Positions 1-63,606 of a stretch of 63,606 nt of DNA are shown piece by piece. A program made the position numbers and the translations under genes. Every line of letters starts with the position of its first letter. Position 1 is the stretch's first letter. This DNA is from Candidatus Zixiibacteriota bacterium (lineage in GTDB: Bacteria; Zixibacteria; MSB-5A5; GN15; FEB-12). The notes below the pieces were generated by a model, which did not search any database, was not told where the DNA came from, and saw nothing but the letters and a program-made list of their open reading frames with translations. The stretch lies in contig JAGGTI010000030.1 of the NCBI GenBank assembly GCA_021163775.1, positions 1 through 63,606 of the forward strand, given 5' to 3'.

Positions 1-323
1 GCCATGTTTACCTCGGACGAAATGAACACATTAAAAAGGTCACGATCTTCGTGAGTCTGGCCATAAATTTCAATTTTTACACGAGGTGTTATGCCATCGA
101 GAGCTTCCAGATACTTCACCAGTTCCGAATAGCGCAATGGCCACTGACCAATCGGGTCATCAAGCAGGTCGTTTGGATGTGGTACATTTGGATTGTACGT
201 TCCATCGGCGTAAAACGGCACCGTGTCTACAATTGCCTTTGACGAATACGATGGGTCAAGTCCGGCGACAACCGAACCAGCTAACAGTACAAATAGCGAT
301 AAAGAGATTAACAAGCGTGTCAT
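1..323 (-). CDS. Zinc carboxypeptidase (M14 family), N-terminal fragment
   Basis: The reading frame is open from an ATG at 323 to the left window edge, so only the first ~107 residues are present. A GGAG ribosome site lies about 6 nt before the ATG. The protein starts with a signal peptide (MTRLLISLSLFVLLAGSVVA). The mature part has the start typical of secreted M14 zinc carboxypeptidases: a 'YNPNVPHPNDLL' segment, then 'RYSELVKYLEAL', then 'IEIYGQTHEDRDL'. The catalytic HxxE and later histidine lie outside the window. By family it would hydrolyse C-terminal residues of peptides outside the cytoplasm. The assignment rests on this pro/N-terminal pattern alone. Confidence 0.7.
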   Translation of the reverse strand, partial: MTRLLISLSLFVLLAGSVVAGLDPSYSSKAIVDTVPFYADGTYNPNVPHPNDLLDDPIGQWPLRYSELVKYLEALDGITPRVKIEIYGQTHEDRDLFNVFISSEVNM

Positions 324-412
324 GTGAGACTCCTATCACACAGGTTGATGGGTCATGACAATAAAGCGGGAGCAGAGCCGAGAGTAAAGTGGTAATTCGG
401 GCGACTGAGTGA

Positions 413-1504
413 TCATATTTCGGTCTTGGCGAGCTTCCCGTTGTTCTCATTTTCATCGGGGTGGAGCCGCATTTCAAATACGCGTAACAGGATTGTGAAC
501 GCGGCCGCAATCATCGGCCCGACCACAATACCCAACAAACCAAACATGGAGATTCCACCTAGAATAGTGAAGAAGAGCAACAACGGATGAAGGCTGGTTT
601 TCCCGGATATCAACAGCGGCCGCACCACGTTATCCACCTGGCTAATTATTATCATGCCGATAGCAATGATTACAAGCCCCTTGATCATCGAACCACTAAC
701 CATCATAATTATACCAGCCGGAACGTAGACAATGAATGCTCCCACCAGTGGAATCAGCGCCAGGAATGCCATCACCGCCCCCCAGAATACCGATGAAGGA
801 ATGCCCATCACCGCGAACAAAATACCGCCCAGCACACCCTGGAGCAGGGCAATAACCAATCCGCCATACATAGTAGCCTGGACAACATCGCGAAGCTCGC
901 TGAATGTGGTTTCAATCTGCGAATTATTCAGTGGTAGCAGGCGACGGATTTTCGCTATAATCTTCTCACCATCACGGAAAAAATAGAACATGGCGAAAAT
1001 CATCAGACCGAAATAGAACACAGCTTTGGTGCCGTTGGCGACCAGCCAGGTGGTCTGATTGAGTACCACGCCGCTGACTTTATTAATTGCATCCCTGGCT
1101 ATCTCATCGAACTTTATCTGCGAGATATCATAGTACTGCGACAGCTTTTCCTTGCCCGCCTGCCACATAGGAATATCAATATTGAGCCATTGGTTCAACT
1201 CGCCACTGTTGTAGAGTTCGTTGACCTTGGTCACCGCGCCCGCCGCCTGGTAGACTACCGCTACAAACAGATAAGTGATAGGTCCGATTATCAGCACGAC
1301 AATCAACACACACATCGTCACCGCGGTCAATCCTTTGCGCTTTATCCGAGCAAGCAGTTTCTCATATAGCGGGTAGAAGATAATCACAAAAACTGCCGCC
1401 CAAGTGATCGGGGCGAAAAACGGTACAATAATTTGATAGAAAAGAGTCAGGATTGCGGCCGCGATCAGAAAAAAAAGTGAGATTAAAAAGTATTCGCGTT
1501 TCAT
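413..1504 (-). CDS. AI-2E family (PerM-like) transporter
   Basis: A 363-residue membrane protein with two N-terminal hydrophobic helices, a hydrophilic soluble segment (about residues 95-160), then five or six further helices. 'PLNNSQIETTFSELRDVVQATMYGG' -type sequence near residue 200 and the C-terminal 'SGKTSLHPLLLFFTILGG' pattern are typical of the AI-2E/PerM/YdiK family. Members are putative inner-membrane permeases or antiporters; few have a proven substrate, so the autoinducer-2 name should not be read as function. Length matches the family (about 350). No clear Shine-Dalgarno precedes the ATG at 1504. It is a lone gene; its upstream region is shared with the divergent basic protein gene at 1908. 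Confidence 0.85.
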   Translation of the reverse strand: MKREYFLISLFFLIAAAILTLFYQIIVPFFAPITWAAVFVIIFYPLYEKLLARIKRKGLTAVTMCVLIVVLIIGPITYLFVAVVYQAAGAVTKVNELYNSGELNQWLNIDIPMWQAGKEKLSQYYDISQIKFDEIARDAINKVSGVVLNQTTWLVANGTKAVFYFGLMIFAMFYFFRDGEKIIAKIRRLLPLNNSQIETTFSELRDVVQATMYGGLVIALLQGVLGGILFAVMGIPSSVFWGAVMAFLALIPLVGAFIVYVPAGIIMMVSGSMIKGLVIIAIGMIIISQVDNVVRPLLISGKTSLHPLLLFFTILGGISMFGLLGIVVGPMIAAAFTILLRVFEMRLHPDENENNGKLAKTEI

Positions 1505-1907
1505 AGTATTTATAGTTTATAAAACCTGTTCCAGGCTACAAAGCCATTCGCTTTGAAGCAACTATATTTACTGACCCAATTAACCTATTAGGACACCACA
1601 AATCCATCGTGTAGCGTAAGCTATTGTCTTACCACAGGATAGGTTGTTCTGGTGATACCTGGAAGGGATATGCAGATTCCAGCCTTGAAAACGGTGTCTC
1701 AGCTTTCAACGAAAATCGGGATAGAAAATGGTAACTCCTGTCAATCAACAACCGATGAGGTTCAACCCTGAATGTCCAAAATGTTAATCGATTGGTATTA
1801 AGTATCTTAGGTAAATGACGATCTAATTATCAAGCCTATTAGTAAAAGCCGGCGAGTGCTAAGCCATGGTCTTGCCGGCATGGTAATACTCAAACAAGGA
1901 GTACATA
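1505..1907. other. Intergenic region, divergent promoters
   Basis: About 400 bases without a gene, between the divergent permease and the basic Myb/H1-like protein. I see no coding potential. A weak inverted repeat (GCCGGC at 1848-1853 and 1874-1879) lies in the presumed leader of the downstream gene, 30-60 nt before its start. No confident promoter hexamers were found. Confidence 0.4.
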
Positions 1908-2318
1908 ATGGCTACAAGAAAACCTAAGAGCAGAGTTCGTCGCGCGGTAACTCGTCGTCCTGCCATTCGTCGCACACGCCGTGCGTCAAATGGTGGCAAC
2001 GTCTGGACCCGCCAAGAGATCAGCTTCATGCGGAAGCACTACCGTAAGTTCCCGACGGAATGGATTGCCCGTCAGTTGGGTCGTACGGTTTATTCCGTTC
2101 GCTACAAAGCCTCTGATCTCAGTATCAAAAAGGCTCGTCCGTCAGTCTGGAGAGAGAATTCCACTACGACTCGTCGGAAGACCACCCGCAAAGCGGCTCC
2201 GCGCAAAAGAGTGGCTCGCACCACTAAGACGCGTCGGCCCGCTCGTCGCGCCACTGCGACACGTCGCAAAATGACCCGCCGCGCCAAACCGCGTCGGACC
2301 ATGAAGCGTAGTCGCTAG
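1908..2318 (+). CDS. Myb/SANT-like DNA-binding domain with histone H1-like basic tail
   Basis: A 136-residue, extremely basic protein. Residues 1-30 are Arg/Lys rich. Residues ~32-72 form a compact helical segment beginning 'WTRQEISFMRKHY' and continuing 'FPTEWIARQLGRTVYSVRYKA', which resembles a Myb/SANT tri-helical or HTH domain (spaced aromatic residues; 'ARQLGRTxxSVRxKA' as recognition helix). Residues ~85-136 are a low-complexity tail of TRR, KAAPRK and RRA repeats like histone H1 or bacterial H1-like proteins. This suggests a sequence-tolerant nucleoid-associated protein, as inference. A strong AAGGAG site lies 7 nt before the ATG and a good terminator follows, so it is a monocistronic gene. 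The long antisense frame over the tail reflects Arg codon bias and is not a gene. Confidence 0.75.
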   Translation: MATRKPKSRVRRAVTRRPAIRRTRRASNGGNVWTRQEISFMRKHYRKFPTEWIARQLGRTVYSVRYKASDLSIKKARPSVWRENSTTTRRKTTRKAAPRKRVARTTKTRRPARRATATRRKMTRRAKPRRTMKRSR

Positions 2319-2365
2319 TTGATTTTATCAACTACTAGCCCATTGGATTTGGGCGATAGAAATAG

Positions 2366-2396
2366 AAACCCGCTCTCGTAAGAGAGCGGGTTTTCT
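2366..2396. terminator. Rho-independent terminator, probably bidirectional
   Basis: A perfect 12-bp stem (2366-2377 with 2382-2393) with a GTAA tetraloop, preceded by A's and followed by a T tract. It sits 48 nt after the H1-like gene and also faces the convergent gene ending at 2428. Confidence 0.9.
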
Positions 2397-2427
2397 GTTT
2401 GGTTGGGAGGAATTGCAACAATGTTAC

Positions 2428-3288
2428 TCAGAAGCAATCGTCCAACCCCAACGATGAACCCGTGATAAACAGGTAATCCTGCAAGATTGCTATATCGCCC
2501 ATCGTGATGTCATCACAAGTTGGATCAGCACCGCCCGACAGGTTGATATCCGCCTCAGCTAAACAGGCGATGATACCATCGCAGTAACCCGAAATAAACT
2601 TGGCGTCGATCATGACTGTCAAATCGCCGATAGTCGGCTCGTCGCCGTTCAAGCCGTCGGCATCCCCGACCCGCTGGACACAGCATGTTTGAGAGGGTGT
2701 GTCGTAGACCACTTTTGGCCCGGTCCACATCGGCTTGTGTTCACTATAGTCCCCCAGTGCGCCAGCCCCACGACCACTGCTGAGAACAAGGATTGTTCCG
2801 GCACTATAAGTCATGGTATCAAAGACAATCGTGTCATTGGCGCTCCATTCGTCAACGGTGAAGTAGTAGCTAACCAAAAGATTTCGCTCAGCCTGCGGAG
2901 CCAGGTATGGCCAGGTCATACTCAAACCTACGAATGGAAACCTCCTATAGTGGTTGGTAGTGTCCAGCGTGTTCTTGTCATAGCAGAAGGTAGCGAAATT
3001 GAAGGCGCTACTCGCCAGTGGTGACAGCACGGCGCTATCCATTCGCAGGTGGGGGTTATCCCAAGCATATCCCCCAGCCATAGCGATAAGGTTATTGCCG
3101 TCGTTGAAGAGATACAGGTCCAATTGGACGTTAAACAGCCCAGACCCGGCATCGGGCGCGACCGAAATGACCATATCCATAGTATCCGCAGCAAGGTTGT
3201 CGCCAGCATCCTGCACAAATTCGGCCTGTGCACCGGCATGCGGCACAACCAGAATCGACAGTAGCAGTAATAACATAGTCTTATTCAT
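2428..3288 (-). CDS. Secreted protein with C-terminal dockerin-like module
   Basis: A 286-residue exported protein. I place the start at the ATG at 3288 (MNKTMLLLLLSIL...), because a GAGG motif lies 8-9 nt upstream and would be inside the coding region if the ATG at 3303 were used. A signal peptide ends near 'AGAQA'. The middle (about 25-190) is a beta-rich unknown domain. The C-terminus carries two EF-hand-like dockerin-type repeats: 'GDADGLNGDEPTIGDLTVMI' and a second unit ending 'ITMGDIAILQDYLFI', introduced by a Cys pair. Dockerin-like modules bind Ca2+ and tether proteins or pack as solenoids. The binding partner here is unknown. The same module ends the next gene. Confidence 0.75.
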   Translation of the reverse strand: MNKTMLLLLLSILVVPHAGAQAEFVQDAGDNLAADTMDMVISVAPDAGSGLFNVQLDLYLFNDGNNLIAMAGGYAWDNPHLRMDSAVLSPLASSAFNFATFCYDKNTLDTTNHYRRFPFVGLSMTWPYLAPQAERNLLVSYYFTVDEWSANDTIVFDTMTYSAGTILVLSSGRGAGALGDYSEHKPMWTGPKVVYDTPSQTCCVQRVGDADGLNGDEPTIGDLTVMIDAKFISGYCDGIIACLAEADINLSGGADPTCDDITMGDIAILQDYLFITGSSLGLDDCF

Positions 3289-3347
3289 ATCTGATTTCCT
3301 CATATCATATTAGGTCTTTATCTCTCATGACAATTACTGGCACATGA

Positions 3348-6218
3348 TTAGGGTACACAGGGGCAGTCTACCAAAGGTGTTGTCGGATTGATAAACAAAT
3401 GTTCAATCAGTAGGGTGACGTCACCTATGCTTATTTTTTCTCCGGCCGAATTGAGAAGACCGTTCGCATTCGCTTCCTCGACGCACGCTGGAAGGGGTGT
3501 CTGGTATATGAACAGATGATCAATTAACACAGCAACATCTCCAATGGTCGGTGTGTCGCCGCCGAGACCGTTGGCATTACCCCGCTTGCCTACACAGCAA
3601 GCTATGCCGTGCTCGTAATAGACGTCCTGCATTCCTGATGGCCGCCCGCTGTTGGGCGCATTTAGCCAGGCTTCTTGAAACTCGTTTATGTCGTCCGCCA
3701 GATATCCGTCATCGGCATTCTTGGTTAACAGTACATTGAGAATCGTAGCAATATCAAACTGCACAGAATCCAGCACGTCATCGGTGTTTGTCCACGGCCA
3801 GTTGTCGGCAGTCTGGTAGCAGGCGCTGTAGTTGTCGTCCTGCGAGTCATAAAGATCCCAAAGAATCCCGGCCACTCTGCACTCCGTGCTGTCAAGATGA
3901 TTTGCAGAACCGTATGTTGTATCCGGCCATCCCGTTCTATGTAGGCCCCACTCACCATTTTCTACATTATACCACCAACCATCGGCAAAATCAAAGTATC
4001 GGTTTTGTAACTCATTGTTCCCTCGCATGAAGCAGGAGACAAAATGGGCAAATCCTTCGTGAGCCGCAAGAACAGGCGAAACAGTCTGGTTCCAGCGATG
4101 ATCAGCGCCACTCACGGTCGTATCGAGAATATCGAACTCATACTCCAGATGGTGACCGTACTCATGGAGGATTATATCCCGATCATACGTGTCAGGATAG
4201 GAGCTGTCCGGTAGATCGCGTATGTCGAGCACTATTGCGCTACTACTGGGACTATAACCAGTGCCATATTGGGCAGCATGTTCTACATTCACCTGATTGG
4301 GGGTTGGCAAGCCCAAATCAGTCCAGAACTTGTACCCGTCGAGCACTACATCGGAGGAATAAAAAGGCCCACTGTTTAATGGATTCTTGGGGACCACCAG
4401 CGTGGTGTCGTAAACACCACCGGGCAGGTCTTCGCCAACATTCGATTCCCAATACGATTCCTGGTTCACCACCTTAGATTCGGCCGCGGCGTTCTCAGAG
4501 TGAATTCGGAAGAAAATATCACGAAGGCCTGTTACGTCCGGTGGATCGTCAGAATTGTCCACCGATGGGAAGCTGAAATACCCGTAGGCATCTGTTGTGG
4601 TCGTGGCAACCAACTCGGGGTTGTCCGGATCGTCGGATTCATAGTCTAACATTTCGATTACCGCGTTGCGAATCGGTAGAGTGGAATCGGCCTCGGGATT
4701 CATGTCCCAGTAACGAGCGTACCCGCTGAACTCGATTGTGGGACTCACAATAGTAAAGCAGTGTGGTCCGTACCAATAGGGACGGTGCTTCATATCGATA
4801 ATATCAATCCATTCCCACTTTCCACTTAGTCCAAAAAAAGAAGAGTCGAGACAGATGGTACGTCCGGCATACATCTCGTCGATCGGCCCAATGGTTATGG
4901 TGTAAGATATCTCATCAAAGTACTCCGGCATTTGCGTATCGACCCCACCCCACCCGGAGAAGCCAACAGTATCAGAGCCGGAACCTGTGGCGCTACCATA
5001 ATTGATGAAAAACCAGTCAAACATATGGGGCGGACCGCCAAAGTCGCCCTCCCATCCAAGACTGATAGTGTCCCCTGCAATCGAACCCCACTCGGCCCCG
5101 TCAGGCGAGTAAATACGGAAACCGTTGACGATATGTCGCATATGGAAGAAGTGGTTATATATCCGCAAATAGAACGTAATTGGCTGACCGGTAGATATCT
5201 CGCCGGGGGATAATTCCCCGTCAACATGGTGCAACGTTATACCCTCAGGCCAGGCTTGGGGAGAACTATCTTCACCTCGAGTGTCGCCACCCGACTCCTT
5301 CATCTTTCTATCCGACTGTGGCTCGGTCTCTCCGCTGTCATCCGGGTTGATCGGTTGCTGGTGCGGCTGTTGGTTCCGCCCAGGATTTCGGGAGGCCGTG
5401 TATCGAAAGAAGTACACCTTCCGCTCGACAAGCGCCAATCCGGTTTCCTTGTTGATCCGGGCACGAAAGTAGCCGGGTAGATTGGTCGCGGTCATTTCGG
5501 TTATCAATCCCCGCACCGCGCTCTCGACATCGGGGTCTCTCAAGTCAATTACCACCTCGAATGGTTTCTTTGCCGGAACGGTTTCAAGAAAGCTCGTCGT
5601 CGCACCCATGTAATCCTCATAGGTGGTCGTCAAATCCGAAGACTCCAGGCCGGTATGCTCATCATATTGGATACAATCCTGTCCGTCTATTCTGATAAAC
5701 TGCTCTTTAGTAGCCACTACCGGCTTCTGTCCCGGCGATCTCCGGATGACTCGCTGTGGCCTGGCCGGCTCAGGAACGGACGTAGGAACATAATCGAGCA
5801 CTGCTATCGAGTCACCAGTGGTAATGAACGTCTTGGTAAGCCCTTGTTGCCCTCGTCCCCGGCACCCCAGCCAGATCTTGATCGCCGAAGTATCGTTGGG
5901 CGGAACTATTACCGATAAAGTGGTCGAATACTCTCCGGTCTCGGCCAGCGAGACCCAGAACTCTGCAGGACCGTCGTAGACCAGATCCTTCCATGCACCA
6001 ATCTGCACCAGGACCGAGTCGCACTCGTCTACTTGTGGTTTCAACTTGAAAGTAAGTACCAGTTCTATCGGCCCACTCTTGTCGGGCAATGAGTTAGGCT
6101 CCAAAGTATAGTCAAAGTACTGCGGTGTTGTGGGCATGGTTGCAACCAACGGCTGTGCCATCAGCGTGACCAGCCCGGCGGCCACAGCGACCGCAATGAC
6201 ACGGGGATGAATTCTCAT
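3348..6218 (-). CDS. Secreted HExxH metallopeptidase-like protein with dockerin-like C-terminus
   Basis: A large exported protein of 956 residues with an N-terminal signal/TM segment (residues ~7-27). It has beta-rich regions and a low-complexity linker near residues 275-320. A carboxypeptidase-regulatory-like Ig segment appears around 515-570. The sequence HEYGHHLE at about residue 685 fits the zinc-peptidase HExxH motif. 'AAHEGFAH' about 30 residues later offers the glutamate expected for a gluzincin third ligand. The end (from ~875) has a Cys pair and two dockerin-like repeats ('TPTIGDVAVLIDHLF', 'KISIGDVTLLIEHLF'). It probably degrades extracellular protein. The peptidase family is not recognised with certainty. 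Confidence 0.72.
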   Translation of the reverse strand: MRIHPRVIAVAVAAGLVTLMAQPLVATMPTTPQYFDYTLEPNSLPDKSGPIELVLTFKLKPQVDECDSVLVQIGAWKDLVYDGPAEFWVSLAETGEYSTTLSVIVPPNDTSAIKIWLGCRGRGQQGLTKTFITTGDSIAVLDYVPTSVPEPARPQRVIRRSPGQKPVVATKEQFIRIDGQDCIQYDEHTGLESSDLTTTYEDYMGATTSFLETVPAKKPFEVVIDLRDPDVESAVRGLITEMTATNLPGYFRARINKETGLALVERKVYFFRYTASRNPGRNQQPHQQPINPDDSGETEPQSDRKMKESGGDTRGEDSSPQAWPEGITLHHVDGELSPGEISTGQPITFYLRIYNHFFHMRHIVNGFRIYSPDGAEWGSIAGDTISLGWEGDFGGPPHMFDWFFINYGSATGSGSDTVGFSGWGGVDTQMPEYFDEISYTITIGPIDEMYAGRTICLDSSFFGLSGKWEWIDIIDMKHRPYWYGPHCFTIVSPTIEFSGYARYWDMNPEADSTLPIRNAVIEMLDYESDDPDNPELVATTTTDAYGYFSFPSVDNSDDPPDVTGLRDIFFRIHSENAAAESKVVNQESYWESNVGEDLPGGVYDTTLVVPKNPLNSGPFYSSDVVLDGYKFWTDLGLPTPNQVNVEHAAQYGTGYSPSSSAIVLDIRDLPDSSYPDTYDRDIILHEYGHHLEYEFDILDTTVSGADHRWNQTVSPVLAAHEGFAHFVSCFMRGNNELQNRYFDFADGWWYNVENGEWGLHRTGWPDTTYGSANHLDSTECRVAGILWDLYDSQDDNYSACYQTADNWPWTNTDDVLDSVQFDIATILNVLLTKNADDGYLADDINEFQEAWLNAPNSGRPSGMQDVYYEHGIACCVGKRGNANGLGGDTPTIGDVAVLIDHLFIYQTPLPACVEEANANGLLNSAGEKISIGDVTLLIEHLFINPTTPLVDCPCVP

Positions 6219-6447
6219 ATACTACCCTCCTATTGTATTATACAATTGACGTTCAGGGCCGCCGAAATGTCAAACGGCGTCCACGTATACTAGTTCTCTT
6301 GCAATCGTTACCGAGCACACCTCCCTTTGCACAGAATCACGAAGTCATAAACTGTCTGACCGTAAGAAAGATATGCAGTTACACGCTCGGCGTCAAGCAA
6401 AAACGCATTGTTCCGAGTGCGAAAGGTAGAGCTACTGCAATGCGCGT

Positions 6448-7680
6448 TTAGTTTTGATCGGACGTCGTATCCGCCGGCGGCATCGTATCAAACAGACTAT
6501 CGACCGGAATTCGTTCAAAGAACAACGTATCTTCGATACCGTCATAGTAAAATAACCCCTCTTCGGTCTCGAACAGATCAATCGGTTGGATCAGTACGGT
6601 CATATTCTCACCTTCACGCTGAATCGCCAGCGTTGCCCCGCCCTGATCGTACCCTTCAAGGATATACTCGATCATCTGTTTATGCGTACGCAGACGCTTG
6701 CCATCAACCGAGCGAATCTGATCACCCTCTCGTAAACCGCAAGCATAGGCTAAACGATACATATCAATCTGACTCACCGTCAGGCGATTGTTGTCACCAA
6801 CTGTAATGGAGAAACCAAACTCGCCTTTCAATGGTAAACCTTCGATATACACTCGCCGACGGTTCTCAATTTGGCCCGATGGTCGTGATGGTGGACGGGT
6901 AATCGCCACCAGTCGTGAATTGTACGGCTCGTCGATGATCCACTGCGCCAAAGGACGTTCAGCGGACAGAATCCATTCCGGCAGGAGATACTGTTCGAAT
7001 ATCTGTCGACCGGGTGTTTTGTCTTTCCAGAACGCCGACTGATAAGCGACCAGGGTCGAATCCATACCGATAATATGCTGAGCAGTTACCAGCGCCAATA
7101 GCATGGCCAGGTTGTCACGACGGTAAACTCCCAAACGCATAAGCGGATGACTTGCCATAGCTTTGTAAAATGGATCATCGGCTCGCTCGGCCTGAGAGAG
7201 CATCCTATGAGCTAATTGATAAATCAGATTGAGTTGCATCACCGCGCCTTCGGGAGCCGCCATCGCAAGCACTCCCTGACGTTTGCCGCCCATTGGAATC
7301 ACCAGCGGGTCGGAACCACCAAACGACGGGTAATATCTCAAGGCATAGATGTCAAATCGATCCTCTACCCAGTCAAGACCAGACAGTTTAGCTAACAGAA
7401 AAAGACTACTGTCGCCTTTAACCTGCCAGAATTCTGTAAGGGCGGAGTCGTGGTGCTTTAACCAGCGCATATCGCCCCGTACCGAATTTGTTTGATAGAA
7501 ATCGGGGTAGAGACTGGCCTGAAATGCAACCGCCCGATCGTTAATTCTGACATCGGGAACCGGTAGATTGTACTCGACTACAGCATCACTCTGGCGGGTG
7601 CTGTCTTCATAAAAGGACTGGCCCCAGACTGATCCAGTACCGATCAGGAATAACGCAAAGATAGTAAATAATCGTTTCAT
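6448..7680 (-). CDS. Exported PDZ-domain protein
   Basis: The start is set at the ATG at 7680, giving 410 residues with a clean signal peptide (MKRLFTIFALFLIGTGSVWG). The frame stays open upstream to 7926, but that stretch is intergenic repeat DNA. The body lacks a recognised catalytic motif. A PDZ domain spans about residues 290-375, with 'GFSITVGDNN', 'YACGLREGDQIRSVDGKRL' and 'ATLAIQREGE'. The N-terminal half contains 'INDRAVAFQASLYPDFYQTN' and a long helical segment. PDZ domains bind C-terminal peptides in envelope proteases and scaffolds, so a periplasmic scaffold or peptidase cofactor is plausible. Confidence 0.7.
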   Translation of the reverse strand: MKRLFTIFALFLIGTGSVWGQSFYEDSTRQSDAVVEYNLPVPDVRINDRAVAFQASLYPDFYQTNSVRGDMRWLKHHDSALTEFWQVKGDSSLFLLAKLSGLDWVEDRFDIYALRYYPSFGGSDPLVIPMGGKRQGVLAMAAPEGAVMQLNLIYQLAHRMLSQAERADDPFYKAMASHPLMRLGVYRRDNLAMLLALVTAQHIIGMDSTLVAYQSAFWKDKTPGRQIFEQYLLPEWILSAERPLAQWIIDEPYNSRLVAITRPPSRPSGQIENRRRVYIEGLPLKGEFGFSITVGDNNRLTVSQIDMYRLAYACGLREGDQIRSVDGKRLRTHKQMIEYILEGYDQGGATLAIQREGENMTVLIQPIDLFETEEGLFYYDGIEDTLFFERIPVDSLFDTMPPADTTSDQN

Positions 7681-7851
7681 CAGGGTGGAATAAACGAGAG
7701 TTATGGTGTCGTAGCAAGGCAAAAACGAGATGGTTGTTGGCCAAGCACAAACCAAGTCACCATGAGCTACGCCTGCCCTAAGCTTGCCGAAGGGTCGAAG
7801 GGTTCTTTTACCCGTTATACGCCAGACTTCGACAGGCTTAGTATAACGTAA

Positions 7852-7926
7852 CAGCAGATGTGGACATCTGCCGGGCACTCTTAGTAGACATCTGTCGGAC
7901 ACTCTCAATAGACATCTACCGGGCAC
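7852..7926 (+). repeat. 75-bp repeat, copy 1 (24-bp tandem units)
   Basis: Three tandem units of about 24 bp built on GACATCTGyCGGrCAC with 7-nt variable joins. Copy 2 at 8946-9020 has the same orientation and about 90 % identity, so the pair flanks the membrane-protein gene at 7958-8866. Upstream (7790-7845) lie diverged 'TTCGACAGGCTTAG' elements. Confidence 0.8.
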
Positions 7927-7957
7927 AAGATAATCTGGTACTCCTGCGCTTGCGTTC

Positions 7958-8866
7958 CTAAGCTACGGGATCGGCCGGCGTCACAGCCTCAACCACCGAC
8001 TGCGGCTCAACCAATCCAAAATAGAACTGTACATACATAGCGTTGAAAAACGTTCCAGTGTAACCACCGAGGACAATCGCTACCGGCAGGCCAATAAACA
8101 ACGCCAGTATCAGAATGCCTATCAGGCTACCAGTCATAGCATAAATCAGCAAGTTTATCGGCAGATACAGAATCAATGCCGCCATGAAAATTACGATCGC
8201 AAACGCAATTCCCAGTCCGATCAAGACCAGAGTCATCAGAAAACAGTTCCCGAGGTTGTTCTTGACTAAACCCCATCCTTCGGCAACAGCATCGCCGATT
8301 TGGTTATCCCGCGCCACCATAGCCACTTCGGCTAGTCCAAAAGTGTGATAGGCAAAGAAAAAGAATATCAATCCAGCTGGTATGGTAAGTAGCAGGCTCA
8401 GCGGGGTTAACGCAATGGCGAGGATTACTATCATCACCACTGCCGCGATCCCGACAAATATCTCTATCAGCGTGATGCCGAAAAACCGCCAAAAGAAATC
8501 GGTGCCGCGCGAAAATGACGAGGCAAACGTGTATTGTCCCCCTCGAGTGATACGGTTGACACCATCGATGATAGCCGGTTGGGCAATAAGATAGCAGATG
8601 AAAAACAACAGTGCGAGTGCCGCCAACCAGACCACTAACCCGCCCAGCATGGCTAACTTGGGGGGTATCAGGTCGTACGACCAGTCCATGTAGTCAAACA
8701 GGTCATGCATGATAGACATGTCGGCCGGTTCTCGGTCGATCTTGTCCAGCCAGTCAAAATTGAAACCTTCTACGCCACCGGCAAAAAGTCCGAATATCCA
8801 GAGAGTTTTGTGTCGCCAGACGACCTTAAACGAATTTTGAATTAAGCTACCGAAATCCACGTTCAT
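7958..8866 (-). CDS. Multi-pass integral membrane protein of unknown function
   Basis: A 302-residue protein with about six hydrophobic helices (near residues 18-30, 75-98, 125-165, 200-235, 235-262 and 262-280). The N-terminus 'GSLIQNSFKVVWRHKTLWIFGLF' and the Gly/Ile-rich helices resemble the DUF7544/GlpQ-associated membrane-domain type, in which a short amphipathic start is followed by six helices. No catalytic motif is seen. It stands alone and is bracketed by a pair of 75-bp direct repeats. Function unknown. Confidence 0.7.
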   Translation of the reverse strand: MNVDFGSLIQNSFKVVWRHKTLWIFGLFAGGVEGFNFDWLDKIDREPADMSIMHDLFDYMDWSYDLIPPKLAMLGGLVVWLAALALLFFICYLIAQPAIIDGVNRITRGGQYTFASSFSRGTDFFWRFFGITLIEIFVGIAAVVMIVILAIALTPLSLLLTIPAGLIFFFFAYHTFGLAEVAMVARDNQIGDAVAEGWGLVKNNLGNCFLMTLVLIGLGIAFAIVIFMAALILYLPINLLIYAMTGSLIGILILALFIGLPVAIVLGGYTGTFFNAMYVQFYFGLVEPQSVVEAVTPADPVA

Positions 8867-8945
8867 ATCGGTCTCCGTATTAGAGTATCACCTAATATGC
8901 CGGATTGATCACAACCACAGCAACAAACAAATCGATCGATAAATC

Positions 8946-9020
8946 CAGCAGATATGGACATCTGCCGGGCACTCTTAGTAGACATCTGTCGGACACGTTT
9001 AATAGACATCTGTCGGGCAC
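8946..9020 (+). repeat. 75-bp repeat, copy 2 (24-bp tandem units)
   Basis: A near copy of 7852-7926 with about 6-7 mismatches, made of three GACATCTGyCGGrCAC units. Related single units lie at 53921-53940, 54119-54175 and (inverted) 13915-13946. Confidence 0.8.
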
Positions 9021-9113
9021 GTTACGCGATTACTCCGGGTCGGGGCACTTCCGTGTGCCCGTAACCGATGTTAGAGCTTGCGGCATCCATCCGCACATAT
9101 TACTTGTTACGTT

Positions 9114-9476
9114 ATGAATCTATTCAAAGTTTGCTTCATAATATCAACCGCACTACTTTTGACCGCCTGCGGCGGCGACCAACCGGATCCAGAGACAGCA
9201 AAAACAGCTCCAGACGGGTTTTCCGACAGCTTAGTAATCGAACTGGCAGGAGCCGATTCCGTTACGGTTCTTGATTTAGTTCGCGAATCTCACCAGGTGG
9301 CCTACCGCACCACACTGAGCGGAGCATTTGTGACCGCGATTGACTCGGTTGAAAACGGTGGCGGTTATTTCTGGGTTTACACGGTCAATGACATTCAGGT
9401 ATCGTTGGCTTGCAATGACTGTTTTACATCCGATGACGACCGCGTGAAATGGCATTTCCGAAAGTTTGGAGAATAA
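9114..9476 (+). CDS. Small lipoprotein with DUF4430-like domain
   Basis: The start is the ATG at 9114 (MNLFKVCFIIS...), which begins directly with a lipoprotein signal. The lipobox is LLTAC, with Cys at about residue 18. The mature protein is about 100 residues. Its end ('GGGYFWVYTVNDIQV' ... 'DDDRVKWHF') matches the DUF4430 pattern, a transcobalamin-like small beta domain found in surface proteins. No Shine-Dalgarno is evident. A longer frame opening at 9078 would put the signal peptide internally and is less likely. The ligand is unknown. Confidence 0.7.
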   Translation: MNLFKVCFIISTALLLTACGGDQPDPETAKTAPDGFSDSLVIELAGADSVTVLDLVRESHQVAYRTTLSGAFVTAIDSVENGGGYFWVYTVNDIQVSLACNDCFTSDDDRVKWHFRKFGE

Positions 9477-9498
9477 CAAACCGGTTGATCTACCGTAG

Positions 9499-9520
9499 GT
9501 CTGGTTGCTTGCAACCTGAC
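9499..9520. repeat. Palindromic intergenic repeat (GGTTGC-TT-GCAACC)
   Basis: A short palindrome with core 9503-9516, flanked by 'TACCGTAGGTC' and 'CTGAC'. The same unit occurs at 21296-21317 and, diverged or partial, near 57468 and 59452. It may act as a terminator-like hairpin but has no T tract. Confidence 0.6.
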
Positions 9521-9579
9521 AGATGGTTTCGACATTGATGATATATTGTGGGCGGCAGATGTTCCATCTGCCGATCCGA

Positions 9580-9885
9580 TCAGACTTTCACGGTCGGGAT
9601 TTTGTCCGTCGCCTTCTTGACCATCTTTTTCATAGCCATTGAATTGTCGAAATTCTTTTTGAGATAGTCATCGATCGCTTTGTCCAACAGTGCTTCAATT
9701 TTAGTTTCCTGGAAATGCGCCATCACTTTCAGCTTGCCCAGGTGCTCCTGTTTGATCCACAAGTTCTTGCGTTTCCACTCGTTGCCAGCCCGATCGATTC
9801 GTGCATCAGAAACTATGATCGAATTTTCCGACTGATCAACCGATTCATTTGTTTTCTGCTCTTTTTTGCTCCCAAAGATACCCAC
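9580..9885 (-). CDS. Ribbon-helix-helix-like small protein
   Basis: I choose the GTG at 9885 (reads MGIFGSKKEQK...), because GAGG lies 9 nt upstream; the frame continues open to a TTG at 9972. The product has about 101 residues. The first 40 are hydrophilic. The C-terminal part ('RKNLWIKQEHLGKLKVMAHF' then 'ETKIEALLDKAIDDYLKK') follows the beta strand, helix, helix pattern of CopG/RHH proteins, with a basic tail after it. It may bind DNA as a dimer; the target is unknown. It is convergent with the lipoprotein at 9114 and divergent from the small lysine-rich gene at 10020. Confidence 0.6.
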   Translation of the reverse strand: MGIFGSKKEQKTNESVDQSENSIIVSDARIDRAGNEWKRKNLWIKQEHLGKLKVMAHFQETKIEALLDKAIDDYLKKNFDNSMAMKKMVKKATDKIPTVKV

Positions 9886-10019
9886 GGGAATTTCCTCGCT
9901 TGAGTTGATCTCTTTACCGCTATTATCGACATTCTCAGGCCCAGTCGTTAAGGTGTGATAAAATATTGACAAACTGGCTCATCGCTTGTTTGTTTACAAT
10001 ACAGTGAAAGGAGGCCTAT

Positions 10020-10112
10020 ATGGCTAAGGGAAGAGATGCCCGGAAAAAAGAGACCAAGAAGCCAAAGAAGAAAAAGAAGAAGGTCGAAAAACCAGTAGAA
10101 AAGCCGAAATAG
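10020..10112 (+). CDS. 30-residue lysine-rich small protein
   Basis: A short frame with a strong AAAGGAGG ribosome site 6 nt before the ATG. It encodes MAKGRDARKKETKK followed by lysine/proline-rich sequence and ends at TAG (10110-10112). Fourteen of 30 residues are lysine. The start resembles the tiny 'MAKGxD...KK' basic proteins of unknown role seen in many bacterial genomes, possibly ribosome- or nucleic acid-associated. Its ribosome site is much better than that of the following kdsA, about 70 nt downstream. Confidence 0.6.
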   Translation: MAKGRDARKKETKKPKKKKKKVEKPVEKPK

Positions 10113-10184
10113 CGATTTGGCCCATCTACGGCAAATCGAATTTCCACTGGCAATCCGGCCCACCCGGATTATATTCGGGCTATC

Positions 10185-10979
10185 ATGAATGATACCTTGA
10201 AACAAGTCGAGGCCGGAAAGTTTTTTCTCATTGCTGGGCCGTGCGCGGCCGAGTCCGAACAGCTATGTCTTGATGTTGCTGAAAAAGTCGCCGCGCTGGC
10301 CGACAAGTTCTGTCTGCCGTACATTTTCAAATCGTCATTTACCAAAGCGAATCGCACTTCGGCCGGGTCATACACCGGCCCGGGGCTTGACGAAGGCCTG
10401 CGCATACTGCAAAAAGTCAAAGACGAGTTCGATCTGCCAGTCCTTACCGATATTCACGAAACCAATCAGATCGAAGCGGTCGCGCAGGTCGCCGATATCC
10501 TTCAAATACCGGCGTTTCTCTGCCGCCAGACTAACCTGATCGAGCAGGCGGCGGCAACCGGCAAGTGGATCAATATCAAGAAAGGCCAATTCCTCGCTCC
10601 TGATGATATGGCCAAGACTGCGGCAAAAGCGAATTCAAATAAAATCATGCTGACTGAACGCGGCTCGACATTCGGCTATCACAACTTAGTTGTCGATTTC
10701 CGCGCACTACTCATCATGCGTGAAACCGGACATAAGATTGTCTTTGATGCTACCCACTCGTTGCAACTTCCCGGTGGCGGCGGAGCAGTATCGGCTGGCC
10801 AACCGCAACTGGTGATACCGATGGCCCGCGCGGCGGCGGCTATTGGAATCGATGGTCTGTTTGTCGAAACACACCCGAACCCATCCGAGGCGCTCTGCGA
10901 TGCCAGCGTAATGTTACCACTCAACCAAATGGAAAAACTGTTGGCATCGGTGACGAAAATCCGGGAGGCTTTGAAATAA
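10185..10979 (+). CDS. kdsA: 3-deoxy-8-phosphooctulonate synthase
   Basis: Condenses phosphoenolpyruvate with D-arabinose 5-phosphate to give Kdo-8-phosphate, the first committed step of the LPS inner-core sugar. The 264-residue length is standard. Family signatures are visible: 'LIAGPCAAESE' near the N-terminus, 'FKSSFTKANRTS', 'LPVLTDIH', 'NIKKGQFLAP', 'LTERGSTFGY', 'DATHSLQLPGG'. Cytoplasmic. It heads a compact kdsA-kdsC-kdsD run with a 3-nt gap to kdsC. The ATG at 10185 has only a weak ribosome site. Confidence 0.97.
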   Translation: MNDTLKQVEAGKFFLIAGPCAAESEQLCLDVAEKVAALADKFCLPYIFKSSFTKANRTSAGSYTGPGLDEGLRILQKVKDEFDLPVLTDIHETNQIEAVAQVADILQIPAFLCRQTNLIEQAAATGKWINIKKGQFLAPDDMAKTAAKANSNKIMLTERGSTFGYHNLVVDFRALLIMRETGHKIVFDATHSLQLPGGGGAVSAGQPQLVIPMARAAAAIGIDGLFVETHPNPSEALCDASVMLPLNQMEKLLASVTKIREALK

Positions 10980-10982
10980 ACG

Positions 10983-11513
10983 ATGGCCAGGCTCACGCAC
11001 GAACAATTTATCGAACGATTCAAATCAATCAAGTTACTGGCACTTGATGTTGATGGCGTTCTGACCGATGACTCGATCTTTTTCGGTTCCGGCGGACAGG
11101 AGTTCAAACGGTTCAACATCTCCGATGGATTCTACATGGTGATTGGAATGAAATCAGGGTTGGAACTGGCGATTGTCTCCGGTCGTTACTCGGCCGCTAC
11201 TGACAGCCGAATGAAAGATCTGGGCGTCAAATATGTGCTTCAGGCAAGAAAAGACAAAGTCGAACAGATCGCACCACTGTTAGATGAGTTGGGCCTTACG
11301 TTTGATGATGTCGCTTTTGTCGGCAACGAAATCCTTGACATAAAACTGGCCCGCAAAGTCGGACTTTCAATCGCGGTGGCCGATTCATCACCCGACCTTA
11401 TTGACGAAGTCAACTACGTCACCGAACGGGCCGGCGGCAAAGGGGCGGTGCGTGAAGTGATCGAGTGCTATTTCGAAGCGGTAGACATCAACCCGAAAGA
11501 TCTGGTGATCTGA
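10983..11513 (+). CDS. kdsC: 3-deoxy-D-manno-octulosonate 8-phosphate phosphatase (KdsC-like HAD)
   Basis: A 176-residue HAD-superfamily phosphatase of the YrbI/KdsC class, which removes phosphate from Kdo-8-P. The nucleophile loop is 'LALDVDGVLTDD' (residues ~19-30). 'IVSGR' is motif II, and a conserved Lys ('ARKDKVEQ') is motif III. Motif IV reads 'VGNEILDI', where the usual form is GDDxxDL, so the first acidic residue is replaced by Asn while Glu and Asp remain. It lies 3 nt after kdsA and overlaps the next gene by one base. Confidence 0.92.
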   Translation: MARLTHEQFIERFKSIKLLALDVDGVLTDDSIFFGSGGQEFKRFNISDGFYMVIGMKSGLELAIVSGRYSAATDSRMKDLGVKYVLQARKDKVEQIAPLLDELGLTFDDVAFVGNEILDIKLARKVGLSIAVADSSPDLIDEVNYVTERAGGKGAVREVIECYFEAVDINPKDLVI

Positions 11514-12481
11514 TGAATCTGGTCAAGTACGCGCAGGATGTTATCCGCCTTGAAGCCGAAGCTGTCAATGCGTTGGCCGACCGTTTGGACGAAAATTTCC
11601 AGGTAGCGGTTGATGCTATTCTCAACTGCAAGGGACGCGTGATTGTCGCCGGACTTGGCAAATCCGGTCTGGTCGGGCGCAAAATCGTGGCTACGTTCAA
11701 CTCGACCGGGATCTCATCGTTCTTTTTGCATCCGGCTGAAGCGTTGCACGGTGATCTTGGGTTGATCCGTTCCGAAGATATCCTGATGATTCTCTCCAAA
11801 TCGGGACGCCAGGAAGAACTCGAACTGATAATCGGTGCCGCACGAAGATTAGGTGTAAAGATTGTGGTTCTCGGGGGCAATCCTGAATCAACATTATACA
11901 ACAGGGCCGATATCGCACTCGACTGTTCGGTTGAAACCGAGGCCTCCCCCGATAACTTAGTGCCGACTTCATCGTCAACTGTTACGCTTGTTATGGGCGA
12001 TGCACTGGCGGTGGCACTGCTCAAGGCACGCAATTTCACTAAAGAAGATTTCGCACAGTTGCACCCGGGTGGGTTCCTGGGTCAACGACTGCTCAAACGG
12101 GTTTCCGAAGTACACCATATCAACAGCGAGATACCGCTGGTTGATGCCGACGCGAGTTTCTCGCGGATGATGGTCGAGATGAGTCGCAAACGCCTGGGGT
12201 GTGTAATTACACTTACCGCCGAAAAAAAAGTGGCCGGGATTTTCTGCGATGGCGACCTTCGGCGACTAATGGATAAAGACGGCGAATTTGATTTGCGGTC
12301 GCTGACAGCCGACGACACGATGCTCAAAAATCCCAAAACGATTTCGCAGGACGCGGTACTTGATGCGGCCCTGGCGATGATGGAACAACACGGAATCACG
12401 GTCCTCCCGACTGTAGACGACAACGACCACCTCACTGGCGTAATCCATTTGCACGACATTTTGAAGTCGAAGCTGGTGTAA
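11513..12481 (+). CDS. kdsD: D-arabinose 5-phosphate isomerase (SIS + two CBS domains)
   Basis: Interconverts ribulose 5-phosphate and arabinose 5-phosphate, the KdsA substrate. The start is the ATG overlapping the kdsC stop (TGATG), giving 322 residues. A SIS domain covers about 30-175 ('GRVIVAGLGKSGLVGRKI', 'FLHPAEALHGDLG', 'ILSKSGRQEEL', 'PTSSSTV'), followed by the 'QLHPGGFLGQRLL' linker and two CBS domains (~200-322) that may sense nucleotides. With kdsA and kdsC it makes a three-gene Kdo operon. A palindrome at 12488-12512 follows the stop. Confidence 0.95.
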   Translation: MNLVKYAQDVIRLEAEAVNALADRLDENFQVAVDAILNCKGRVIVAGLGKSGLVGRKIVATFNSTGISSFFLHPAEALHGDLGLIRSEDILMILSKSGRQEELELIIGAARRLGVKIVVLGGNPESTLYNRADIALDCSVETEASPDNLVPTSSSTVTLVMGDALAVALLKARNFTKEDFAQLHPGGFLGQRLLKRVSEVHHINSEIPLVDADASFSRMMVEMSRKRLGCVITLTAEKKVAGIFCDGDLRRLMDKDGEFDLRSLTADDTMLKNPKTISQDAVLDAALAMMEQHGITVLPTVDDNDHLTGVIHLHDILKSKLV

Positions 12482-12487
12482 CAGTAG

Positions 12488-12512
12488 GGCGGAACCCCTT
12501 AGCGGTTCCGCC
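12488..12512. repeat. GGCGGAACC palindrome (possible terminator)
   Basis: A 9-bp perfect stem (12488-12496 with 12504-12512) just after kdsD, without a T tract. The GGAACC/GGTTCC palindrome type recurs near 21120, 54085 and 57420, so it is a dispersed repeat that may also stop transcription. Confidence 0.55.
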
Positions 12513-12663
12513 ATTAACCACTGCTGGGTATCTCCAGTCGCTGGCATACCTGTCGGAACATCGACCTACATGATCTGGATGGAATATAAAACGAAGAAAG
12601 AATCGCTGGACAGGATTGGCATGCTGAAATCGCTTAGCTGACCCGAGACGTGAGGATGCTACT

Positions 12664-13701
12664 ATGAAGGCAAGGCCAAGACTGACCGGTAACCGCGTGA
12701 CAGCAACAGTCCAATATGCAATCGTCGTCCTGTGTTTGGTAACGAATCAAATCCCCAGCAATCTGCAGGCGGCCGACAATCCATTCGGCTTCATAGAGAC
12801 CCGTAGCCAATCACCAGTACAACAACTTAGGTGTGGTCCGATTCATCATGTTCCCTGGGTGATACCAGCAGATACCTACACTCTGAGTATTCGCCACAAC
12901 TGGAAAAACATGTGGCTGTACCGCCATGATATTTGTCGTATAGATGCCGAAGTCCACGAAGTCATCACTCGGTTGCGTATTGGTCTCGGCAGAGGGCTTG
13001 AAATCGAAGGAGAATTACCGGTAAGATACGTTTCGGGTGGAATAATGGATGGTCTGATAGAAGGTTTTCATGACTCTTTCAATATAGATAATGCAGGGCG
13101 AGATGATTTTCCTCGCGATGACTTTGCTTTCAACATTCGCAATGGAAGCGGTGACGATGGCTGGTCTCACAGCGGTGCTGAGCAGACGGGCTGGAACCTG
13201 GGTAACGCGACTCTCGCACTGAGCTTTGATGTTGGCACAATTGCTTCAATCAAGCCTCGCTTGATCATGACGCTGGGACTGAAGTTCCCAACTGGCACAA
13301 GGACTGAGTTCTTTGGGAATCAGTCGATGGATATAACTTTATCCATGAGTGGCGGTATCAATGTCGGATCGTTGCACTGGTACGCAAGTTCAGCAGTCAG
13401 CTACTATGGTGATAAAAAAATGATTGGTATTAAACTGCGTCAATGGCGTATCAGCAATCTAGTCGGGCTTGAGTATAAGGGCGAGAAGAGTAATCATGCT
13501 TGGACAGCTCAGATTCTGCATGAGAATGGCGTTGCCCACAATTACGATGTGTTCTCAGATGCCACATATGAAGTGATGTTTGGATATCAATGCCGTCTGT
13601 TTCCACGGGTCTTGATGGAGTTCAGTATCTTGGAAAACGTTTTCATATTCGATAACAGTCCCGATTTTGGATTTCATACGGCACTTACTCATAGTTTATA
13701 G
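12664..13701 (+). CDS. DUF3187-type outer-membrane protein
   Basis: A 345-residue exported protein. A hydrophobic signal (residues ~15-38, ending near 'LQAAD') leads into 'NPFGFIETRSQSPVQQLR'. Later come 'IRHNWKNMWLY', 'LRIGLGRGLEIEGELPV', 'FPTGTRTEFFGNQSMDI' and a C-terminal aromatic-rich strand. This is the pattern of DUF3187 proteins, predicted 12-16-stranded outer-membrane barrels. It may be a pore or lipid-linked barrel; no substrate is known. A lone gene about 180 nt after kdsD. Confidence 0.72.
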   Translation: MKARPRLTGNRVTATVQYAIVVLCLVTNQIPSNLQAADNPFGFIETRSQSPVQQLRCGPIHHVPWVIPADTYTLSIRHNWKNMWLYRHDICRIDAEVHEVITRLRIGLGRGLEIEGELPVRYVSGGIMDGLIEGFHDSFNIDNAGRDDFPRDDFAFNIRNGSGDDGWSHSGAEQTGWNLGNATLALSFDVGTIASIKPRLIMTLGLKFPTGTRTEFFGNQSMDITLSMSGGINVGSLHWYASSAVSYYGDKKMIGIKLRQWRISNLVGLEYKGEKSNHAWTAQILHENGVAHNYDVFSDATYEVMFGYQCRLFPRVLMEFSILENVFIFDNSPDFGFHTALTHSL

Positions 13702-14021
13702 AATGATATAAACCGTACAAAGTTAGGTAAAACAGGTCCATCTTTGGACCCGCCACCTGAAGTAAGCCACCCTTCGACAGGCTCAGGGTGACAATGCTGG
13801 AACCCCTGCGGTTCCAACATTGACATCCGGAACCAATCCCGACGCAAATTGGCTCACGAGGATGTACACCCCACATAATCTTGTTTCGTCATGCTTGCGG
13901 AAGCAAGCATGACAGATATGTATCCGGCGGATGTCCACATCTGCAGAAAAAAGCCGGCGCACGAAAACGTACGCCGGCCACAAACTTATCCAATAATGTC
14001 ATCAAGAAAACACAGGTATCG
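13702..14021. repeat. Intergenic repeat block between convergent genes
   Basis: 320 bases without a gene, carrying several dispersed modules. These are a 'CCCTTCGACAGGCTCAGGG' element (13771-13790), a GGAACC..GGTTCC palindrome (about 13799-13817), a 'CATGCTTGC..GCAAGCATG' palindrome (about 13890-13912), and an inverted copy of the CAGATGT-GGACATCTG type unit (13915-13946). The terminator of the YkgJ-like gene follows. Confidence 0.65.
13947..13979 (-). terminator. Rho-independent terminator of the zinc-ribbon/YkgJ gene pair
   Basis: An 11-bp stem (13953-13963 with 13969-13979, one mismatch), followed on the minus strand by six T's. It lies about 45 nt past the stop of the YkgJ-like gene. Confidence 0.85.
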
Positions 14022-14849
14022 TTACTTCAACTTACCTTTCAAGCGAAGCTCTTTCTCCTTGTCCTCAGCAATCTCGTCTTTGATCTTCATCGTGTCTTCA
14101 CCAAAGATAGCGAATCTGATCCAGCGAAAACCAAAACGCAATAGCGCTACATCATCGGCTTTGATCCGGTCCTGCTCAGTCTGATCAACAATGAACTTAC
14201 GGAGAAAACTACTATTGAATACAAAGTCACGGAACTTATCGACATTGTAGCATGCCATGAAGAACATCTCTACCTGCTTTGGGGTAATTCCCTGACCCTC
14301 CCTGAAGAAAGGGTGCAGAGTGACATCTTTGAACTCGCGTCCCATAGCATCGTATTCATCAACGCCCTGGTTGCGCATCCAGCTGTCAACTGTCCACTTG
14401 TTCGATTCTTTGAAACCCTCACAAATAGGGTCGCGCATCAGAAAGTAGAAATCTTTATCGGTCGATTCTCCAGTCTCACCCGGTGACGCCAATCCGAGCG
14501 GATACATACGACAGGCCCAGGGACGATCTTCATAGACTGTACAACCCTTGTCGCCAACCAACTGGCAGGCCTTCTTGTCATCATCACTCATCCGAAACAT
14601 AACCACCGGATAAGGCAGATTCTTGTCGAACGGCATAATGGTATATTTCTTTAGGAACTCCTCGGATGTAATCTCCAACCGTTTCTTGAGTCGTACAATA
14701 TCGTACGGTGTCAGAAAGATATTCACATCGGCGCAACAACCGTTGAAGCACTTTACGCCCGGATGACAACCGAACGAAAACTCGGCATCACGGTCGAGAC
14801 GAGGATACTCTTTTAGAATCTCTTCTTTGAGACGTTGAATTTCGCTCAT
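14022..14849 (-). CDS. YkgJ-family cysteine-cluster protein
   Basis: A 275-residue cytoplasmic protein with the YkgJ/FliB-type Cys pattern: 'CHPGVKCFNGCC' near residue 28, then 'CQLVGDKGCTVYEDRPWACRMYPLG' -type cysteines around residues 95-118. The set of Cys residues is thought to bind zinc or an Fe-S cluster; the biochemical role is unknown. It overlaps the upstream zinc-ribbon gene by 4 nt (ATGA), so the two are cotranscribed. They follow aprA on the same strand, after a terminator. Proteins of this kind are often near sulfate-reduction genes, which suggests a support role, as inference. Confidence 0.8.
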   Translation of the reverse strand: MSEIQRLKEEILKEYPRLDRDAEFSFGCHPGVKCFNGCCADVNIFLTPYDIVRLKKRLEITSEEFLKKYTIMPFDKNLPYPVVMFRMSDDDKKACQLVGDKGCTVYEDRPWACRMYPLGLASPGETGESTDKDFYFLMRDPICEGFKESNKWTVDSWMRNQGVDEYDAMGREFKDVTLHPFFREGQGITPKQVEMFFMACYNVDKFRDFVFNSSFLRKFIVDQTEQDRIKADDVALLRFGFRWIRFAIFGEDTMKIKDEIAEDKEKELRLKGKLK

Positions 14850-15130
14850 TCGGTCTCTTCTCTCTCCTCGACGATCCGGTCACGGTGGGCCATCGCCGAC
14901 CAGACCGGCAACGGGCCGGATTCATTTGTTTCCGGATTAAGTCGGTGCCTATAAGACGCCTTCTGGTTATACTTGTCTTTCATGCGAACCCACCCCTTGA
15001 CGTAGTATGAACACTCATCATTGAAGCAAACGTACTGGGAATTGATACCCCACGATGACTCCAGTGGAGGTTTCCACAATTTCATTTTTGCGCCACAGTG
15101 CGGGCACAGAGTCTTGTCTTCATTTTCCAC
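14846..15130 (-). CDS. Small zinc-ribbon protein
   Basis: A 94-residue protein opening with 'LCPHCGAKMKLWKPP' and 'YVCFNDECSYYVKGW', which gives a CPxCG...C-x4-C zinc-ribbon of the Ogr/Delta or rubredoxin-knuckle style. The rest is charged and unrecognised ('YNQKASYRHRLNPE'). It overlaps the YkgJ-like gene by 4 nt and forms a two-gene unit with it, downstream of the sat-aprBA operon. A regulator or assembly factor is possible; I do not recognise a named family. Confidence 0.7.
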   Translation of the reverse strand: MENEDKTLCPHCGAKMKLWKPPLESSWGINSQYVCFNDECSYYVKGWVRMKDKYNQKASYRHRLNPETNESGPLPVWSAMAHRDRIVEEREETE

Positions 15131-15228
15131 AGTAACTGCTTTCTAAAAGGTTTGCAGAATCTCCACCTGATTGCTCAGGTTTTATGAAGATACTACTTGA
15201 GCGGCTCTTGTCAACCTCCCGGAAATCA

Positions 15229-15257
15229 AAGCCCCCCTGGTAAAACCGGGAGGGCTT
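15229..15257 (-). terminator. Terminator of the sat-aprBA operon
   Basis: A 12-bp imperfect stem (15229-15240 with 15246-15257, one mismatch and one G-T pair), followed on the minus strand by a short T-rich stretch, about 30 nt after the aprA stop. Confidence 0.75.
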
Positions 15258-15286
15258 AAGGTACTCAAAAGCAACCAGTCTCTCGA

Positions 15287-17197
15287 CTAGGCGTGCTCAG
15301 CAGCGTTGGGATAGACGTGCAGCATAGGCCGCTTGATCATTTCCCATTCGTCCGTCGCCGGGATCCACTTGCAGTTGGCAAACGCGTGCCAGTTTTCCTC
15401 GTCCATGGTCGGACAATCGGAACGGCGGTAGTAGCCAGGCCAGCGGGTCTCTTCACGGAACAGGATAGTGCGAGTATGGGCTTCAGCCTGCCACATGCGC
15501 TGGATATTCTCAAAGCAACGCAGTAACTCGTGGAGGTCGGCCGCGGCCAAATTCGCGCTGTCTTCCTTCAGCATACCGAGCAGTTCCATAGCACGATCAA
15601 GGTGGGCCTTGTTCGTCGAGAACTGAGCGGATACACCAGCCACATATTCATCCATCATCTTCTGCAGACGGAACATGAACATCTTAGGCTTGATGTAGTT
15701 CGGGTTGATTTCCGGATCCGTGGTCTCCTTGGAATGCTTCTCAAAAAGCTCGAGTGGCTTAAGGATGGCGGCTATATAAGCGTCAACCTGAGCCTGATCG
15801 ACCTTCGGAAGGCTATTGTTGTCAACGATGTAACGAATGGCAGACTTACCCGCAATACGACCCTCGGCATGTGAACCGGAGGAGAATTTGTGGGAGGAAG
15901 CACCCGAGGCATCACCGGTACAGAACAGACCATTTACGGTCGACATGCATTCGTAACCCCAGAAGTACTCAGCCTTGGTCTCGTCGCTCTGGAGATCTTC
16001 CGGACCAGAAACCCAGGCACCCGAAGCGCCGGAGTGAGAACCGATGAAATACGGCTCGGCGGCGGCAATTTCAGAATGCTTCTTTTCCGGTTCTACGTTG
16101 GAAGCGGCCCAGAGAATAGCCTGTGAGATCGTCATATCCAGGAAGTCTTCCCAAGCCTCAGTTTCGAGTTCTTTCAGCTTCTTCTTGGCGGCTTTTTCGT
16201 CACCGGCTTCAGCGGCGATCTTCTGGATGGCTACTTCCGTCTTCATGAAGATCGGACCCTTGCCTTCCATCACATCCATCATACCAAGCCAGTTACGCAG
16301 GTTGGCCGGGATCGGCTTAACCAAACCGTAAGGTTTCCATCTTTCGAGTTCGTCGCGACGTTCCAGCATGTAGTTTCCGCCCTCGGAGTTCAGAGCCGCG
16401 GACTTAAACAGGAGGAACCAGGCACCGACCGGACCATAGGCATCCTTGAAACGAACCGGGATGAAACGAACTTCCTGAGAAGTCATCTCGGCACCGGCGC
16501 GAAGTGTGAAATAGGCCGAAGAACCGGAGTTCCACGGCGGATACCAGGCGCGACCCAGACCTTCACCGGTTGAGCGAGGTTTGAAGACGTGCACAGCACC
16601 ACCCATGTTACAAATGGTGGCCTTGGCGTTAAAGACGTATATCTTGTTTTCACGAGTCGAGAAACCAACAGCTCCAGCAACTCTATCGCCATCCATCAGC
16701 GGCTCGGTAATAAAAATGCGCTCAAAGTATTCGCCACCGGCTTCAGTCAAAGCGTTCTTGGCGGCTTCCGAGACAATTACCTTGTAGGATTCGCCGTTGA
16801 TCATCAACTGCCAGCGACCTTCATGGACATAGTTGCCATCGTCGTCTTTCCAGATCGGCAGACCCCATTTTTCAAAGAGGTGCACACTGGAATCGACGTG
16901 GCGGGCAATCGAAGCCACGAGATCTTCACGAATAATACCCATCAAGTCCATGCGAACATAGTTCACATAGTCCTCAATGGTGTTGTTACCGGACGTCAGA
17001 TCAACGTACTGGTTGATAGCTGACAGACCCATAGCCACAGCGCCGGAGCGATCCATGGAGGCCTTATCAATAAGCGTAACCTTCAGACCATTTTTCTTGG
17101 CCCAGTATGACGCTTCTACTGCGGCGCCACAGGCACCCATACCACCACCCAAAATCAGGAGATCAGTGGTGACGTTTACAGTTTCAAATTTCTGCAT
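15287..17197 (-). CDS. aprA: Adenylylsulfate (APS) reductase alpha subunit
   Basis: Flavoprotein subunit of APS reductase, which reduces adenosine 5'-phosphosulfate to sulfite and AMP. The 636 residues begin with a Rossmann FAD site 'LLILGGGMGACGAAVEA' and 'DKASMDRSGAVAMGLSAINQY'. The active-site region 'WYPPWNSGSSAYFTLRAGAEM' plus 'EVRFIPVRFKD' carries the conserved Trp and Arg residues of AprA. 'CTGDASGASSHKFSSGS' is the C-terminal FAD loop. It pairs with AprB, 19 nt upstream. The ATG at 17197 follows an AGAAAGG site. Confidence 0.98.
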   Translation of the reverse strand: MQKFETVNVTTDLLILGGGMGACGAAVEASYWAKKNGLKVTLIDKASMDRSGAVAMGLSAINQYVDLTSGNNTIEDYVNYVRMDLMGIIREDLVASIARHVDSSVHLFEKWGLPIWKDDDGNYVHEGRWQLMINGESYKVIVSEAAKNALTEAGGEYFERIFITEPLMDGDRVAGAVGFSTRENKIYVFNAKATICNMGGAVHVFKPRSTGEGLGRAWYPPWNSGSSAYFTLRAGAEMTSQEVRFIPVRFKDAYGPVGAWFLLFKSAALNSEGGNYMLERRDELERWKPYGLVKPIPANLRNWLGMMDVMEGKGPIFMKTEVAIQKIAAEAGDEKAAKKKLKELETEAWEDFLDMTISQAILWAASNVEPEKKHSEIAAAEPYFIGSHSGASGAWVSGPEDLQSDETKAEYFWGYECMSTVNGLFCTGDASGASSHKFSSGSHAEGRIAGKSAIRYIVDNNSLPKVDQAQVDAYIAAILKPLELFEKHSKETTDPEINPNYIKPKMFMFRLQKMMDEYVAGVSAQFSTNKAHLDRAMELLGMLKEDSANLAAADLHELLRCFENIQRMWQAEAHTRTILFREETRWPGYYRRSDCPTMDEENWHAFANCKWIPATDEWEMIKRPMLHVYPNAAEHA

Positions 17198-17216
17198 TGT
17201 AACCTTTCTTCTGATC

Positions 17217-17657
17217 CTATTTAAGGGTGTACATTTTGTCGAGTTTCAACGCTTCCGGCTCTTGGGCCAGAATGCAGTCGTTAAGATTGTCATGAGCCGT
17301 GGCGTAACCACCGCTCGGAACCGCTTTACCCTCTTCCGTAGTACGGATGGGGAACTTGAACCGTTTGAGCATACCGTTACGGAACTTGACTGTCCACATG
17401 ATAGCGTCCGTAGAACGCATCGGTGTTACAGTAGCACCCATGGGAACAAAGTCGGCGTAACCCCGAACCTCGATTGCCTGTACCGGGCAAATCTTGACGC
17501 AACTGTAACATTCCCAGCACATCTCTGGTTCCTGGTTGTAAGCCTTCATCGAGTCTTTGTTCAGCACCATGAGATCGTTAGGACATACGTACTGGCAAGC
17601 TGTCTTGTCCAGTGCCTTACATCCATCACACTTCTCAGTGATCACAAAACTTGGCAT
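17217..17657 (-). CDS. aprB: Adenylylsulfate reductase beta subunit
   Basis: A 146-residue ferredoxin-type subunit that carries electrons to the AprA flavin. Two [4Fe-4S] motifs are seen: 'CDGCKALDKTACQYVCP' and 'CWECYSCVKICPVQAI'. The C-terminal tail ('GGYATAHDNL...LDKMYTLK') is the AprB-specific extension that wraps around AprA. Strong AGGAGG ribosome site. The order is sat-aprB-aprA, and the electron donor is presumably QmoABC, encoded elsewhere in this window. Confidence 0.98.
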   Translation of the reverse strand: MPSFVITEKCDGCKALDKTACQYVCPNDLMVLNKDSMKAYNQEPEMCWECYSCVKICPVQAIEVRGYADFVPMGATVTPMRSTDAIMWTVKFRNGMLKRFKFPIRTTEEGKAVPSGGYATAHDNLNDCILAQEPEALKLDKMYTLK

Positions 17658-17732
17658 TAATACCTCCTGATTCGCGGCCTGTTACCAGGCTCAAATCAAC
17701 TTCAGCGTTTAAGTACTTAGCACTTATTATTC

Positions 17733-18962
17733 TTATTTCTTTATCTTAGCATCACCAGTGGCATGGCCGTGCAGTTTGACCTCCACCTTGTCTTCATCTT
17801 TCAAACTACCGTAGTACTCACGCAAAATCTTAAGTACTTCGGGACGACTAAACTCGGCCGGCACATCACCACCCTCGGACAGTGACTTGCGTAACGCCGT
17901 ACCGCTAAGGAACAACCGATCTTCCTTGGCATGTGGACAGGTCTTCATCGAAGCCATACCACCGCACTTGTAACACCAGAAAGTCCAGTCAATCGGCAAC
18001 ATCTTGCACTCCAGAGCACCTTCCCACAACTGGAAGAATATTTCCTGAGCATCAAACGGGCCGTAGTAGTTGCCCACGCCAGCATGGTCACGACCAATAA
18101 TCATATGGCTACAGCCAAAGTTCTGACGAAATACAGCATGCAACAGGCCTTCACGAGGACCGGCATAGCGCATATCGAGCGGATAACCACCCATCACTAC
18201 CCTATTCTTGTCAAAGTAGTATTCTACCAGAGTGTTGATGCAGTTGACACGCACATCAGCCGGAATATCGCCCGGTTTCAGTTTGCCAACCAACTGGTGA
18301 ATATACAGGCCATCAGATACTTCAATAGCGATCTTGGCCAGATACTCGTGACTGCGGTGCATCGGGTTGCGAAGCTGTAACGCGGCAATCGTCTTCCAGC
18401 CCTTTTCCTCGAAAATCTTGCGGCTCTCGGCTGGGCGCTGGTAGACATCCCCAAACTCTTGGGGGAAGTAGCTCTCGGATAAAACTTTCACCGGACCGGC
18501 AATATTCCAGTCCTTCTGCGCCATCACCATCTTGACACCCGGATGCTCTTCATCGGTAGTGGTGTAAACGTGCTGGCATTCAAAAGCCTTGTCGATCTGA
18601 TACGACTCGGTCACCTTCATGGTGCCCATGATTTCTTTGGTCTCACCAGAAATCAGACAGATCTCGGTACCCGGATCGAGTTTTTTATCATGCGACAAAG
18701 TAACCGGGATCGGCCAGAAAATGCCATTGGACATTTTCATGTCGGCACAGACGCCCTTCCAGTCATCATGTCCCATGAAACCTTCCAGCGGCGTGAAGCC
18801 ACCAATACCCATGAAAATCAGGTCGCCGGTCTCGCGGCTAGTCATCACTACCTTGGGCAGTGACTCCGCGCGCTTGAGCTCAGCATCGCGCTCCGCACCT
18901 TCCAGCAACAAAATCTTCAGCTTGTCACTGCCATGCGGAGATATCAGGTTGGATTTGGCCAT
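17733..18962 (-). CDS. sat: Sulfate adenylyltransferase (ATP sulfurylase)
   Basis: Activates sulfate with ATP to APS and pyrophosphate, the first step of dissimilatory sulfate reduction. Start at the ATG at 18962 ([11 protein letters not shown]), with GAGGG 9 nt upstream; an ATG five codons earlier overlaps that site. The protein has 409 residues. Nucleotide-binding signatures are '[14 protein letters not shown]' (HxxH) and '[10 protein letters not shown]'. A zinc-type Cys set ('[15 protein letters not shown]') near residue 320 is as in bacterial dissimilatory Sat. Transcribed with aprBA from a sigma70-like promoter at 18998-19027, divergent from qmoC. Confidence 0.97.
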
Positions 18963-18997
18963 ATTCGTTACCCTCATCTCTCTATTATGTAAAACTT

Positions 18998-19027
18998 ATT
19001 ATATGTATTCACAATAACACCATGCAA
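18998..19027 (-). promoter_or_regulatory. Sigma70-like promoter of sat-aprBA
   Basis: On the minus strand: TTGCAT (19022-19027), an 18-nt spacer, then a perfect TATAAT (18998-19003). The predicted leader is about 30 nt to the sat ATG. Confidence 0.75.
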
Positions 19028-19621
19028 TTTAAGCATGTTAAATAATTCACAAGACATCTTATTAAAAAACGTGTAATAAATCCGTTACTTAACTTTCTCT
19101 AAACCTGAAATAAACCTGTAATTACTAACAAAGTCCGCTTTAGAACGTGAAATCTTTAACAATCTCCGCTTACAATATTCAGCTATATCAATAGTACCTT
19201 TTTTCACAAGAACTGTCAAGAGGAAAATAGGTGGTTTCTGTACCCTCGATTACGATTAATACTCAACTACAATATACTCTTATCTACAAATAAGTTATCA
19301 GAACAATACAAAATTAAATAGGTCAAAAAAGGTAGGGTATCGGGTCTATGGAAAAGATTTGATCCGTGTCATCCCCTCTCTTCCGAGCCGAGGGATTGTC
19401 CTGCAACAAGATAGGAACATGTCAATTTGTAAACTACCAAGCCGTATCTCTTCCGGAACACAAATTGACCAATTTGAGACAATATTTCGCCTCGCTATAT
19501 GTCGGTGAAAATACTAAGATATGGGTATTCTTTGATCCTTGCAGTGCTAACTGAGCAAAAAACGAGGCGTAAATAATGTTTGGGATAATATGATAGATTG
19601 TGAAAAAAGTAACGAAAATGC
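19028..19621. other. A+T-rich intergenic region between sat and qmoC
   Basis: About 600 bases with no convincing gene. It is much richer in A+T than the flanking genes. It holds the divergent control region of the two operons; no repeat module of the type seen elsewhere in the window occurs in it. A short plus-strand frame at 19366-19554 has no ribosome site or domain. Confidence 0.5.
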
Positions 19622-19650
19622 TTTACACATTATGGCTTCTCGCTTATTAT
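19622..19650 (+). promoter_or_regulatory. Sigma70-like promoter of qmoC
   Basis: TTTACA (19622-19627), a 17-nt spacer and TATTAT (19645-19650). The predicted 5' leader of ~55 nt contains a 7-bp hairpin (19673-19679 with 19684-19690, loop ATGG) before the GGAG ribosome site. Confidence 0.75.
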
Positions 19651-19710
19651 TGAGGTCTAAATTCCGGTCATGGGACCGGACGAGACCGACACAAGAAGTG
19701 GAGAAGCCCG

Positions 19711-20904
19711 ATGGCTGAACATCGATTGATCGAACCCGATTTAGATTTCATTCGTGAGGTCAAGCAAGCTGGCGGTGATACGCTCAAAAAGTGTTACCAA
19801 TGCGCCACCTGCTCGGTCGTCTGCAACCTGTCACCTTCTGATAAGCCGTTTCCGCGCAAGGAAATGATCATGGCTGGCTGGGGTCAGACCGACGAACTAA
19901 TCCGCGACCCAGATCTCTGGCTTTGCTACCAGTGCAACGACTGCAGTGTCAGTTGCCCACGCGAGGCCAAACCGGGCGATGTGCTGGCGGCGATCCGTGC
20001 CTGGGTTTACCGAAAATACTCGTTCCCGTCATTTATGGGCAAGGCGATGGTCACGCCTACGGCACTACCGCTATTGATTGGCATCCCGGCGCTCATTCTA
20101 CTCGCCTGCATCTTCATGTTCGCCCCAACCAACCCGGATGGCAGTTTTGTGTTCACCACCAGCGAGGTTGTTGATTTCAATCTGTTCCTGCCACATAGCG
20201 CGGTCGATGCCGTATTTGTAGTTGGCAATATCTTGATTTTCCTGTTTGCGGCGATCGGATTCAATCGGTTCTGGAAAGCACTTCAAACTCGGGATGAGAC
20301 TAAACAGGTCAGCTTAATTCCGGCGGCGATTTCCACGCTCAAGGAGATCTTGACCCATTCGCGGTTCCGCCAGTGCGACGCCAACAAAGACCGCAACATC
20401 GGACATATGTTGCTCGTGTATGGTTTCCTGGGTGCGATGATCACTACCGGCTGTGTGTTTGTGTTCGTATTCATTCCGCACTATCTGAATATGCTCGGAC
20501 TGGAATCGCTACATAGCTGGTTTACGGTTCCGATTGACTTGCCACACCCAGTAAAAATCCTCGGTGCGCTGAGTGGCGTTTCTCTGGTTATCGGTGGTGC
20601 CATACTGATAATGCGTCACCGGACCGATCCGGAAACTGTTGGAGCTAACGGTTACCCTGACAATTTCTTCATTACGATTATTTTCCTGAATGGTCTGACC
20701 GGCATGTTGTCGTGGATACTCCGCATATCGGTTCTGATCTGGCCGGCTTATGTAATGTACTACCTGCATTTGGTTTGTGTCTGGATGCTTTTGTGGTACA
20801 TGCCGTACTCGAAGTTCGCGCATATGATTTACCGCACCATGGCCCTAACCTACGCCAAAATGATAGGCCGTACACCTCGCTCGGAAATAGACCAAGCGGC
20901 ATAG
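19711..20904 (+). CDS. qmoC: Quinone-interacting oxidoreductase membrane subunit
   Basis: Membrane subunit of QmoABC, which links the menaquinone pool to APS reductase. The 397-residue protein fuses an HdrC-like ferredoxin part with an HdrE-like cytochrome b part. Two [4Fe-4S] motifs, 'CYQCATCSVVCNLSP' (~residue 29) and 'CYQCNDCSVSCPRE' (~71), are followed by about six transmembrane helices (~112-135, 165-185, 230-250, 290-310, 325-340, 345-365). Histidines within these helices can ligate heme b. It stands alone, divergent from sat, and its partners qmoAB are 25 kb away. Confidence 0.95.
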   Translation: MAEHRLIEPDLDFIREVKQAGGDTLKKCYQCATCSVVCNLSPSDKPFPRKEMIMAGWGQTDELIRDPDLWLCYQCNDCSVSCPREAKPGDVLAAIRAWVYRKYSFPSFMGKAMVTPTALPLLIGIPALILLACIFMFAPTNPDGSFVFTTSEVVDFNLFLPHSAVDAVFVVGNILIFLFAAIGFNRFWKALQTRDETKQVSLIPAAISTLKEILTHSRFRQCDANKDRNIGHMLLVYGFLGAMITTGCVFVFVFIPHYLNMLGLESLHSWFTVPIDLPHPVKILGALSGVSLVIGGAILIMRHRTDPETVGANGYPDNFFITIIFLNGLTGMLSWILRISVLIWPAYVMYYLHLVCVWMLLWYMPYSKFAHMIYRTMALTYAKMIGRTPRSEIDQAA

Positions 20905-20949
20905 GAACTTAGGATTATTTCGCACTGACACCCCGGACCGACAACTTCC

Positions 20950-20985
20950 CGGCCCGTCGCGCCCCACAGCGACGGGCCGTTTTTT
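20950..20985 (+). terminator. Terminator of qmoC
   Basis: A perfect 11-bp GC-rich stem (20950-20960 with 20969-20979) followed by six T's, 45 nt after the stop. Confidence 0.93.
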
Positions 20986-20998
20986 GTATGGTTTGTTT

Positions 20999-21330
20999 GG
21001 AGTGTTGTCGGACGACTCTGCCCGACACCCAATTTGTGGGCGGCAGACTTTGTGGGTGTCAGACAGAGTCGCCTGACAGCACAAGAATCGTGTTTTTGAG
21101 AAATGGATAATTTACAATGTCGGAACCGCCAAGGGGTTCCGACCTACTAGTACCCCACCCAGAGCAAAGCGACGGGTGGGAAGCAACCTTGATACCGGAA
21201 GTAACGTAGGTCGAATCCAGACCGCTTCGGGCGGTTTCGACATCCAAGATTGCATGAGCGCGGCGTATGTGAACATACACCGCGCACAAATCATTGTCAG
21301 GTTGCAAGCAACCTGACCTACGGTCAACAC
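20999..21330. repeat. Intergenic block of palindromic repeat modules
   Basis: 330 bases without a gene, between the convergent qmoC and hemB. It holds a 'GACTCTGCCCGACAC' module with its partner 'CAGAGTCGCCTGACAG' (20999-21080, also at 59386-59441) and a GGAACC..GGTTCC palindrome (21122-21143). A 'CCGCTTCGGGCGG' hairpin lies near 21221. A 13-bp imperfect palindrome is near 21257-21284, and a 10-bp perfect stem GTCAGGTTGC/GCAACCTGAC lies at 21296-21317. Each also appears elsewhere in the window. Confidence 0.75.
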
Positions 21331-22305
21331 CTACTCCCGGAGCCAGCGGGCGGCGTCTAACGCGTGGTACGTGATAATTATATCCGCGCCAGCGCGCTTG
21401 ATCGATGTCAGCACTTCCAGCGTCAGCCGTTTTTCATCCGCCAATCCGGACGAAACCATCTGTTTGACCATCGCGTACTCACCGGAGACATTGTAAGCCG
21501 CTAACGGCTCGTCGAACTGAATCCGCGCCCGGTTGATAATGTCCAGATACGCCAGCGCCGGTTTGACCATCAGGATATCCGCCCCCTCGTCCATATCTTC
21601 TTCGATCTCACGAAGCGCCTCACGGGCATTGGGCGGATCCATCTGGTAGGTCTTCCGGTCGCCGAACTTCGGCGCCGAATTAACCGCCTCCCGAAACGGC
21701 CCATAAAACGCCGAACAGAACTTGGCGGCGTATGACATAATAGGCAATGACTCAAAACCGCCGTAGTCGAGCGCCTGGCGAATTGCTTCCACCCGACCAT
21801 CCATCATATCCGATGGTGCCACCATGTCGGTACCCGCCTCGGCATAACTGAGCGCCTGGCGTGCCAGCAGGTCGATAGTAGCATCGTTGTCAACATCGGC
21901 ATCTCTTATAATCCCGCAATGTCCGTGATCGGTGTACTCGCACAAGCAGACATCGGTAATTACCACCAGCTCCGGAACCGCATTCTTGATCTCGGCTACT
22001 GCTTTTTGGATGATCCCGTCCGGCTTGAGCGACTCTGACCCGGTGGCATCTTTTTTCGATGGCGTCCCGAACAAAAGTACAGCCGGAATACCTAACTCGT
22101 ATGCCCGTTTAGCTTCGGCCGCCACCTTGCCGAGCGGGTAATTGAAAATACCCGGCATCGACTTGATCTCTTCCGGCTCGGACACTATCTCGCTGACAAA
22201 AATCGGATAGACAAAATCGGTCGGATGTAAACGTGTTTCGGTTACGAGGGTTCGCAAACCGTTGGTCTTTCTTAAACGCCGGAAACGATTCTCAGGAAAG
22301 CTCAT
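21331..22305 (-). CDS. hemB: Porphobilinogen synthase (delta-aminolevulinate dehydratase)
   Basis: Condenses two 5-aminolevulinate molecules to porphobilinogen, the precursor of heme and siroheme. The length of 324 is standard. The two Schiff-base lysines are in 'IMSYAAKFCSAFYGP' and 'LMVKPALAYLD'. The zinc-type active site 'CLCEYTDHGHCG' has three cysteines. It overlaps the upstream cobA/hemD gene by 4 nt (ATGA) and is the last gene of the hemA-siroheme synthase-cobA/hemD-hemB run, which presumably makes siroheme for DsrAB. Porphobilinogen deaminase (hemC) is absent from the run. Confidence 0.97.
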   Translation of the reverse strand: MSFPENRFRRLRKTNGLRTLVTETRLHPTDFVYPIFVSEIVSEPEEIKSMPGIFNYPLGKVAAEAKRAYELGIPAVLLFGTPSKKDATGSESLKPDGIIQKAVAEIKNAVPELVVITDVCLCEYTDHGHCGIIRDADVDNDATIDLLARQALSYAEAGTDMVAPSDMMDGRVEAIRQALDYGGFESLPIMSYAAKFCSAFYGPFREAVNSAPKFGDRKTYQMDPPNAREALREIEEDMDEGADILMVKPALAYLDIINRARIQFDEPLAAYNVSGEYAMVKQMVSSGLADEKRLTLEVLTSIKRAGADIIITYHALDAARWLRE

Positions 22306-23861
22306 TTCTTCCTCCCGATAGGATTTTTTTGGTGGCAGGCCACCAGCTCGTCGATCATGGCCGGTATCGAATGGGTTTGGGCCTCCAGATCGACCGACAT
22401 CCCATGGAACTTGATTGTCTTTGAGGTCGATGGCCCGATCGACACAACAAACGCATGCTCAGTGACCTGCTTGAGACTTTCGCCGGACAAATGGGCCGCA
22501 AAACCTTCGGCGGTCGAACCGGAAGTGAACAGGATCACGTCGGGCGGGTAGGCCAACAGTTTTTCTTTGGCTTCGTCGGACCAGTCGGCAAAGAACGTGT
22601 CGTAGGTCCTGAGCGGGATAACCTCCGCACCAGTGTCGGCGATAGTTTTCTCCACCAGGTCATCGCCTAGATTGCCCCGCACTCGGACGACAGTAGCATC
22701 CTTGAAATCGAGTTGGTCGGCCATCTGTTTGGCAAACTCAACGGTAGTCGCCTTGCTCGGAATGAAATCCGGTTCGATCGCGTGCACTCCCAGCGCCCTT
22801 GCCGTTCCAAATCCGACCGCCGCAACACGATAGTCAGCCATCTTGCGCACATCACCGATCTGCTCCCGCCACTGCCGCATAAAATACCGCACACCGTTTT
22901 CACTGGAGAACACGAGCCATCGGTTGGTGGCTTTCAGGTTGCGAAGTTTATCCCAAACCGCCGAGTCGTGATGTTCTGTTGTTGCAATCGTTGGAAGCAC
23001 GATAACTTCAGCGCCGAAGTCGCGCAATGATTGATAAACCCAACCGGCCTGATCGGCTGGACGGCAGACCATCACGCGTAAACCGGAAAGTGGTTTTTTC
23101 TGAAACCAGGTTAGTTTCTCGTGCATACGAGCAACCTCGCCAATCACAAATAAGGCCGGTGGTCTGATTTGGGCGGTTTTACATCGTGTCGCAAGCTGGT
23201 AAAGTTTTGTGACAAGCACCCGTTGCGATGATAATGTCCCCCGCTCAATTACCGCGGCGGGAGTATCGGAAGCCAGGCCGTTCGCTATCAGTTTCTCGAC
23301 ATTCTGTTCCAGTTCGTTCACACCCATATAGATGACCAGCGTGGTGTGTTTCGCTTGCGCCACCCATTCCCAATCAACATCGGTTTTATCTTTGTCAGCC
23401 GCTTTGTGACCGGTTAGAAAAGTCACGCTTGAAGCATGGTCTCGATCTGTGCATGGAATTCCGGCGTAGGCTGGTCCGGCAATACCGGAAGTAACACCGG
23501 GTACGATTTCAAACGGGATGCCGTTGTCATTTAGAAAAATAGCTTCTTCACCACCACGTCCAAACACGAACGGGTCACCGCCTTTGAGACGAACCACGTT
23601 TTTCCCGGCACGGGCCAGATCGACCAACATTTGATTGATCTGATCCTGGGGCAACGAGTGGAGTGAGGCTTTCTTGCCAACATAGTGACGCTCGACATTA
23701 GCGGGTAACATGACAATTAGTTCATTCGGTATGAGATTGTCATAAACAACAGCGTCACATCCACCAAGTAAACGCGCACCACGAATTGTAATCAGCTCCG
23801 GGTCGCCCGGACCAGCGCCGACCAGATAGATCATTCCGATTTTGTCACTTACTTCAGCCAT
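22302..23861 (-). CDS. cobA-hemD: Uroporphyrinogen-III C-methyltransferase / uroporphyrinogen-III synthase fusion
   Basis: A bifunctional 519-residue protein. The N-terminal half (to ~255) is an SAM-dependent SUMT: 'IYLVGAGPGDPELITIRGARLL', 'VRLKGGDPFVFGRGGEEA', 'VPGVTSGIAGPAYAGIP'. The C-terminal half (~265-510) is a HemD uroporphyrinogen-III synthase ('WLVFSSENGVRYFM', 'ILFTSGSTAEGFA', 'VSIGPSTSKTI'). The enzyme closes the tetrapyrrole ring and methylates it twice to precorrin-2, the siroheme branch point. It lies 13 nt after the precorrin-2 dehydrogenase gene and overlaps hemB by 4 nt. Confidence 0.95.
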   Translation of the reverse strand: MAEVSDKIGMIYLVGAGPGDPELITIRGARLLGGCDAVVYDNLIPNELIVMLPANVERHYVGKKASLHSLPQDQINQMLVDLARAGKNVVRLKGGDPFVFGRGGEEAIFLNDNGIPFEIVPGVTSGIAGPAYAGIPCTDRDHASSVTFLTGHKAADKDKTDVDWEWVAQAKHTTLVIYMGVNELEQNVEKLIANGLASDTPAAVIERGTLSSQRVLVTKLYQLATRCKTAQIRPPALFVIGEVARMHEKLTWFQKKPLSGLRVMVCRPADQAGWVYQSLRDFGAEVIVLPTIATTEHHDSAVWDKLRNLKATNRWLVFSSENGVRYFMRQWREQIGDVRKMADYRVAAVGFGTARALGVHAIEPDFIPSKATTVEFAKQMADQLDFKDATVVRVRGNLGDDLVEKTIADTGAEVIPLRTYDTFFADWSDEAKEKLLAYPPDVILFTSGSTAEGFAAHLSGESLKQVTEHAFVVSIGPSTSKTIKFHGMSVDLEAQTHSIPAMIDELVACHQKNPIGRKK

Positions 23862-23874
23862 AGAGAACTACAGT

Positions 23875-24558
23875 TTACTCGTATTCATTCGTTGGCGGGC
23901 TATCAGTTGTATTCTCTTCGCGCGGCTGGAGCATTTTCTCGAGTTCGGCTTCAACTATACTCTTGTCTTTTTCTTTCAGTAAATTTTGCCAGTCAGCCTC
24001 AAGAAACTGCGCAAAGCAAACAGTCTTCTGGTGCTTGTTGTCGGGCCAACGCTCCTGGACCATCTTGCGGAATTTGGCCGCCTGCTTCATCAGTTTATTC
24101 CAATGCGAGGGGAAAATATCTTCAAGAATCTTGCGGATATGCCCGGCCATAAACGGCACCTTGCCGTCGGTCGAGATCGCCGCCGTCAGACAATCACGCC
24201 GAATCACAGCAGGGAAAATCACATCGCACAACGCGGGAGCATCAACCGCATTAACCAGCCTTCCCGCGGCGCGGGCATCATCACTTGCCTGCCGGTTAAC
24301 ATCCATATCATCACTGGCGCAGATAATCATATGATATTCACCCGCTTCGGGTGACTGGTAGTTTCGCTGGTGAAGCGTAATTTTGTTTGATTCTCCAAAA
24401 TATGTTATTTTGTCTTGAACTTCAGGCGCCACTACCGTAACCCTGGCACCATATTCCATGATAGCTTCGATCTTTCGCAACGCCACTGCGCCGCCACCAA
24501 TCACCAACACCGGACGATCGGTCAAAGTAATACTAACTGGCATATAATCGTATGACAT
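23875..24558 (-). CDS. Precorrin-2 dehydrogenase / sirohydrochlorin ferrochelatase (CysG N-domain/Met8 type)
   Basis: A 227-residue protein of the SirC/Met8/CysG-N family that oxidises precorrin-2 to sirohydrochlorin with NAD+ and may insert iron to give siroheme. The N-terminus 'PVLVIGGGAVALRKIEAIMEYGARVTVV' is the NAD site. 'VNAVDAPALCDVIFPA' carries the conserved catalytic Asp. 'AISTDGKVPFMAGHIRKILE' is the family's dimer/second-domain signature. Whether it also chelates iron, as Met8 does, cannot be settled from sequence alone. It lies 17 nt after hemA. Confidence 0.92.
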   Translation of the reverse strand: MSYDYMPVSITLTDRPVLVIGGGAVALRKIEAIMEYGARVTVVAPEVQDKITYFGESNKITLHQRNYQSPEAGEYHMIICASDDMDVNRQASDDARAAGRLVNAVDAPALCDVIFPAVIRRDCLTAAISTDGKVPFMAGHIRKILEDIFPSHWNKLMKQAAKFRKMVQERWPDNKHQKTVCFAQFLEADWQNLLKEKDKSIVEAELEKMLQPREENTTDSPPTNEYE

Positions 24559-24575
24559 ATTAATCCTCTCCAGAG

Positions 24576-25781
24576 TTAACCGCTTGTATTTCCGCTACCG
24601 ACTCGCGCCGCCCGTTCGGCAATGCGGCGAGCCGCCAGGCTCAATTCATTTCTAAGTTCGGGTGGACACTTGGCGAGCACGCTGTCCAATTCATCGGTGA
24701 CTATCGCGGCGATTCGCTCACCGTTTCCATTGTAAAGTGATTCTTCCTTAACGTGCCGCCACCAGTAATTAAACTCTTTCAATCTCTGTTCGATAATCTT
24801 TTCGGCCTGAGGAATCGCCTTCTGGCGTTTCTTCTGCTGACGTTCAACAAACGCCTTGATATCTTCCAGGTCGAGCACTTCAATTTCAGGTGATACCCCC
24901 TTGGGATAATCAACATCGCGTGGAATGGCCAAGTCCATGATTGTCAACCGACGACCATCGCGTTGTAACACCGCCGTATCGATCATCTCAGCATTGATTA
25001 TCGGTTCGGGCGACGAAGTGCAGGTGATCACCACATCAGTCAAGACCAATAATTCGTTCAGATGGTCAAGACTGTATGCTTCGCCCTCGAATTTGGTCGC
25101 GAAAGTTTCTGCTTTCTCGACAGTTCGGTTGGCAAAACGATAGGTTGAGTGATGAATCCGCCGACAGCGAGTAGCCGCTAAGCGGATCATCTTGTTCACA
25201 CCGATAAAAAGCAGGCTGGGCCGTTCATCAGTGCTGAATTTTTCCCGTAGCAATTCGACCGCCGCCGTGCTGACCGAGCAGGCTCCTTTACCCATCTCGG
25301 TATCGGTGCGAACCTGTTTGCCCGCCCTGAAAGCCTGGTGGAACAATCTATGGATCACCTTACCTGCCGATTTAACCGCACAGGCCGAACCATACGCCTC
25401 CTTGAGTTGCCCGAATATCTCGGTCTCTCCAAGCACCATCGAGTCAATCCCGGAGACAACCCTAAACAGATGTTGCGCGGCATGGGTGGCAGTTTTTGTT
25501 TTGAACAGGTCGCGGAAAGGCGTCAGATCAAGTTCATTGAAAGCCTGGTAGAAAGCAGTCACCGAGTCGAGCGGTTCCTGATCGCGGCCAGTGATAAAGT
25601 AAAATTCCACTCGGTTGCAGGTAGAAACAATAAGACCTTCCTGGACAGTCGAGAGCGAAGCAAACAGGCTGTTAGCGCGGGCCAGATCATCACGGTTGAT
25701 CCCCAGCGGTTCGCGCTCTTCGAGATTTGCAGTCTGGTGCGTAACACCACAGACAACCAATCTTTTACTCGAAGAATTCAT
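24576..25781 (-). CDS. hemA: Glutamyl-tRNA reductase
   Basis: Reduces glutamyl-tRNA(Glu) to glutamate-1-semialdehyde, the first step of the C5 tetrapyrrole pathway. A 401-residue protein with 'CGVTHQTANLEERE', the catalytic Cys in 'LIVSTCNRVEFY', 'GIDSMVLGETEIFGQLKEAY' and 'FHQAFRAGKQVRTDT'. The NADPH loop reads 'LFIGVNKMI', where most homologues have a GxGxMG-type glycine loop; the middle and last glycines are replaced. The C-terminal dimerisation helices are intact. First gene of the siroheme run, 49 nt after the CoA-disulfide reductase/rhodanese gene. Confidence 0.93.
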   Translation of the reverse strand: MNSSSKRLVVCGVTHQTANLEEREPLGINRDDLARANSLFASLSTVQEGLIVSTCNRVEFYFITGRDQEPLDSVTAFYQAFNELDLTPFRDLFKTKTATHAAQHLFRVVSGIDSMVLGETEIFGQLKEAYGSACAVKSAGKVIHRLFHQAFRAGKQVRTDTEMGKGACSVSTAAVELLREKFSTDERPSLLFIGVNKMIRLAATRCRRIHHSTYRFANRTVEKAETFATKFEGEAYSLDHLNELLVLTDVVITCTSSPEPIINAEMIDTAVLQRDGRRLTIMDLAIPRDVDYPKGVSPEIEVLDLEDIKAFVERQQKKRQKAIPQAEKIIEQRLKEFNYWWRHVKEESLYNGNGERIAAIVTDELDSVLAKCPPELRNELSLAARRIAERAARVGSGNTSG

Positions 25782-25830
25782 AGACCATATTCCTTCATAT
25801 TCACCCTACAGCGGGCCGGAATATGCACAT

Positions 25831-27510
25831 TCAGAGTCGAGATTGCAACCCCCCAGACAGAATAGAAACGTCCTCAAACCCGACCGCTTTCAAAATCATC
25901 GCCGCCTGGTAGGATCTCGGCCCCCGCTTACAAATAACAACAGTTTTTTTCGAGATATCCAGATCGGCACTTCGTTCCCGAAGATCGTTGAGCGGAATAT
26001 TAATAACCTCCGACAGACCTTCAAAAGGTTCGCCCTTGAACTCATCCGGTTCCCGAACGTCGATAATTTGTGCGTCAGTTTCTGACAAATCGGTAGCAAG
26101 GTTCAAAAACTTAATACCCCGCTGTTGCGCCTGGGCCATAGCCGCCAGGTGATGAAGCGGATCGAGTGCCTCAGAAAACGGCGGCGCATAGCCGTGTTCA
26201 AACTCAAACAGGTCATTGACTCGCGCTTTACGGCCCAGGAACGACGCGAATACATCAATCCGCCGAAAGATATCACCAGCACCAGCCGCCTGCAGTCCGA
26301 GCAGTCGGTTGTTGCTGGCATCGTAGACCATCTTGAGCACAAAAGTCTGGTATTCGGGATAGTAATCCGGTTTGTCGGGGAAAGTCCCCCAGATAACATT
26401 AGGCTCAAGTCCGGCCTTACGTACCGCCTGTTCCGACAGACCGGTCGCGCCGACATTGATGTCGAATATCTTGACCAGGAATGTCCCCAGCACACCGGGG
26501 AATTCAGTTTCGTTTCCGGCCAGATTTTCAGCAATCACTCGTCCATGGCGATTAGCCAGCGAACCCATCGGCAAAAAAACCGGACGTTTTGTCAGTTGAT
26601 GTTGCGACTCAATACAGTCGCCACCGGCATAGATGTTTTCATCCGAAGTCTGTAGCCGAGAATTAACCGCAATGCCACCAGTTGGACCAAGCCGAAGACC
26701 ACAGGCGGCGGCGAGTGTTGTCTCTGGATACACCCCTAAACAGAGAAAAACGTAGTCGGTGGTAATTTTGTCACCACCGGCAATCGACACCACCGGATTA
26801 CCGGAGTCATTAAGTTCAATCTTTTCAATAGTCGCGCCGGTTTGAACGTCAACATTCTGTCTGGCCAGTTCGCGCTCGGCAATAGCAACCATCTCGGGAT
26901 CAAGAACATACGGAAGTATCTGATTTTCTTTTTCGATCAGGGTAACTTCAATTCCCCACAATCCGCCTGCCGCCTCGGCTACTTCACATCCAATAAACCC
27001 GCCACCGACAACCAACGCGGTTCCGATCTGGCCTTTCTCAGCCATTTTTCGAAATGCAATCGCATCATCCGGTCGAGTGAACGGTCGCACACGGGAAGTA
27101 GTGGTGGTGTCAGGAACTTCAAACGGCGGTCGGTTGGTCCCAGCACCGGTGGCGAGAACCAACTTGCCGTAGCCATGTTCGAAAGACTCGCCACTCTCAA
27201 GATCTTTCACTGTTACGGTGCGCAACTCGCGATTGATAGCAATCACTTCGTGTCCGGTCATCGCTCGGAAACCCTTGGTCTTATCGAAGTAATCCTTGTC
27301 GCGGGGCACGCCGTACGAAGTAAATGTGAGTTCTTCAAAACTACCGATATCACCCGAGGCATAGTACGGCAGACCACAATTGCCATACGAGAGTCTCGAT
27401 TCCTTCTGGAATAAAATAATACTCGCATTGGGCAATCGACGTGCCAGGGTCGCGGCTGTTTTAGGGCCGCAAGCCACACCGCCAACAATCACAAAATCAG
27501 ATATGTCCAT
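25831..27510 (-). CDS. CoA-disulfide/persulfide reductase fused to rhodanese domain
   Basis: A flavoprotein of about 559 residues, started at the ATG at 27510 (MDISDFVIVGGVACG); a GTG three codons earlier is also possible. The first ~450 residues are a pyridine-nucleotide disulfide oxidoreductase. It has the FAD site 'VIVGGVACGPKTAATLARR', the single-cysteine active site of CoA-disulfide reductases 'SYGNCGLPYYASG', the NAD site 'ALVVGGGFIGCEVAEAA', and 'IYAGGDCIE'. The last ~85 residues are a rhodanese domain ('IIDVREPDEFKG', active Cys in 'VVICKRGPRS'). CoADR-Rhd and NADH-persulfide reductases reduce CoA or protein persulfides and polysulfide, so a role in sulfane-sulfur handling beside Dsr is likely. 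It follows dsrP. Confidence 0.9.
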   Translation of the reverse strand: MDISDFVIVGGVACGPKTAATLARRLPNASIILFQKESRLSYGNCGLPYYASGDIGSFEELTFTSYGVPRDKDYFDKTKGFRAMTGHEVIAINRELRTVTVKDLESGESFEHGYGKLVLATGAGTNRPPFEVPDTTTTSRVRPFTRPDDAIAFRKMAEKGQIGTALVVGGGFIGCEVAEAAGGLWGIEVTLIEKENQILPYVLDPEMVAIAERELARQNVDVQTGATIEKIELNDSGNPVVSIAGGDKITTDYVFLCLGVYPETTLAAACGLRLGPTGGIAVNSRLQTSDENIYAGGDCIESQHQLTKRPVFLPMGSLANRHGRVIAENLAGNETEFPGVLGTFLVKIFDINVGATGLSEQAVRKAGLEPNVIWGTFPDKPDYYPEYQTFVLKMVYDASNNRLLGLQAAGAGDIFRRIDVFASFLGRKARVNDLFEFEHGYAPPFSEALDPLHHLAAMAQAQQRGIKFLNLATDLSETDAQIIDVREPDEFKGEPFEGLSEVINIPLNDLRERSADLDISKKTVVICKRGPRSYQAAMILKAVGFEDVSILSGGLQSRL

Positions 27511-27528
27511 AGGTCTCACTCATAACGA

Positions 27529-27553
27529 CGGGGCCACATTGTCTGCGGCCCCG
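27529..27553 (-). terminator. Possible weak terminator or attenuator between dsrP and the CoADR-rhodanese gene
   Basis: A 7-bp perfect GC stem (27529-27535 with 27547-27553) in the 113-nt gap. There is no T tract on the minus strand, so read-through into the siroheme genes is likely. Confidence 0.35.
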
Positions 27554-27623
27554 ATCCCTGGTTCCATATTCTCATAGTCCGCATTCGGCTATTAAACGGG
27601 ACGAACACATTCTTTTCATATCA

Positions 27624-28775
27624 CTACAGTTGTTTCCGAACCGACAGCGCCACTTTGTACAAGCCAGTGACGACCAACAGTCCCATCGCATAGACGGCGG
27701 CTGATATCGCCAACTCCGGAAGGGTCGGTACATATTCGACCACATAGTGCAAAGGATTCGGTACGAAACCGGCAATGATCAGACACAAACCCTTGTCTAT
27801 CCAAAGAGAGATAAACAGCAGGATACAGGCCATAACCAGCGTCGTTTCGTTGCGACGGGTTTTCGGTACGATTAACAAGCCGAGCGCCACCAAACCAAAG
27901 ACAGTTGAAGTCCACATCCACGGTACCAGGTTGCCGTGACCATGCAGGCCAACAAACAGATACTGAAAATGCGACAGGTGCTCAGGCATATTGGCGTAGA
28001 CCGCGGTGAATACCTCCATCAACACAAAGAAGATATTGATCGCCAGGGCGTAAGTCACAATTATGGCCACTTTCTGAATCGGCTCCTTACCGACATTAAA
28101 TTTGGTAAGTTTTCGCAGAAGCAAACAAACCAGAATCAAAAGCGCTGGGCCGGCAGAAAACGCCGAAGCCAGAAACCGCGGTGCCAAAATAGCAGTCATC
28201 CAGAACGGACGAGCCGCCAGACCGGCATACAGAAACGCCGTCACGGTGTGAATCGATACCGCCCATGGAATCGACAAAATAATCACCGGCTTGATCCATT
28301 TCGGCGGCGCGATCCCTTTGCGTTCAGCCCCAAGCGTAATGTGACTGATCACGAAGTTCAACACCAGATAGCCGCTTAATGCGACCGCATCCCAGAACAT
28401 CATCGACTGCGGGCTCGGATACAGGAAGACGTTGATGATCCGAAACGGCTGGCCCATGTCGACGAAAATAAACGTCATACAGACCACCACCGAACCAATC
28501 GCCACGAACTCACCTAAGATCGTGATCTTGCCAAACTCCTTGAAATTATGCAGGTAATATGGCAACACGACCATGACCGCCGAAGCCGCCACCCCGACCA
28601 TGAACGTAAACTGGGCGATATAGAATCCCCAGCTCACATCACGACTAAGACCGGTGACAGTCAGACCCTCGTTGTATTGACGGAGATAGAAGAAGAAGCC
28701 GATCCCCATCACGGCCAATAGGGTAGCCACCCATGACCAGTAACGTTTATCACCTTTTAGAGCATGCTCTATCAT
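27624..28775 (-). CDS. dsrP: DsrMKJOP complex, NrfD-type membrane subunit
   Basis: A 383-residue polytopic protein of the NrfD/PsrC family, predicted 10 transmembrane helices. It begins 'GDKRYWSWVATLLAVMGIGFFFY', then 'GLSRDVSWGFYIAQFTFMVGVAASAVM' as in DsrP/HmcC. It exchanges electrons with menaquinone within DsrMKJOP and pairs with the ferredoxin subunit DsrO, encoded 8 nt upstream. A GAGG site precedes the ATG at 28775. Last gene of the dsrMKJOP set; the CoADR-rhodanese gene follows. Confidence 0.95.
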   Translation of the reverse strand: MIEHALKGDKRYWSWVATLLAVMGIGFFFYLRQYNEGLTVTGLSRDVSWGFYIAQFTFMVGVAASAVMVVLPYYLHNFKEFGKITILGEFVAIGSVVVCMTFIFVDMGQPFRIINVFLYPSPQSMMFWDAVALSGYLVLNFVISHITLGAERKGIAPPKWIKPVIILSIPWAVSIHTVTAFLYAGLAARPFWMTAILAPRFLASAFSAGPALLILVCLLLRKLTKFNVGKEPIQKVAIIVTYALAINIFFVLMEVFTAVYANMPEHLSHFQYLFVGLHGHGNLVPWMWTSTVFGLVALGLLIVPKTRRNETTLVMACILLFISLWIDKGLCLIIAGFVPNPLHYVVEYVPTLPELAISAAVYAMGLLVVTGLYKVALSVRKQL

Positions 28776-28783
28776 TTTCTACC

Positions 28784-29587
28784 TCACAGCAAGTAATAGA
28801 CTTCGGGTTGGGTACCTGATCCTGGCTTACGACGCATTGAGAAGCGTTCAGCCAGGAGCTTGCGTACTTCGGATTCAGGATCTTCCAGATCACCGAAAAC
28901 CAACGCCCCTGCTTCGCACGCCTCGACACAGGCCGGAAGTTGGCCACGTGCCAGACGCTCATCGCAAAAAGTACACTTTTCCACTACGCCACGACTGCGA
29001 GTGGGGAAATCGGGCTGGATATCCTCGATGAACGGTCGCGGGTCGCGCCAGTTGAAACTACGCGAACCGTAAGGACAGGCCGCCATACAGTAACGACAGC
29101 CGATACAGCGATGCCAGTCTATCATGACCAGGCCGTCTTCTTCCCGTTTGAACGTAGCGCCAGTCGGACAGACTTTAACACAAGCCGGATCATCACAATG
29201 GTTACACAACACCGGCATATGGGCATGCTTGACAGCATCGTTGAGATACTCGTGATCCTGATCGCCCAGTGCATGCTCAAACGACTCTTTCCAAATCCAC
29301 TTCACTTCGTCCTTCGGGTTATCGAAATCAGGCACGTTATGCGTCAGATGACAGGCATCGAAACACTTGGTACACTCACCGGCCTCCTGACACTTGCGAA
29401 CGTCAATGACCATCGCCCACCGTTTGGCTGTCAGTGCCCCGGATCTTTCAATCGGCTTGACAACAGCCTCGGCGGCGGTATCTGCGAACGCATTGTCCTG
29501 ACCAAGAACTTTCGCCGGAGCACCTCCGGCCAGTCCGAGCGCCGTCAGTCCGGCCATCTTGAGGAATTTACGTCTTTCAACACTCAT
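28784..29587 (-). CDS. dsrO: DsrMKJOP complex, periplasmic four-cluster ferredoxin subunit
   Basis: Start at the ATG at 29587, with AAGGAGG upstream and a 4-nt ATGA overlap with dsrJ; the open frame runs 23 codons further but through dsrJ. The N-terminus is a twin-arginine signal ('RRKFLKMAGLTALGLAGGAP'), so export is by Tat. The 267-residue protein carries ferredoxin motifs 'CQEAGECTKCFDACH', 'CNHCDDPACVKVCP', 'CIGCRYCMAACP' and 'CTFCDERLARGQLPACVEAC', giving binding for about four clusters. It passes electrons between DsrJ and DsrP. Confidence 0.95.
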   Translation of the reverse strand: MSVERRKFLKMAGLTALGLAGGAPAKVLGQDNAFADTAAEAVVKPIERSGALTAKRWAMVIDVRKCQEAGECTKCFDACHLTHNVPDFDNPKDEVKWIWKESFEHALGDQDHEYLNDAVKHAHMPVLCNHCDDPACVKVCPTGATFKREEDGLVMIDWHRCIGCRYCMAACPYGSRSFNWRDPRPFIEDIQPDFPTRSRGVVEKCTFCDERLARGQLPACVEACEAGALVFGDLEDPESEVRKLLAERFSMRRKPGSGTQPEVYYLL

Positions 29588-29970
29588 GGCTGAACCTCCT
29601 TCGGCACTATATGACATTCCCAGCAATACGGCTCGACACCTAAATAGTCGTGACACCGATCACAAAACTTGTCTTTGTTCTCGTGACAACTTAAACAGGT
29701 AAACGACAGGCTCCGTTCGTACTGCACACCATCGGACCCGATCTCAAACCGTTCATCATTGCGTACCACCTGATCCCGCCACTCGTTGAGAAGATCCATG
29801 TGGTTGGCCTTCATCCAAGCGCTGTCACGTACACAGTCATCACCGCGCACCGCTTTCTCCAGTTCGATTTGATAGTCAGAACCGTCCATCGCCATATTGT
29901 ACCAGAGCGGTGAGGATATCAAAACCAGGAAAACAAGTATACCGATAAGCACTTTACCACCGTTATACAT
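29584..29970 (-). CDS. dsrJ: DsrMKJOP complex, triheme cytochrome c subunit
   Basis: Start at the ATG at 29970 (MYNGGKVLIGILVF), preceded by GGAGGG; the frame opens eight codons earlier. The 128-residue protein has one N-terminal membrane anchor and three CxxCH heme sites near the C-terminus: CLSCH, CDRCH and CWECH, as expected for DsrJ. It is periplasmic and contributes the c-type hemes of the membrane complex. It overlaps the dsrK end by 8 nt and dsrO by 4 nt, showing tight coupling. Confidence 0.96.
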   Translation of the reverse strand: MYNGGKVLIGILVFLVLISSPLWYNMAMDGSDYQIELEKAVRGDDCVRDSAWMKANHMDLLNEWRDQVVRNDERFEIGSDGVQYERSLSFTCLSCHENKDKFCDRCHDYLGVEPYCWECHIVPKEVQP

Positions 29971-31597
29971 TGCTGTCACCCTCCTCTCCGTCATCTTCTA
30001 TTCCAGGGTATGGAGTGCCTCGCAGATCAGTCTTGCGTTTCCCTTCACCTTCCAGAATCAACGCGTTCCCGACCATCTCGTGAACCCCTCCAACTTCCAC
30101 GCCCGGTACCCAGTACTCAAGCAGTGGCGGCAGAGTTGCCTTGTCGATTGCGCACATGCACAAGAGGATATTGGCATCATTGTTCTCGTGAACAAACTTG
30201 ACCGCATTGGCCCGCGGCAAACCACCCCGAAGGCGTGTCTCCATATTCTCGTCAGTGCCCAGACCAGCGCCCGAACCACAGCAGAAAGTCTGCTCGCGAA
30301 TCGTGTTTTCCGGCATCTCGACAAAATTGTTGCACACTTTATTGATGATATACCGAGGTTCATCCAGCAGACCCATAGCACGTGCCGGGTTACACGAATC
30401 GTGGTAGGTAGTGTGCCAGTGGTCGTTGCGGGATGGATCCAGTTTCAGTTTATTGTGATAGATCAAGTCGGACGTGAACTCGCTGATATGAACCATCTTG
30501 GTCGATGTGGCGTTATCGAACCGGGTGCCGGTGATCGGCGAAACCGGAACTTCAAGGAAATCAGCAGGACCATTCATCGTGTCCATATACTGATGCACCA
30601 CCCGCCACATGTGACCGCACTCACCGCCGATGATATGTTTCACACCGAGCCGTTTCGCTTCCATATAAATCTTGGCGTTTAGCCGTTTCATCATATCCGA
30701 CGAATGGAATAAACCAAAGTTGCCGCCCTCGGATGCATATGTACTCCAGGTGTAATCAAGCCCGATCTCGTGGAACAACAACAGGTAACCCAACAGCGTG
30801 TAATAGTGCGGCGATGCAAAGTAGTCGGCCGATGGTGCCACAAAGAGAATCTCAGCCCCCTTGCGGTTTATCGGCGCGTCTACTTTGATGCCGGTTATCT
30901 CCTCGAGTTCATCAACAGCAAACTCGATACTGTCGGCAAAACCATGCGGTTGAATACCAAGATGGTTCCCAGTCCGGTAGCAATTCGACAGCGGCGTGTT
31001 GATCCACTCGATACTCAAACCGAGCAGGTTCAGTAGTTCGCGACCCATCATAGTGATTTCGGCCGTGTCGATCCCGTACGGACAGAAAACCGAACAGCGC
31101 CGACACTCGGTGCACTGCATAAAGTAGTAGAACCACTCCTTGATGACCTGTTTGGTCAGTTTGCGTCCACCACCGATTTTACCTAAGATCTTTCCAGCCG
31201 TCGTAAAGTCATTGCGGTAAACCGACCGGAGTAGTTCGGCACGCATGACCGGCATATTTTTCGGATCGCCACCACCGATGAAATAGTGACATTTGTCGGC
31301 ACAGGCACCACACCGCACACAGATATCCATGAAAATCTGAAGGGTGCGATATTTTTTGAGCCGCTCGCGCAGGCCTTCGTGAATGATTTCCTGCCAGTTC
31401 TCCGGCAACTGCCAGTCATCATCGGTCGGTCTCCATTTGCGCGGATTGGGTAGGTCCAGATACTCAAGCGTTTCCGGAACCGCAGTGAAGTTCCACGTTC
31501 CAGGGCGAAATTCAGTCGCGGGATCCATCCAACCATTGGCCGATGGCTCAAACTTAATGCGGGCCATCTCTTCAGGTGTCTTGATATTTTTTGACAT
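29963..31597 (-). CDS. dsrK: DsrMKJOP complex, HdrD-like catalytic subunit
   Basis: A 544-residue cytoplasm-facing iron-sulfur protein related to heterodisulfide reductase HdrD, thought to reduce the DsrC trisulfide. Two [4Fe-4S] motifs, 'CVRCGACADKCHYF' (~residue 92) and 'CTECRRCSVFCPYG' (~160), precede two Cys-rich CCG-type domains. The second ends in 'TFCCGSGAGLGTDEN', the site of the special cubane cluster. 'ICMCAIDKATL' is also typical. It lies 3 nt after dsrM. Confidence 0.97.
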   Translation of the reverse strand: MSKNIKTPEEMARIKFEPSANGWMDPATEFRPGTWNFTAVPETLEYLDLPNPRKWRPTDDDWQLPENWQEIIHEGLRERLKKYRTLQIFMDICVRCGACADKCHYFIGGGDPKNMPVMRAELLRSVYRNDFTTAGKILGKIGGGRKLTKQVIKEWFYYFMQCTECRRCSVFCPYGIDTAEITMMGRELLNLLGLSIEWINTPLSNCYRTGNHLGIQPHGFADSIEFAVDELEEITGIKVDAPINRKGAEILFVAPSADYFASPHYYTLLGYLLLFHEIGLDYTWSTYASEGGNFGLFHSSDMMKRLNAKIYMEAKRLGVKHIIGGECGHMWRVVHQYMDTMNGPADFLEVPVSPITGTRFDNATSTKMVHISEFTSDLIYHNKLKLDPSRNDHWHTTYHDSCNPARAMGLLDEPRYIINKVCNNFVEMPENTIREQTFCCGSGAGLGTDENMETRLRGGLPRANAVKFVHENNDANILLCMCAIDKATLPPLLEYWVPGVEVGGVHEMVGNALILEGEGKRKTDLRGTPYPGIEDDGEEGDSNV

Positions 31598-31600
31598 AGG

Positions 31601-32596
31601 CTACTCTTCCTTATCTACCGGAAGACCGGCCGCTTTCATCAGATCACGGTATTCATCTTCATACTCTTCGTAAGTATGTACCTTGACCTTGGGGTTCCAG
31701 GGATTGATATGCCTTCGCACCCGGTTGTTGTTGGCCAGGTTGCGCGTCGGGCTCATGAAAACACCGGCGAAATGCATCAGCTTGCTAAGCGGGATATAGG
31801 CCAGCAGTACACTCACCAAAAAGATGTGTACAAAGAATACCAGCCCAACTTCACTCGATACCACCGGACTGAAACTCACCAGACCGATAGCCAACTCTTT
31901 GATACTCACCAGGTCAGTCTTGGTGAAATAGCGCATAAACACACCCGAGACCGTGATCCCCAACAACAGAAAGAGTGGGAAATAGTCCGCCGGAAGTGAA
32001 AGATAACGCAGTTTCTGATCAACCACACGACGCAAAAACAAGAACGTCAACGATGCGACAATAACCACGTCAGTAGTCAAAATTATCGGCAAACCGATCT
32101 GGAAGAAACCATCCAGATTCTGCATGGTCACCAGCCACGAGGGCACCGGCTCAATGAAATACTTACAGTGCCGAATCAGTACGATCAGTAACGACCAGTG
32201 AAATGCCATCCCTGCCGCCCACAACCACTTGGTCGGAGAATACAGAATTCTTGGACCTTCGACTACCACCGACCGTGTGTTACGGAACAGGGACCGAAAG
32301 AAAAATACTTCCAGGAACATCCGACACAACACCCAGAATAAATTGTGTGGGTTATCGAGTTTACTGGATTTGATCCAGGGAAGCGTTTTCTGTTGTCCGC
32401 AGGTAGTTGGTATCCGAAACGGTACCGCCGAACGCGCCCACTTTAGAACCCGGTAGATGACACCAATTACAAACGCAACAACCGCCGCGTAGGGAATCAC
32501 AATACCGAATAAGTCACGCCAACCGGCAAGTTCCGTTCCCGCTACAGCGATCAGGATAAGCACCACCACTGCGAGAAGAGAGAACATCACGCCCAT
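31601..32596 (-). CDS. dsrM: DsrMKJOP complex, cytochrome b subunit
   Basis: A 331-residue NarI-like membrane protein. Two N-terminal helices lead to a core of about five helices (~from residue 120) whose histidines bind heme b ('HWSLLIVLIRHCKYF', 'HIFLVSVLLAYIPLSKLMHF'). It oxidises menaquinol and pairs with DsrK, 3 nt downstream. A GAGGAGA site precedes the ATG. Typical length and order (dsrM-K-J-O-P). Confidence 0.95.
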   Translation of the reverse strand: MGVMFSLLAVVVLILIAVAGTELAGWRDLFGIVIPYAAVVAFVIGVIYRVLKWARSAVPFRIPTTCGQQKTLPWIKSSKLDNPHNLFWVLCRMFLEVFFFRSLFRNTRSVVVEGPRILYSPTKWLWAAGMAFHWSLLIVLIRHCKYFIEPVPSWLVTMQNLDGFFQIGLPIILTTDVVIVASLTFLFLRRVVDQKLRYLSLPADYFPLFLLLGITVSGVFMRYFTKTDLVSIKELAIGLVSFSPVVSSEVGLVFFVHIFLVSVLLAYIPLSKLMHFAGVFMSPTRNLANNNRVRRHINPWNPKVKVHTYEEYEDEYRDLMKAAGLPVDKEE

Positions 32597-32608
32597 AAGC
32601 TGTCTCCT

Positions 32609-33169
32609 CTATATATTTGAATCATCCTTAGCTTCGCCTCCGATATCTGGTCCATCCGACACCGGACCAACGTAACGTTTATTCACCTGTTCCAGTAACT
32701 TGGCCGATCGCATCTGTACTTCCTTGGCTCGGATCTCGAATATCTTGTTCTGGCATTTCATATATTGATCGAAAACCATCAGTGACAAGCCATCGACTTT
32801 CGCCTCAAACTCCACTAACTCTTTCTGTAACCTGGAATCAGTCAACTCAGATTTCAACTGACGGCGCACAATGTTCTTTAACAAAAACACAAAGGCCACA
32901 GCCTGCGAGGGAGCGCTGGCCTGAACAGTGCGTATTTTCACCAGATCATCAATAGCCTCAGCCAATAACGACTGGTCACCGTTACTGTACAATTCAGCCA
33001 GGAGAACCGGAAGGCGTTCCTTGAAAGTATGACCTACCGGGTTTTGGAACTGATCCGCTTGATTTTTCAGATAGGTGGAAGTGTCCAGCGGATAGCTCTC
33101 AGCAACAGAGTCAAACCACTCATTGAGAATAGCCTCGCGCCGCTGTTCCAACAACTTGACCAATTTCAT
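32609..33169 (-). CDS. RsbRD N-terminal-domain protein heading the dsrMKJOP operon
   Basis: I place the start at the ATG at 33169 (MKLVKLLEQRREAIL), with GAAGGA 9 nt upstream and a sigma70-like promoter at 33254-33282. The frame extends to 33328, but that part overlaps the promoter. The 186-residue helical protein has the 'LLEQRREAILNEWFDSVAESYP' opening and 'NPVGHTFKERLPVLLAEL' pattern of the RsbRD/globin-like sensor N-terminal family. Small proteins of this kind precede dsrM in known sulfate reducers. They are thought to be globin-fold sensors or scaffolds, but the function is unknown. It is 12 nt before dsrM. Confidence 0.75.
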   Translation of the reverse strand: MKLVKLLEQRREAILNEWFDSVAESYPLDTSTYLKNQADQFQNPVGHTFKERLPVLLAELYSNGDQSLLAEAIDDLVKIRTVQASAPSQAVAFVFLLKNIVRRQLKSELTDSRLQKELVEFEAKVDGLSLMVFDQYMKCQNKIFEIRAKEVQMRSAKLLEQVNKRYVGPVSDGPDIGGEAKDDSNI

Positions 33170-33253
33170 CTCAGCCCGTCCTTCCGAACGATCCTCTTCA
33201 ATATGATTCTGAGGATGATCGCTCGTTAAGAATTTCACAAAGTCAGACCATAT

Positions 33254-33282
33254 ATAATAATAAAGAGAGGCTATATTCTCAA
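33254..33282 (-). promoter_or_regulatory. Sigma70-like promoter of the RsbRD-dsrMKJOP operon
   Basis: On the minus strand: TTGAGA (33277-33282), a 17-nt spacer, TATTAT (33254-33259). The predicted leader is about 78 nt. Confidence 0.7.
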
Positions 33283-33637
33283 GAGTTGTTTTTGGTTTTC
33301 TGAAAATGGCAGAATAATCACCAGACACCCTAAATTGTGACCTTACACGTTACCCCCCAACGTAATACGGCTCATCACAAGCCCTCAGGAATCGCTCCGG
33401 CTCTCCTTTAATTGATTAAATACGGGAGCAAAAAGGTCTCTTACTGTTTTCTGCTTCCAAATCATCGACTTTCAAAGATATGGGCTTTATTGGTAATCGT
33501 TTACCCGCCCCCTTCCAGACTTGTTGAAACGACCCAACTTTCCTGCTCTTTTTCAGTTTGCCAGCCCGGTCTTCAATACTGTATGTTGTCTCAGAGATCA
33601 AACGCGGCACACATAACCTGTGCGAAGGGCCGGTCAA

Positions 33638-36295
33638 TTGACTAACTCCGATGACGACAAGACCCAGACTCATCTCGTGTTGACCAAGGGCACGATGGTG
33701 GCACATTACCAGATCATCGAGAAAATTGGCGCCGGTGGGATGGGTGAAGTGTATCTGGCTGGGGATACCAAACTCCAGCGCCAAGTCGCCCTCAAATTCC
33801 TTCCCCCACATCTCTGCCAGGATAAAGACTGTCGCACACGGTTCACTCGTGAAGCCCAAGCCGCCGCCAAATTGGATCATCCCAATATCGTCACGATATA
33901 TGAAGTGGGCGAACATCAGGGACAGCCGTTCTTTGCCATGCAACATGTCGAAGGCAAATCGCTCGGCGATGCCATCAAGGACGAAAAATTTGATCTCGAC
34001 AAGGTCATCGAGCTGGCCGGGCAGATCTGCGAAGGATTGCAGAAAGCCCACGAAGCCGGGATTATACATCGTGATGTCAAGCCGTCGAGCATTGTCATCG
34101 ACGCCGATGGCCGACCTAAACTGCTTGATTTCGGACTGGCTTCGGTGGTAGGTGCCGAGCACCTTACCAGGACCGGTTCGACGATCGGAACGATTGGATA
34201 CATGTCCCCGGAGCAAATCGAAGGCAAAGAGACCGATGCCCGTTCCGATCTGTTTTCGTTTGGCTGTGTGATGCACGAAATGATCACCGGTCACCCGCCG
34301 TTCAAACGTGACGATCAGACCGCCACGCTCAAAGCCGTCTTGCAGGATACGCCCGAACCGCTCGCCCGCTACAAAGCCGATGTTCCGGACAACTTCCAAC
34401 TGGTAGTCAGTAAACTGCTGGAAAAAGATCCGGCGTTGCGCTATCAGTCCGCCGCCGGCGTGGTTGCTGACCTCAAGCGACTAGCGGTCACTTCCACCGA
34501 GCCGGAGGCCAAACCCAAGCGGAAAAGCTGGAAAAGTCTGCTGAACAAGTTCTGGTTCGGGTGTATTATCGGCATAACTTTCTATGTCGTCTCGGAATAT
34601 GTTATGCCGCTACTTCAGGATGCACCCTCCGAGTGCAAGATGCTGGCCGTGCTTCCGTTTGAAAATTTGGGTGACCCTGAAGATGAATATTTCGCTGATG
34701 GCATCACCGATGAGATAACCACCAACCTCGCCAAACTGTCCGGACTGGGCGTGATCTCCCGAACCAGCGCAATGCGGTATAAAGACACCAACAAGAGCGT
34801 GCGCGAGATTGGCAAGGAACTCGGTGTTGACTATGTGGTTGAAGGCACTATCCGGTGGGACAAGACCGGTGATGAGAATCGAGTGCGGATCAATCCGCAA
34901 CTTATTCAGGTCGACGGCGACGTACACCTTTGGGCCGATCGCTATGATACCGTGCTCACCGATATCTTCGAGGTACAATCCGGAATTGCCAGCGAGGTGG
35001 CGGCGGCGATGGATATCACGCTACTTCAATCGGAGCAGGAAGCTCTTTCACGCGAACGGACGATCGATCCCCAGGCGTATGATTTTTATCTGCGCGGAAA
35101 AAAATACTATGGTCCAGAGCGATATTTCAGTGCGGACTATGTTCTGGGGGAGCGGATGTTTCTTCGGGCTATCGAGTTGCAACCTGACTTCGCCCTGGCG
35201 TATGCCGAATTGAGTTCGCTTCACACCGACATATACTGGAACAAGGCTGATCCAGATATCTCCCGACTCGACACCGCCCTGGAATACTTGCGGTTCGCAG
35301 TCGAACTTGCACCTGATTTACCTGAGACACACCTGGCCGTCGGCTGGTACTACTATCACGGCCGTAAGGATTACGACAGTGCCCTGGCGGCTTTCGAACA
35401 AGTACTTCGCCAGCAACCAAACAACGCCCTGGCAGTCGCCAGTATCGCCTGGGTCAAGCGCAGACAGGGCGATTTTGATTTGGCAGTCGAGGCTATGCGC
35501 CGAGCCATAAAGCTTGATCCATGGAACCCCTGGTATCAATTCGAACTTGGCATGACACTCGTGAAGTCCCGGCGATTCGGCGAGGCTGTGGCGCATTTCG
35601 ATGAAACCATTGAAATGCAACCAGACAACCTATGGGCCTATCTGATGAAAGGCTTTGCGGTATTCAATCATACCGGAGACTATAAACAAACACACGCAGT
35701 GATTGAAACGGCACTCACAGTAAACGATCGCTCACCGCAACTAACGTTTACCGAGATTTACTATAACATGTGCTTTGAGCAGTATGACCACGCCCTCTCA
35801 CTACTGGCCGAAAGTAAGCCGGGTGATGTTTACCTCTACCCGGATCAGGACAGCGCCCAATACTATTTCATAAAGGGCACCGTCTTTCACATCTCTAACC
35901 GTCCTGAGCTGGCCCGTCCCTGCTTTGATTCCGCCCGGGTTATGCTGGAACGGCTGATCAACTCAACTCCTAATATCGCCAATTATCACAACTCTCTGGC
36001 CAAAGTATATGCGGGTCTGGGTATGAAGGCGTCGGCTATCAAATCAGCCAAACGAGCCATAGAACTTGAGCCGGTGGCCGCTGATGCCATGAGCGGTCCG
36101 GACCACTTGATCTGCCTGGTAATCGTATATGCCCAGGTAGGTGAGCTAGATTCGGCCCTCGCCATTCTCGAACAGCTTTCGGAGATTCCGTCTGACCTGT
36201 CAGTGCATATGTTGCGACTCTCGCCGGAATTCGCCCCCCTCCGTGATGATCCGCGCTTTAAGACACTGATTGAGAAATACAATACCCCCAACTGA
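33638..36295 (+). CDS. Serine/threonine protein kinase with TolB/FlgO-like and TPR domains
   Basis: A Hanks-type kinase of about 885 residues. The start is uncertain: a TTG at 33638 follows a GAAGGG, while an ATG at 33695 would also leave an intact kinase domain. The kinase domain starts 'YQIIEKIGAGGMGEVYLA', with the Lys in 'QVALKFLPP', catalytic 'HRDVKPS', 'LLDFGLASVV' and 'GYMSPEQIEGK'. One transmembrane helix lies near residues 305-325. Next comes a TolB-N/FlgO-like sensor domain ('LAVLPFENLGDPEDEYFADGI'). The C-terminal ~390 residues hold several TPR repeats (from ~490). The kinase faces the cytoplasm and the rest lies outside the membrane. It converges on dsrC. Confidence 0.9.
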   Translation: MTNSDDDKTQTHLVLTKGTMVAHYQIIEKIGAGGMGEVYLAGDTKLQRQVALKFLPPHLCQDKDCRTRFTREAQAAAKLDHPNIVTIYEVGEHQGQPFFAMQHVEGKSLGDAIKDEKFDLDKVIELAGQICEGLQKAHEAGIIHRDVKPSSIVIDADGRPKLLDFGLASVVGAEHLTRTGSTIGTIGYMSPEQIEGKETDARSDLFSFGCVMHEMITGHPPFKRDDQTATLKAVLQDTPEPLARYKADVPDNFQLVVSKLLEKDPALRYQSAAGVVADLKRLAVTSTEPEAKPKRKSWKSLLNKFWFGCIIGITFYVVSEYVMPLLQDAPSECKMLAVLPFENLGDPEDEYFADGITDEITTNLAKLSGLGVISRTSAMRYKDTNKSVREIGKELGVDYVVEGTIRWDKTGDENRVRINPQLIQVDGDVHLWADRYDTVLTDIFEVQSGIASEVAAAMDITLLQSEQEALSRERTIDPQAYDFYLRGKKYYGPERYFSADYVLGERMFLRAIELQPDFALAYAELSSLHTDIYWNKADPDISRLDTALEYLRFAVELAPDLPETHLAVGWYYYHGRKDYDSALAAFEQVLRQQPNNALAVASIAWVKRRQGDFDLAVEAMRRAIKLDPWNPWYQFELGMTLVKSRRFGEAVAHFDETIEMQPDNLWAYLMKGFAVFNHTGDYKQTHAVIETALTVNDRSPQLTFTEIYYNMCFEQYDHALSLLAESKPGDVYLYPDQDSAQYYFIKGTVFHISNRPELARPCFDSARVMLERLINSTPNIANYHNSLAKVYAGLGMKASAIKSAKRAIELEPVAADAMSGPDHLICLVIVYAQVGELDSALAILEQLSEIPSDLSVHMLRLSPEFAPLRDDPRFKTLIEKYNTPN

Positions 36296-36310
36296 ACCCC
36301 AAAAAACAAA

Positions 36311-36340
36311 AAAAACCGGAGAGACCAAAGTCTCTCCGGT
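36311..36340 (-). terminator. Terminator of the dsrABDNLC operon (bidirectional)
   Basis: A 9-bp perfect stem (36316-36324 with 36331-36339) flanked by long A runs on the plus-strand side, so the minus strand has a strong T tract. It lies 21 nt after dsrC and also serves the convergent kinase gene. Confidence 0.92.
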
Positions 36341-36360
36341 ATGCTTACAGCTACAAGATA

Positions 36361-36678
36361 TCATACGCAACCGGTCGGCTTGGACAAACCCGCGACTTTG
36401 CAGGCACCCTTGGCCGGACCAGATGGAAACAGCTCATAAATTTTCTTGAGCGGGAAACCGGTTTCTTTGCAGAGCTTCCGGATCATCGGGGCAATCCCAA
36501 ACTTCAGGTAATATTCCCGAAGATATCTCACGAGGTGCCAGTGCTCTTCGGTCAGATCATCAACACCTTCAGTGGTAGCAAGAGCTATAGCTATCGCATC
36601 ATTCCACTCTGAAGGATCATCCATGAAACCGTCTTCATCAACTTCGATCTTGACTTCACCGTGTTCAAATGTCGGCAT
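36361..36678 (-). CDS. dsrC: Dissimilatory sulfite reductase sulfur carrier DsrC (gamma)
   Basis: A 105-residue sulfur-carrier protein with a flexible C-terminal arm holding two conserved Cys: 'KGACKVAGLSKPTGCV', 10 residues apart. They form the DsrC trisulfide with sulfite-derived sulfur. The body 'DEDGFMDDPSEWNDAIA', 'LTEEHWHLVRYLREYYLKFG' and 'PMIRKLCKETG' is typical of TusE/DsrC. The second conserved Cys distinguishes true DsrC from TusE-type proteins. Strong GAGGAG ribosome site. Last gene of the dsrA-B-D-N-L-C operon. Confidence 0.97.
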   Translation of the reverse strand: MPTFEHGEVKIEVDEDGFMDDPSEWNDAIAIALATTEGVDDLTEEHWHLVRYLREYYLKFGIAPMIRKLCKETGFPLKKIYELFPSGPAKGACKVAGLSKPTGCV

Positions 36679-36739
36679 AATTACTCCTCATTGTCTAATA
36701 TTGTTTATCGTGCTTTATTGTTATCTCTATCATTGCTCA

Positions 36740-38425
36740 CTAGTGCATTTCAATATAGCCACACGGACAGTTCTCAGCACATTTCTTACATCCGTTACAG
36801 TATTCCAGTTTGAACTTATACGGTTCGCCTTTGATCAAAGGCTTTATTACAGCATTATCCTGACAGTAACTCCAGCAATTAGTACAGTCAAAACACATAC
36901 CGCAACTCATGCAACGTTTGGCTTCCTGTATCGCCACATCCCTCGCCAGGGTAGCAACGATCTCAGCAGTCATACTCTTGAGCCGCTCATCGGGCACCAT
37001 CTCGGTAGCCTTGACCCGTTCCATACCTTCGTACCATTGCAACATTATTTTGTCCGCGGTTATTTTAGGCATACCGGATTTATCATCCGGCATCGCCTCA
37101 CCAGTGATCATCTCATGGATAGCAAAAGCCGCAACCCGACCGTGGGAGATAGCATCAATAGCCAGCGCAAGATTGATATTATCCCCACCAGCATAGACAG
37201 CATCGTCTTTGGTTTTGTACTTGTCATCGACCTTGATCCAGTCCCTACCCTCAATCAGGGATTCAAACCCGGTGAAATCCGGCTCCTGACTAATAGCTGC
37301 GATCAGAGTTGTAAACTTGAGGTCGTAGGTATCGCCTTCAATCGGCACCGGGCGACGGCGTCCGGAATCATCCGGTTCACCCAGTTCCATCCGCTGGCAT
37401 TTCATGCCGGTTGCCTTGCCGCTGTCATCGGTGTAGATTTCAATCGGCGCGGCAAGCAAATCGATCCGGACCCCTTCTTCTTCAGCTCCAACGATCTCTT
37501 CGTCAATCGCCGGCATCTCGGTCCGAGTACGACGGTACAGAATAGTCGCGTTGGCGCCCAACCGGCGCGCGATGCGAGCGGCATCAATGGCGGTATCACC
37601 ACCGCCGACCACCACCACTTGATCACCAACTTCGACAGTTTCGCCAGCGTTGACCTTGTGCAGGAAACCAGTACCGGTAAATACATTCGGTGCGTTTTCG
37701 CCTTCGACCCGAAGCAGGCGTCCCTGGTGCGCTCCCAGGCTGACAAAGATCACTTTGTATTCCTTGCGAAGGTCATCCATAGAAACATCTTTACCTACTG
37801 CGGTGTTGAGTTTCAATTCAACGCCCATATCACAAACCCGCTGAATCTCGGCATCGAGAATATCGGGTGGGAGACGGTAATCAGGAATACCGTAACGGAG
37901 CATACCGCCCGGTTTTTCAAACGCCTCAAAAACTGTAACCTGGTATCCACGACGCGCCAGATGATAAGCGCAAGTAATACCTGCAGGACCAGAACCAACT
38001 ACAGCGACTTTTTCCGCACGTACTTCATCAGTTAGTTTCTTCGGCACCAGTTTATGCTCCAGACCATAGTCACCGAGAAACCGTTCGATTTTGTTGATTC
38101 CTACAGCGCCGTCTTTTTCGTTCCGGTTACAACCGGTTTCGCATGGATGCGGACAGACTCGGCCACAGGTTGATGGAAACGGCGTGGTCTCCAGAAAAGT
38201 GTAGAATGCTTCTTCCATTGCCTGGTCGAGAGGTTTTTCGTGTTTCTCGGCCAGGGCAATAGTCATAAGTGCCAGCCTGATGTGATTGCCATTGGGACAA
38301 TTGTCACCGCACGGCGGCTTTTTCGGAACATGTTTTGGTCGAAGCGATGATGTTTCAACTGACGAGCCACCGCTACTCCTGAGACTCTTGAGCCCTTTTT
38401 TCTTTTTCTTAACTACTTTTACCAT
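36740..38425 (-). CDS. dsrL: DsrL-like iron-sulfur flavoprotein, NAD(P)H:acceptor oxidoreductase
   Basis: Start at the ATG at 38425 (MVKVVKKKKKGLKSLR), with GAAGG 7 nt upstream, giving 561 residues. An N-terminal GltD-like Fe-S domain has 'CGDNCPNGNHIRL' and 'CGRVCPHPCETGCNR'. Next come the FAD site 'VAVVGSGPAGITCAYHLARRG' and the NAD(P)H site 'QVVVVGGGDTAIDAARIARRLG'. The C-terminus has ferredoxin motifs 'CMSCGMCFDCTNC' and 'CNGCKKCAENCPCGY'. GltD small subunits lack this last domain and the glutamate synthase neighbour is absent, so DsrL is the better call. DsrL transfers electrons between NAD(P)H and DsrAB. The position between dsrN and dsrC supports this. Confidence 0.88.
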   Translation of the reverse strand: MVKVVKKKKKGLKSLRSSGGSSVETSSLRPKHVPKKPPCGDNCPNGNHIRLALMTIALAEKHEKPLDQAMEEAFYTFLETTPFPSTCGRVCPHPCETGCNRNEKDGAVGINKIERFLGDYGLEHKLVPKKLTDEVRAEKVAVVGSGPAGITCAYHLARRGYQVTVFEAFEKPGGMLRYGIPDYRLPPDILDAEIQRVCDMGVELKLNTAVGKDVSMDDLRKEYKVIFVSLGAHQGRLLRVEGENAPNVFTGTGFLHKVNAGETVEVGDQVVVVGGGDTAIDAARIARRLGANATILYRRTRTEMPAIDEEIVGAEEEGVRIDLLAAPIEIYTDDSGKATGMKCQRMELGEPDDSGRRRPVPIEGDTYDLKFTTLIAAISQEPDFTGFESLIEGRDWIKVDDKYKTKDDAVYAGGDNINLALAIDAISHGRVAAFAIHEMITGEAMPDDKSGMPKITADKIMLQWYEGMERVKATEMVPDERLKSMTAEIVATLARDVAIQEAKRCMSCGMCFDCTNCWSYCQDNAVIKPLIKGEPYKFKLEYCNGCKKCAENCPCGYIEMH

Positions 38426-38559
38426 GACATCGCCTTCACATTGATGAACACTGCCGGAGATCAGTTGCGTGCCGGGTTTGTTTAAGCAACCCGGAATTAA
38501 CACTCATTCGGAAGGTTCGATTGTTTTTTGCTTTTTCCCAACAGTTTCCTTTGTTGCCA

Positions 38560-40062
38560 TCAGCAGTCCGACGCCAGCACGCCAGTTTCGACTCCGGACC
38601 GTCTGAAAACCTCCATTATATTTGTTTTCTCCAGTTGGCTTTGACAATCAGCCTCGGGCTGGCTGGTTCGCATCTGAAAGTCATTCGCCTGGAAAACAAA
38701 CGCGTCCGCCCATTCAGGGAGACCATCGACGTGCAAATGTGTATAGCAAGCCAGACAGTTCTTGTAAATCAGACCGTCACGTTTGTTCCCCAGCCCTACT
38801 CCGGTTCGGACCTGCATACAACCGTCAGTGTTGACCGGTTCGATAGATGGTCCGGTATAATGAAATTCATGTCCCCGAATAACTGTACCAATTTCAAAAT
38901 ATGGATTAGCGCGATCGACCACGATCTCAGTGTAGCCGTGACCAACCGGTTTCGAGTGCATCTGAAGATCAAAGTTGAAAATCCCCGCCAGGTCATAGCG
39001 CTGGTTATTGCAGGTAAGAGAACGACACAAGAAGATCAACCCACCACACTCGGCATAGATCGGTAGACCAGACTTGGCCGCCTTCCGAACCGACTGTAAC
39101 ATCGACAGATTATGTGACAATTTCTCGGCCTGAGTTTCAGGAAAACCTCCGCCAATATACAAACTGTCGATTTCGGGCAGTGATTCGTCTTCAAGCGAAG
39201 ATACCGGCACAAGTTCGGCCCCCCTGCTCTGAAGGGCGGCGAGATTCTCCGGATAGTAAAACGTAAACACCGAATCGCAAAAATAACCGATTCGAACCCT
39301 GCTCTTGATCGGAGTGATTTTGGGGCGTTTAGTCACAGCCAGAGATTCGGTGTCGCCGGCAATTTCAATCATGCGATCAATATCAAGATAATCTTCAGCA
39401 ATCGATATCAACCGCTCCTGCAACCCAGTATCCTCACCAAATTCCGATGGCGTAACCAGTCCGAGATGTCGTCCCGGAATCAGCGTAGAACCATCATCAA
39501 GTTTTGGAATAGCACCTAACACTGGCAAACCGCACGTTTGTTCAATCGCCTCGGTAATCACTCGTCTATGCCGGTTGCCTGCCACCCGGTTAAGAATTAC
39601 CCCGGCCAGCTTTAGCTCCGGCTCCAACACCTGACAACCTTTAACCAGCGCCGCTACGGTGCGCGTAACCTTGGTGCAGTTCACTACCAGCACCACCGGC
39701 GCTTTGAGCAGGCGAGCCAGACTCGCCGTACTGTGAGTACCGGAGGCGTCTCGACCATCAAGCAGACCACGGTTACCTTCTATAAGAGCCAGGTCAGATC
39801 CAGTCGTAGCCTCAGCAAACGATGCCGCAACCGTGTCCGGGGTAACCATATAAGTATCAAGGTTGCGACACTCTGTCTGCGCCGCCCACGCCAGCCAGGC
39901 CGCATCAATATAGTCCGGTCCTTTCTTGAACACGGAGAGGGACAGACCTCGACGCCGCAAAGCTGTTAGAAAACTGAGGCTGGTTATCGTCTTGCCTGCA
40001 TCTCCAGACAACCCGGCAATAACCAGCCTTGGACACTTCGTTACCATACAACCAACCGTCAT
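38560..40062 (-). CDS. dsrN: Siroheme amidase / cobyrinate a,c-diamide synthase-like (DsrN)
   Basis: A 500-residue glutamine-dependent amidotransferase of the CbiA/CobB family. In dsr operons it is called DsrN and amidates siroheme for DsrAB (siro-amide). N-terminal ATP-binding region 'LVIAGLSGDAGKTITSL' (P-loop-like), 'FKKGPDYIDAAWL' and 'LIEGNRGLLDG'. C-terminal GATase: nucleophile Cys in 'LPIYAECGGLIFL', then 'GHEFHYT' and 'CYTHLHVDG'. The location between dsrD and dsrL, and no other corrin gene nearby, favours DsrN over cobalamin synthesis. No clear ribosome site at 40062. Confidence 0.88.
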   Translation of the reverse strand: MTVGCMVTKCPRLVIAGLSGDAGKTITSLSFLTALRRRGLSLSVFKKGPDYIDAAWLAWAAQTECRNLDTYMVTPDTVAASFAEATTGSDLALIEGNRGLLDGRDASGTHSTASLARLLKAPVVLVVNCTKVTRTVAALVKGCQVLEPELKLAGVILNRVAGNRHRRVITEAIEQTCGLPVLGAIPKLDDGSTLIPGRHLGLVTPSEFGEDTGLQERLISIAEDYLDIDRMIEIAGDTESLAVTKRPKITPIKSRVRIGYFCDSVFTFYYPENLAALQSRGAELVPVSSLEDESLPEIDSLYIGGGFPETQAEKLSHNLSMLQSVRKAAKSGLPIYAECGGLIFLCRSLTCNNQRYDLAGIFNFDLQMHSKPVGHGYTEIVVDRANPYFEIGTVIRGHEFHYTGPSIEPVNTDGCMQVRTGVGLGNKRDGLIYKNCLACYTHLHVDGLPEWADAFVFQANDFQMRTSQPEADCQSQLEKTNIMEVFRRSGVETGVLASDC

Positions 40063-40088
40063 ACGATCAAAACCATGAAAACCAAGTC

Positions 40089-40334
40089 CTAATCGTTGGC
40101 GGCTCCTTCTTTGTGCGGTAGCTCAATGAAACTGCCACCAAAGTAGGTGTAAACACATCTCCCGGTGTCGATCAAATTCTTGATTGCTAACTTGCAAGTT
40201 TTCTTGTCGAACTCATCACCAAGAAGTTGTTTCATCGCCTTGGTCAAATCCATCGGCTTGAGCTTTTTGATGCCCTGGGCCTCTGAGATCATTTTATACA
40301 TCATCTCAGTAATTTCTTCGACCGTCTTAGCCAT
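40089..40334 (-). CDS. dsrD: DsrD, DsrAB-activating winged-helix protein
   Basis: An 81-residue protein following dsrB by 12 nt. It has the DsrD arrangement: a helical N-terminus, 'GIKKLKPMDLTKAMKQLLGDEFDKKTCKLAIKNLIDTGR' -like winged-helix core (key stretches at residues ~21-60), then 'YTYFGGSFIELP' as the beta wing. DsrD is known as an allosteric activator of sulfite reductase in reducing-type dsr systems and is used as a marker for sulfite reduction. Strong AAGGAGG site. Sequence is quite diverged but the position is characteristic. Confidence 0.88.
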   Translation of the reverse strand: MAKTVEEITEMMYKMISEAQGIKKLKPMDLTKAMKQLLGDEFDKKTCKLAIKNLIDTGRCVYTYFGGSFIELPHKEGAAND

Positions 40335-40346
40335 ATCAAGACCTCC

Positions 40347-41429
40347 TTAGAAAGTAATATGCGTCGAGCGCTTATAGGTCAAACCGGCGTGCTTGAAATC
40401 GTCGACATGTTCCTTCTGGAACTCAATACCGGACATCTTGAAGAACTTCGGCCAACCTATACGCTCGATCCACTCGCCCATTCTCTCATATTTATTGGCG
40501 TTAGCCGCCCAAAGTTCAACGATGTTCTTAATTGCACTCGTCACTTCTGGCCAGCGTGGTGGATTGTTCGGCAGGAATGGGATTGCCAGCTTGGAAAACA
40601 TAGGTTCATGGCGCGCATTGGACACCTTGCCGCCTAACCAGATCGAAATACCATCGTTCAAAGGATCGGCGATAGGCATTGCGGGACAGACCGTAAAACA
40701 GTTGGCACAGAACATACACTGCTCTTCAATAATCTCAACCGACTCAAAACCGTCAACTGTCGCCGGACGAACCGCCGCAGTCGGACATGAAGCACTGACA
40801 TTTGGAATTTCGCACATCTTCTTGACTTTGTCATGCATGATTTTCGGTGGGCGCCGGTGAATACCAAGAATAGCGATATCCGAGCAGTGCACCGCACCGC
40901 ACATATTCAGGCAACAGGCCAGGGCGATACGCAGTTTGCCCGGCAATATCATATTCTCAAAGTACTCAATCAACTCGTCCATTGTAGCCTTGACGACACC
41001 GGACGCATCGGTGGCCGCCGAGTGACAGTGAATCCAGCCCTGAGTGTGAACGATAGCGGAAATTGAGTTGCCAATACCACCAATCGGGTGGCCCATTTCC
41101 TTGAGGTCAGCGATCAGTGGCTCAATGTTCTCCTGCTTGTCCATCAGAAACTCGACATTGTGGCGACTGGTGAATCTCAGATAACCGTCACAATACTTGT
41201 CCGCCAGGTCACAATACATGCGAATCTTCTGGATACTGGTCAGACGACCGGAGGCCGCCCTTACGGTGAACAGTTTAGCACCACTGTGGGAAACATGAAC
41301 CATGACACCCGGCTTGAGAACTTCGTGGTACTTCCACTTACCGTAGTTTTCTTTGATTATGGGCGGCAGAAACTGGTCATGATGTGGCGGCCCGTAATCT
41401 GTCCGTCTTTCGTGTACTGCATCAGCCAT
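40347..41429 (-). CDS. dsrB: Dissimilatory sulfite reductase beta subunit
   Basis: A 360-residue siroheme/[4Fe-4S] sulfite reductase subunit. Substrate-pocket residues lie in '[12 protein letters not shown]', and the siroheme/cluster Cys motif is '[18 protein letters not shown]' with a third Cys region '[11 protein letters not shown]'. The ferredoxin insert is '[16 protein letters not shown]'. It pairs with DsrA, 39 nt upstream, in an alpha2-beta2 complex that reduces sulfite and hands sulfur to DsrC. AGAGG ribosome site. Confidence 0.98.
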
Positions 41430-41468
41430 TTTATATACCTCTAATTAGTATCAATTCCAGGTTTAGGG

Positions 41469-42671
41469 TTAGTCTTCGGAGCCATCATCCTCTTCGAAGT
41501 ATTCTTCGTAGAACACGTACGGGTTCTCACGAGGATGAGCGACCATCTCCGGTATCGGTTCCACCTCAATAGCTTCGAGGAAGTTGCCCAGACCGACGCG
41601 CTGAATGAATTCACCCACACGCTCACGGTTCTTACCTTCTTCACACCAGACATCCCAGATGCGTTCCGTCAGATCCTTGATTTCCTGATATGGCGGTTCC
41701 ATCTTGATGAATGGGATAATCACTGAAGACAACAGAGCACCTTCAACGATCGGAGCCTTGGCACCCAACAGAATCGTAGCACCCCGGTCTTTACCAGGAG
41801 CCAGAGCTTTAGGCATAACATTGATACAGTGCATACAATGACGACAGTAGCTGTTCTCAATCGTCAGTTCTTTACCGTTCCAGTCCATACACTTGGCCGG
41901 ACAGTTGTCAACCACGTCAGCCTTGATATCCATCCCGCCATCGGCATATTCCTTGATCGCATCTTTATCCATCTGGATATCGTCACGCCACATACCAATG
42001 ATAGACATATCAGAACGGGCAATCGAGGCTACACAGTCATTCGGACAGCCGGAAAATTTGAATTTGAACTTATATGGAAACGCCGGGCGATGTAACTCAT
42101 CCTGGTAAGCCATAGTGAAGTCATAGCAGGCGCCCATAGTGTCGTAGCAGGCCCATTCGCAACGCGCCTGACCACAGCAACAACTGGGGGTACGCACATC
42201 GGAACCAGATCCACCAATATCAAAATTGATCTTCTGCAGTTCGTCGAAAGTCGGCTCCAGTTCGTCGGTGGTTGTCCCCAGCAAAATGATATCGCCTGTG
42301 GAACCGTGCATGTTGGTCAGTCCGGAACCATGCTTTTCCCAGATGTCGCAGATTTTCCGCAACGCTTCGGTGGTATAGAACCAGCCAGCTGGTTGGTTGA
42401 TGCGCATGGTGTGAAAGTGCGAAATGTTCGGGTACTCATCCGGCAGGTCATTGTAACGACCAATTACACCACCGCCATAGCCCATCACTCCGACGATACC
42501 ACCATGTTTCCAATGGCCTATCTTTTCTCTGTATGACCGTTCCAGCAAACCCAGTAGGTCTTTACCCATCGGGTTATCCGCCGCAGCCATTTTGATTTCC
42601 GTGACAAAACTCGGCCACTTCCCCTTCTCAAGTTCGTCAAGCATTGGGGTTTTAGGATATGCGTCTGCCAT
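41469..42671 (-). CDS. dsrA: Dissimilatory sulfite reductase alpha subunit
   Basis: A 400-residue subunit with '[17 protein letters not shown]' and '[17 protein letters not shown]' at the N-terminus. The family signature is '[18 protein letters not shown]' plus '[16 protein letters not shown]', holding siroheme/[4Fe-4S] ligands, and the ferredoxin motif is '[15 protein letters not shown]'. Sequence is very close to reductive-type DsrA of sulfate reducers. Catalyses sulfite reduction with DsrB. A consensus-like promoter lies at 42827-42855 and a ~150-nt leader precedes a GAGGAG site. First gene of dsrA-B-D-N-L-C. Confidence 0.98.
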
Positions 42672-42826
42672 CTTTGCTCCTCAACTCGAATTGTATCTTA
42701 AGTTATTGTAATTTCTTTCTTTATCCGACATCTAACCTGCACACCCGGTAGGCCGCTTAGCCATTCAGCCTGCGAACGTCTGCCGAGCAGGTCGGACTTC
42801 GTTACATTTTTCACTAACGCATACTC

Positions 42827-42855
42827 TATTTATTGATTTTTCCCCCATATGTCAA
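42827..42855 (-). promoter_or_regulatory. Sigma70-like promoter of the dsrA operon
   Basis: On the minus strand: TTGACA (42850-42855), a 17-nt spacer, TAAATA (42827-42832). The leader of about 150 nt contains GC-rich self-complementary stretches near 42740-42800. Confidence 0.75.
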
Positions 42856-43098
42856 GGCCAATCAAAGCTAAAATGTGAAAAAATTCATTAACTCCCCGCT
42901 TTTATAGGGAAAGTAAACAAATATGACCCCACATCAACAATCCCCCTAACCAGCTATTACACAACATATTAACGGCTTCCATGAAATGCGTAAACATAAA
43001 AGTCAGGATTCTTGTTGAGGTTAAAAGATATTGAAGTTGCCCATAATCTTATTAATTTAATTTTAACAGCATTTCATACGCCAATAATTGAGTTGTAG
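42856..43098. other. A+T-rich intergenic region upstream of dsrA
   Basis: About 240 bases without a gene, between the dsrA promoter and the duplicated qmoB tail/terminator. Rich in A and T. I see no repeat module or further promoter that I can support. Confidence 0.4.
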
Positions 43099-43177
43099 AA
43101 AAAGCCCCCCTATTAGGGGGGCTTTTGATTTTCCTGCCTGTTACTGGAAGGGCACTACATACCCTTGTACAAATTCG
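43099..43177 (-). repeat. 79-bp duplicate of the qmoB 3' end plus terminator, copy 1
   Basis: About 87 % identical to 46031-46109 (copy 2), where it forms the last codons of qmoB (Tyr-Lys-Gly-Met-stop) and its terminator. Here those codons ('NLYKGM' stop) have no gene before them, so this copy is a remnant. The pair flanks the gene at 43254-45593. Confidence 0.85.
43100..43126 (-). terminator. Terminator downstream of the secreted sorting-domain gene
   Basis: An 11-bp stem (AAAAGCCCCCC with GGGGGGCTTTT) with a five-base loop, part of the duplicated 79-bp element. It insulates dsrA from the upstream gene. Confidence 0.88.
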
Positions 43178-43253
43178 AACTTGCGATGCCTGCTATAAGC
43201 AGGATTCCCGACCGACCCAAGGATCAAGAGGCCGGTCGAGATGCGAGAAACCG

Positions 43254-45593
43254 CTATTTCAACAGAATCATCTTCTGCGACTCGGTGTAGTCACCAGCCT
43301 GGATCCGGTACAGATATATACCGCTGGCGAACCCGGCACCATCCCAAGTCACTGAATGCCACCCAGCCTCCATCCGCTCGGCCACAAGAGTCTCTACCAG
43401 TTGGCCGGCAATGTTGTAAATCGACAGTTCCACCTGACAAGCGTTCGGCAAACCGAAAGCTATTTCGGTGGAGGGGTTGAACGGGTTGGGGTAGTTCTGA
43501 AGCAGTTCAAAATCCTCCGGCAGTTGCGACCCAAACAGGAGTTGGTTGACATCGTAGGTAACCCACCATTTGGATACTACCGTGCCGCCTATCGCAACGA
43601 CGTGGTGCTCCAGATCGGTTGACGCTTCCGCCATGTAGAATTCTCCCGGTGAGTCGTATTCGAAGCTTACGGTTGACGTTCTCGTCTCCCAGTGGCCATA
43701 ATTACCAGGGCCGGGAAGGGAGGGTTCATCAGGGGCGCCAGCGGTCTCTTTTGCCACCAAGTTGCTCCCACCTGAACGGGTGTAAGTAATGTTGGCAAAC
43801 GCAGTTCTCTCCTCGGTCGGAGCCTGTTCAAACGACGGATCCGCAACCGTACTCAGAATCACCCATTTGTAGCCCAATGTATCAAAACTCTCTACTGCCA
43901 CACCCTCTATCGGAATGACTTCATACATATAGTGTGGCCCGGAGACTTCAATCTTAACCCTGAAATCGTCCAGCGTGAAATTGTGTTGAGTATAATAAGT
44001 CTGGGTGATATTGCAGTCGCCAGCTTGGACGCAGGGACAGTAGTACTCACCCATCAGGAATTCAATCGGGTCAGGCTGAATCCAAGTAAGGCCCGCACCT
44101 TCAGACAAGTTGACTCCACCAGTGGTATCAACTACCTTGGCGGAAAACTGCGGTTCACCATCCCACGGCGCAACGCAGGTAAAATAAGTGAATCGATTAT
44201 CATATTCGGTTGGCACAGTGAAATTTTCAGACTTGTCCATTCTGAAACTAACCATCGGCTGTGGATCGGAAAAAATCTCCATAAAGCCCGGATCGAAATA
44301 TCTCCGCAAAGACAGTTCTTCCGGATCTACGGGGCCTCCCCCAAAGCTGGACATTCCAAAGTCAATCGCTTCCCATGTTATCCACTTGGCTTCCAAATCC
44401 ATCCCCAGATTGAAATTGGCAATGATTGAGTTCTGATCCAGACCGGCCGGGAAATTATTGGTCAAACTTACCTGAACTTCAGCTTGATCGTCGTAGAGCG
44501 AAAAGTAACCATCCAACAGCTCGGTTGAGTAACTCGCCGCATACGCATCAATGGCAATAGCGCCACCATTGAAGGTGTGATCAAGCGGGTCTAGAAATTC
44601 ACACCAACCGGCACCATCACCCACGTGCATCTCGGGTGGAGTTACGAGGCTGGATATCGTCAGCGGACATTCATCCCCCTGCCAATTTCCCTTAACAGTA
44701 AAGCCAACTCTTATTTCCTCGGTCGGATCATTGAACTGATGGGCATTATTATACTCCACTAACGCGACGCGAATCATGCCCGGGCCAACATTGGATAAGA
44801 CATAATTCAGGTAGAAATGATCACCGACAACCTCGAAGTCACCATAGGCATAACTCAGCTTGGCGGTGTCGTACTCAATATATACGTCCACAAACCCCAA
44901 CCTGAAATTAGACTGTAGCAGAATAGGCACAAAGATATGCTCCCCTAATATACCCTCGTACTCTATGAGTCCATCGGTATCCACCACCCAGAATTCGCCG
45001 TTGTAGGACTCGTTGGTCACCGAGCCGTGATCAATACGATCAAGCGGGGTGTTCACGACGTAGTTGCCCGCCGTAGTCGAGACATGTGTCAACTCCTGCG
45101 CATACAGGATGTTCACGTCATTCACCTGATCGGATGGCTGACACAATAGAGTAAAATCAAACTCCGCCAGAGCAACTACCCCGCCCATTACTGCGAAAGG
45201 GTAGGCGGTAATGATGTCGTAGACGATAGTATCTTCGTTTTCCGGCTCGTCATCCCACACGCGTGCCGGTTGGGCCGTTACTCCCTCCGTACCCCATGCG
45301 TCGGTTGGCCGGGCCTCAATGAAATCCATCTCGCTGGGATCAAACACCAGCCGAATATAGGTGCCGGTCACAACTCCTGTGACACCGGGGTCAAATTCGA
45401 ATTCAAAGTTAAGAGTCGCCAACTCGTTCGCCGGCGTATCGGTACTACCGGCTATGAATATGGTTGATTCGGTCAGGTTGAAATTGACCGCGTCTGGTAT
45501 GCTTTCCACACCGGCTAGCGCCACCCCTCCAGAAAGACCTATGAATGCTAATGTAAGAACAGACAGCAGTAAGAACATTTTGCAGTTAGACAT
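43254..45593 (-). CDS. Large secreted protein with FlgD/Por-type C-terminal sorting domain
   Basis: A 779-residue exported protein with signal peptide (residues 1-27, ending near 'GVALA'). The body is beta-rich, with cohesin-like segments ('LRFDPSEMDF'-type strands around 60-110) and unrecognised Ig-like domains. The C-terminal ~75 residues are a FlgD-like or type A sorting domain: 'NYPNPFNPSTEIAFGLP', 'VELSIYNIAGQLVETL', 'GWHSVTWDGAGFASGIYLYRI'. This signals surface display or secretion. It lies between qmoAB and dsrAB, has no obvious sulfur role, and is bracketed by copies of the qmoB tail. AAGGAGA site before the ATG. Confidence 0.8.
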   Translation of the reverse strand: MSNCKMFLLLSVLTLAFIGLSGGVALAGVESIPDAVNFNLTESTIFIAGSTDTPANELATLNFEFEFDPGVTGVVTGTYIRLVFDPSEMDFIEARPTDAWGTEGVTAQPARVWDDEPENEDTIVYDIITAYPFAVMGGVVALAEFDFTLLCQPSDQVNDVNILYAQELTHVSTTAGNYVVNTPLDRIDHGSVTNESYNGEFWVVDTDGLIEYEGILGEHIFVPILLQSNFRLGFVDVYIEYDTAKLSYAYGDFEVVGDHFYLNYVLSNVGPGMIRVALVEYNNAHQFNDPTEEIRVGFTVKGNWQGDECPLTISSLVTPPEMHVGDGAGWCEFLDPLDHTFNGGAIAIDAYAASYSTELLDGYFSLYDDQAEVQVSLTNNFPAGLDQNSIIANFNLGMDLEAKWITWEAIDFGMSSFGGGPVDPEELSLRRYFDPGFMEIFSDPQPMVSFRMDKSENFTVPTEYDNRFTYFTCVAPWDGEPQFSAKVVDTTGGVNLSEGAGLTWIQPDPIEFLMGEYYCPCVQAGDCNITQTYYTQHNFTLDDFRVKIEVSGPHYMYEVIPIEGVAVESFDTLGYKWVILSTVADPSFEQAPTEERTAFANITYTRSGGSNLVAKETAGAPDEPSLPGPGNYGHWETRTSTVSFEYDSPGEFYMAEASTDLEHHVVAIGGTVVSKWWVTYDVNQLLFGSQLPEDFELLQNYPNPFNPSTEIAFGLPNACQVELSIYNIAGQLVETLVAERMEAGWHSVTWDGAGFASGIYLYRIQAGDYTESQKMILLK

Positions 45594-46030
45594 GTTGATC
45601 TCCTTATCGAGTTACATGATAATTGTTCCGCAGGCATTCCTCGACGCCCGCGGTATATCTCATGATTCAAGTGGAGGTGGCGGTCTGGCCTTGTTATCTA
45701 ATTCCCATCCAAATAACATACATAACCACTAACCAGCAGTTTTGAGGTCACACACAAGTGAATAATGAAGTCGATTGTCCCTGTTGAGGCTTCGCCTGTT
45801 AGAAATCACGCCATCTGCTAAATATGACACAGTCTGAATCTCTCAGATCGGCCAAAAAAAACGGTAACTCTCGGTGTTTCCCTATGAACTGCTCAACAAA
45901 ATCTCTGGTTGCATGATAGCCGCTGGACTGTGTGATGTAAAGTCTTTTTTGTCATGCGGTCTATTCATTCTCAACCAGACCAATTCAGTCTGTGCGAACT
46001 CCACACCCTACCATTCATCGCACACCACAA
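45594..46030. other. Intergenic region upstream of the secreted protein gene
   Basis: About 440 bases without a gene. The ribosome site of the 43254-45593 gene lies at its left edge. I see no repeat module or credible small gene; a plus-strand frame over 45874-46539 mostly overlaps qmoB antisense and is rejected. Confidence 0.4.
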
Positions 46031-46109
46031 AAAAAGCCCCCCTATCGGGGGGGCTTTTGATATTCCTGCCTGCTATCCGAAGGGCACTACATACCCTTGT
46101 ACGGGTTCG
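46031..46109 (-). repeat. 79-bp qmoB 3' end plus terminator, copy 2 (original)
   Basis: Contains the final codons of qmoB and the terminator following it. Its diverged duplicate is at 43099-43177, same orientation. Confidence 0.85.
46032..46058 (-). terminator. Terminator of qmoAB
   Basis: An 11-bp GC-rich stem flanked by A/T runs, about 30 nt after the qmoB stop. Confidence 0.9.
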
Positions 46110-48372
46110 GGCCCACTGTTTCGATAACTTCCAGAAAGTCATCGAAAATCTTCGGGATCTTCTCACCATCGGTGATCGCGACATCATGCACCTCGACCCG
46201 CTCTTCCTCGAGTACAAGCTGTTTGAGTTTCTCTTGCACGTTGCCCATTCGGTAATCTGCCAATTCCGAGCCACGAACAAAGTGACACTGATAGTCATCA
46301 CCCTTGGCACAACCCAGAAGAATAACCCCATCGAAACCGGACGCCAGCGCATCGCTGATCCAGACAGTGTTAATCGAACCGAGACAGCGCAACGGGATAA
46401 TCCTGATCATTGCATTGTACTGCATCCGTTTACGGGCCGCCTGCTCCAGCGCGGGAAGCGCATCGTTTTCACACACAAAAGCGAGAATACGTGGTTTTTC
46501 CTCGAATTCGTCAGGTACATCAATCGCCTTGATCATTGATGAGACCATATTGATACTATAGTTGGCGAACGAGATAATCCGTTCCGGACAGGCACCCATA
46601 CAAATTCCACACCGCCGGCAACGAAGCGGGTTAAGTTCCGGTGTCCCCTTTTCGTCTTCATCAATAGCCCCGAACGGACATTCCTCGGTGCACCGCTTAC
46701 ACTGGGTACAACGTTGCAGAGCAAATTCGGGAGTACTGGTATCACCAGCCCGAGGGTGAACCGCTTTGCCCTGTGCTATAGCCTCAACTGCCTGAATCGA
46801 CTTGAAAGCGGCACCATAGGCATCATTGACACTCGAAGCGAGATCCATCGGTGCCCGCACAGCTCCAGCGGCATAAATCCCAGTTCGACGGGTTTCATAT
46901 GGAAAACAAATGAAATGTGAGTCAGGAAAACCATACTTGAGGGTGGGCAGGTCAGTACCCTGACGGTAGGTTAGATTGAGGATCATCGCACCTTTTTCGG
47001 CGCTTTCCGCCTCTTTCTTGCCGTCAGCAGTTTCGCCTTCAGCCGGAGCAGACTCGGTCGCATCCTCACCCTCGGCTTCGGCCTCACCATCGGTCTCGGC
47101 CTCGACCTCGGTATTAGTAGGAATCGGATCGTCTACTTGAGTCGATGGCACCATACCGGTAGCCAGCACAACCATATCGGCCTTGATACGGATATCCTCA
47201 CCCAACAAAGTCTCTTCAACATCAACTGCGATCTTGCCGTCGGTATCCTTAGTCACCCCGACAATTTCACCTTTGGTAAAGAAAACCCCTTCATCGTCCT
47301 GAACCGAGGCATAGAACCTCTCGAACTGAGCCGGTGAGCGGAGATCTTTGTATATAACGTATATCTTAGCATCGGGATACTGTTCCCGTACATACTTAAC
47401 CTGCTTCAACGATACCCTACAACAAACGGCCGAACAGTACGGCAAATGATCCTGATCGCGAGAGCCGGCGCACTGAATAAAAGCAATGCTGTCAATCGGT
47501 TTGCCGTCCGATGGCCGTTTAATACCACCGTTTTGGGCCATCTCTTCGATAGTGATATTCGTAACGATGTCCGGTGAACTGCCATAGCCGAGATGAGTCA
47601 GCTTGGTGGCATCGTACGGACGGAATCCAGTAGCCTGAATGATTGAGCCAACGGTCAGCTCAGTAGTGCCCTGGCCGTTTTTCAAAGTCACAGCCAACTG
47701 GCCCGGCTGGCCGGAGGTCCGCTCCACTTCGGTCGACAGATGCACCGTGATGCCCTCGTTGGCCTCAATTTCGCTGATCAGAGTCTCATAGCCGGAGTCT
47801 TCCAAATCTTTATACGGCGGGTGCTTGGGAAACACTTTCTTGAACTTGGTCGCCCAGCCGCCTAAGCGGTCTTCTTTTTCAACTATAATAACTTTGTACC
47901 CGGCGGTAGCCGCGGCCTTAGCCGCCGTCATACCGGTCATTCCACCACCGACTACCAAAATATCTTTGCTGGTTTCCTCAATCAGCGGGGTAGGCGGCGC
48001 GGTAGCTCTGAGCTTGGCTACCCCCATACGGATATAATCCTCCGCCAACATCTGAGTATCTTCATCATTGGCCGGATGACACCAGGCAACCTGCTCACGC
48101 AGTGGCGTGCGATCGACCAGAATATTGGGACCAAAATCAAACAATTCCGGAAAAACACGCTGAGAACAAGCGGCAACTACAACCCGATTGATCCCTTCGT
48201 TCTTGATATCATTCTGGATAAGAGCAACACCCTCGGAGCTACAGAGGATATCATGTTCGCGGCAAATCTCGGCCTTGGCTTCGCCGGTAGCTACCTTGGC
48301 AACTTTTTCACAATCGAACGATTTGCCAAGATTACAGCCCTTGCAGATATATACACCAACTTTGGTTTCCAT
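46087..48372 (-). CDS. qmoB: Quinone-interacting oxidoreductase subunit B (HdrA/MvhD-like)
   Basis: A 761-residue flavin and Fe-S protein, soluble QmoABC subunit that contacts AprAB. FAD site 'ILVVGGGMTGMTAAKAAATAG' (~139), HdrA-type 'FIQCAGSRDQDHLPYCSAVCC' (~298), two ferredoxin motifs 'CTQCKRCTEECPFGAI' and 'CRRCGICMGACPERI' (~555-598), and a C-terminal MvhD-like domain (~620-760: 'ILAFVCENDA', 'GCAKGDDYQCHFVRG'). An acidic Glu/Ala-rich insert (about residues 418-462) interrupts the HdrA part before 'GAMILNLTYRQGTDLP'; this is unusual. It starts 5 nt after qmoA. Confidence 0.96.
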   Translation of the reverse strand: METKVGVYICKGCNLGKSFDCEKVAKVATGEAKAEICREHDILCSSEGVALIQNDIKNEGINRVVVAACSQRVFPELFDFGPNILVDRTPLREQVAWCHPANDEDTQMLAEDYIRMGVAKLRATAPPTPLIEETSKDILVVGGGMTGMTAAKAAATAGYKVIIVEKEDRLGGWATKFKKVFPKHPPYKDLEDSGYETLISEIEANEGITVHLSTEVERTSGQPGQLAVTLKNGQGTTELTVGSIIQATGFRPYDATKLTHLGYGSSPDIVTNITIEEMAQNGGIKRPSDGKPIDSIAFIQCAGSRDQDHLPYCSAVCCRVSLKQVKYVREQYPDAKIYVIYKDLRSPAQFERFYASVQDDEGVFFTKGEIVGVTKDTDGKIAVDVEETLLGEDIRIKADMVVLATGMVPSTQVDDPIPTNTEVEAETDGEAEAEGEDATESAPAEGETADGKKEAESAEKGAMILNLTYRQGTDLPTLKYGFPDSHFICFPYETRRTGIYAAGAVRAPMDLASSVNDAYGAAFKSIQAVEAIAQGKAVHPRAGDTSTPEFALQRCTQCKRCTEECPFGAIDEDEKGTPELNPLRCRRCGICMGACPERIISFANYSINMVSSMIKAIDVPDEFEEKPRILAFVCENDALPALEQAARKRMQYNAMIRIIPLRCLGSINTVWISDALASGFDGVILLGCAKGDDYQCHFVRGSELADYRMGNVQEKLKQLVLEEERVEVHDVAITDGEKIPKIFDDFLEVIETVGPNPYKGM

Positions 48373-48377
48373 GATTC

Positions 48378-49664
48378 TTACCTCCCTCCGCCCTGGTTAA
48401 TCGCTTTCAAGGCCGCCCCGGTAGCATCCTGAACTGTGGTCGCTACATCAGAGGGTTGCATTGTGGTTCCGGCACCGATGACACCTTTGCCGGTATCAGG
48501 CGCAATGAACCCGAATTCATCGAGCTGGGTGTCAAGCGGGGGTGGCGTATCGGCCGTATTCGGCACCATACCGATGGCCAAAACCGCCATATCGACCTCG
48601 GTCTGTGTGATCTGACCGGTGAGGGTGTTCTCGGCTTCGAGAATGACGTTCTTGTTGTCCGGATTCTCCAAAATTTGAGCCACTTTGCCCCGATGGAAGA
48701 AAAACTTCTCGTCTTTCTGAACCTTGATATAGAAATCTTCCATCCGGCCAGGCGAGCGAACATCTATATAGAACAGGTGAATTTCTGCCTCCGGGTAGCG
48801 CTCACGCACATAAGTGGCCTGCTTCATTGAAGCCAGACAACATATCGCCGAACAGTACGGCAGGTGGTTTTCATCGCGTGAACCGGCACACTGTACAAAC
48901 CCGACCTTCTTGACCTCGGCACCATCTGATGGCCGTACAATTTCGCCACCAGTAGGTCCGGATTCGGAAGCGTACCGTTCCATCATAACATTCGTGATAA
49001 CGTTCGGATACTGGCCAAAACCGAGAGTGTCAAGCTTGGTAGCATCATACGGTCTCCAGCCAGTTGCCCAAACAATCGCACCAGTCTTGACCGTAATTGT
49101 GCGCTCTTTTTGATTGAGGTCGATCGCGTCGTATTCACACGCTTCGACGCATTTCTTCATCCGTGCATCACCCGCAAACTGCGGATCAACCACATAACGA
49201 GGCGGATAAGCCAATTGGTGCGGCAGGTAGATCGCCTTGGTCTTGCCTATACCGTAGTTGAAGTCGTCGTCGCGCTCTATTTCACAGACCTTCTCGCATT
49301 CACCGCACGCGGTGCATTTCTCTGTCACAAAGCGTGGTGAAAGCTTGATCTTGACTTCGAAATCACCCGGGCCACCGGAAACCGAAACGACTTCCGCCAA
49401 AGTAAGAACGCGAACAAATGGGTTTATGCGCATCCGCTTGAGATTGATCTCCATACCACAGGAGGGTGGACATAATTTGGGGAAATACTGGTTCATCGCG
49501 GCGACCCGCCCACCAAGCGAGGGCAGTTTTTCCACGAGAACCACCTGCTTGCCGACTTCGGCGGATTCAATCGCGGTAGTCATACCCGCAATCCCGCCGC
49601 CAACGACCAGCGTATCCGCCTTGATCGGTTCGTCGGTGCCTGCAACTGGTTCAAATTGGGCCAT
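48378..49664 (-). CDS. qmoA: Quinone-interacting oxidoreductase subunit A (HdrA-like)
   Basis: A 428-residue HdrA-like flavoprotein. FAD site 'TLVVGGGIAGMTTAIESAEVG', 'LPSLGGRVAAMNQYFPKLCPPSCGMEI' -type region (~45-72), a ferredoxin motif 'CTACGECEKVCEIERDDD' (~117), and 'FVQCAGSRDENHLPYCSAICC' (~250). Together with QmoB and QmoC it channels quinol electrons to APS reductase. GGGAG ribosome site; promoter at 49730-49758. Confidence 0.96.
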   Translation of the reverse strand: MAQFEPVAGTDEPIKADTLVVGGGIAGMTTAIESAEVGKQVVLVEKLPSLGGRVAAMNQYFPKLCPPSCGMEINLKRMRINPFVRVLTLAEVVSVSGGPGDFEVKIKLSPRFVTEKCTACGECEKVCEIERDDDFNYGIGKTKAIYLPHQLAYPPRYVVDPQFAGDARMKKCVEACEYDAIDLNQKERTITVKTGAIVWATGWRPYDATKLDTLGFGQYPNVITNVMMERYASESGPTGGEIVRPSDGAEVKKVGFVQCAGSRDENHLPYCSAICCLASMKQATYVRERYPEAEIHLFYIDVRSPGRMEDFYIKVQKDEKFFFHRGKVAQILENPDNKNVILEAENTLTGQITQTEVDMAVLAIGMVPNTADTPPPLDTQLDEFGFIAPDTGKGVIGAGTTMQPSDVATTVQDATGAALKAINQGGGR

Positions 49665-49729
49665 CTGGGGACTCCCTATGTCGAAATATCACTATATTTG
49701 TCAAATAGCTACTTTTCCAATTAGCATCG

Positions 49730-49758
49730 ATAATACCCCCCAAGATGACTTCTGTCAA
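49730..49758 (-). promoter_or_regulatory. Sigma70-like promoter of qmoAB
   Basis: On the minus strand: TTGACA (49753-49758), a 17-nt spacer, TATTAT (49730-49735). Predicted leader about 60 nt. Confidence 0.78.
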
Positions 49759-50054
49759 GAATCTTTGTTATTTTTTTCACAAAATGTCGCCCCAAAGCCC
49801 TAAGGATTCTGCGGTAACTGGTTCGCTTTCAGAAAGAAGGCCGTATCTATCTTGATCCTGACCCAACCCCGGTACCACCCTTCACCAGCCGACTTCATCA
49901 GCAGGTTTTTACCCTCCAGCGTCTGTAAGCGTACACTATAGAGCCTTTCGAGTATCTCAGATAACTGCAATCTGCGCAATAATTCTGAATCGTGAAGCTG
50001 TCATTCTTTGACATCCCGGTATCCTCCAACGATATTGTGAACGAGGTTCATTTA

Positions 50055-50912
50055 ATGCAAAATCCGATAATTATCCGTACTATGCGACCAACCGATCTTG
50101 ACTTTTGCCTTAAGTGTGTTACCCACGAAGGCTGGTTGAGCGAAACCCGCCAGACGTTTGAGATGTTCCTCGCCAACGACCACAACGGCTGTTTTGTGGC
50201 CGAAATTCGTGGCGCGCCTATCGGTATGTGCATCGCCACCACCTACGAAATTTCTGGATTTCTGGGCGAACTCATAGTTGTTCCTGAACGTCGCGGGCAT
50301 GGTTTTGGCCATCAACTGATGGAACACGCTATCGGCTATCTGCGTAGTCGCAACTGCGTAAGTATCTATCTTGATAGTGACCTTCCAGCGATACCGCTTT
50401 ATGAGCGACTCGGTTTCAGAACATTATGCGATTCGCTGAGATTTCTCGGCAGAATCGAATCTCAAACCCGTAAACAAATGCGACCCCTTACCGCGTCTGA
50501 TCTGCCAATCATAAACACACTTGATCAAGAGGCTTTTGGGGCTGATCGCTCGTTTCTTATCCGACACAGACTTGAGCAGTATCCCACCTTGGCGCGCGGA
50601 TTGGAGCGCGAAGGTGACCTTATCGGCTACATAATGGGACAGTCCGGCCACGACATAGTTTCGGTAGGTCCCTGGTTAGCAGACACTTCGACTTGCGACC
50701 CAATTGACCTTCTGCAAGATCTGGCTTGTCATGCAAAAGATGTTAATCTTCGGATTGGCGTGCTTGAAACCAATTCCGAGGCGGTTGCACGCCTGCGTGC
50801 GATTGAGACCTTCGAAGAAACCCAACCGTGTCGACGCATGGTACTCGGACCAAAAAACGATCTTGGTCGCTCTAACCGTTTGTGGGCCTTGAGTTCTGGG
50901 GCCGCTGGCTAA
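50055..50912 (+). CDS. GNAT-family N-acetyltransferase (two-domain)
   Basis: Start at the ATG at 50055 (MQNPIIIRTMRPTD), with GAGG 8 nt upstream; the frame opens at 49992. The 285-residue protein has an N-terminal GNAT fold ('IRTMRPTDLDFCLKCVTHEGW', 'GELIVVPERRGHGFGHQLM' = acetyl-CoA loop, 'AIPLYERLGF') and a C-terminal second GNAT-like domain ('PIINTLDQEAFGADRSFLI'). This resembles the GNAT/acetyltransf_18 family, with unknown substrate. Transcribed divergently from qmoA. Confidence 0.85.
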   Translation: MQNPIIIRTMRPTDLDFCLKCVTHEGWLSETRQTFEMFLANDHNGCFVAEIRGAPIGMCIATTYEISGFLGELIVVPERRGHGFGHQLMEHAIGYLRSRNCVSIYLDSDLPAIPLYERLGFRTLCDSLRFLGRIESQTRKQMRPLTASDLPIINTLDQEAFGADRSFLIRHRLEQYPTLARGLEREGDLIGYIMGQSGHDIVSVGPWLADTSTCDPIDLLQDLACHAKDVNLRIGVLETNSEAVARLRAIETFEETQPCRRMVLGPKNDLGRSNRLWALSSGAAG

Positions 50913-51086
50913 TTGCCACCGCGCCGGTATCGTACAATCTAAATCCGCTTGCTTTTTCCAGACAAAAAAACGATATTTGCATCACCGAATACAGAAGTAA
51001 AAAACCGTAGAGCATTTCAATCATGTCACACCCCTATTAACCGACATGGTTGTTCTCTGCCGATTTTCAGACAAGGAGATTCTGTC

Positions 51087-53906
51087 ATGCCAAACCGTTT
51101 TAACCAAGTTCGGATCGGATCCCTCACAACCGCAGTACTGCTGGTCCTGGCACTGGGAGCAATCCCGGTCACATCAGCTACCCTGACCGGCCTGGTGACC
51201 GATCAGACCGATGGCCAACCCTTGCTCGGCGCGACCATCACCGCACGACCGACCAATCCCGCGCTGGATGTTATCGGCACCGCAACCACTGAAGACGGTG
51301 CCTACGAACTTGATCTGCCATCGGGCAAGTACACGGTGGCGATATCCTTTGTAGGTTACACTACTGTAACTCTCACCGTAGCCAACAATGACCCGGAAGG
51401 TATATCTGTTGAAACCAGTCTGATACCAAAAGTAATTGACTTGAATACAATCTCCGTTACCACTTCGCGTCGACCGGAAAAAGTCAATGACGCTCCCGCT
51501 TCAGTGAGCGTGGTTGAAGCGGAAGCAATCGCCGAACGCACCGCCCTGACTGTTACCGATCACGTCAAAGGTCTTCCGGCTATCGACATGGCCCGCACTG
51601 GCTTAAACCAGACCAACATGGTCACCCGTGGGTTTAACAATATCTTTTCCGGTGCGCTACTGGTACTGACCGACAATCGGATGGTGCGAGTGCCATCGCT
51701 GAGATTCAACGCCTACAATTTTATCCCGACGGTCAGTGACGATATTGAACGGATCGAAATCGTCTCCGGCCCCGGCTCTGCTCTGTATGGCCCGAACTCA
51801 GCCGCTGGTGTGATGCACATTGTAACCAAATCACCTTTCGGATCGGAAGGTACCACTGTCAGCATAGGCGGTGGCGAACGCGACCTGATGTTAGGTTCGT
51901 TCCGTCACGCCGGGAACGTCAATAATCGGATTGGCTACAAAATTACCGGTCAATACTATCAGGGCAACGACTGGGAACACACGGAGCCTACCGAGCCGGC
52001 GACTGTCTACAAATACCGGCCGACGGCGGATGGCGCCGACACTATCTCCGCGGCTCCGGTCGATAATGCACGCGACTACGACACCAGGAAACTGGCGGGT
52101 GAAGCACGAGTTGATTTCCTGATCAACGAAAACACTTCGCTCATTCTCAACGGCGGCTACAATCGAGGCAGTGGTATTGAACTCACCGGTCTCAGTGCGG
52201 CCCAGGCAATTGATTGGGCCTACAGCTATGGCCAGGCACGTCTCAAATACAAAGATCTGTTTGTCCAGGGGTTTGTGAATACTTCCAACGCCGGCGATAC
52301 TTACTTGCTCAACACCGGCCAGTTGATCGTTGATAAATCCCGAGTCTGGTCGGGACAGGTTCAGCACAGCTACCAAGCAAACGACAAATGGCTGTTCACC
52401 TACGGTGCCGATGCTATCCTGACCCGCCCTAACACCGATGCCACCATCAACGGGCGCAACGAAGATGATGACAACATCAACGAGTATGGCGTTTACCTGC
52501 AAGCTGAGAACCAGTTGACCGACAAACTGAAATTTGTCGGCGCGGCCAGAGTTGACGATCACAGTCGGTTGGAAAAAATGAACTTCTCGCCGAGGGCGGC
52601 GCTGGTCTTTCATCCGAATGATCGGAGCAGTTGGCGGTTCACCTACAACCGCGCTTTCGCCACCCCGGACAATAACAACCTGTTTTTGGATATTATGCAA
52701 TCCGCCGATCCGTTCCACACCGGCATTAACATACGCGTACAGGGTGTCCCGGAAACTGGCTTCCATTGGCAGTACGATGGTGCTGGTGATCCGATGTTCC
52801 GGTCACAGTTCTCGCCTTACGTCGGAAACAGTTCGACTCACTACTACTCACAGGGTTATCTCAGTCCACAGTTGACAAACGTGGCCTGGGGTGCTGGAGT
52901 TCAACTTACTCGTGGCAGTGTGATCCAAGGCCTGATGGGTCAGGGGGTCGATGCTGGCACCGCCATTGCGATCGGTGATGCAGTGGCATCGGTAGCACCG
53001 ACAAGCATCAGTCCACAGGAGACGATAACACGAGTACTTGATCTTGATACGGGAGCACCAATTGAAGTTAATGCGTCCGATTATATACAGGATATTGACC
53101 AGCTCGAACCGGCTATCACCCAAACATTCGAACTTGGCTACAAAGGGATGTTAGGCGATCGCTTGCGTTTCTCGGTCGACGCCTACCGCACCAAGAAGGA
53201 CAACTTTGTCGGTCCGCTCACTGTCGAAACACCCAATGTGTTCATGGACATTGATGCATCTCTGGCGGCAGAGATTGCGCCTGCGGTAACAGCCAACTAC
53301 ATGAATGCCGACCCACAGACACAGGCAATGCTGGATCAGTTAGACGCTAACAGCAACGGCCCGATCGACGAGTTGATCACGATGTACATAACTGGCGGTG
53401 CCAGCACAGCACTTGGTACCTTCACTCCCAATGAAGCCCTTAATCCGAATGATGTAATGGTCACATACCGCAACTTCGGTGATATCACTTACTACGGGAT
53501 TGACTTTTCGTTTGCTTATCATCTTGATCGTCACTGGAACTTCGGTGGCAGTTATTCGTACATCTCAAGGAACTTCTTCGCCAAAAATGATGAACAAGTC
53601 CATGACATCCGACTTAACGCTCCGCGCAACAAAGCAGGTCTGTTTGTGCAGTACAACCATCCGAACCAGAATCTGTCGGTTGGCCTGCGGGGTCGCTATG
53701 TTGATGCTTTCGACATGGACAGCCCATTCTTCGGAAGCCGGGTTGAATCGTACATCGTTACCGATCTGAACACCGGAATTAACATCATTCCTGACCTGCG
53801 TTTCACGGTCACGGTGCAGAACGTCTCAAACAACAAACATATCGAGTTCATCGGCGCACCTGCGCTGGGACGCCTGGCGACCGCTCGCCTGACACAGACA
53901 TTCTAG
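51087..53906 (+). CDS. TonB-dependent receptor
   Basis: Start at the ATG at 51087 (MPNRFNQVRIG), with AAGGAG 9 nt upstream; an earlier in-frame ATG has no site. The 939-residue outer-membrane receptor has a signal peptide (~8-32), an N-terminal CarboxypepD_reg-like domain ('LTGLVTDQTDGQPLLGATITA'), a plug domain ('TSRRPEKVNDAPASVSVVEA', 'IERIEIVSGPGSALYGPNSAAGVMHI') and a C-terminal 22-strand barrel ending in Phe ('RLATARLTQTF'). Its ligand cannot be read from the sequence; no siderophore or cobalamin gene is adjacent. A terminator follows at 53954. Confidence 0.93.
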   Translation: MPNRFNQVRIGSLTTAVLLVLALGAIPVTSATLTGLVTDQTDGQPLLGATITARPTNPALDVIGTATTEDGAYELDLPSGKYTVAISFVGYTTVTLTVANNDPEGISVETSLIPKVIDLNTISVTTSRRPEKVNDAPASVSVVEAEAIAERTALTVTDHVKGLPAIDMARTGLNQTNMVTRGFNNIFSGALLVLTDNRMVRVPSLRFNAYNFIPTVSDDIERIEIVSGPGSALYGPNSAAGVMHIVTKSPFGSEGTTVSIGGGERDLMLGSFRHAGNVNNRIGYKITGQYYQGNDWEHTEPTEPATVYKYRPTADGADTISAAPVDNARDYDTRKLAGEARVDFLINENTSLILNGGYNRGSGIELTGLSAAQAIDWAYSYGQARLKYKDLFVQGFVNTSNAGDTYLLNTGQLIVDKSRVWSGQVQHSYQANDKWLFTYGADAILTRPNTDATINGRNEDDDNINEYGVYLQAENQLTDKLKFVGAARVDDHSRLEKMNFSPRAALVFHPNDRSSWRFTYNRAFATPDNNNLFLDIMQSADPFHTGINIRVQGVPETGFHWQYDGAGDPMFRSQFSPYVGNSSTHYYSQGYLSPQLTNVAWGAGVQLTRGSVIQGLMGQGVDAGTAIAIGDAVASVAPTSISPQETITRVLDLDTGAPIEVNASDYIQDIDQLEPAITQTFELGYKGMLGDRLRFSVDAYRTKKDNFVGPLTVETPNVFMDIDASLAAEIAPAVTANYMNADPQTQAMLDQLDANSNGPIDELITMYITGGASTALGTFTPNEALNPNDVMVTYRNFGDITYYGIDFSFAYHLDRHWNFGGSYSYISRNFFAKNDEQVHDIRLNAPRNKAGLFVQYNHPNQNLSVGLRGRYVDAFDMDSPFFGSRVESYIVTDLNTGINIIPDLRFTVTVQNVSNNKHIEFIGAPALGRLATARLTQTF

Positions 53907-53911
53907 CCGAC

Positions 53912-54180
53912 ATACAGCAGATGTGGACATCTGCCGGATACTTCAATAATAATAAACCTCCCGACTGTTACCGGTCGGGAGGTTTCAATTTTCTTAGAGA
54001 CGTACAACTGTACCCCATCCAACGGGTGGGTTTTCTTAATTCGGGTCGCCGCCCACCCGACGCTTCCAGAAAAGTTCTTCTAATGGCAGAACCCCCAAGG
54101 GGTTCTGCCATTAGAACATCGACGGATGTTGACATCTGCTGGTCACGCTTGCGCGGACATTTGCCGGACACGTTTGTGTG
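53912..54180. repeat. Intergenic repeat modules downstream of the TonB receptor
   Basis: 270 bases without a gene. They contain single GACATCTGCCGG-type units (53921-53940; 54119-54175, two units), the receptor terminator (53954-53992), and an 11-bp GGCAGAACCCC/GGGGTTCTGCC palindrome (about 54084-54108) of the family seen at 12488 and 21122. Confidence 0.7.
53954..53992 (+). terminator. Terminator of the TonB receptor gene
   Basis: A perfect 12-bp stem (53954-53965 with 53974-53985) followed by a T-rich stretch, about 50 nt after the stop. Confidence 0.9.
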
Positions 54181-54193
54181 ATGCCTACAACAC

Positions 54194-54892
54194 TCAAAGC
54201 AGGTCGAGCCCGACTAAGTAGATCAACACCAAATACAGGCCAACCAACACGAAAATAACCCCGGTTACCCGTCGCGCCCAGCGTTCGATAACGGCCAGTT
54301 TGCCTAAAACCTGACCGGCATAGCGCGACCCGGTGGCAATTAGAATCGCCACGCCGACAACCGGAAGCGCAGTCCCCACACCGTAGACTGTAGGCAACAG
54401 CAAACGTGATTCATGTTCGACCGCCAACGGCAATAGGCTACCAAAATAAAGCGCCGCCGACACGGGGCAGAACGACAACGCAAAAACCAATCCGAGAAGG
54501 CCGGCACCCCAAACTCCTCCCCGACCGAGCCGTTCCTGACGAGCGTTACTCAAACTGAGACCGGGTAAACGCAAGCGAATCAGGTTCAACAACACCAGGC
54601 CGGTGAGTATAAGAACCGGCCCAAGCATCTGATTCATATATCGCTGGAGAAAACGGGCCAGCTCCGGAATCGACCAAATACTCGTGACAATGATAACAGT
54701 CAGTCCAACGTAGCAGACTGTCCTTCCCAGGGTGTAAGCCAGCCCGGACCACAGTGCCTGGCTTGGCCGACCCACACGCCGACCGATGTAGGAAATGGCG
54801 GCAACATTCGTCGCCAACGGACAGGGTGAGACGGAAGTCATAATACCCAGCCAACAGGCCGAACCGATCGCCACCCAGAGAGAATCTATCAT
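54194..54892 (-). CDS. ArsG-family (CcdA-like) membrane permease
   Basis: A 232-residue membrane protein with six predicted helices of the LysE/CcdA superfamily. The signature 'GIMTSVSPCPLATNVAAISYIGRR' at the N-terminus and 'LGLVFALSFCPVSAALYFGSLLPLA' in the middle contain the paired Pro-Cys features of the family annotated as aromatic aminobenzylarsenical efflux permease ArsG. It overlaps the ArsF-like gene by 4 nt and ends the arsenic-type operon. The family name comes from homology; the true substrate is untested. Confidence 0.8.
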   Translation of the reverse strand: MIDSLWVAIGSACWLGIMTSVSPCPLATNVAAISYIGRRVGRPSQALWSGLAYTLGRTVCYVGLTVIIVTSIWSIPELARFLQRYMNQMLGPVLILTGLVLLNLIRLRLPGLSLSNARQERLGRGGVWGAGLLGLVFALSFCPVSAALYFGSLLPLAVEHESRLLLPTVYGVGTALPVVGVAILIATGSRYAGQVLGKLAVIERWARRVTGVIFVLVGLYLVLIYLVGLDLL

Positions 54893-55395
54893 TCGGTATC
54901 TTCGCTTAGAAAGGCTTTGGTTTCGGCCTTGACGTACTCAATGAACTTCTCCTTATCACCAACCAGATCCCAAATCTTGTCGAGGTTTTTCCAGCCAGTC
55001 TCCTGACCATCTGAGATGTGCGAAAGGATCACCGCCTTGGTGAACAAGGCGTAGGTGTCGGCGTAGTGTTCGTTACCCTCTTCTTCATAGTCCACCACGC
55101 GCCACTCAAGGCCACCCTGTTCCAGTTCTTCCTCAAAGCCGGTTTCAATCGCCTCTTTCGAATAAGCTTCCAGCTTGATACAGGTTGCGCACCGCCGGTG
55201 ACCGTGAAGATAATACACGATGACTTTGTCGGTCAGTTCGGCGGTTACGGTGTCGGTTGTTGTCTCTACGGAATCGACAACTACTTTAGCCGGAGGAACT
55301 TCATCAACACTACCTGCCCAGACCACCGAAACAACTACTGATAAAATTACCACCAGTATCGTGGTCACAAAGTTTGCTTTCTTCAATACAATCAT
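54889..55395 (-). CDS. ArsF-family redox protein (nitrophenyl reductase subunit-like)
   Basis: A 168-residue exported protein with an N-terminal signal/anchor (~8-30) and a thioredoxin-like fold. Key motif 'VIVYYLHGHRRCATCIKLEAYSKEAIE' contains the RCATC Cys pair, and 'WRVVDYEEEGNEHYADTYALFTKAVIL' follows. This matches the ArsF family found beside arsG. It may deliver electrons or sense thiols for the permease, as inference. It is followed by a 4-nt overlap with the arsG-like gene and preceded by the small thioredoxin, 23 nt upstream. Confidence 0.8.
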   Translation of the reverse strand: MIVLKKANFVTTILVVILSVVVSVVWAGSVDEVPPAKVVVDSVETTTDTVTAELTDKVIVYYLHGHRRCATCIKLEAYSKEAIETGFEEELEQGGLEWRVVDYEEEGNEHYADTYALFTKAVILSHISDGQETGWKNLDKIWDLVGDKEKFIEYVKAETKAFLSEDTE

Positions 55396-55418
55396 TGAAT
55401 GTCTCCTGTTGTGTTACA

Positions 55419-55667
55419 CTATGCTTTTTGCGCCAACAAAGCCTTGATTTCATCTACCGATGGAACCTTGCCAGACACCACAATCTGACCATCGATCACC
55501 AGAGCCGGGGTCATCATCACTCCATACGATGAAATCTGCATAAGGTCGGTCACTTTTTGCACCTCGCTTTTCCACTGCAATTCATCGGCGGCCTGTTGGG
55601 CCCGTTCGAGAAGTTTTACACAGTTGGCGCATCCGGGTCCTAACACTTTAATATCTTTCAAGGTCAT
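55419..55667 (-). CDS. Small thioredoxin-family protein (TM0996 type)
   Basis: An 82-residue cytoplasmic redox protein with the 'LGPGCANCVKLLER' active-site CxxC, 'MMTPALVIDGQIVVSGKVPS' cis-Pro loop and the small-redox-disulfide family length. Such proteins often accompany ArsP/SO_0444-type permeases. It overlaps the permease gene by 4 nt, so they are coupled in translation. Probable electron donor for the permease or its partner. Confidence 0.9.
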   Translation of the reverse strand: MTLKDIKVLGPGCANCVKLLERAQQAADELQWKSEVQKVTDLMQISSYGVMMTPALVIDGQIVVSGKVPSVDEIKALLAQKA

Positions 55668-56971
55668 ATCCTTTCTACGATAATTCCAAAAATCGTTCCA
55701 CTCACTGTTGCCATGGCGATCACCAGGGCCACAAACACCGCAGTCTTTTTCGTACCGATCACCGAACGGATAACCAGCATGTTCGGTAGCGATAGCGCCG
55801 GTCCGGCCAACAACAGCGCCAAGGCTGGCCCCTGCCCCATACCGTTGGCAATCAATCCTTGAAGGATGGGCACTTCGGTCAGTGTCGCAAAATACATAAA
55901 TGCACCAGCCGTTGATGCCAGCAGGTTGGCGCTAATCGAATTCCCCCCGACCGCTTGCGCCACCCACTCTGCCGGGATGAGACCTTCACCCCCAGGACGG
56001 CCTAACAACAGGCCGGCAATCAGAACACCATAAAACAAAAGCGGCAACATCTTCTTTGCAAATCCCCACGATTGACTTAACCACTCGCGCGACTCACGAC
56101 CTCCGGTTCCGATAACTATCCCGAGCGACACAACCGCCACACTAAACGGTATCACAGGATCAGCGGGAAACACAAAGGCGGCCAAAACGGTCATAAGGCC
56201 AATTCCCAGAATAGACATGGCTCTGATTCGTATTACATAGACAAGACCCAGGCCAAGCAAAACAGCCGCCCCCGAAGTAAGCATCCACTTGTTTCGACCA
56301 ACCCAGTTGAATAAACCGGTGCCCACGCCAGGATCGGCCCAGTTAGCCGCCACCAAAACAGCGACCATAGCCCCCATCAACCATCCTGATTGCCAAAGCG
56401 GTCGCGCTGATTCGCCATCAGGAAGAACCATCGCTGTTTTTGCGCGGTCAGCTTCTTCCTTCCGATATAGAAAATGCATCAAGCCACCGATTACCAGACT
56501 GAACAGTATAGCGCCCACCGCCCGTGCCACTCCTAATTCAACTCCTAACACACGTGCGGTCAGTATGATCGCCAGGACATTTATCGCCGGTCCGGCATAC
56601 AGAAATGCCACCGCCGGTCCCAAACCAGCACCGACCCGGTAGATCCCGGCAAACAGCGGTAAAACCGTGCAGGAACATACGGCCAAAATTGATCCGGAAA
56701 CCGAAGCTACTCCGTACGACACCGCCTTGTTGGCGTCGGCACCGAGATATTTCATCACCGTAGCCTGATTGAGAAGCACCGCAATAGCCCCGGCTATAAA
56801 AAAGGCCGGTATCAAACACAGCAGAACATGTTCACGGGCATACCAGGTGGCCAGCCCCACAGCCTCGCCAATCGGGCCAGTCAAACGCTCCGCCTGCGGG
56901 GCGTAATAGTAAAGAATACCAAAGACCCCGGATATCGCCGCCGCCGCTTTCCATTCCGTTCGCCAGGTCAT
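55664..56971 (-). CDS. ArsP/DUF318-type permease
   Basis: A 435-residue polytopic membrane protein with about ten helices. Family signatures 'GSILAVCSCTVLPLFAGIYRVGAGLGPAVAFLYAGPAINVLAI' (residues ~92-135; the CSC pair is notable) and 'TEVPILQGLIANGMGQGPALALLLAGPALSLPNMLVI' near the end mark the permease PF03773 group, which includes the ArsP methylarsenite exporter. It overlaps ArsR by 4 nt upstream and the thioredoxin by 4 nt downstream. Organoarsenical or other metalloid export is the likely role, as inference from the operon. Confidence 0.85.
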   Translation of the reverse strand: MTWRTEWKAAAAISGVFGILYYYAPQAERLTGPIGEAVGLATWYAREHVLLCLIPAFFIAGAIAVLLNQATVMKYLGADANKAVSYGVASVSGSILAVCSCTVLPLFAGIYRVGAGLGPAVAFLYAGPAINVLAIILTARVLGVELGVARAVGAILFSLVIGGLMHFLYRKEEADRAKTAMVLPDGESARPLWQSGWLMGAMVAVLVAANWADPGVGTGLFNWVGRNKWMLTSGAAVLLGLGLVYVIRIRAMSILGIGLMTVLAAFVFPADPVIPFSVAVVSLGIVIGTGGRESREWLSQSWGFAKKMLPLLFYGVLIAGLLLGRPGGEGLIPAEWVAQAVGGNSISANLLASTAGAFMYFATLTEVPILQGLIANGMGQGPALALLLAGPALSLPNMLVIRSVIGTKKTAVFVALVIAMATVSGTIFGIIVERI

Positions 56972-57303
56972 AATTTACATCGCCCAACACAACATCCAAC
57001 CGGCGACGAACCGGTCGATTTGATAACCGACTCAATACAGTCGAAGAAATTCATCACACAGGGTGTTCTCAAACGATACCACACCTGCAAACCGCGTTTA
57101 TCAGCTTCGACCAAACCGGCCGTCCGAAGCACGGTCAGATGTTTGGAGACGGTCGAAATATCAGCGCCGACCATCTCGGTCAACTCGCAGACACATTTCT
57201 CGTTCCGCGAGAGAACATCCACAAGAAAAAGACGGGTCGGATGAGCCAGCGCCTTGATAACTGCGGCCCGGGTTTCAAATCTGATTCTGGTTTTCTTATC
57301 CAT
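56968..57303 (-). CDS. ArsR-family metalloregulator
   Basis: A 111-residue winged-helix repressor with 'VIKALAHPTRLFLVDVLSRNEKCVCELTEMVGADISTVSKHLTVLR'-type core (residues ~15-60). The Cys pair in 'KCVCEL' sits where As(III)/Sb(III)-binding ArsR proteins have ELCVCDL, and further Cys near the C-terminus ('VGCCVGRCKL') could complete a metal site. It heads the five-gene operon and likely represses it through the palindrome at 57329-57350 until metalloid binds. Confidence 0.9.
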   Translation of the reverse strand: MDKKTRIRFETRAAVIKALAHPTRLFLVDVLSRNEKCVCELTEMVGADISTVSKHLTVLRTAGLVEADKRGLQVWYRLRTPCVMNFFDCIESVIKSTGSSPVGCCVGRCKL

Positions 57304-57328
57304 CTATCTATTCTCACTTATACATAAC

Positions 57329-57350
57329 TATTTGGCAATATCGCCAAATA
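57329..57350 (-). promoter_or_regulatory. Operator palindrome of arsR, overlapping the promoter
   Basis: TATTTGGC and GCCAAATA separated by 6 nt. On the minus strand TTGACT (57359-57364), 17 nt, ATATTG (57336-57341) fit a sigma70-type promoter, with the palindrome over the -10 region, 26 nt before the arsR ATG. Confidence 0.7.
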
Positions 57351-57409
57351 CTTTTGAAAGTCAAGCGGTTCTTGATAAACCGGCAGTCCGCCGGATTGGC
57401 CCCAATAGT

Positions 57410-57560
57410 CTCGTAGGACAGAACCAACCAACCTGTGGTTGCCTTGGCGGTTCTGCCATCCCCATTTGACAGGTTGCAATCAACCGTGACCTACATGTCT
57501 ACATTACGCCACCCCCGCGCCTACACGTCCCACCCGCGCAAGCGGGTGGCTATGTCCACT
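57410..57560. repeat. Intergenic repeat modules
   Basis: Part of a 480-base gene-free stretch between arsR and the MEMO1 gene. It holds a degenerate GGCGGTTCTGCC-type palindrome (about 57414-57455), a GTTGCAATCAACC variant of the GCAACC repeat near 57470, and a 'CCACCCGCGCAAGCGGGTGG' hairpin (about 57530-57549). Confidence 0.6.
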
Positions 57561-57586
57561 CGCATCACACCAGAGAGATAATTGTG

Positions 57587-57685
57587 TTCTTGAGAGAAGA
57601 GTTTCATTTGAGGATTTTATCAATCGTGAGGGCCGATGGTTTTCACGATAGATCCAAACCTCGAATGAATCTCTTATCTCAAGAG
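57587..57685. repeat. Long imperfect inverted repeat (about 99 nt)
   Basis: A 27-nt left arm (57587-57613) pairs with a 27-nt right arm (57659-57685) with only four mismatches. The interior adds a 7-bp stem (57623-57629 with 57643-57649) and a 13-nt loop. It does not belong to the other repeat families in the window. A transcribed copy would fold into a long hairpin. No coding content. Confidence 0.7.
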
Positions 57686-57791
57686 GACCACAACTACACA
57701 ATACCCTTGCACTCGTTTGCCGTTCTGTTTGACACCGTAGGGTTCACGACTTAGGTTGATCCCGAACTAGATAGACTGAAAGGTGCTTCGT

Positions 57792-59246
57792 ATGAGTAAG
57801 AGGCCTGATAATATTCGCAAACCGGCGGTCGCCGGAAGCTGGTACCCCGGCAAGGTATCGGATCTTGTTAAACAAATTGCCGGATTTTACGCGGAGGTTG
57901 ATAAAGTTGCCCTGTCGGGGCGACCCCAGGCATTGATTTGTCCGCATGCCGGTTATCAGTACTCCGGTAAAGTAGCGGCATCTGCTTTCAAGCTACTTGA
58001 AGGCGAAGAGTATGACACCGTAGTGATCGTAGCGCCATATCATCGGCCGGAGTTTTTCCAGGGTTGCTCGGTGTACGATGGTGATGGTTACCAGACACCT
58101 ATCGGCGTAATTGAAACCGACCACGAACTAGCCGAACGAATCGCCGGTATCAATCCGTTAGTTTATCGCTCGCGCCAGGGTCATGGGACCGGTGCCTCAC
58201 GCGCTGAACATGCCCTTGAGATTCAACTGCCGTTTTTACAAGTTGTGTTAGGTGATTTCAGGCTGGTGCCGATTATTATGGGCGATCAGGACGAAGCATC
58301 GGTACACGCACTTGGCGAAGTGTTAGGCTCAGTGTTGCGGGAGCGCAACTGCCTCATGGTTGCTTCGACCGACCTGTCGCATTTCCACAACGACAAACAA
58401 GCGCGCGAACTTGACGGCCGGGTGCAGAAAGCGATTGAAGCATTTGATCCTGACGGTCTGCTTGATTTGTTGTCATCCGGCGAAGGTGAAGCGTGTGGTG
58501 GTGGTCCAACCGCGGCAGTGATGCTGGCCGCCAAACGTCTCGGTAGTACCGAAGTGCGCACGGTTGACTATGCGACTTCGGGTAACACCACCGGTGATTT
58601 CAGCGAAGTGGTCGGGTATCTTTCGGCGGCCATTGTGATGGGTACTAAAGCGCAGACAAAATTGGAAGACCATCAGAATTCACAAATCGGTATGACCGCG
58701 GCGCGTAAACGTGACGAAACCTTGCCCGATGATCTCAAACCGATACTGCGCCGTATTGCCCGAAAAGCGATCTCGGCCCGGCTAAAGGGGTTTGAGCATA
58801 CCCCGGAGTATAGCGAGTCACTTGATATCCGACGCGGTGCGTTTGTGACGCTCAAGATTGACGGGAAATTGCGCGGGTGTATCGGTCAGACTCACGCGCG
58901 TGAACCCCTGTACCAGTTGATTGCCGAGATGGCGGTGGCGGCGGCGTTTGATGATCCCAGGTTCCCGGCTCTGACCGAAGAAGAGTGGGATCGGCTTGAG
59001 TATGAAATTTCGGTGTTGACGCCGCTACAGCGGGTGAAGGATTTCAAGCAGATCAAAATCGGTCGCGATGGCTTGATCGTTAAACTCGATGTACACACCG
59101 GACTGCTTCTACCGCAGGTCGCAACTGAGTACGGCTGGAACACGACCCAGTTTTTGGAACAGACCTGCCTGAAAGCCGGCCTTCCGAAAGAGAGTTATAA
59201 AGACAAGTACGCTGAAGTGTACCGGTTCTCGGCGGAAGTGTTTTAG
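57792..59246 (+). CDS. MEMO1/AMMECR1 fusion (AmmeMemoRadiSam system A+B)
   Basis: A 484-residue protein started at the ATG at 57792 (AAGGTG 7 nt upstream; a GTG three codons earlier is possible). The N-terminal ~285 residues are a MEMO domain: 'RKPAVAGSWYPGK', 'ICPHAGYQYSGKVAASAF', 'MVASTDLSHFHND', and a conserved Cys ('GEACGGGPTAA'). The C-terminal ~170 residues are AMMECR1: 'RGAFVTLKIDGKLRGCIGQ'-like core and 'YQLIAEMAVAAAFDDPRFPALTEEEW'. The two commonly occur as separate parts (A and B) with a radical SAM protein, which is absent here. The true function is unknown. Confidence 0.93.
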   Translation: MSKRPDNIRKPAVAGSWYPGKVSDLVKQIAGFYAEVDKVALSGRPQALICPHAGYQYSGKVAASAFKLLEGEEYDTVVIVAPYHRPEFFQGCSVYDGDGYQTPIGVIETDHELAERIAGINPLVYRSRQGHGTGASRAEHALEIQLPFLQVVLGDFRLVPIIMGDQDEASVHALGEVLGSVLRERNCLMVASTDLSHFHNDKQARELDGRVQKAIEAFDPDGLLDLLSSGEGEACGGGPTAAVMLAAKRLGSTEVRTVDYATSGNTTGDFSEVVGYLSAAIVMGTKAQTKLEDHQNSQIGMTAARKRDETLPDDLKPILRRIARKAISARLKGFEHTPEYSESLDIRRGAFVTLKIDGKLRGCIGQTHAREPLYQLIAEMAVAAAFDDPRFPALTEEEWDRLEYEISVLTPLQRVKDFKQIKIGRDGLIVKLDVHTGLLLPQVATEYGWNTTQFLEQTCLKAGLPKESYKDKYAEVYRFSAEVF

Positions 59247-59259
59247 GCAAGATGTCGAA

Positions 59260-59480
59260 ACCGCCCGTCCTTCGACAGGCTCAGGATGGACCGGTATCGA
59301 CCTACGGTACTGATCACTATTTTGTGCGTGGTGTACGCCCCCGTGCGCCACGAGTGTCGTATCGGTTTCTATGTGGTGTCGGGTGGTGACTCTGCCCGAC
59401 ACTGGCAGTCCAAACCGTCAGGCAGGGTCGCCTGACGGCACTGGTTCTGTTGCAAGCAACCTGACCTACGGAACTTCACA
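59260..59480. repeat. Intergenic repeat modules after the MEMO1 gene
   Basis: Within a 300-base gene-free stretch (59247-59546). Modules: a 'CCTTCGACAGGCTCAGGA' element (59270-59287), 'GACTCTGCCCGACAC...CAGGGTCGCCTGACGG' (59387-59438, partner at 20999-21080), and 'GTTGCAAGCAACCTGACCTACGG' (residues of the GCAACC palindrome, 59451-59473). Confidence 0.7.
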
Positions 59481-59546
59481 ATTGTCGGGTTTTTCACTCA
59501 ATGGGTCATTGTTCGGAACCCGACCTGCTTGCTATCTACCGCTCCA

Positions 59547-60215
59547 TCAGTTCCCGACTTCGTCCTCGGCGACACCTTTGAGTTTGTCGTTGGCAAACAC
59601 CGCGATATCTACCCGACGGTTTTGCTGTCGGCCCGAGGCAGTCGCGTTGTCGGCCACCGGTTGGTCTTCGCCATAACCCATAATTGTAAACCGGGTCGGG
59701 TTGACCTGCTGACCGGACAAGTGCGTTGCCACCGACTGTGCTCGTCTGATCGACAGGTCGCGGTTGTGTTCGTCCGGGCCGGAGGCGTCAGTGTGCCCTT
59801 CGATTAGCACCTCGGTTTCTTCGTACTTGTTGAGAATAGCCGCCAGCTTTTCCAGGTTGACCTTGGCTTCGTATTGCAATGAAGATTTGTCGATGTCAAA
59901 TAGAATTCCGGAATCGAAAGTGATCTTTATCCCTTCGCCGATTCGCTCAATCGTGGCACCTTCAATATCTCGCCGCATCTCTTCGGCCTGTCGGTCCATG
60001 TAATTACCAATATACGCCCCGGCCGCACCGCCGACCGCCGCACCGATAATCGCACCCACCGCTGTGTTACCTGCTTGGTCGCCGATGATACCACCTATCA
60101 CCGCCCCGGCCCCGGCACCGATCAACGCTCCCTGGTCACGTTTTTTCATTGACCCACAGCCTAACAAACCGACCAAAACGAGACCGATGGCGACGTACTG
60201 AAAGATTCTCTTCAT
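59547..60215 (-). CDS. OmpA-family lipoprotein with glycine zipper
   Basis: Start at the ATG at 60215, with GGAGA upstream; an in-frame start 11 codons earlier is weaker. The 222-residue lipoprotein has a lipobox LVGLLGC (Cys near residue 20), a glycine-zipper region ('GALIGAGAGAVIGGIIGD', 'AIIGAAVGGAAGAYIG'), and a C-terminal OmpA peptidoglycan-binding domain ('LIEGHTDASGPDEHNRDLS', 'GYGEDQPVADN', 'QNRRVDIAV'). It anchors the outer membrane to peptidoglycan. It is a lone gene with a terminator-free downstream repeat block. Confidence 0.95.
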   Translation of the reverse strand: MKRIFQYVAIGLVLVGLLGCGSMKKRDQGALIGAGAGAVIGGIIGDQAGNTAVGAIIGAAVGGAAGAYIGNYMDRQAEEMRRDIEGATIERIGEGIKITFDSGILFDIDKSSLQYEAKVNLEKLAAILNKYEETEVLIEGHTDASGPDEHNRDLSIRRAQSVATHLSGQQVNPTRFTIMGYGEDQPVADNATASGRQQNRRVDIAVFANDKLKGVAEDEVGN

Positions 60216-60396
60216 TTTATCTCCTTTGTCCGAATTAAGCTCTGTCACTGGATAATGTGAGGTGTGTAACAGGGCGATGTCAACAACTGAAAATTACCGA
60301 AATTGTAACGTGGACCGGGCTTCCCTCGCGACGATCATGTACTAACTACGCCGCGTTCGATATCTACTTGCCGATTGAATTACAATTCGCTATCTT

Positions 60397-61398
60397 GTGT
60401 CTGTGACGGATAACAAGCCTTTAGCCCTGGTCACCGGCGCAAATGGATTTGTCGGCTCGCGACTCTGTCGCCACCTACAGCAGATCGGCTACCATGTTAT
60501 TGCCGGAATACGCGAGGGGGCCGACCGATCGTTATTGCGTGATCTTGAGCTTGATTTTCGATTTGGCGACATAAACAAGCCCGAAACCTTACCGGAGATG
60601 GTTAAAGCGGTTGATTACATTGTGCACAACGCTGGGATTACAAAAACGACTCACAAGCCGAACTTCTTTACCGTCAACGAGCAAGGTGCGAGAAATCTGA
60701 TGGAAGCTGTTGCGGAACACAATCCCGATGTGAAACGGGTCGTGCATATTTCTTCGGTAGCGGCGGCGGGGTCATCATGGCCCGGCAAGCCTATTCGTGA
60801 ATCGGATCAACCTCGTCCGATCACCACTTATGGTGAATCGAAACTGGCGGGGGAAAAAGCGGCGCTTTCTTTTGCTGATCGGATCAATGTGATTTCTATA
60901 CGCCCACCCGGTGTCTACGGACCTGGCGACAAAGCGATTTTCGAGATTTTTAAGACGGTGCATATGCATATCAAACCAATGCTCGGCAACCCGCATCGCA
61001 AATTGCAATTGGTGCATGTGGATGACCTCTGTTATGGGGTTGAGCGGGGGTTGATCGCTGATGTCAAACCGGGCGGCGCATATTTTATCTGCGAGAAGGA
61101 ATCATACACTTATCGTGAACTGATCAACACTGTGGTGGTCGCTGTGGGACGTTGGACCGTACCGTTGATTTTGCCCTCGCCGTTGTTCCGAGCGGTGGCG
61201 ACTGTCTCGGAGTTTCTGTTTAAAGCCTTGGGTGCTGTCCCCAGGCTGACCCGGGAGAAGGCCAGCGAACTCAATTCTTTCTGGGAAATGGATGTCACCA
61301 AGGCGCGGGACGAACTGGGTTATGAGTCGCGCATTCCGTTCGATGAAGGTGCGGCATCGACATATCGGTGGTATGTCGATCAGGGGTGGTTGTCATGA
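60397..61398 (+). CDS. NAD(P)-dependent epimerase/dehydratase
   Basis: A 333-residue extended short-chain dehydrogenase. Glycine motif 'LVTGANGFVGSRLCRHL' at the N-terminus and catalytic Tyr/Lys in 'TTYGESKLAGEKAA' (~residues 143-156). The Ser is in 'HISSVAAAGSS'. The start is uncertain: GTG-type codons at 60397 and 60403 lie without a ribosome site. A TTGCCG, 17 nt, TATCTT hexamer pair lies just upstream, which could make a leaderless mRNA. Substrate unknown, possibly a nucleotide sugar or sterol-like NAD-epimerase relative. It overlaps the next gene by 4 nt. Confidence 0.9.
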   Translation: MSVTDNKPLALVTGANGFVGSRLCRHLQQIGYHVIAGIREGADRSLLRDLELDFRFGDINKPETLPEMVKAVDYIVHNAGITKTTHKPNFFTVNEQGARNLMEAVAEHNPDVKRVVHISSVAAAGSSWPGKPIRESDQPRPITTYGESKLAGEKAALSFADRINVISIRPPGVYGPGDKAIFEIFKTVHMHIKPMLGNPHRKLQLVHVDDLCYGVERGLIADVKPGGAYFICEKESYTYRELINTVVVAVGRWTVPLILPSPLFRAVATVSEFLFKALGAVPRLTREKASELNSFWEMDVTKARDELGYESRIPFDEGAASTYRWYVDQGWLS

Positions 61399-61814
61399 TT
61401 TCATATGAGTTGTTGCTATACTGTGTGTTGGCCGCCGGGGCGTACTTGTTGAGTATGTCGCTCCTGTTAGACTGGCTTGAACGGAAACTCAAGCTGTCGT
61501 CAGGTGTACCGGAGGAGATGGTAGAAACTACCGGAGTGCGTTGGACTTTGGCTAATTTCACGATGGAACTTCTGTTCTATGTAGCGATACCGATGATAGT
61601 TTACAGTTTCTTTTACTATTTGTTGCCATTTTACGGTGTGCGGGCCGGAATAGCATCGGCCCTGTTCGCCTTTGGTTTGGGAGCGGTACCGGCGATGATT
61701 GGTCTGGCGGTGCGTATCAAACTCCCGATGCCGTACTTGATGTATATATTATTTTCAATTCTATTGAAGCTGATTGGTTGCCTGGCGATCATCGGTTACC
61801 TCTATACCTTATAG
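61395..61814 (+). CDS. Small integral membrane protein
   Basis: A 139-residue protein with ATG overlapping the epimerase stop (ATGA). Four predicted hydrophobic helices (near 8-30, 55-75, 78-110, 115-139). No motif recognised; 'LDWLERKLKLSSGVPEEMVET' is a short charged loop between the first two helices. Likely cotranscribed with the epimerase and class V aminotransferase that flank it. Function unknown. Confidence 0.65.
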   Translation: MISYELLLYCVLAAGAYLLSMSLLLDWLERKLKLSSGVPEEMVETTGVRWTLANFTMELLFYVAIPMIVYSFFYYLLPFYGVRAGIASALFAFGLGAVPAMIGLAVRIKLPMPYLMYILFSILLKLIGCLAIIGYLYTL

Positions 61815-61825
61815 GAGTCCTGGCC

Positions 61826-62992
61826 ATGAAGGCACAGACTGCCGCTCACATCGAAGAAGCCCGTCGGCTTTTTCCACATACCAAGAAGATTGCTTATTTT
61901 AATTCGGCGTCGTACTGTCCGTTCTGTACGCCAGTCCGAGAGGCGATTGTGTCCAATGTTGATCAACGCGTTGCGGCCGAACAAGACGATTCCCACGATG
62001 CCTTTGATGTTGCTGATGAACTGCGTGGCATCTACGCTAAGATGATTGGTGCTACGAAGCGCTCGGTCGGAATCGGGCTTAATACCAGTCACGGTTTGAA
62101 CATCGCCGCTTTCGGTTTGCCACTCAAGAAGGACGATGAAATATTGGTGTCCGATATTGAGTTTCCGGCCGTGATCTACTGTTTCAAAGCGGCCGCCGAG
62201 GCGCGCGATCTTAAGATGAAATTCATCAAATCGCACGATCACTGTTTTGATATCGGGGAATTCGAGAAAGCAATTACCAAACGTACCCGCGTGCTGGCAC
62301 TGTCATACGTTCAGTACTTTAACGGTTTCAAAAACGACCTGAAAACTATTGCCGATATATGTCACAAGCATAATATCTATCTGGTGGTCGATGGTATCCA
62401 GGGGATGGGAGTGGAACCGATCAACGTGCGTAAGTTTGGAATCGATGTGTTTGCTTCCGGTTGTCAGAAATGGATGCTTTCGCCGCAAGGGTGTGGGTTT
62501 TTCTACTTGTCGGATGAGATCCGTGAGAAGATCAAACCACCGTTCATGAGCTGGTTGGGCGTAGATTGGAAAATGCAGTTCTCCGATCTGTTCCATTATG
62601 ACCGTGACTATTTTGACTCGGCACAGAAGTACGAATTTGGTTACTATGCTGTGCTGAACCTGATGGGCATGAAAGCGGCGGCGCAGATAATCCAGGATCT
62701 TGGAATCGGCAACATTCGCCAACATAATCACGGTCTGATTGATCGTCTGGCTTCGTATATCCGATCGAACTCGTTCTATCAGATTACGTCATCGATGGAG
62801 AGCCTTTATCGTTCATCAATAACCACGTTTACGTGCAAGGATGTGAAAGGTCTGCATCGGGAATTGCTCAAGGACAAAATTATCCTGGTGAATCGCGAAG
62901 GTTCAATCCGGGTGTCGGTGCATCTGTTCAACGATGAGAGCGACATTGACAAACTGATCGGGGTGTTAGAGAAATTCGCGAAGGATAAATAG
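61826..62992 (+). CDS. Aminotransferase class V-fold PLP enzyme
   Basis: Start at the ATG at 61826, with AGGAG 8 nt upstream; an in-frame start 16 codons earlier overlaps the previous gene. The 388-residue PLP enzyme has 'YFNSASYCPFCTPVREAI', 'GLNTSHGLNIAAFGLPLKKDDE', 'VDGIQGMGVEPINV' (Asp binding the PLP ring), and the PLP Lys in 'FASGCQKWMLSPQGCGFFYL'. The class includes cysteine desulfurases and serine-glyoxylate aminotransferases. A sulfur link is possible but not shown; its substrate cannot be told. Confidence 0.88.
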   Translation: MKAQTAAHIEEARRLFPHTKKIAYFNSASYCPFCTPVREAIVSNVDQRVAAEQDDSHDAFDVADELRGIYAKMIGATKRSVGIGLNTSHGLNIAAFGLPLKKDDEILVSDIEFPAVIYCFKAAAEARDLKMKFIKSHDHCFDIGEFEKAITKRTRVLALSYVQYFNGFKNDLKTIADICHKHNIYLVVDGIQGMGVEPINVRKFGIDVFASGCQKWMLSPQGCGFFYLSDEIREKIKPPFMSWLGVDWKMQFSDLFHYDRDYFDSAQKYEFGYYAVLNLMGMKAAAQIIQDLGIGNIRQHNHGLIDRLASYIRSNSFYQITSSMESLYRSSITTFTCKDVKGLHRELLKDKIILVNREGSIRVSVHLFNDESDIDKLIGVLEKFAKDK

Positions 62993-63016
62993 CCAATAAC
63001 ATAACAGGAGATACCC

Positions 63017-63451
63017 ATGCGCCAGCTTGTTCTGCTAGTCTGCGTGGCAACATCGCTACTGATTACTGGCGTGGCAAACGCCGGGAACATTATCCCCACC
63101 TTGGAATCGAAATCGGGCAAGATCGGTTTCTATCCAATTTCCAACGAAATCTCGTATTATCGCAACTATGATGACACCGGCGAGAGTCGCGGTCAGACAC
63201 TTCAGATAGTCGCCATCAACGGTTTCAAGCTAATAACCGATTTTACCTTTGAGTTCACAGCCGACTACAACTGGGACTATTCTTACGCCGATCCGTTTGA
63301 TCTTGCCGCTGGTATGAATGCCCGTGATCATTATGTCGAATTATCACTGGTCAAGCCGGTGACATCGTTTGTCAGCCTGAATATCCAGCGGGTGATCTCG
63401 ACTTTCGAGTTGGAGCCTATCAACCAGTTCGGGGTGCGGCTGGTGTTTTAG
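63017..63451 (+). CDS. Small exported beta-rich protein of unknown function
   Basis: A 144-residue exported protein with a signal peptide ending near 'GVANA' (residue ~22) and an AGGAGA site upstream. The mature part is rich in aromatic and alternating residues ('YPISNEISYYRNYDD', 'FKLITDFTFEFTADYNWDYSY') and ends in Phe, as outer-membrane beta-barrels do. No family recognised. It is 24 nt after the class V aminotransferase on the same strand. Confidence 0.65.
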   Translation: MRQLVLLVCVATSLLITGVANAGNIIPTLESKSGKIGFYPISNEISYYRNYDDTGESRGQTLQIVAINGFKLITDFTFEFTADYNWDYSYADPFDLAAGMNARDHYVELSLVKPVTSFVSLNIQRVISTFELEPINQFGVRLVF

Positions 63452-63504
63452 GTCTTATTATACTTTGTGGTCTCAAAGCCTCAAAGTAGATACCGTCTTG
63501 TCAG

Positions 63505-63606
63505 TCAATGAGAATATTGCGGATTAAACGGTTTTTTTGCAATCAGCATAGCTCGGCTGATAAGCAATAGCTTTCGCATTGCCGCCACCAGAGCCAGCTT
63601 TTTGGG
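63505..63606 (-). CDS. IS110-family transposase, C-terminal fragment
   Basis: Only the last 33 codons plus stop are in the window (tga = 63505-63507). They read 'PKKLALVAAMRKLLLISRAM', then 'KKPFNP' and a short tail. This is the standard C-terminal pattern of IS110/IS116/IS902 transposases, after the tyrosine/serine catalytic part. The gene runs out of the right edge. I cannot tell whether the element is intact. Confidence 0.75.
   Translation of the reverse strand, partial: PKKLALVAAMRKLLLISRAMLIAKKPFNPQYSH

Follow-up and report, generated by a model that had tools for sequence, protein, structure and literature searches.

The dissimilatory sulfite reductase (dsr) operon of a Candidatus Zixiibacteriota bacterium carries both dsrD, which a first-pass annotation described as a marker of reducing systems, and dsrL, which it described as best known from sulfur oxidizers, raising the question of which process the operon serves and what each of these genes contributes to it. 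We analyzed the whole 63,606-nucleotide stretch of DNA around the operon (the window) and favor, with a probability of roughly 0.8, a reductive dsrABDNLC operon of a sulfate or sulfite reducer, in which a DsrL-2 protein would supply electrons from NADPH and a DsrD-like protein would activate the sulfite reductase DsrAB. Overall, the analysis confirmed that dsrD and dsrL share one operon in this bacterium, but earlier publications had already described the pairing, both in Zixiibacteriota and in several further phyla.

The operon occupies the minus strand from 42671 to 36361, with short gaps between genes. It opens with dsrA (41469..42671, 400 aa; TIGR02064, 577 bits against a cut-off of 393) and dsrB (40347..41429, 360 aa; TIGR02066, 492 bits against 342), which encode the alpha and beta subunits of dissimilatory sulfite reductase. 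The dsrD-like gene (40089..40334, 81 aa) lies 12 nt downstream of dsrB and is followed by dsrN (38560..40062, 500 aa), a cobyrinate a,c-diamide synthase-like gene above the cut-offs of TIGR00379 and NF002204 and, given its position in a dsr operon, a presumed siroheme amidase. For dsrL (36740..38425), we corrected the start from 38503 to 38425, an ATG with GAAGG upstream, which shortens the protein from 587 to 561 residues and coincides with the start in its relatives. The last gene, dsrC (36361..36678, 105 aa; PF04358, 125 bits; TIGR03342, 112 bits), retains both C-terminal cysteines (C-x10-C-V end), and downstream of it is a predicted intrinsic terminator on the same strand with an 11-pair stem and a T run (36315..36340). 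DsrA, DsrB and DsrC thus all passed curated NCBIfam or Pfam cut-offs. The first-pass annotation had proposed this single dsrA-B-D-N-L-C operon, and its order recurs, as far as contigs extend, in 40 of 40 dsrB loci retrieved from Zixiibacteriota of the same class, so the arrangement is not due to chance.

In a DsrAB tree, the window sequence fell in the reductive half (split support, 100), which together with the profile matches firmly places it, at the level of sequence, with the reductive bacterial type. The remaining genes for sulfate reduction are also found in the window: aprA, aprB and sat for sulfate activation and reduction to sulfite (15287..18977, minus strand; TIGR02061, NF003166 and PF12139); dsrMKJOP for the membrane electron transfer complex of the menaquinol route (27624..32596, minus strand; NF038037, NF045796, NF038038, NF045797 and NF045798, all above cut-off); and qmoC (19711-20904, plus strand; NF038018, 421 bits), which lies apart from HdrA-like candidates for qmoA and qmoB (46087..49664, minus strand) whose names we infer from HdrA2-like matches and lengths. 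With these inferred qmoAB names, the sat-apr-qmo-dsrMKJOP set is complete within the window, in agreement with the earlier view that Sat, AprAB, QmoABC and DsrA point to reduction. A gene for a CoA-disulfide reductase/rhodanese fusion, which could handle persulfides, adjoins dsrP.

The reductive type of DsrAB and the presence of a dsrD-like gene argue against an operon that is bidirectional or mainly oxidative, in which DsrL would take electrons from DsrAB and pass them to NADP+ while the cell oxidizes sulfide or sulfur or carries out disproportionation. Such use would fit the fusion gene next to dsrP, a published suggestion that Acidobacteria sharing this gene set run the pathway reversibly (PMC6018796) and the occurrence of DsrL-2 with oxidative DsrAB in sulfur oxidizers (PMC7596348). 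We nevertheless consider it improbable: the window DsrL has arginine at the position of Cys42 in NfnB, as in reducers, whereas the DsrL sequences found beside oxidative DsrAB carry cysteine there, and the genome to which the window belongs (a MAG, 77% complete) yielded one DsrE-family match and not a dsrEFH set. Because of this DsrE-family result, reversal or disproportionation, which the first-pass annotation had allowed for, received no positive support. The direction of a Dsr pathway cannot be proven from genes alone, since cable bacteria and Desulfurivibrio oxidize sulfide with a canonical reductive set (PMC10591310).

The identity of the DsrD-like protein was less straightforward, as the Pfam DsrD model (PF08679; gathering cut-off, 24.2 bits) gave no match to it at E-values up to 10, and the name dsrD is therefore based on where the gene lies, on the predicted fold and on a distant similarity between profiles. 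Like DsrD of Desulfovibrio vulgaris (PDB 1ucr/1wq2; PF08679), the protein is about 80 aa long, is encoded directly downstream of dsrB and is predicted to form a winged helix (AlphaFold2 model, pLDDT 87), but it carries a YTYFGGSFIELPH motif in place of the FWSSGSTTMY of canonical DsrD. A structure search with the model ranked DsrD (1wq2) 42nd, with TM scores of 0.59/0.72 amid many winged-helix matches, and is therefore not specific. Comparison of profiles with hhalign was uninformative before trimming because of false N-terminal extensions; in the trimmed version, the subtype matched canonical DsrD with a probability of 84% and a score of 33.9, whereas the best of 200 column-shuffled controls reached 20.6. 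The two are thus related, but distantly.

That score, well above shuffled controls, is one of several reasons to doubt that the 81-aa gene encodes an unrelated winged-helix protein, such as a DNA-binding regulator, that came to lie after dsrB by chance. The small gene directly follows dsrB in 40 class relatives and in Desulfobacterota loci with the same subtype, a position that is constant in all loci. Among these Desulfobacterota, the kin protein L223 has PF08679 as its top Pfam match (E = 0.0014, below cut-off), and a genome-wide search with this model produced weak matches exactly at the subtype gene in nine genomes. Moreover, genomes with the subtype at their dsr locus contained no PF08679 protein above cut-off, and Bacillota proteins in the same place after dsrB, which are DsrD candidates, likewise failed the model. 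An unrelated protein would agree with the lack of any PF08679 match, with the low rank of DsrD among the structural matches and with a best Pfam resemblance to the TBPIP/Hop2 winged helix (below cut-off); one Desulfobacterota genome also encodes a PrmA-like protein that carries a similar domain. Taking both sides together, we regard a chance neighbor as unlikely. Both the Desulfobacterota intermediates and the comparison with Bacillota weaken the case for reading the PF08679 failure as evidence of a non-DsrD protein. The profile of the window subtype did not score above shuffles against the Bacillota proteins themselves. The first-pass annotation had made its case depend on the family profile; the protein indeed lacks PF08679, but the sequence comparisons indicate that the fault probably lies in an overly narrow model and not in the identification of the gene.

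For a DsrD-like protein in this operon, a tentative interpretation, possible but well short of established, is that DsrD comprises several divergent winged-helix subtypes at one operon position. The subtype with the YTYFGGSFIELPH motif, missed by Pfam, would accompany reductive DsrAB in Zixiibacteriota, Acidobacteriota, Actinomycetota, SAR324 and a single lineage of Desulfobacterota. The way in which it touches or controls DsrAB may differ from that of the Desulfovibrio protein. Pfam DsrD detected 0 DsrD proteins in the DsrL-2C genomes tested here and also missed DsrD of a Desulfosporosinus-containing Bacillota family, and surveys based on that model alone would therefore score such organisms as DsrD-negative. 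We also considered whether the subtype is tied to DsrL and rejected this, because eleven Desulfobacterota genomes encode it in dsrABDN operons without an adjacent dsrL and no DsrL was detected in that lineage. The best DsrL-like proteins of Desulfobacterota genomes with the subtype look like paralogs; inspection of neighboring ORFs placed the two strongest (L250 and L251) beside 2-oxoacid oxidoreductase-like genes, and both group with paralogs in a tree.

The window DsrL has the domain order Fer4_20, Pyr_redox_2 and Fer4_21, matching the layout of DsrL-2 (a ferredoxin domain at the N terminus, Rossmann domains for FAD and NAD(P), a linker and a ferredoxin at the C terminus). Fer4_21 scored below the Pfam cut-off, but its C-terminal cysteines are invariant in an alignment of 16 sequences, and this ferredoxin is of the two-cluster ([4Fe-4S]) type. 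That the protein is instead a GltD/NfnB-type paralog with another function is extremely improbable: the proteins belong to one large family and the NCBIfam match, which passed its cut-off, is only to the broad subfamily PRK12771, but a 39-row tree separated DsrL proteins from 14 paralogs (support, 97), in line with the two-cluster ferredoxin, DsrL-specific ligand substitutions and the location of the gene within the dsr operon wherever the contig of a relative extends to it. Neighboring genes agree, with dsrL flanked by dsrN and dsrC and not linked to a pyruvate/ketoacid:ferredoxin (2-oxoacid:ferredoxin) oxidoreductase gene.

Within the same tree, the group beside oxidative DsrAB was set apart (support, 98) and a group from Zixibacteria, Acidobacteriota and Methylomirabilota was recovered (support, 94). 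According to PMC7596348, DsrL-2 beside reductive DsrAB is recognized by Ser or Thr in place of NfnB Cys39, Arg in place of NfnB Cys42 and a YRR motif. The window protein has S52 and R55 at these two positions, and YRRT is invariant in the class-level alignment; YRR is an NADP(H) motif but not decisive for DsrL, because paralogs often have it too. No NAD-domain insert of ~32 aa, a mark of DsrL-1A along with a longer linker, was seen in the 561 residues, in a comparison set without a verified DsrL-1A sequence. The ligand substitutions, the YRR motif and the tree support, from sequence, assignment to the type of DsrL-2 found with reductive DsrAB, and to the subcluster published as DsrL-2C (Diao et al. 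2023, PMC10591310).

Our observations cover which genes are present, their order and types, and where they fall in trees; for the mechanism we draw on the published biochemistry of relatives (NADPH specificity, DsrL–DsrAB contact, DsrD activation and pathway direction). DsrAB would reduce sulfite and load the product on DsrC, and DsrMKJOP would draw on the quinone pool to reduce the trisulfide form of DsrC. By analogy, DsrL-2 would bind DsrAB, and its likely role is to feed it electrons from NADPH during sulfite reduction, while the DsrD-like protein would activate DsrAB as DsrD does in Desulfovibrio. Enzyme assays showed DsrL-2 of D. amilsii to be specific for NADP(H), and the model published for this type has NADPH driving sulfite reduction side by side with the DsrMKJOP route (PMC7596348). 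The earlier suggestion of DsrL as an NAD(P)H donor alongside DsrMKJOP therefore stands for the parallel supply, but narrows to NADPH, as a prediction, and does not extend to NAD(P)H generally.

Pairing of dsrD with dsrL is not rare in this group; published work shows it to be the rule among DsrL-2C organisms, and Zixibacteria are among them. DsrD with DsrL-2 in Zixibacteria was already reported in 2020–2023, and a nearly identical gene order in 2019. DsrABDL-2C systems are described from Zixibacteria (named explicitly), Acidobacteriota, Armatimonadota, Actinomycetota and others (Diao et al. 2023, PMC10591310; Loffler et al. 2020, PMC7596348); each genome combines reductive DsrAB, DsrD and a DsrL-2 with Arg for the Cys ligand and YRR. 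We found no essential difference from the systems as described there, and the window represents one more such genome. Candidatus Thermonerobacter thiotrophicus, from another phylum, also has dsrD and dsrL in one operon of near-identical order (dsrAB-dsrD-dsrN-hyp-dsrL-dsrC; Thiel et al. 2019, PMC6338057), but with a hypothetical gene between dsrN and dsrL that is absent in the window. In an Acidobacteria locus (L074), again from another phylum, dsrN does not lie between dsrD and dsrL, unlike in the window. Peatland and marine Acidobacteriota (Hausmann et al. 2018, PMC6018796; PMC8528874) resemble the window in having dsrD and dsrL-2 with sat-apr-qmo, and dsrL adjacent to dsrC.

Six contiguous minus-strand genes form the operon: dsrA (42671-41469), dsrB (41429-40347), a dsrD-like gene encoding 81 aa (40334-40089), dsrN (40062-38560), dsrL (38425-36740) and dsrC (36678-36361). 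They are separated by gaps of 39, 12, 26, 134 and 61 nt and share an 11-pair intrinsic terminator 3' of dsrC, confirming the earlier placement of the dsrD-like gene and dsrL in a single dsrA-B-D-N-L-C operon. The dsrL start proposed by the first-pass annotation, 38503, was too early; relatives use the ATG at 38425, which has GAAGG shortly 5' of it. DsrA, DsrB, DsrN and DsrC scored over curated cut-offs, DsrL has the expected domain order and DsrC contains both C-terminal cysteines. Elsewhere, the window encodes dsrMKJOP, siroheme genes, sat-aprBA and qmoC, and two HdrA-like genes are taken as qmoAB candidates. Genes at 21331-25781 (-) for porphobilinogen synthase, uroporphyrinogen methyltransferase/synthase, precorrin-2 dehydrogenase and glutamyl-tRNA reductase are assigned to siroheme supply. 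A CoA-disulfide reductase/rhodanese fusion (25831-27519, -), possibly a persulfide-handling enzyme, adjoins dsrP; an RsbRD_N-domain protein directly 5' of dsrM (32609-33328, -; PF14361, 63 bits) is a candidate dsrT; and a Ser/Thr kinase with TPR repeats (33620-36295, +) separates dsrMKJOP from dsrABDNLC, on the opposite strand to both.

A quick-method tree of 39 proteins, computed without bootstrap and without verified DsrL-1A, split DsrL from 14 GltD/NfnB-type paralogs (support 97), with the oxidative-associated group forming a separate branch (98), and placed the window protein among Zixiibacteriota, identifying it as DsrL. Across the class, Arg55, Cys65, Cys69, Cys117, Cys121, Cys125 and Glu140 are invariant, Ser or Thr occupies position 52 and the YRRT motif is conserved, although YRR is undecisive for identity because it is also common among paralogs. 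By motif spacing rather than structural alignment, positions 52 and 55 correspond to NfnB Cys39 and Cys42, where Ser/Thr and Arg mark DsrL-2 beside reductive DsrA according to Loffler et al. (PMC7596348); in the compared proteins encoded next to oxidative DsrAB, the second of these residues is Cys. A concatenated DsrAB tree (40 rows) likewise placed the window in the reductive half, as the first-pass annotation had read from sequence, with oxidative types split off at support 100. One Thermoleophilia contig (L077:1783-10520, +) carries reductive dsrAB-D-L directly followed by oxidative dsrAB-L, resembling a published Actinomycetota case.

The DsrD family profile expected of the 81-aa protein was not found: PF08679 (cut-off, 24.2 bits) had no match in the window, at the gene's position when the whole genome was searched, or in any of the 17 relatives from the class that were scanned. 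The profile exceeded its cut-off in 57 of 58 genomes from the class of Desulforhopalus and in none of ten non-Desulfobacterota genomes carrying DsrL-2 and this subtype. AlphaFold2 predicts a winged helix (pLDDT 87), a fold that is unspecific for DsrD because many winged-helix proteins in the PDB scored similarly weakly, with DsrD 1wq2 at rank 42. Of 297 genomes sampled across the phylum Desulfobacterota, 12 carry the subtype. In 11 of them the gene lies 3' of dsrB within a dsrABDN operon, whereas the remaining genome (L227:5989-6813, +) has a similar winged helix as the N-terminal domain of a PrmA-like methyltransferase. Nine carriers have a weak genome-wide PF08679 match exactly at the subtype gene, and for one protein PF08679 was the best Pfam match, below cut-off (E 0.0014). 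A profile of the subtype including these intermediates matched canonical DsrD with a score of 33.9 (probability 84%), whereas the highest score among 200 column shuffles was 20.6. We conclude that PF08679 is a narrow model and that the gene in the window most probably encodes a divergent DsrD. The subtype is not tied to DsrL, since no recognisable DsrL was found in the Desulfobacterota carriers, and a DsrL-specific DsrD is therefore not proposed.

In the Bacillota family containing Desulfosporosinus, PF08679 matched none of 21 genomes at cut-off, and the small post-dsrB protein (L240-L249) is a third sequence type, with a weak PF08679 match in one of two tested. Its profile comparison with the window subtype did not exceed shuffles, so a single DsrD superfamily lacks support here.

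The genes, their order, types and placement are the established part of the model. By analogy with assays of D. amilsii DsrL-2, NADPH would pass electrons through DsrL-2 to DsrAB; that enzyme was NADP(H)-specific (PMC7596348), so the earlier proposal of DsrL as electron donor is predicted to hold for NADPH, not for NAD(P)H generally. DsrAB may be activated by the DsrD-like protein, as reported for DsrD (Ferreira et al. 2022, cited by PMC10591310), and quinol electrons would reach the DsrC trisulfide through DsrMKJOP. The dsrEFH set was not found, with one DsrE-family match, in the window's own assembly (2.37 Mb, 77% complete; the window lies on contig 4). Gene content alone cannot prove direction, but reductive DsrAB, the DsrD-like gene and the lack of a dsrEFH set make a reductive pathway most likely.

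Co-occurrence of dsrD and dsrL-2 in a reductive operon is already known, and the window is one more such genome. In Diao et al. 2023, Zixibacteria appear in the list of phyla that combine the full pathway with dsrD and DsrL-2, and DsrL-2C is defined as the reductive indicator (PMC10591310); Loffler et al. 2020 report DsrL-2 of Zixibacteria (PMC7596348); Thiel et al. 2019 give the order dsrAB-dsrD-dsrN-hyp-dsrL-dsrC (PMC6338057); and Hausmann et al. 2018 describe dsrD together with dsrL in Acidobacteria (PMC6018796). The sole point we did not find stated in the compared literature is that Pfam DsrD misses the window subtype, and even this divergence may be familiar to specialists, because Hausmann et al. 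note hydrophobic positions common to acidobacterial and Desulfovibrio DsrD.

Among related genomes, dsrB was present in 45 of 117, and the dsrA-B-D-N-L-C order was kept in all 40 of these loci that were fetched, as far as contigs extend. The closest named relative in a contig search was a Candidatus Zixiibacteriota MAG (L073; DsrL identity, 71%). In two loci (L039:5931-6545 and L063:5946-7630), dsrL is seemingly broken or frameshifted, reflecting either assembly errors or decay.
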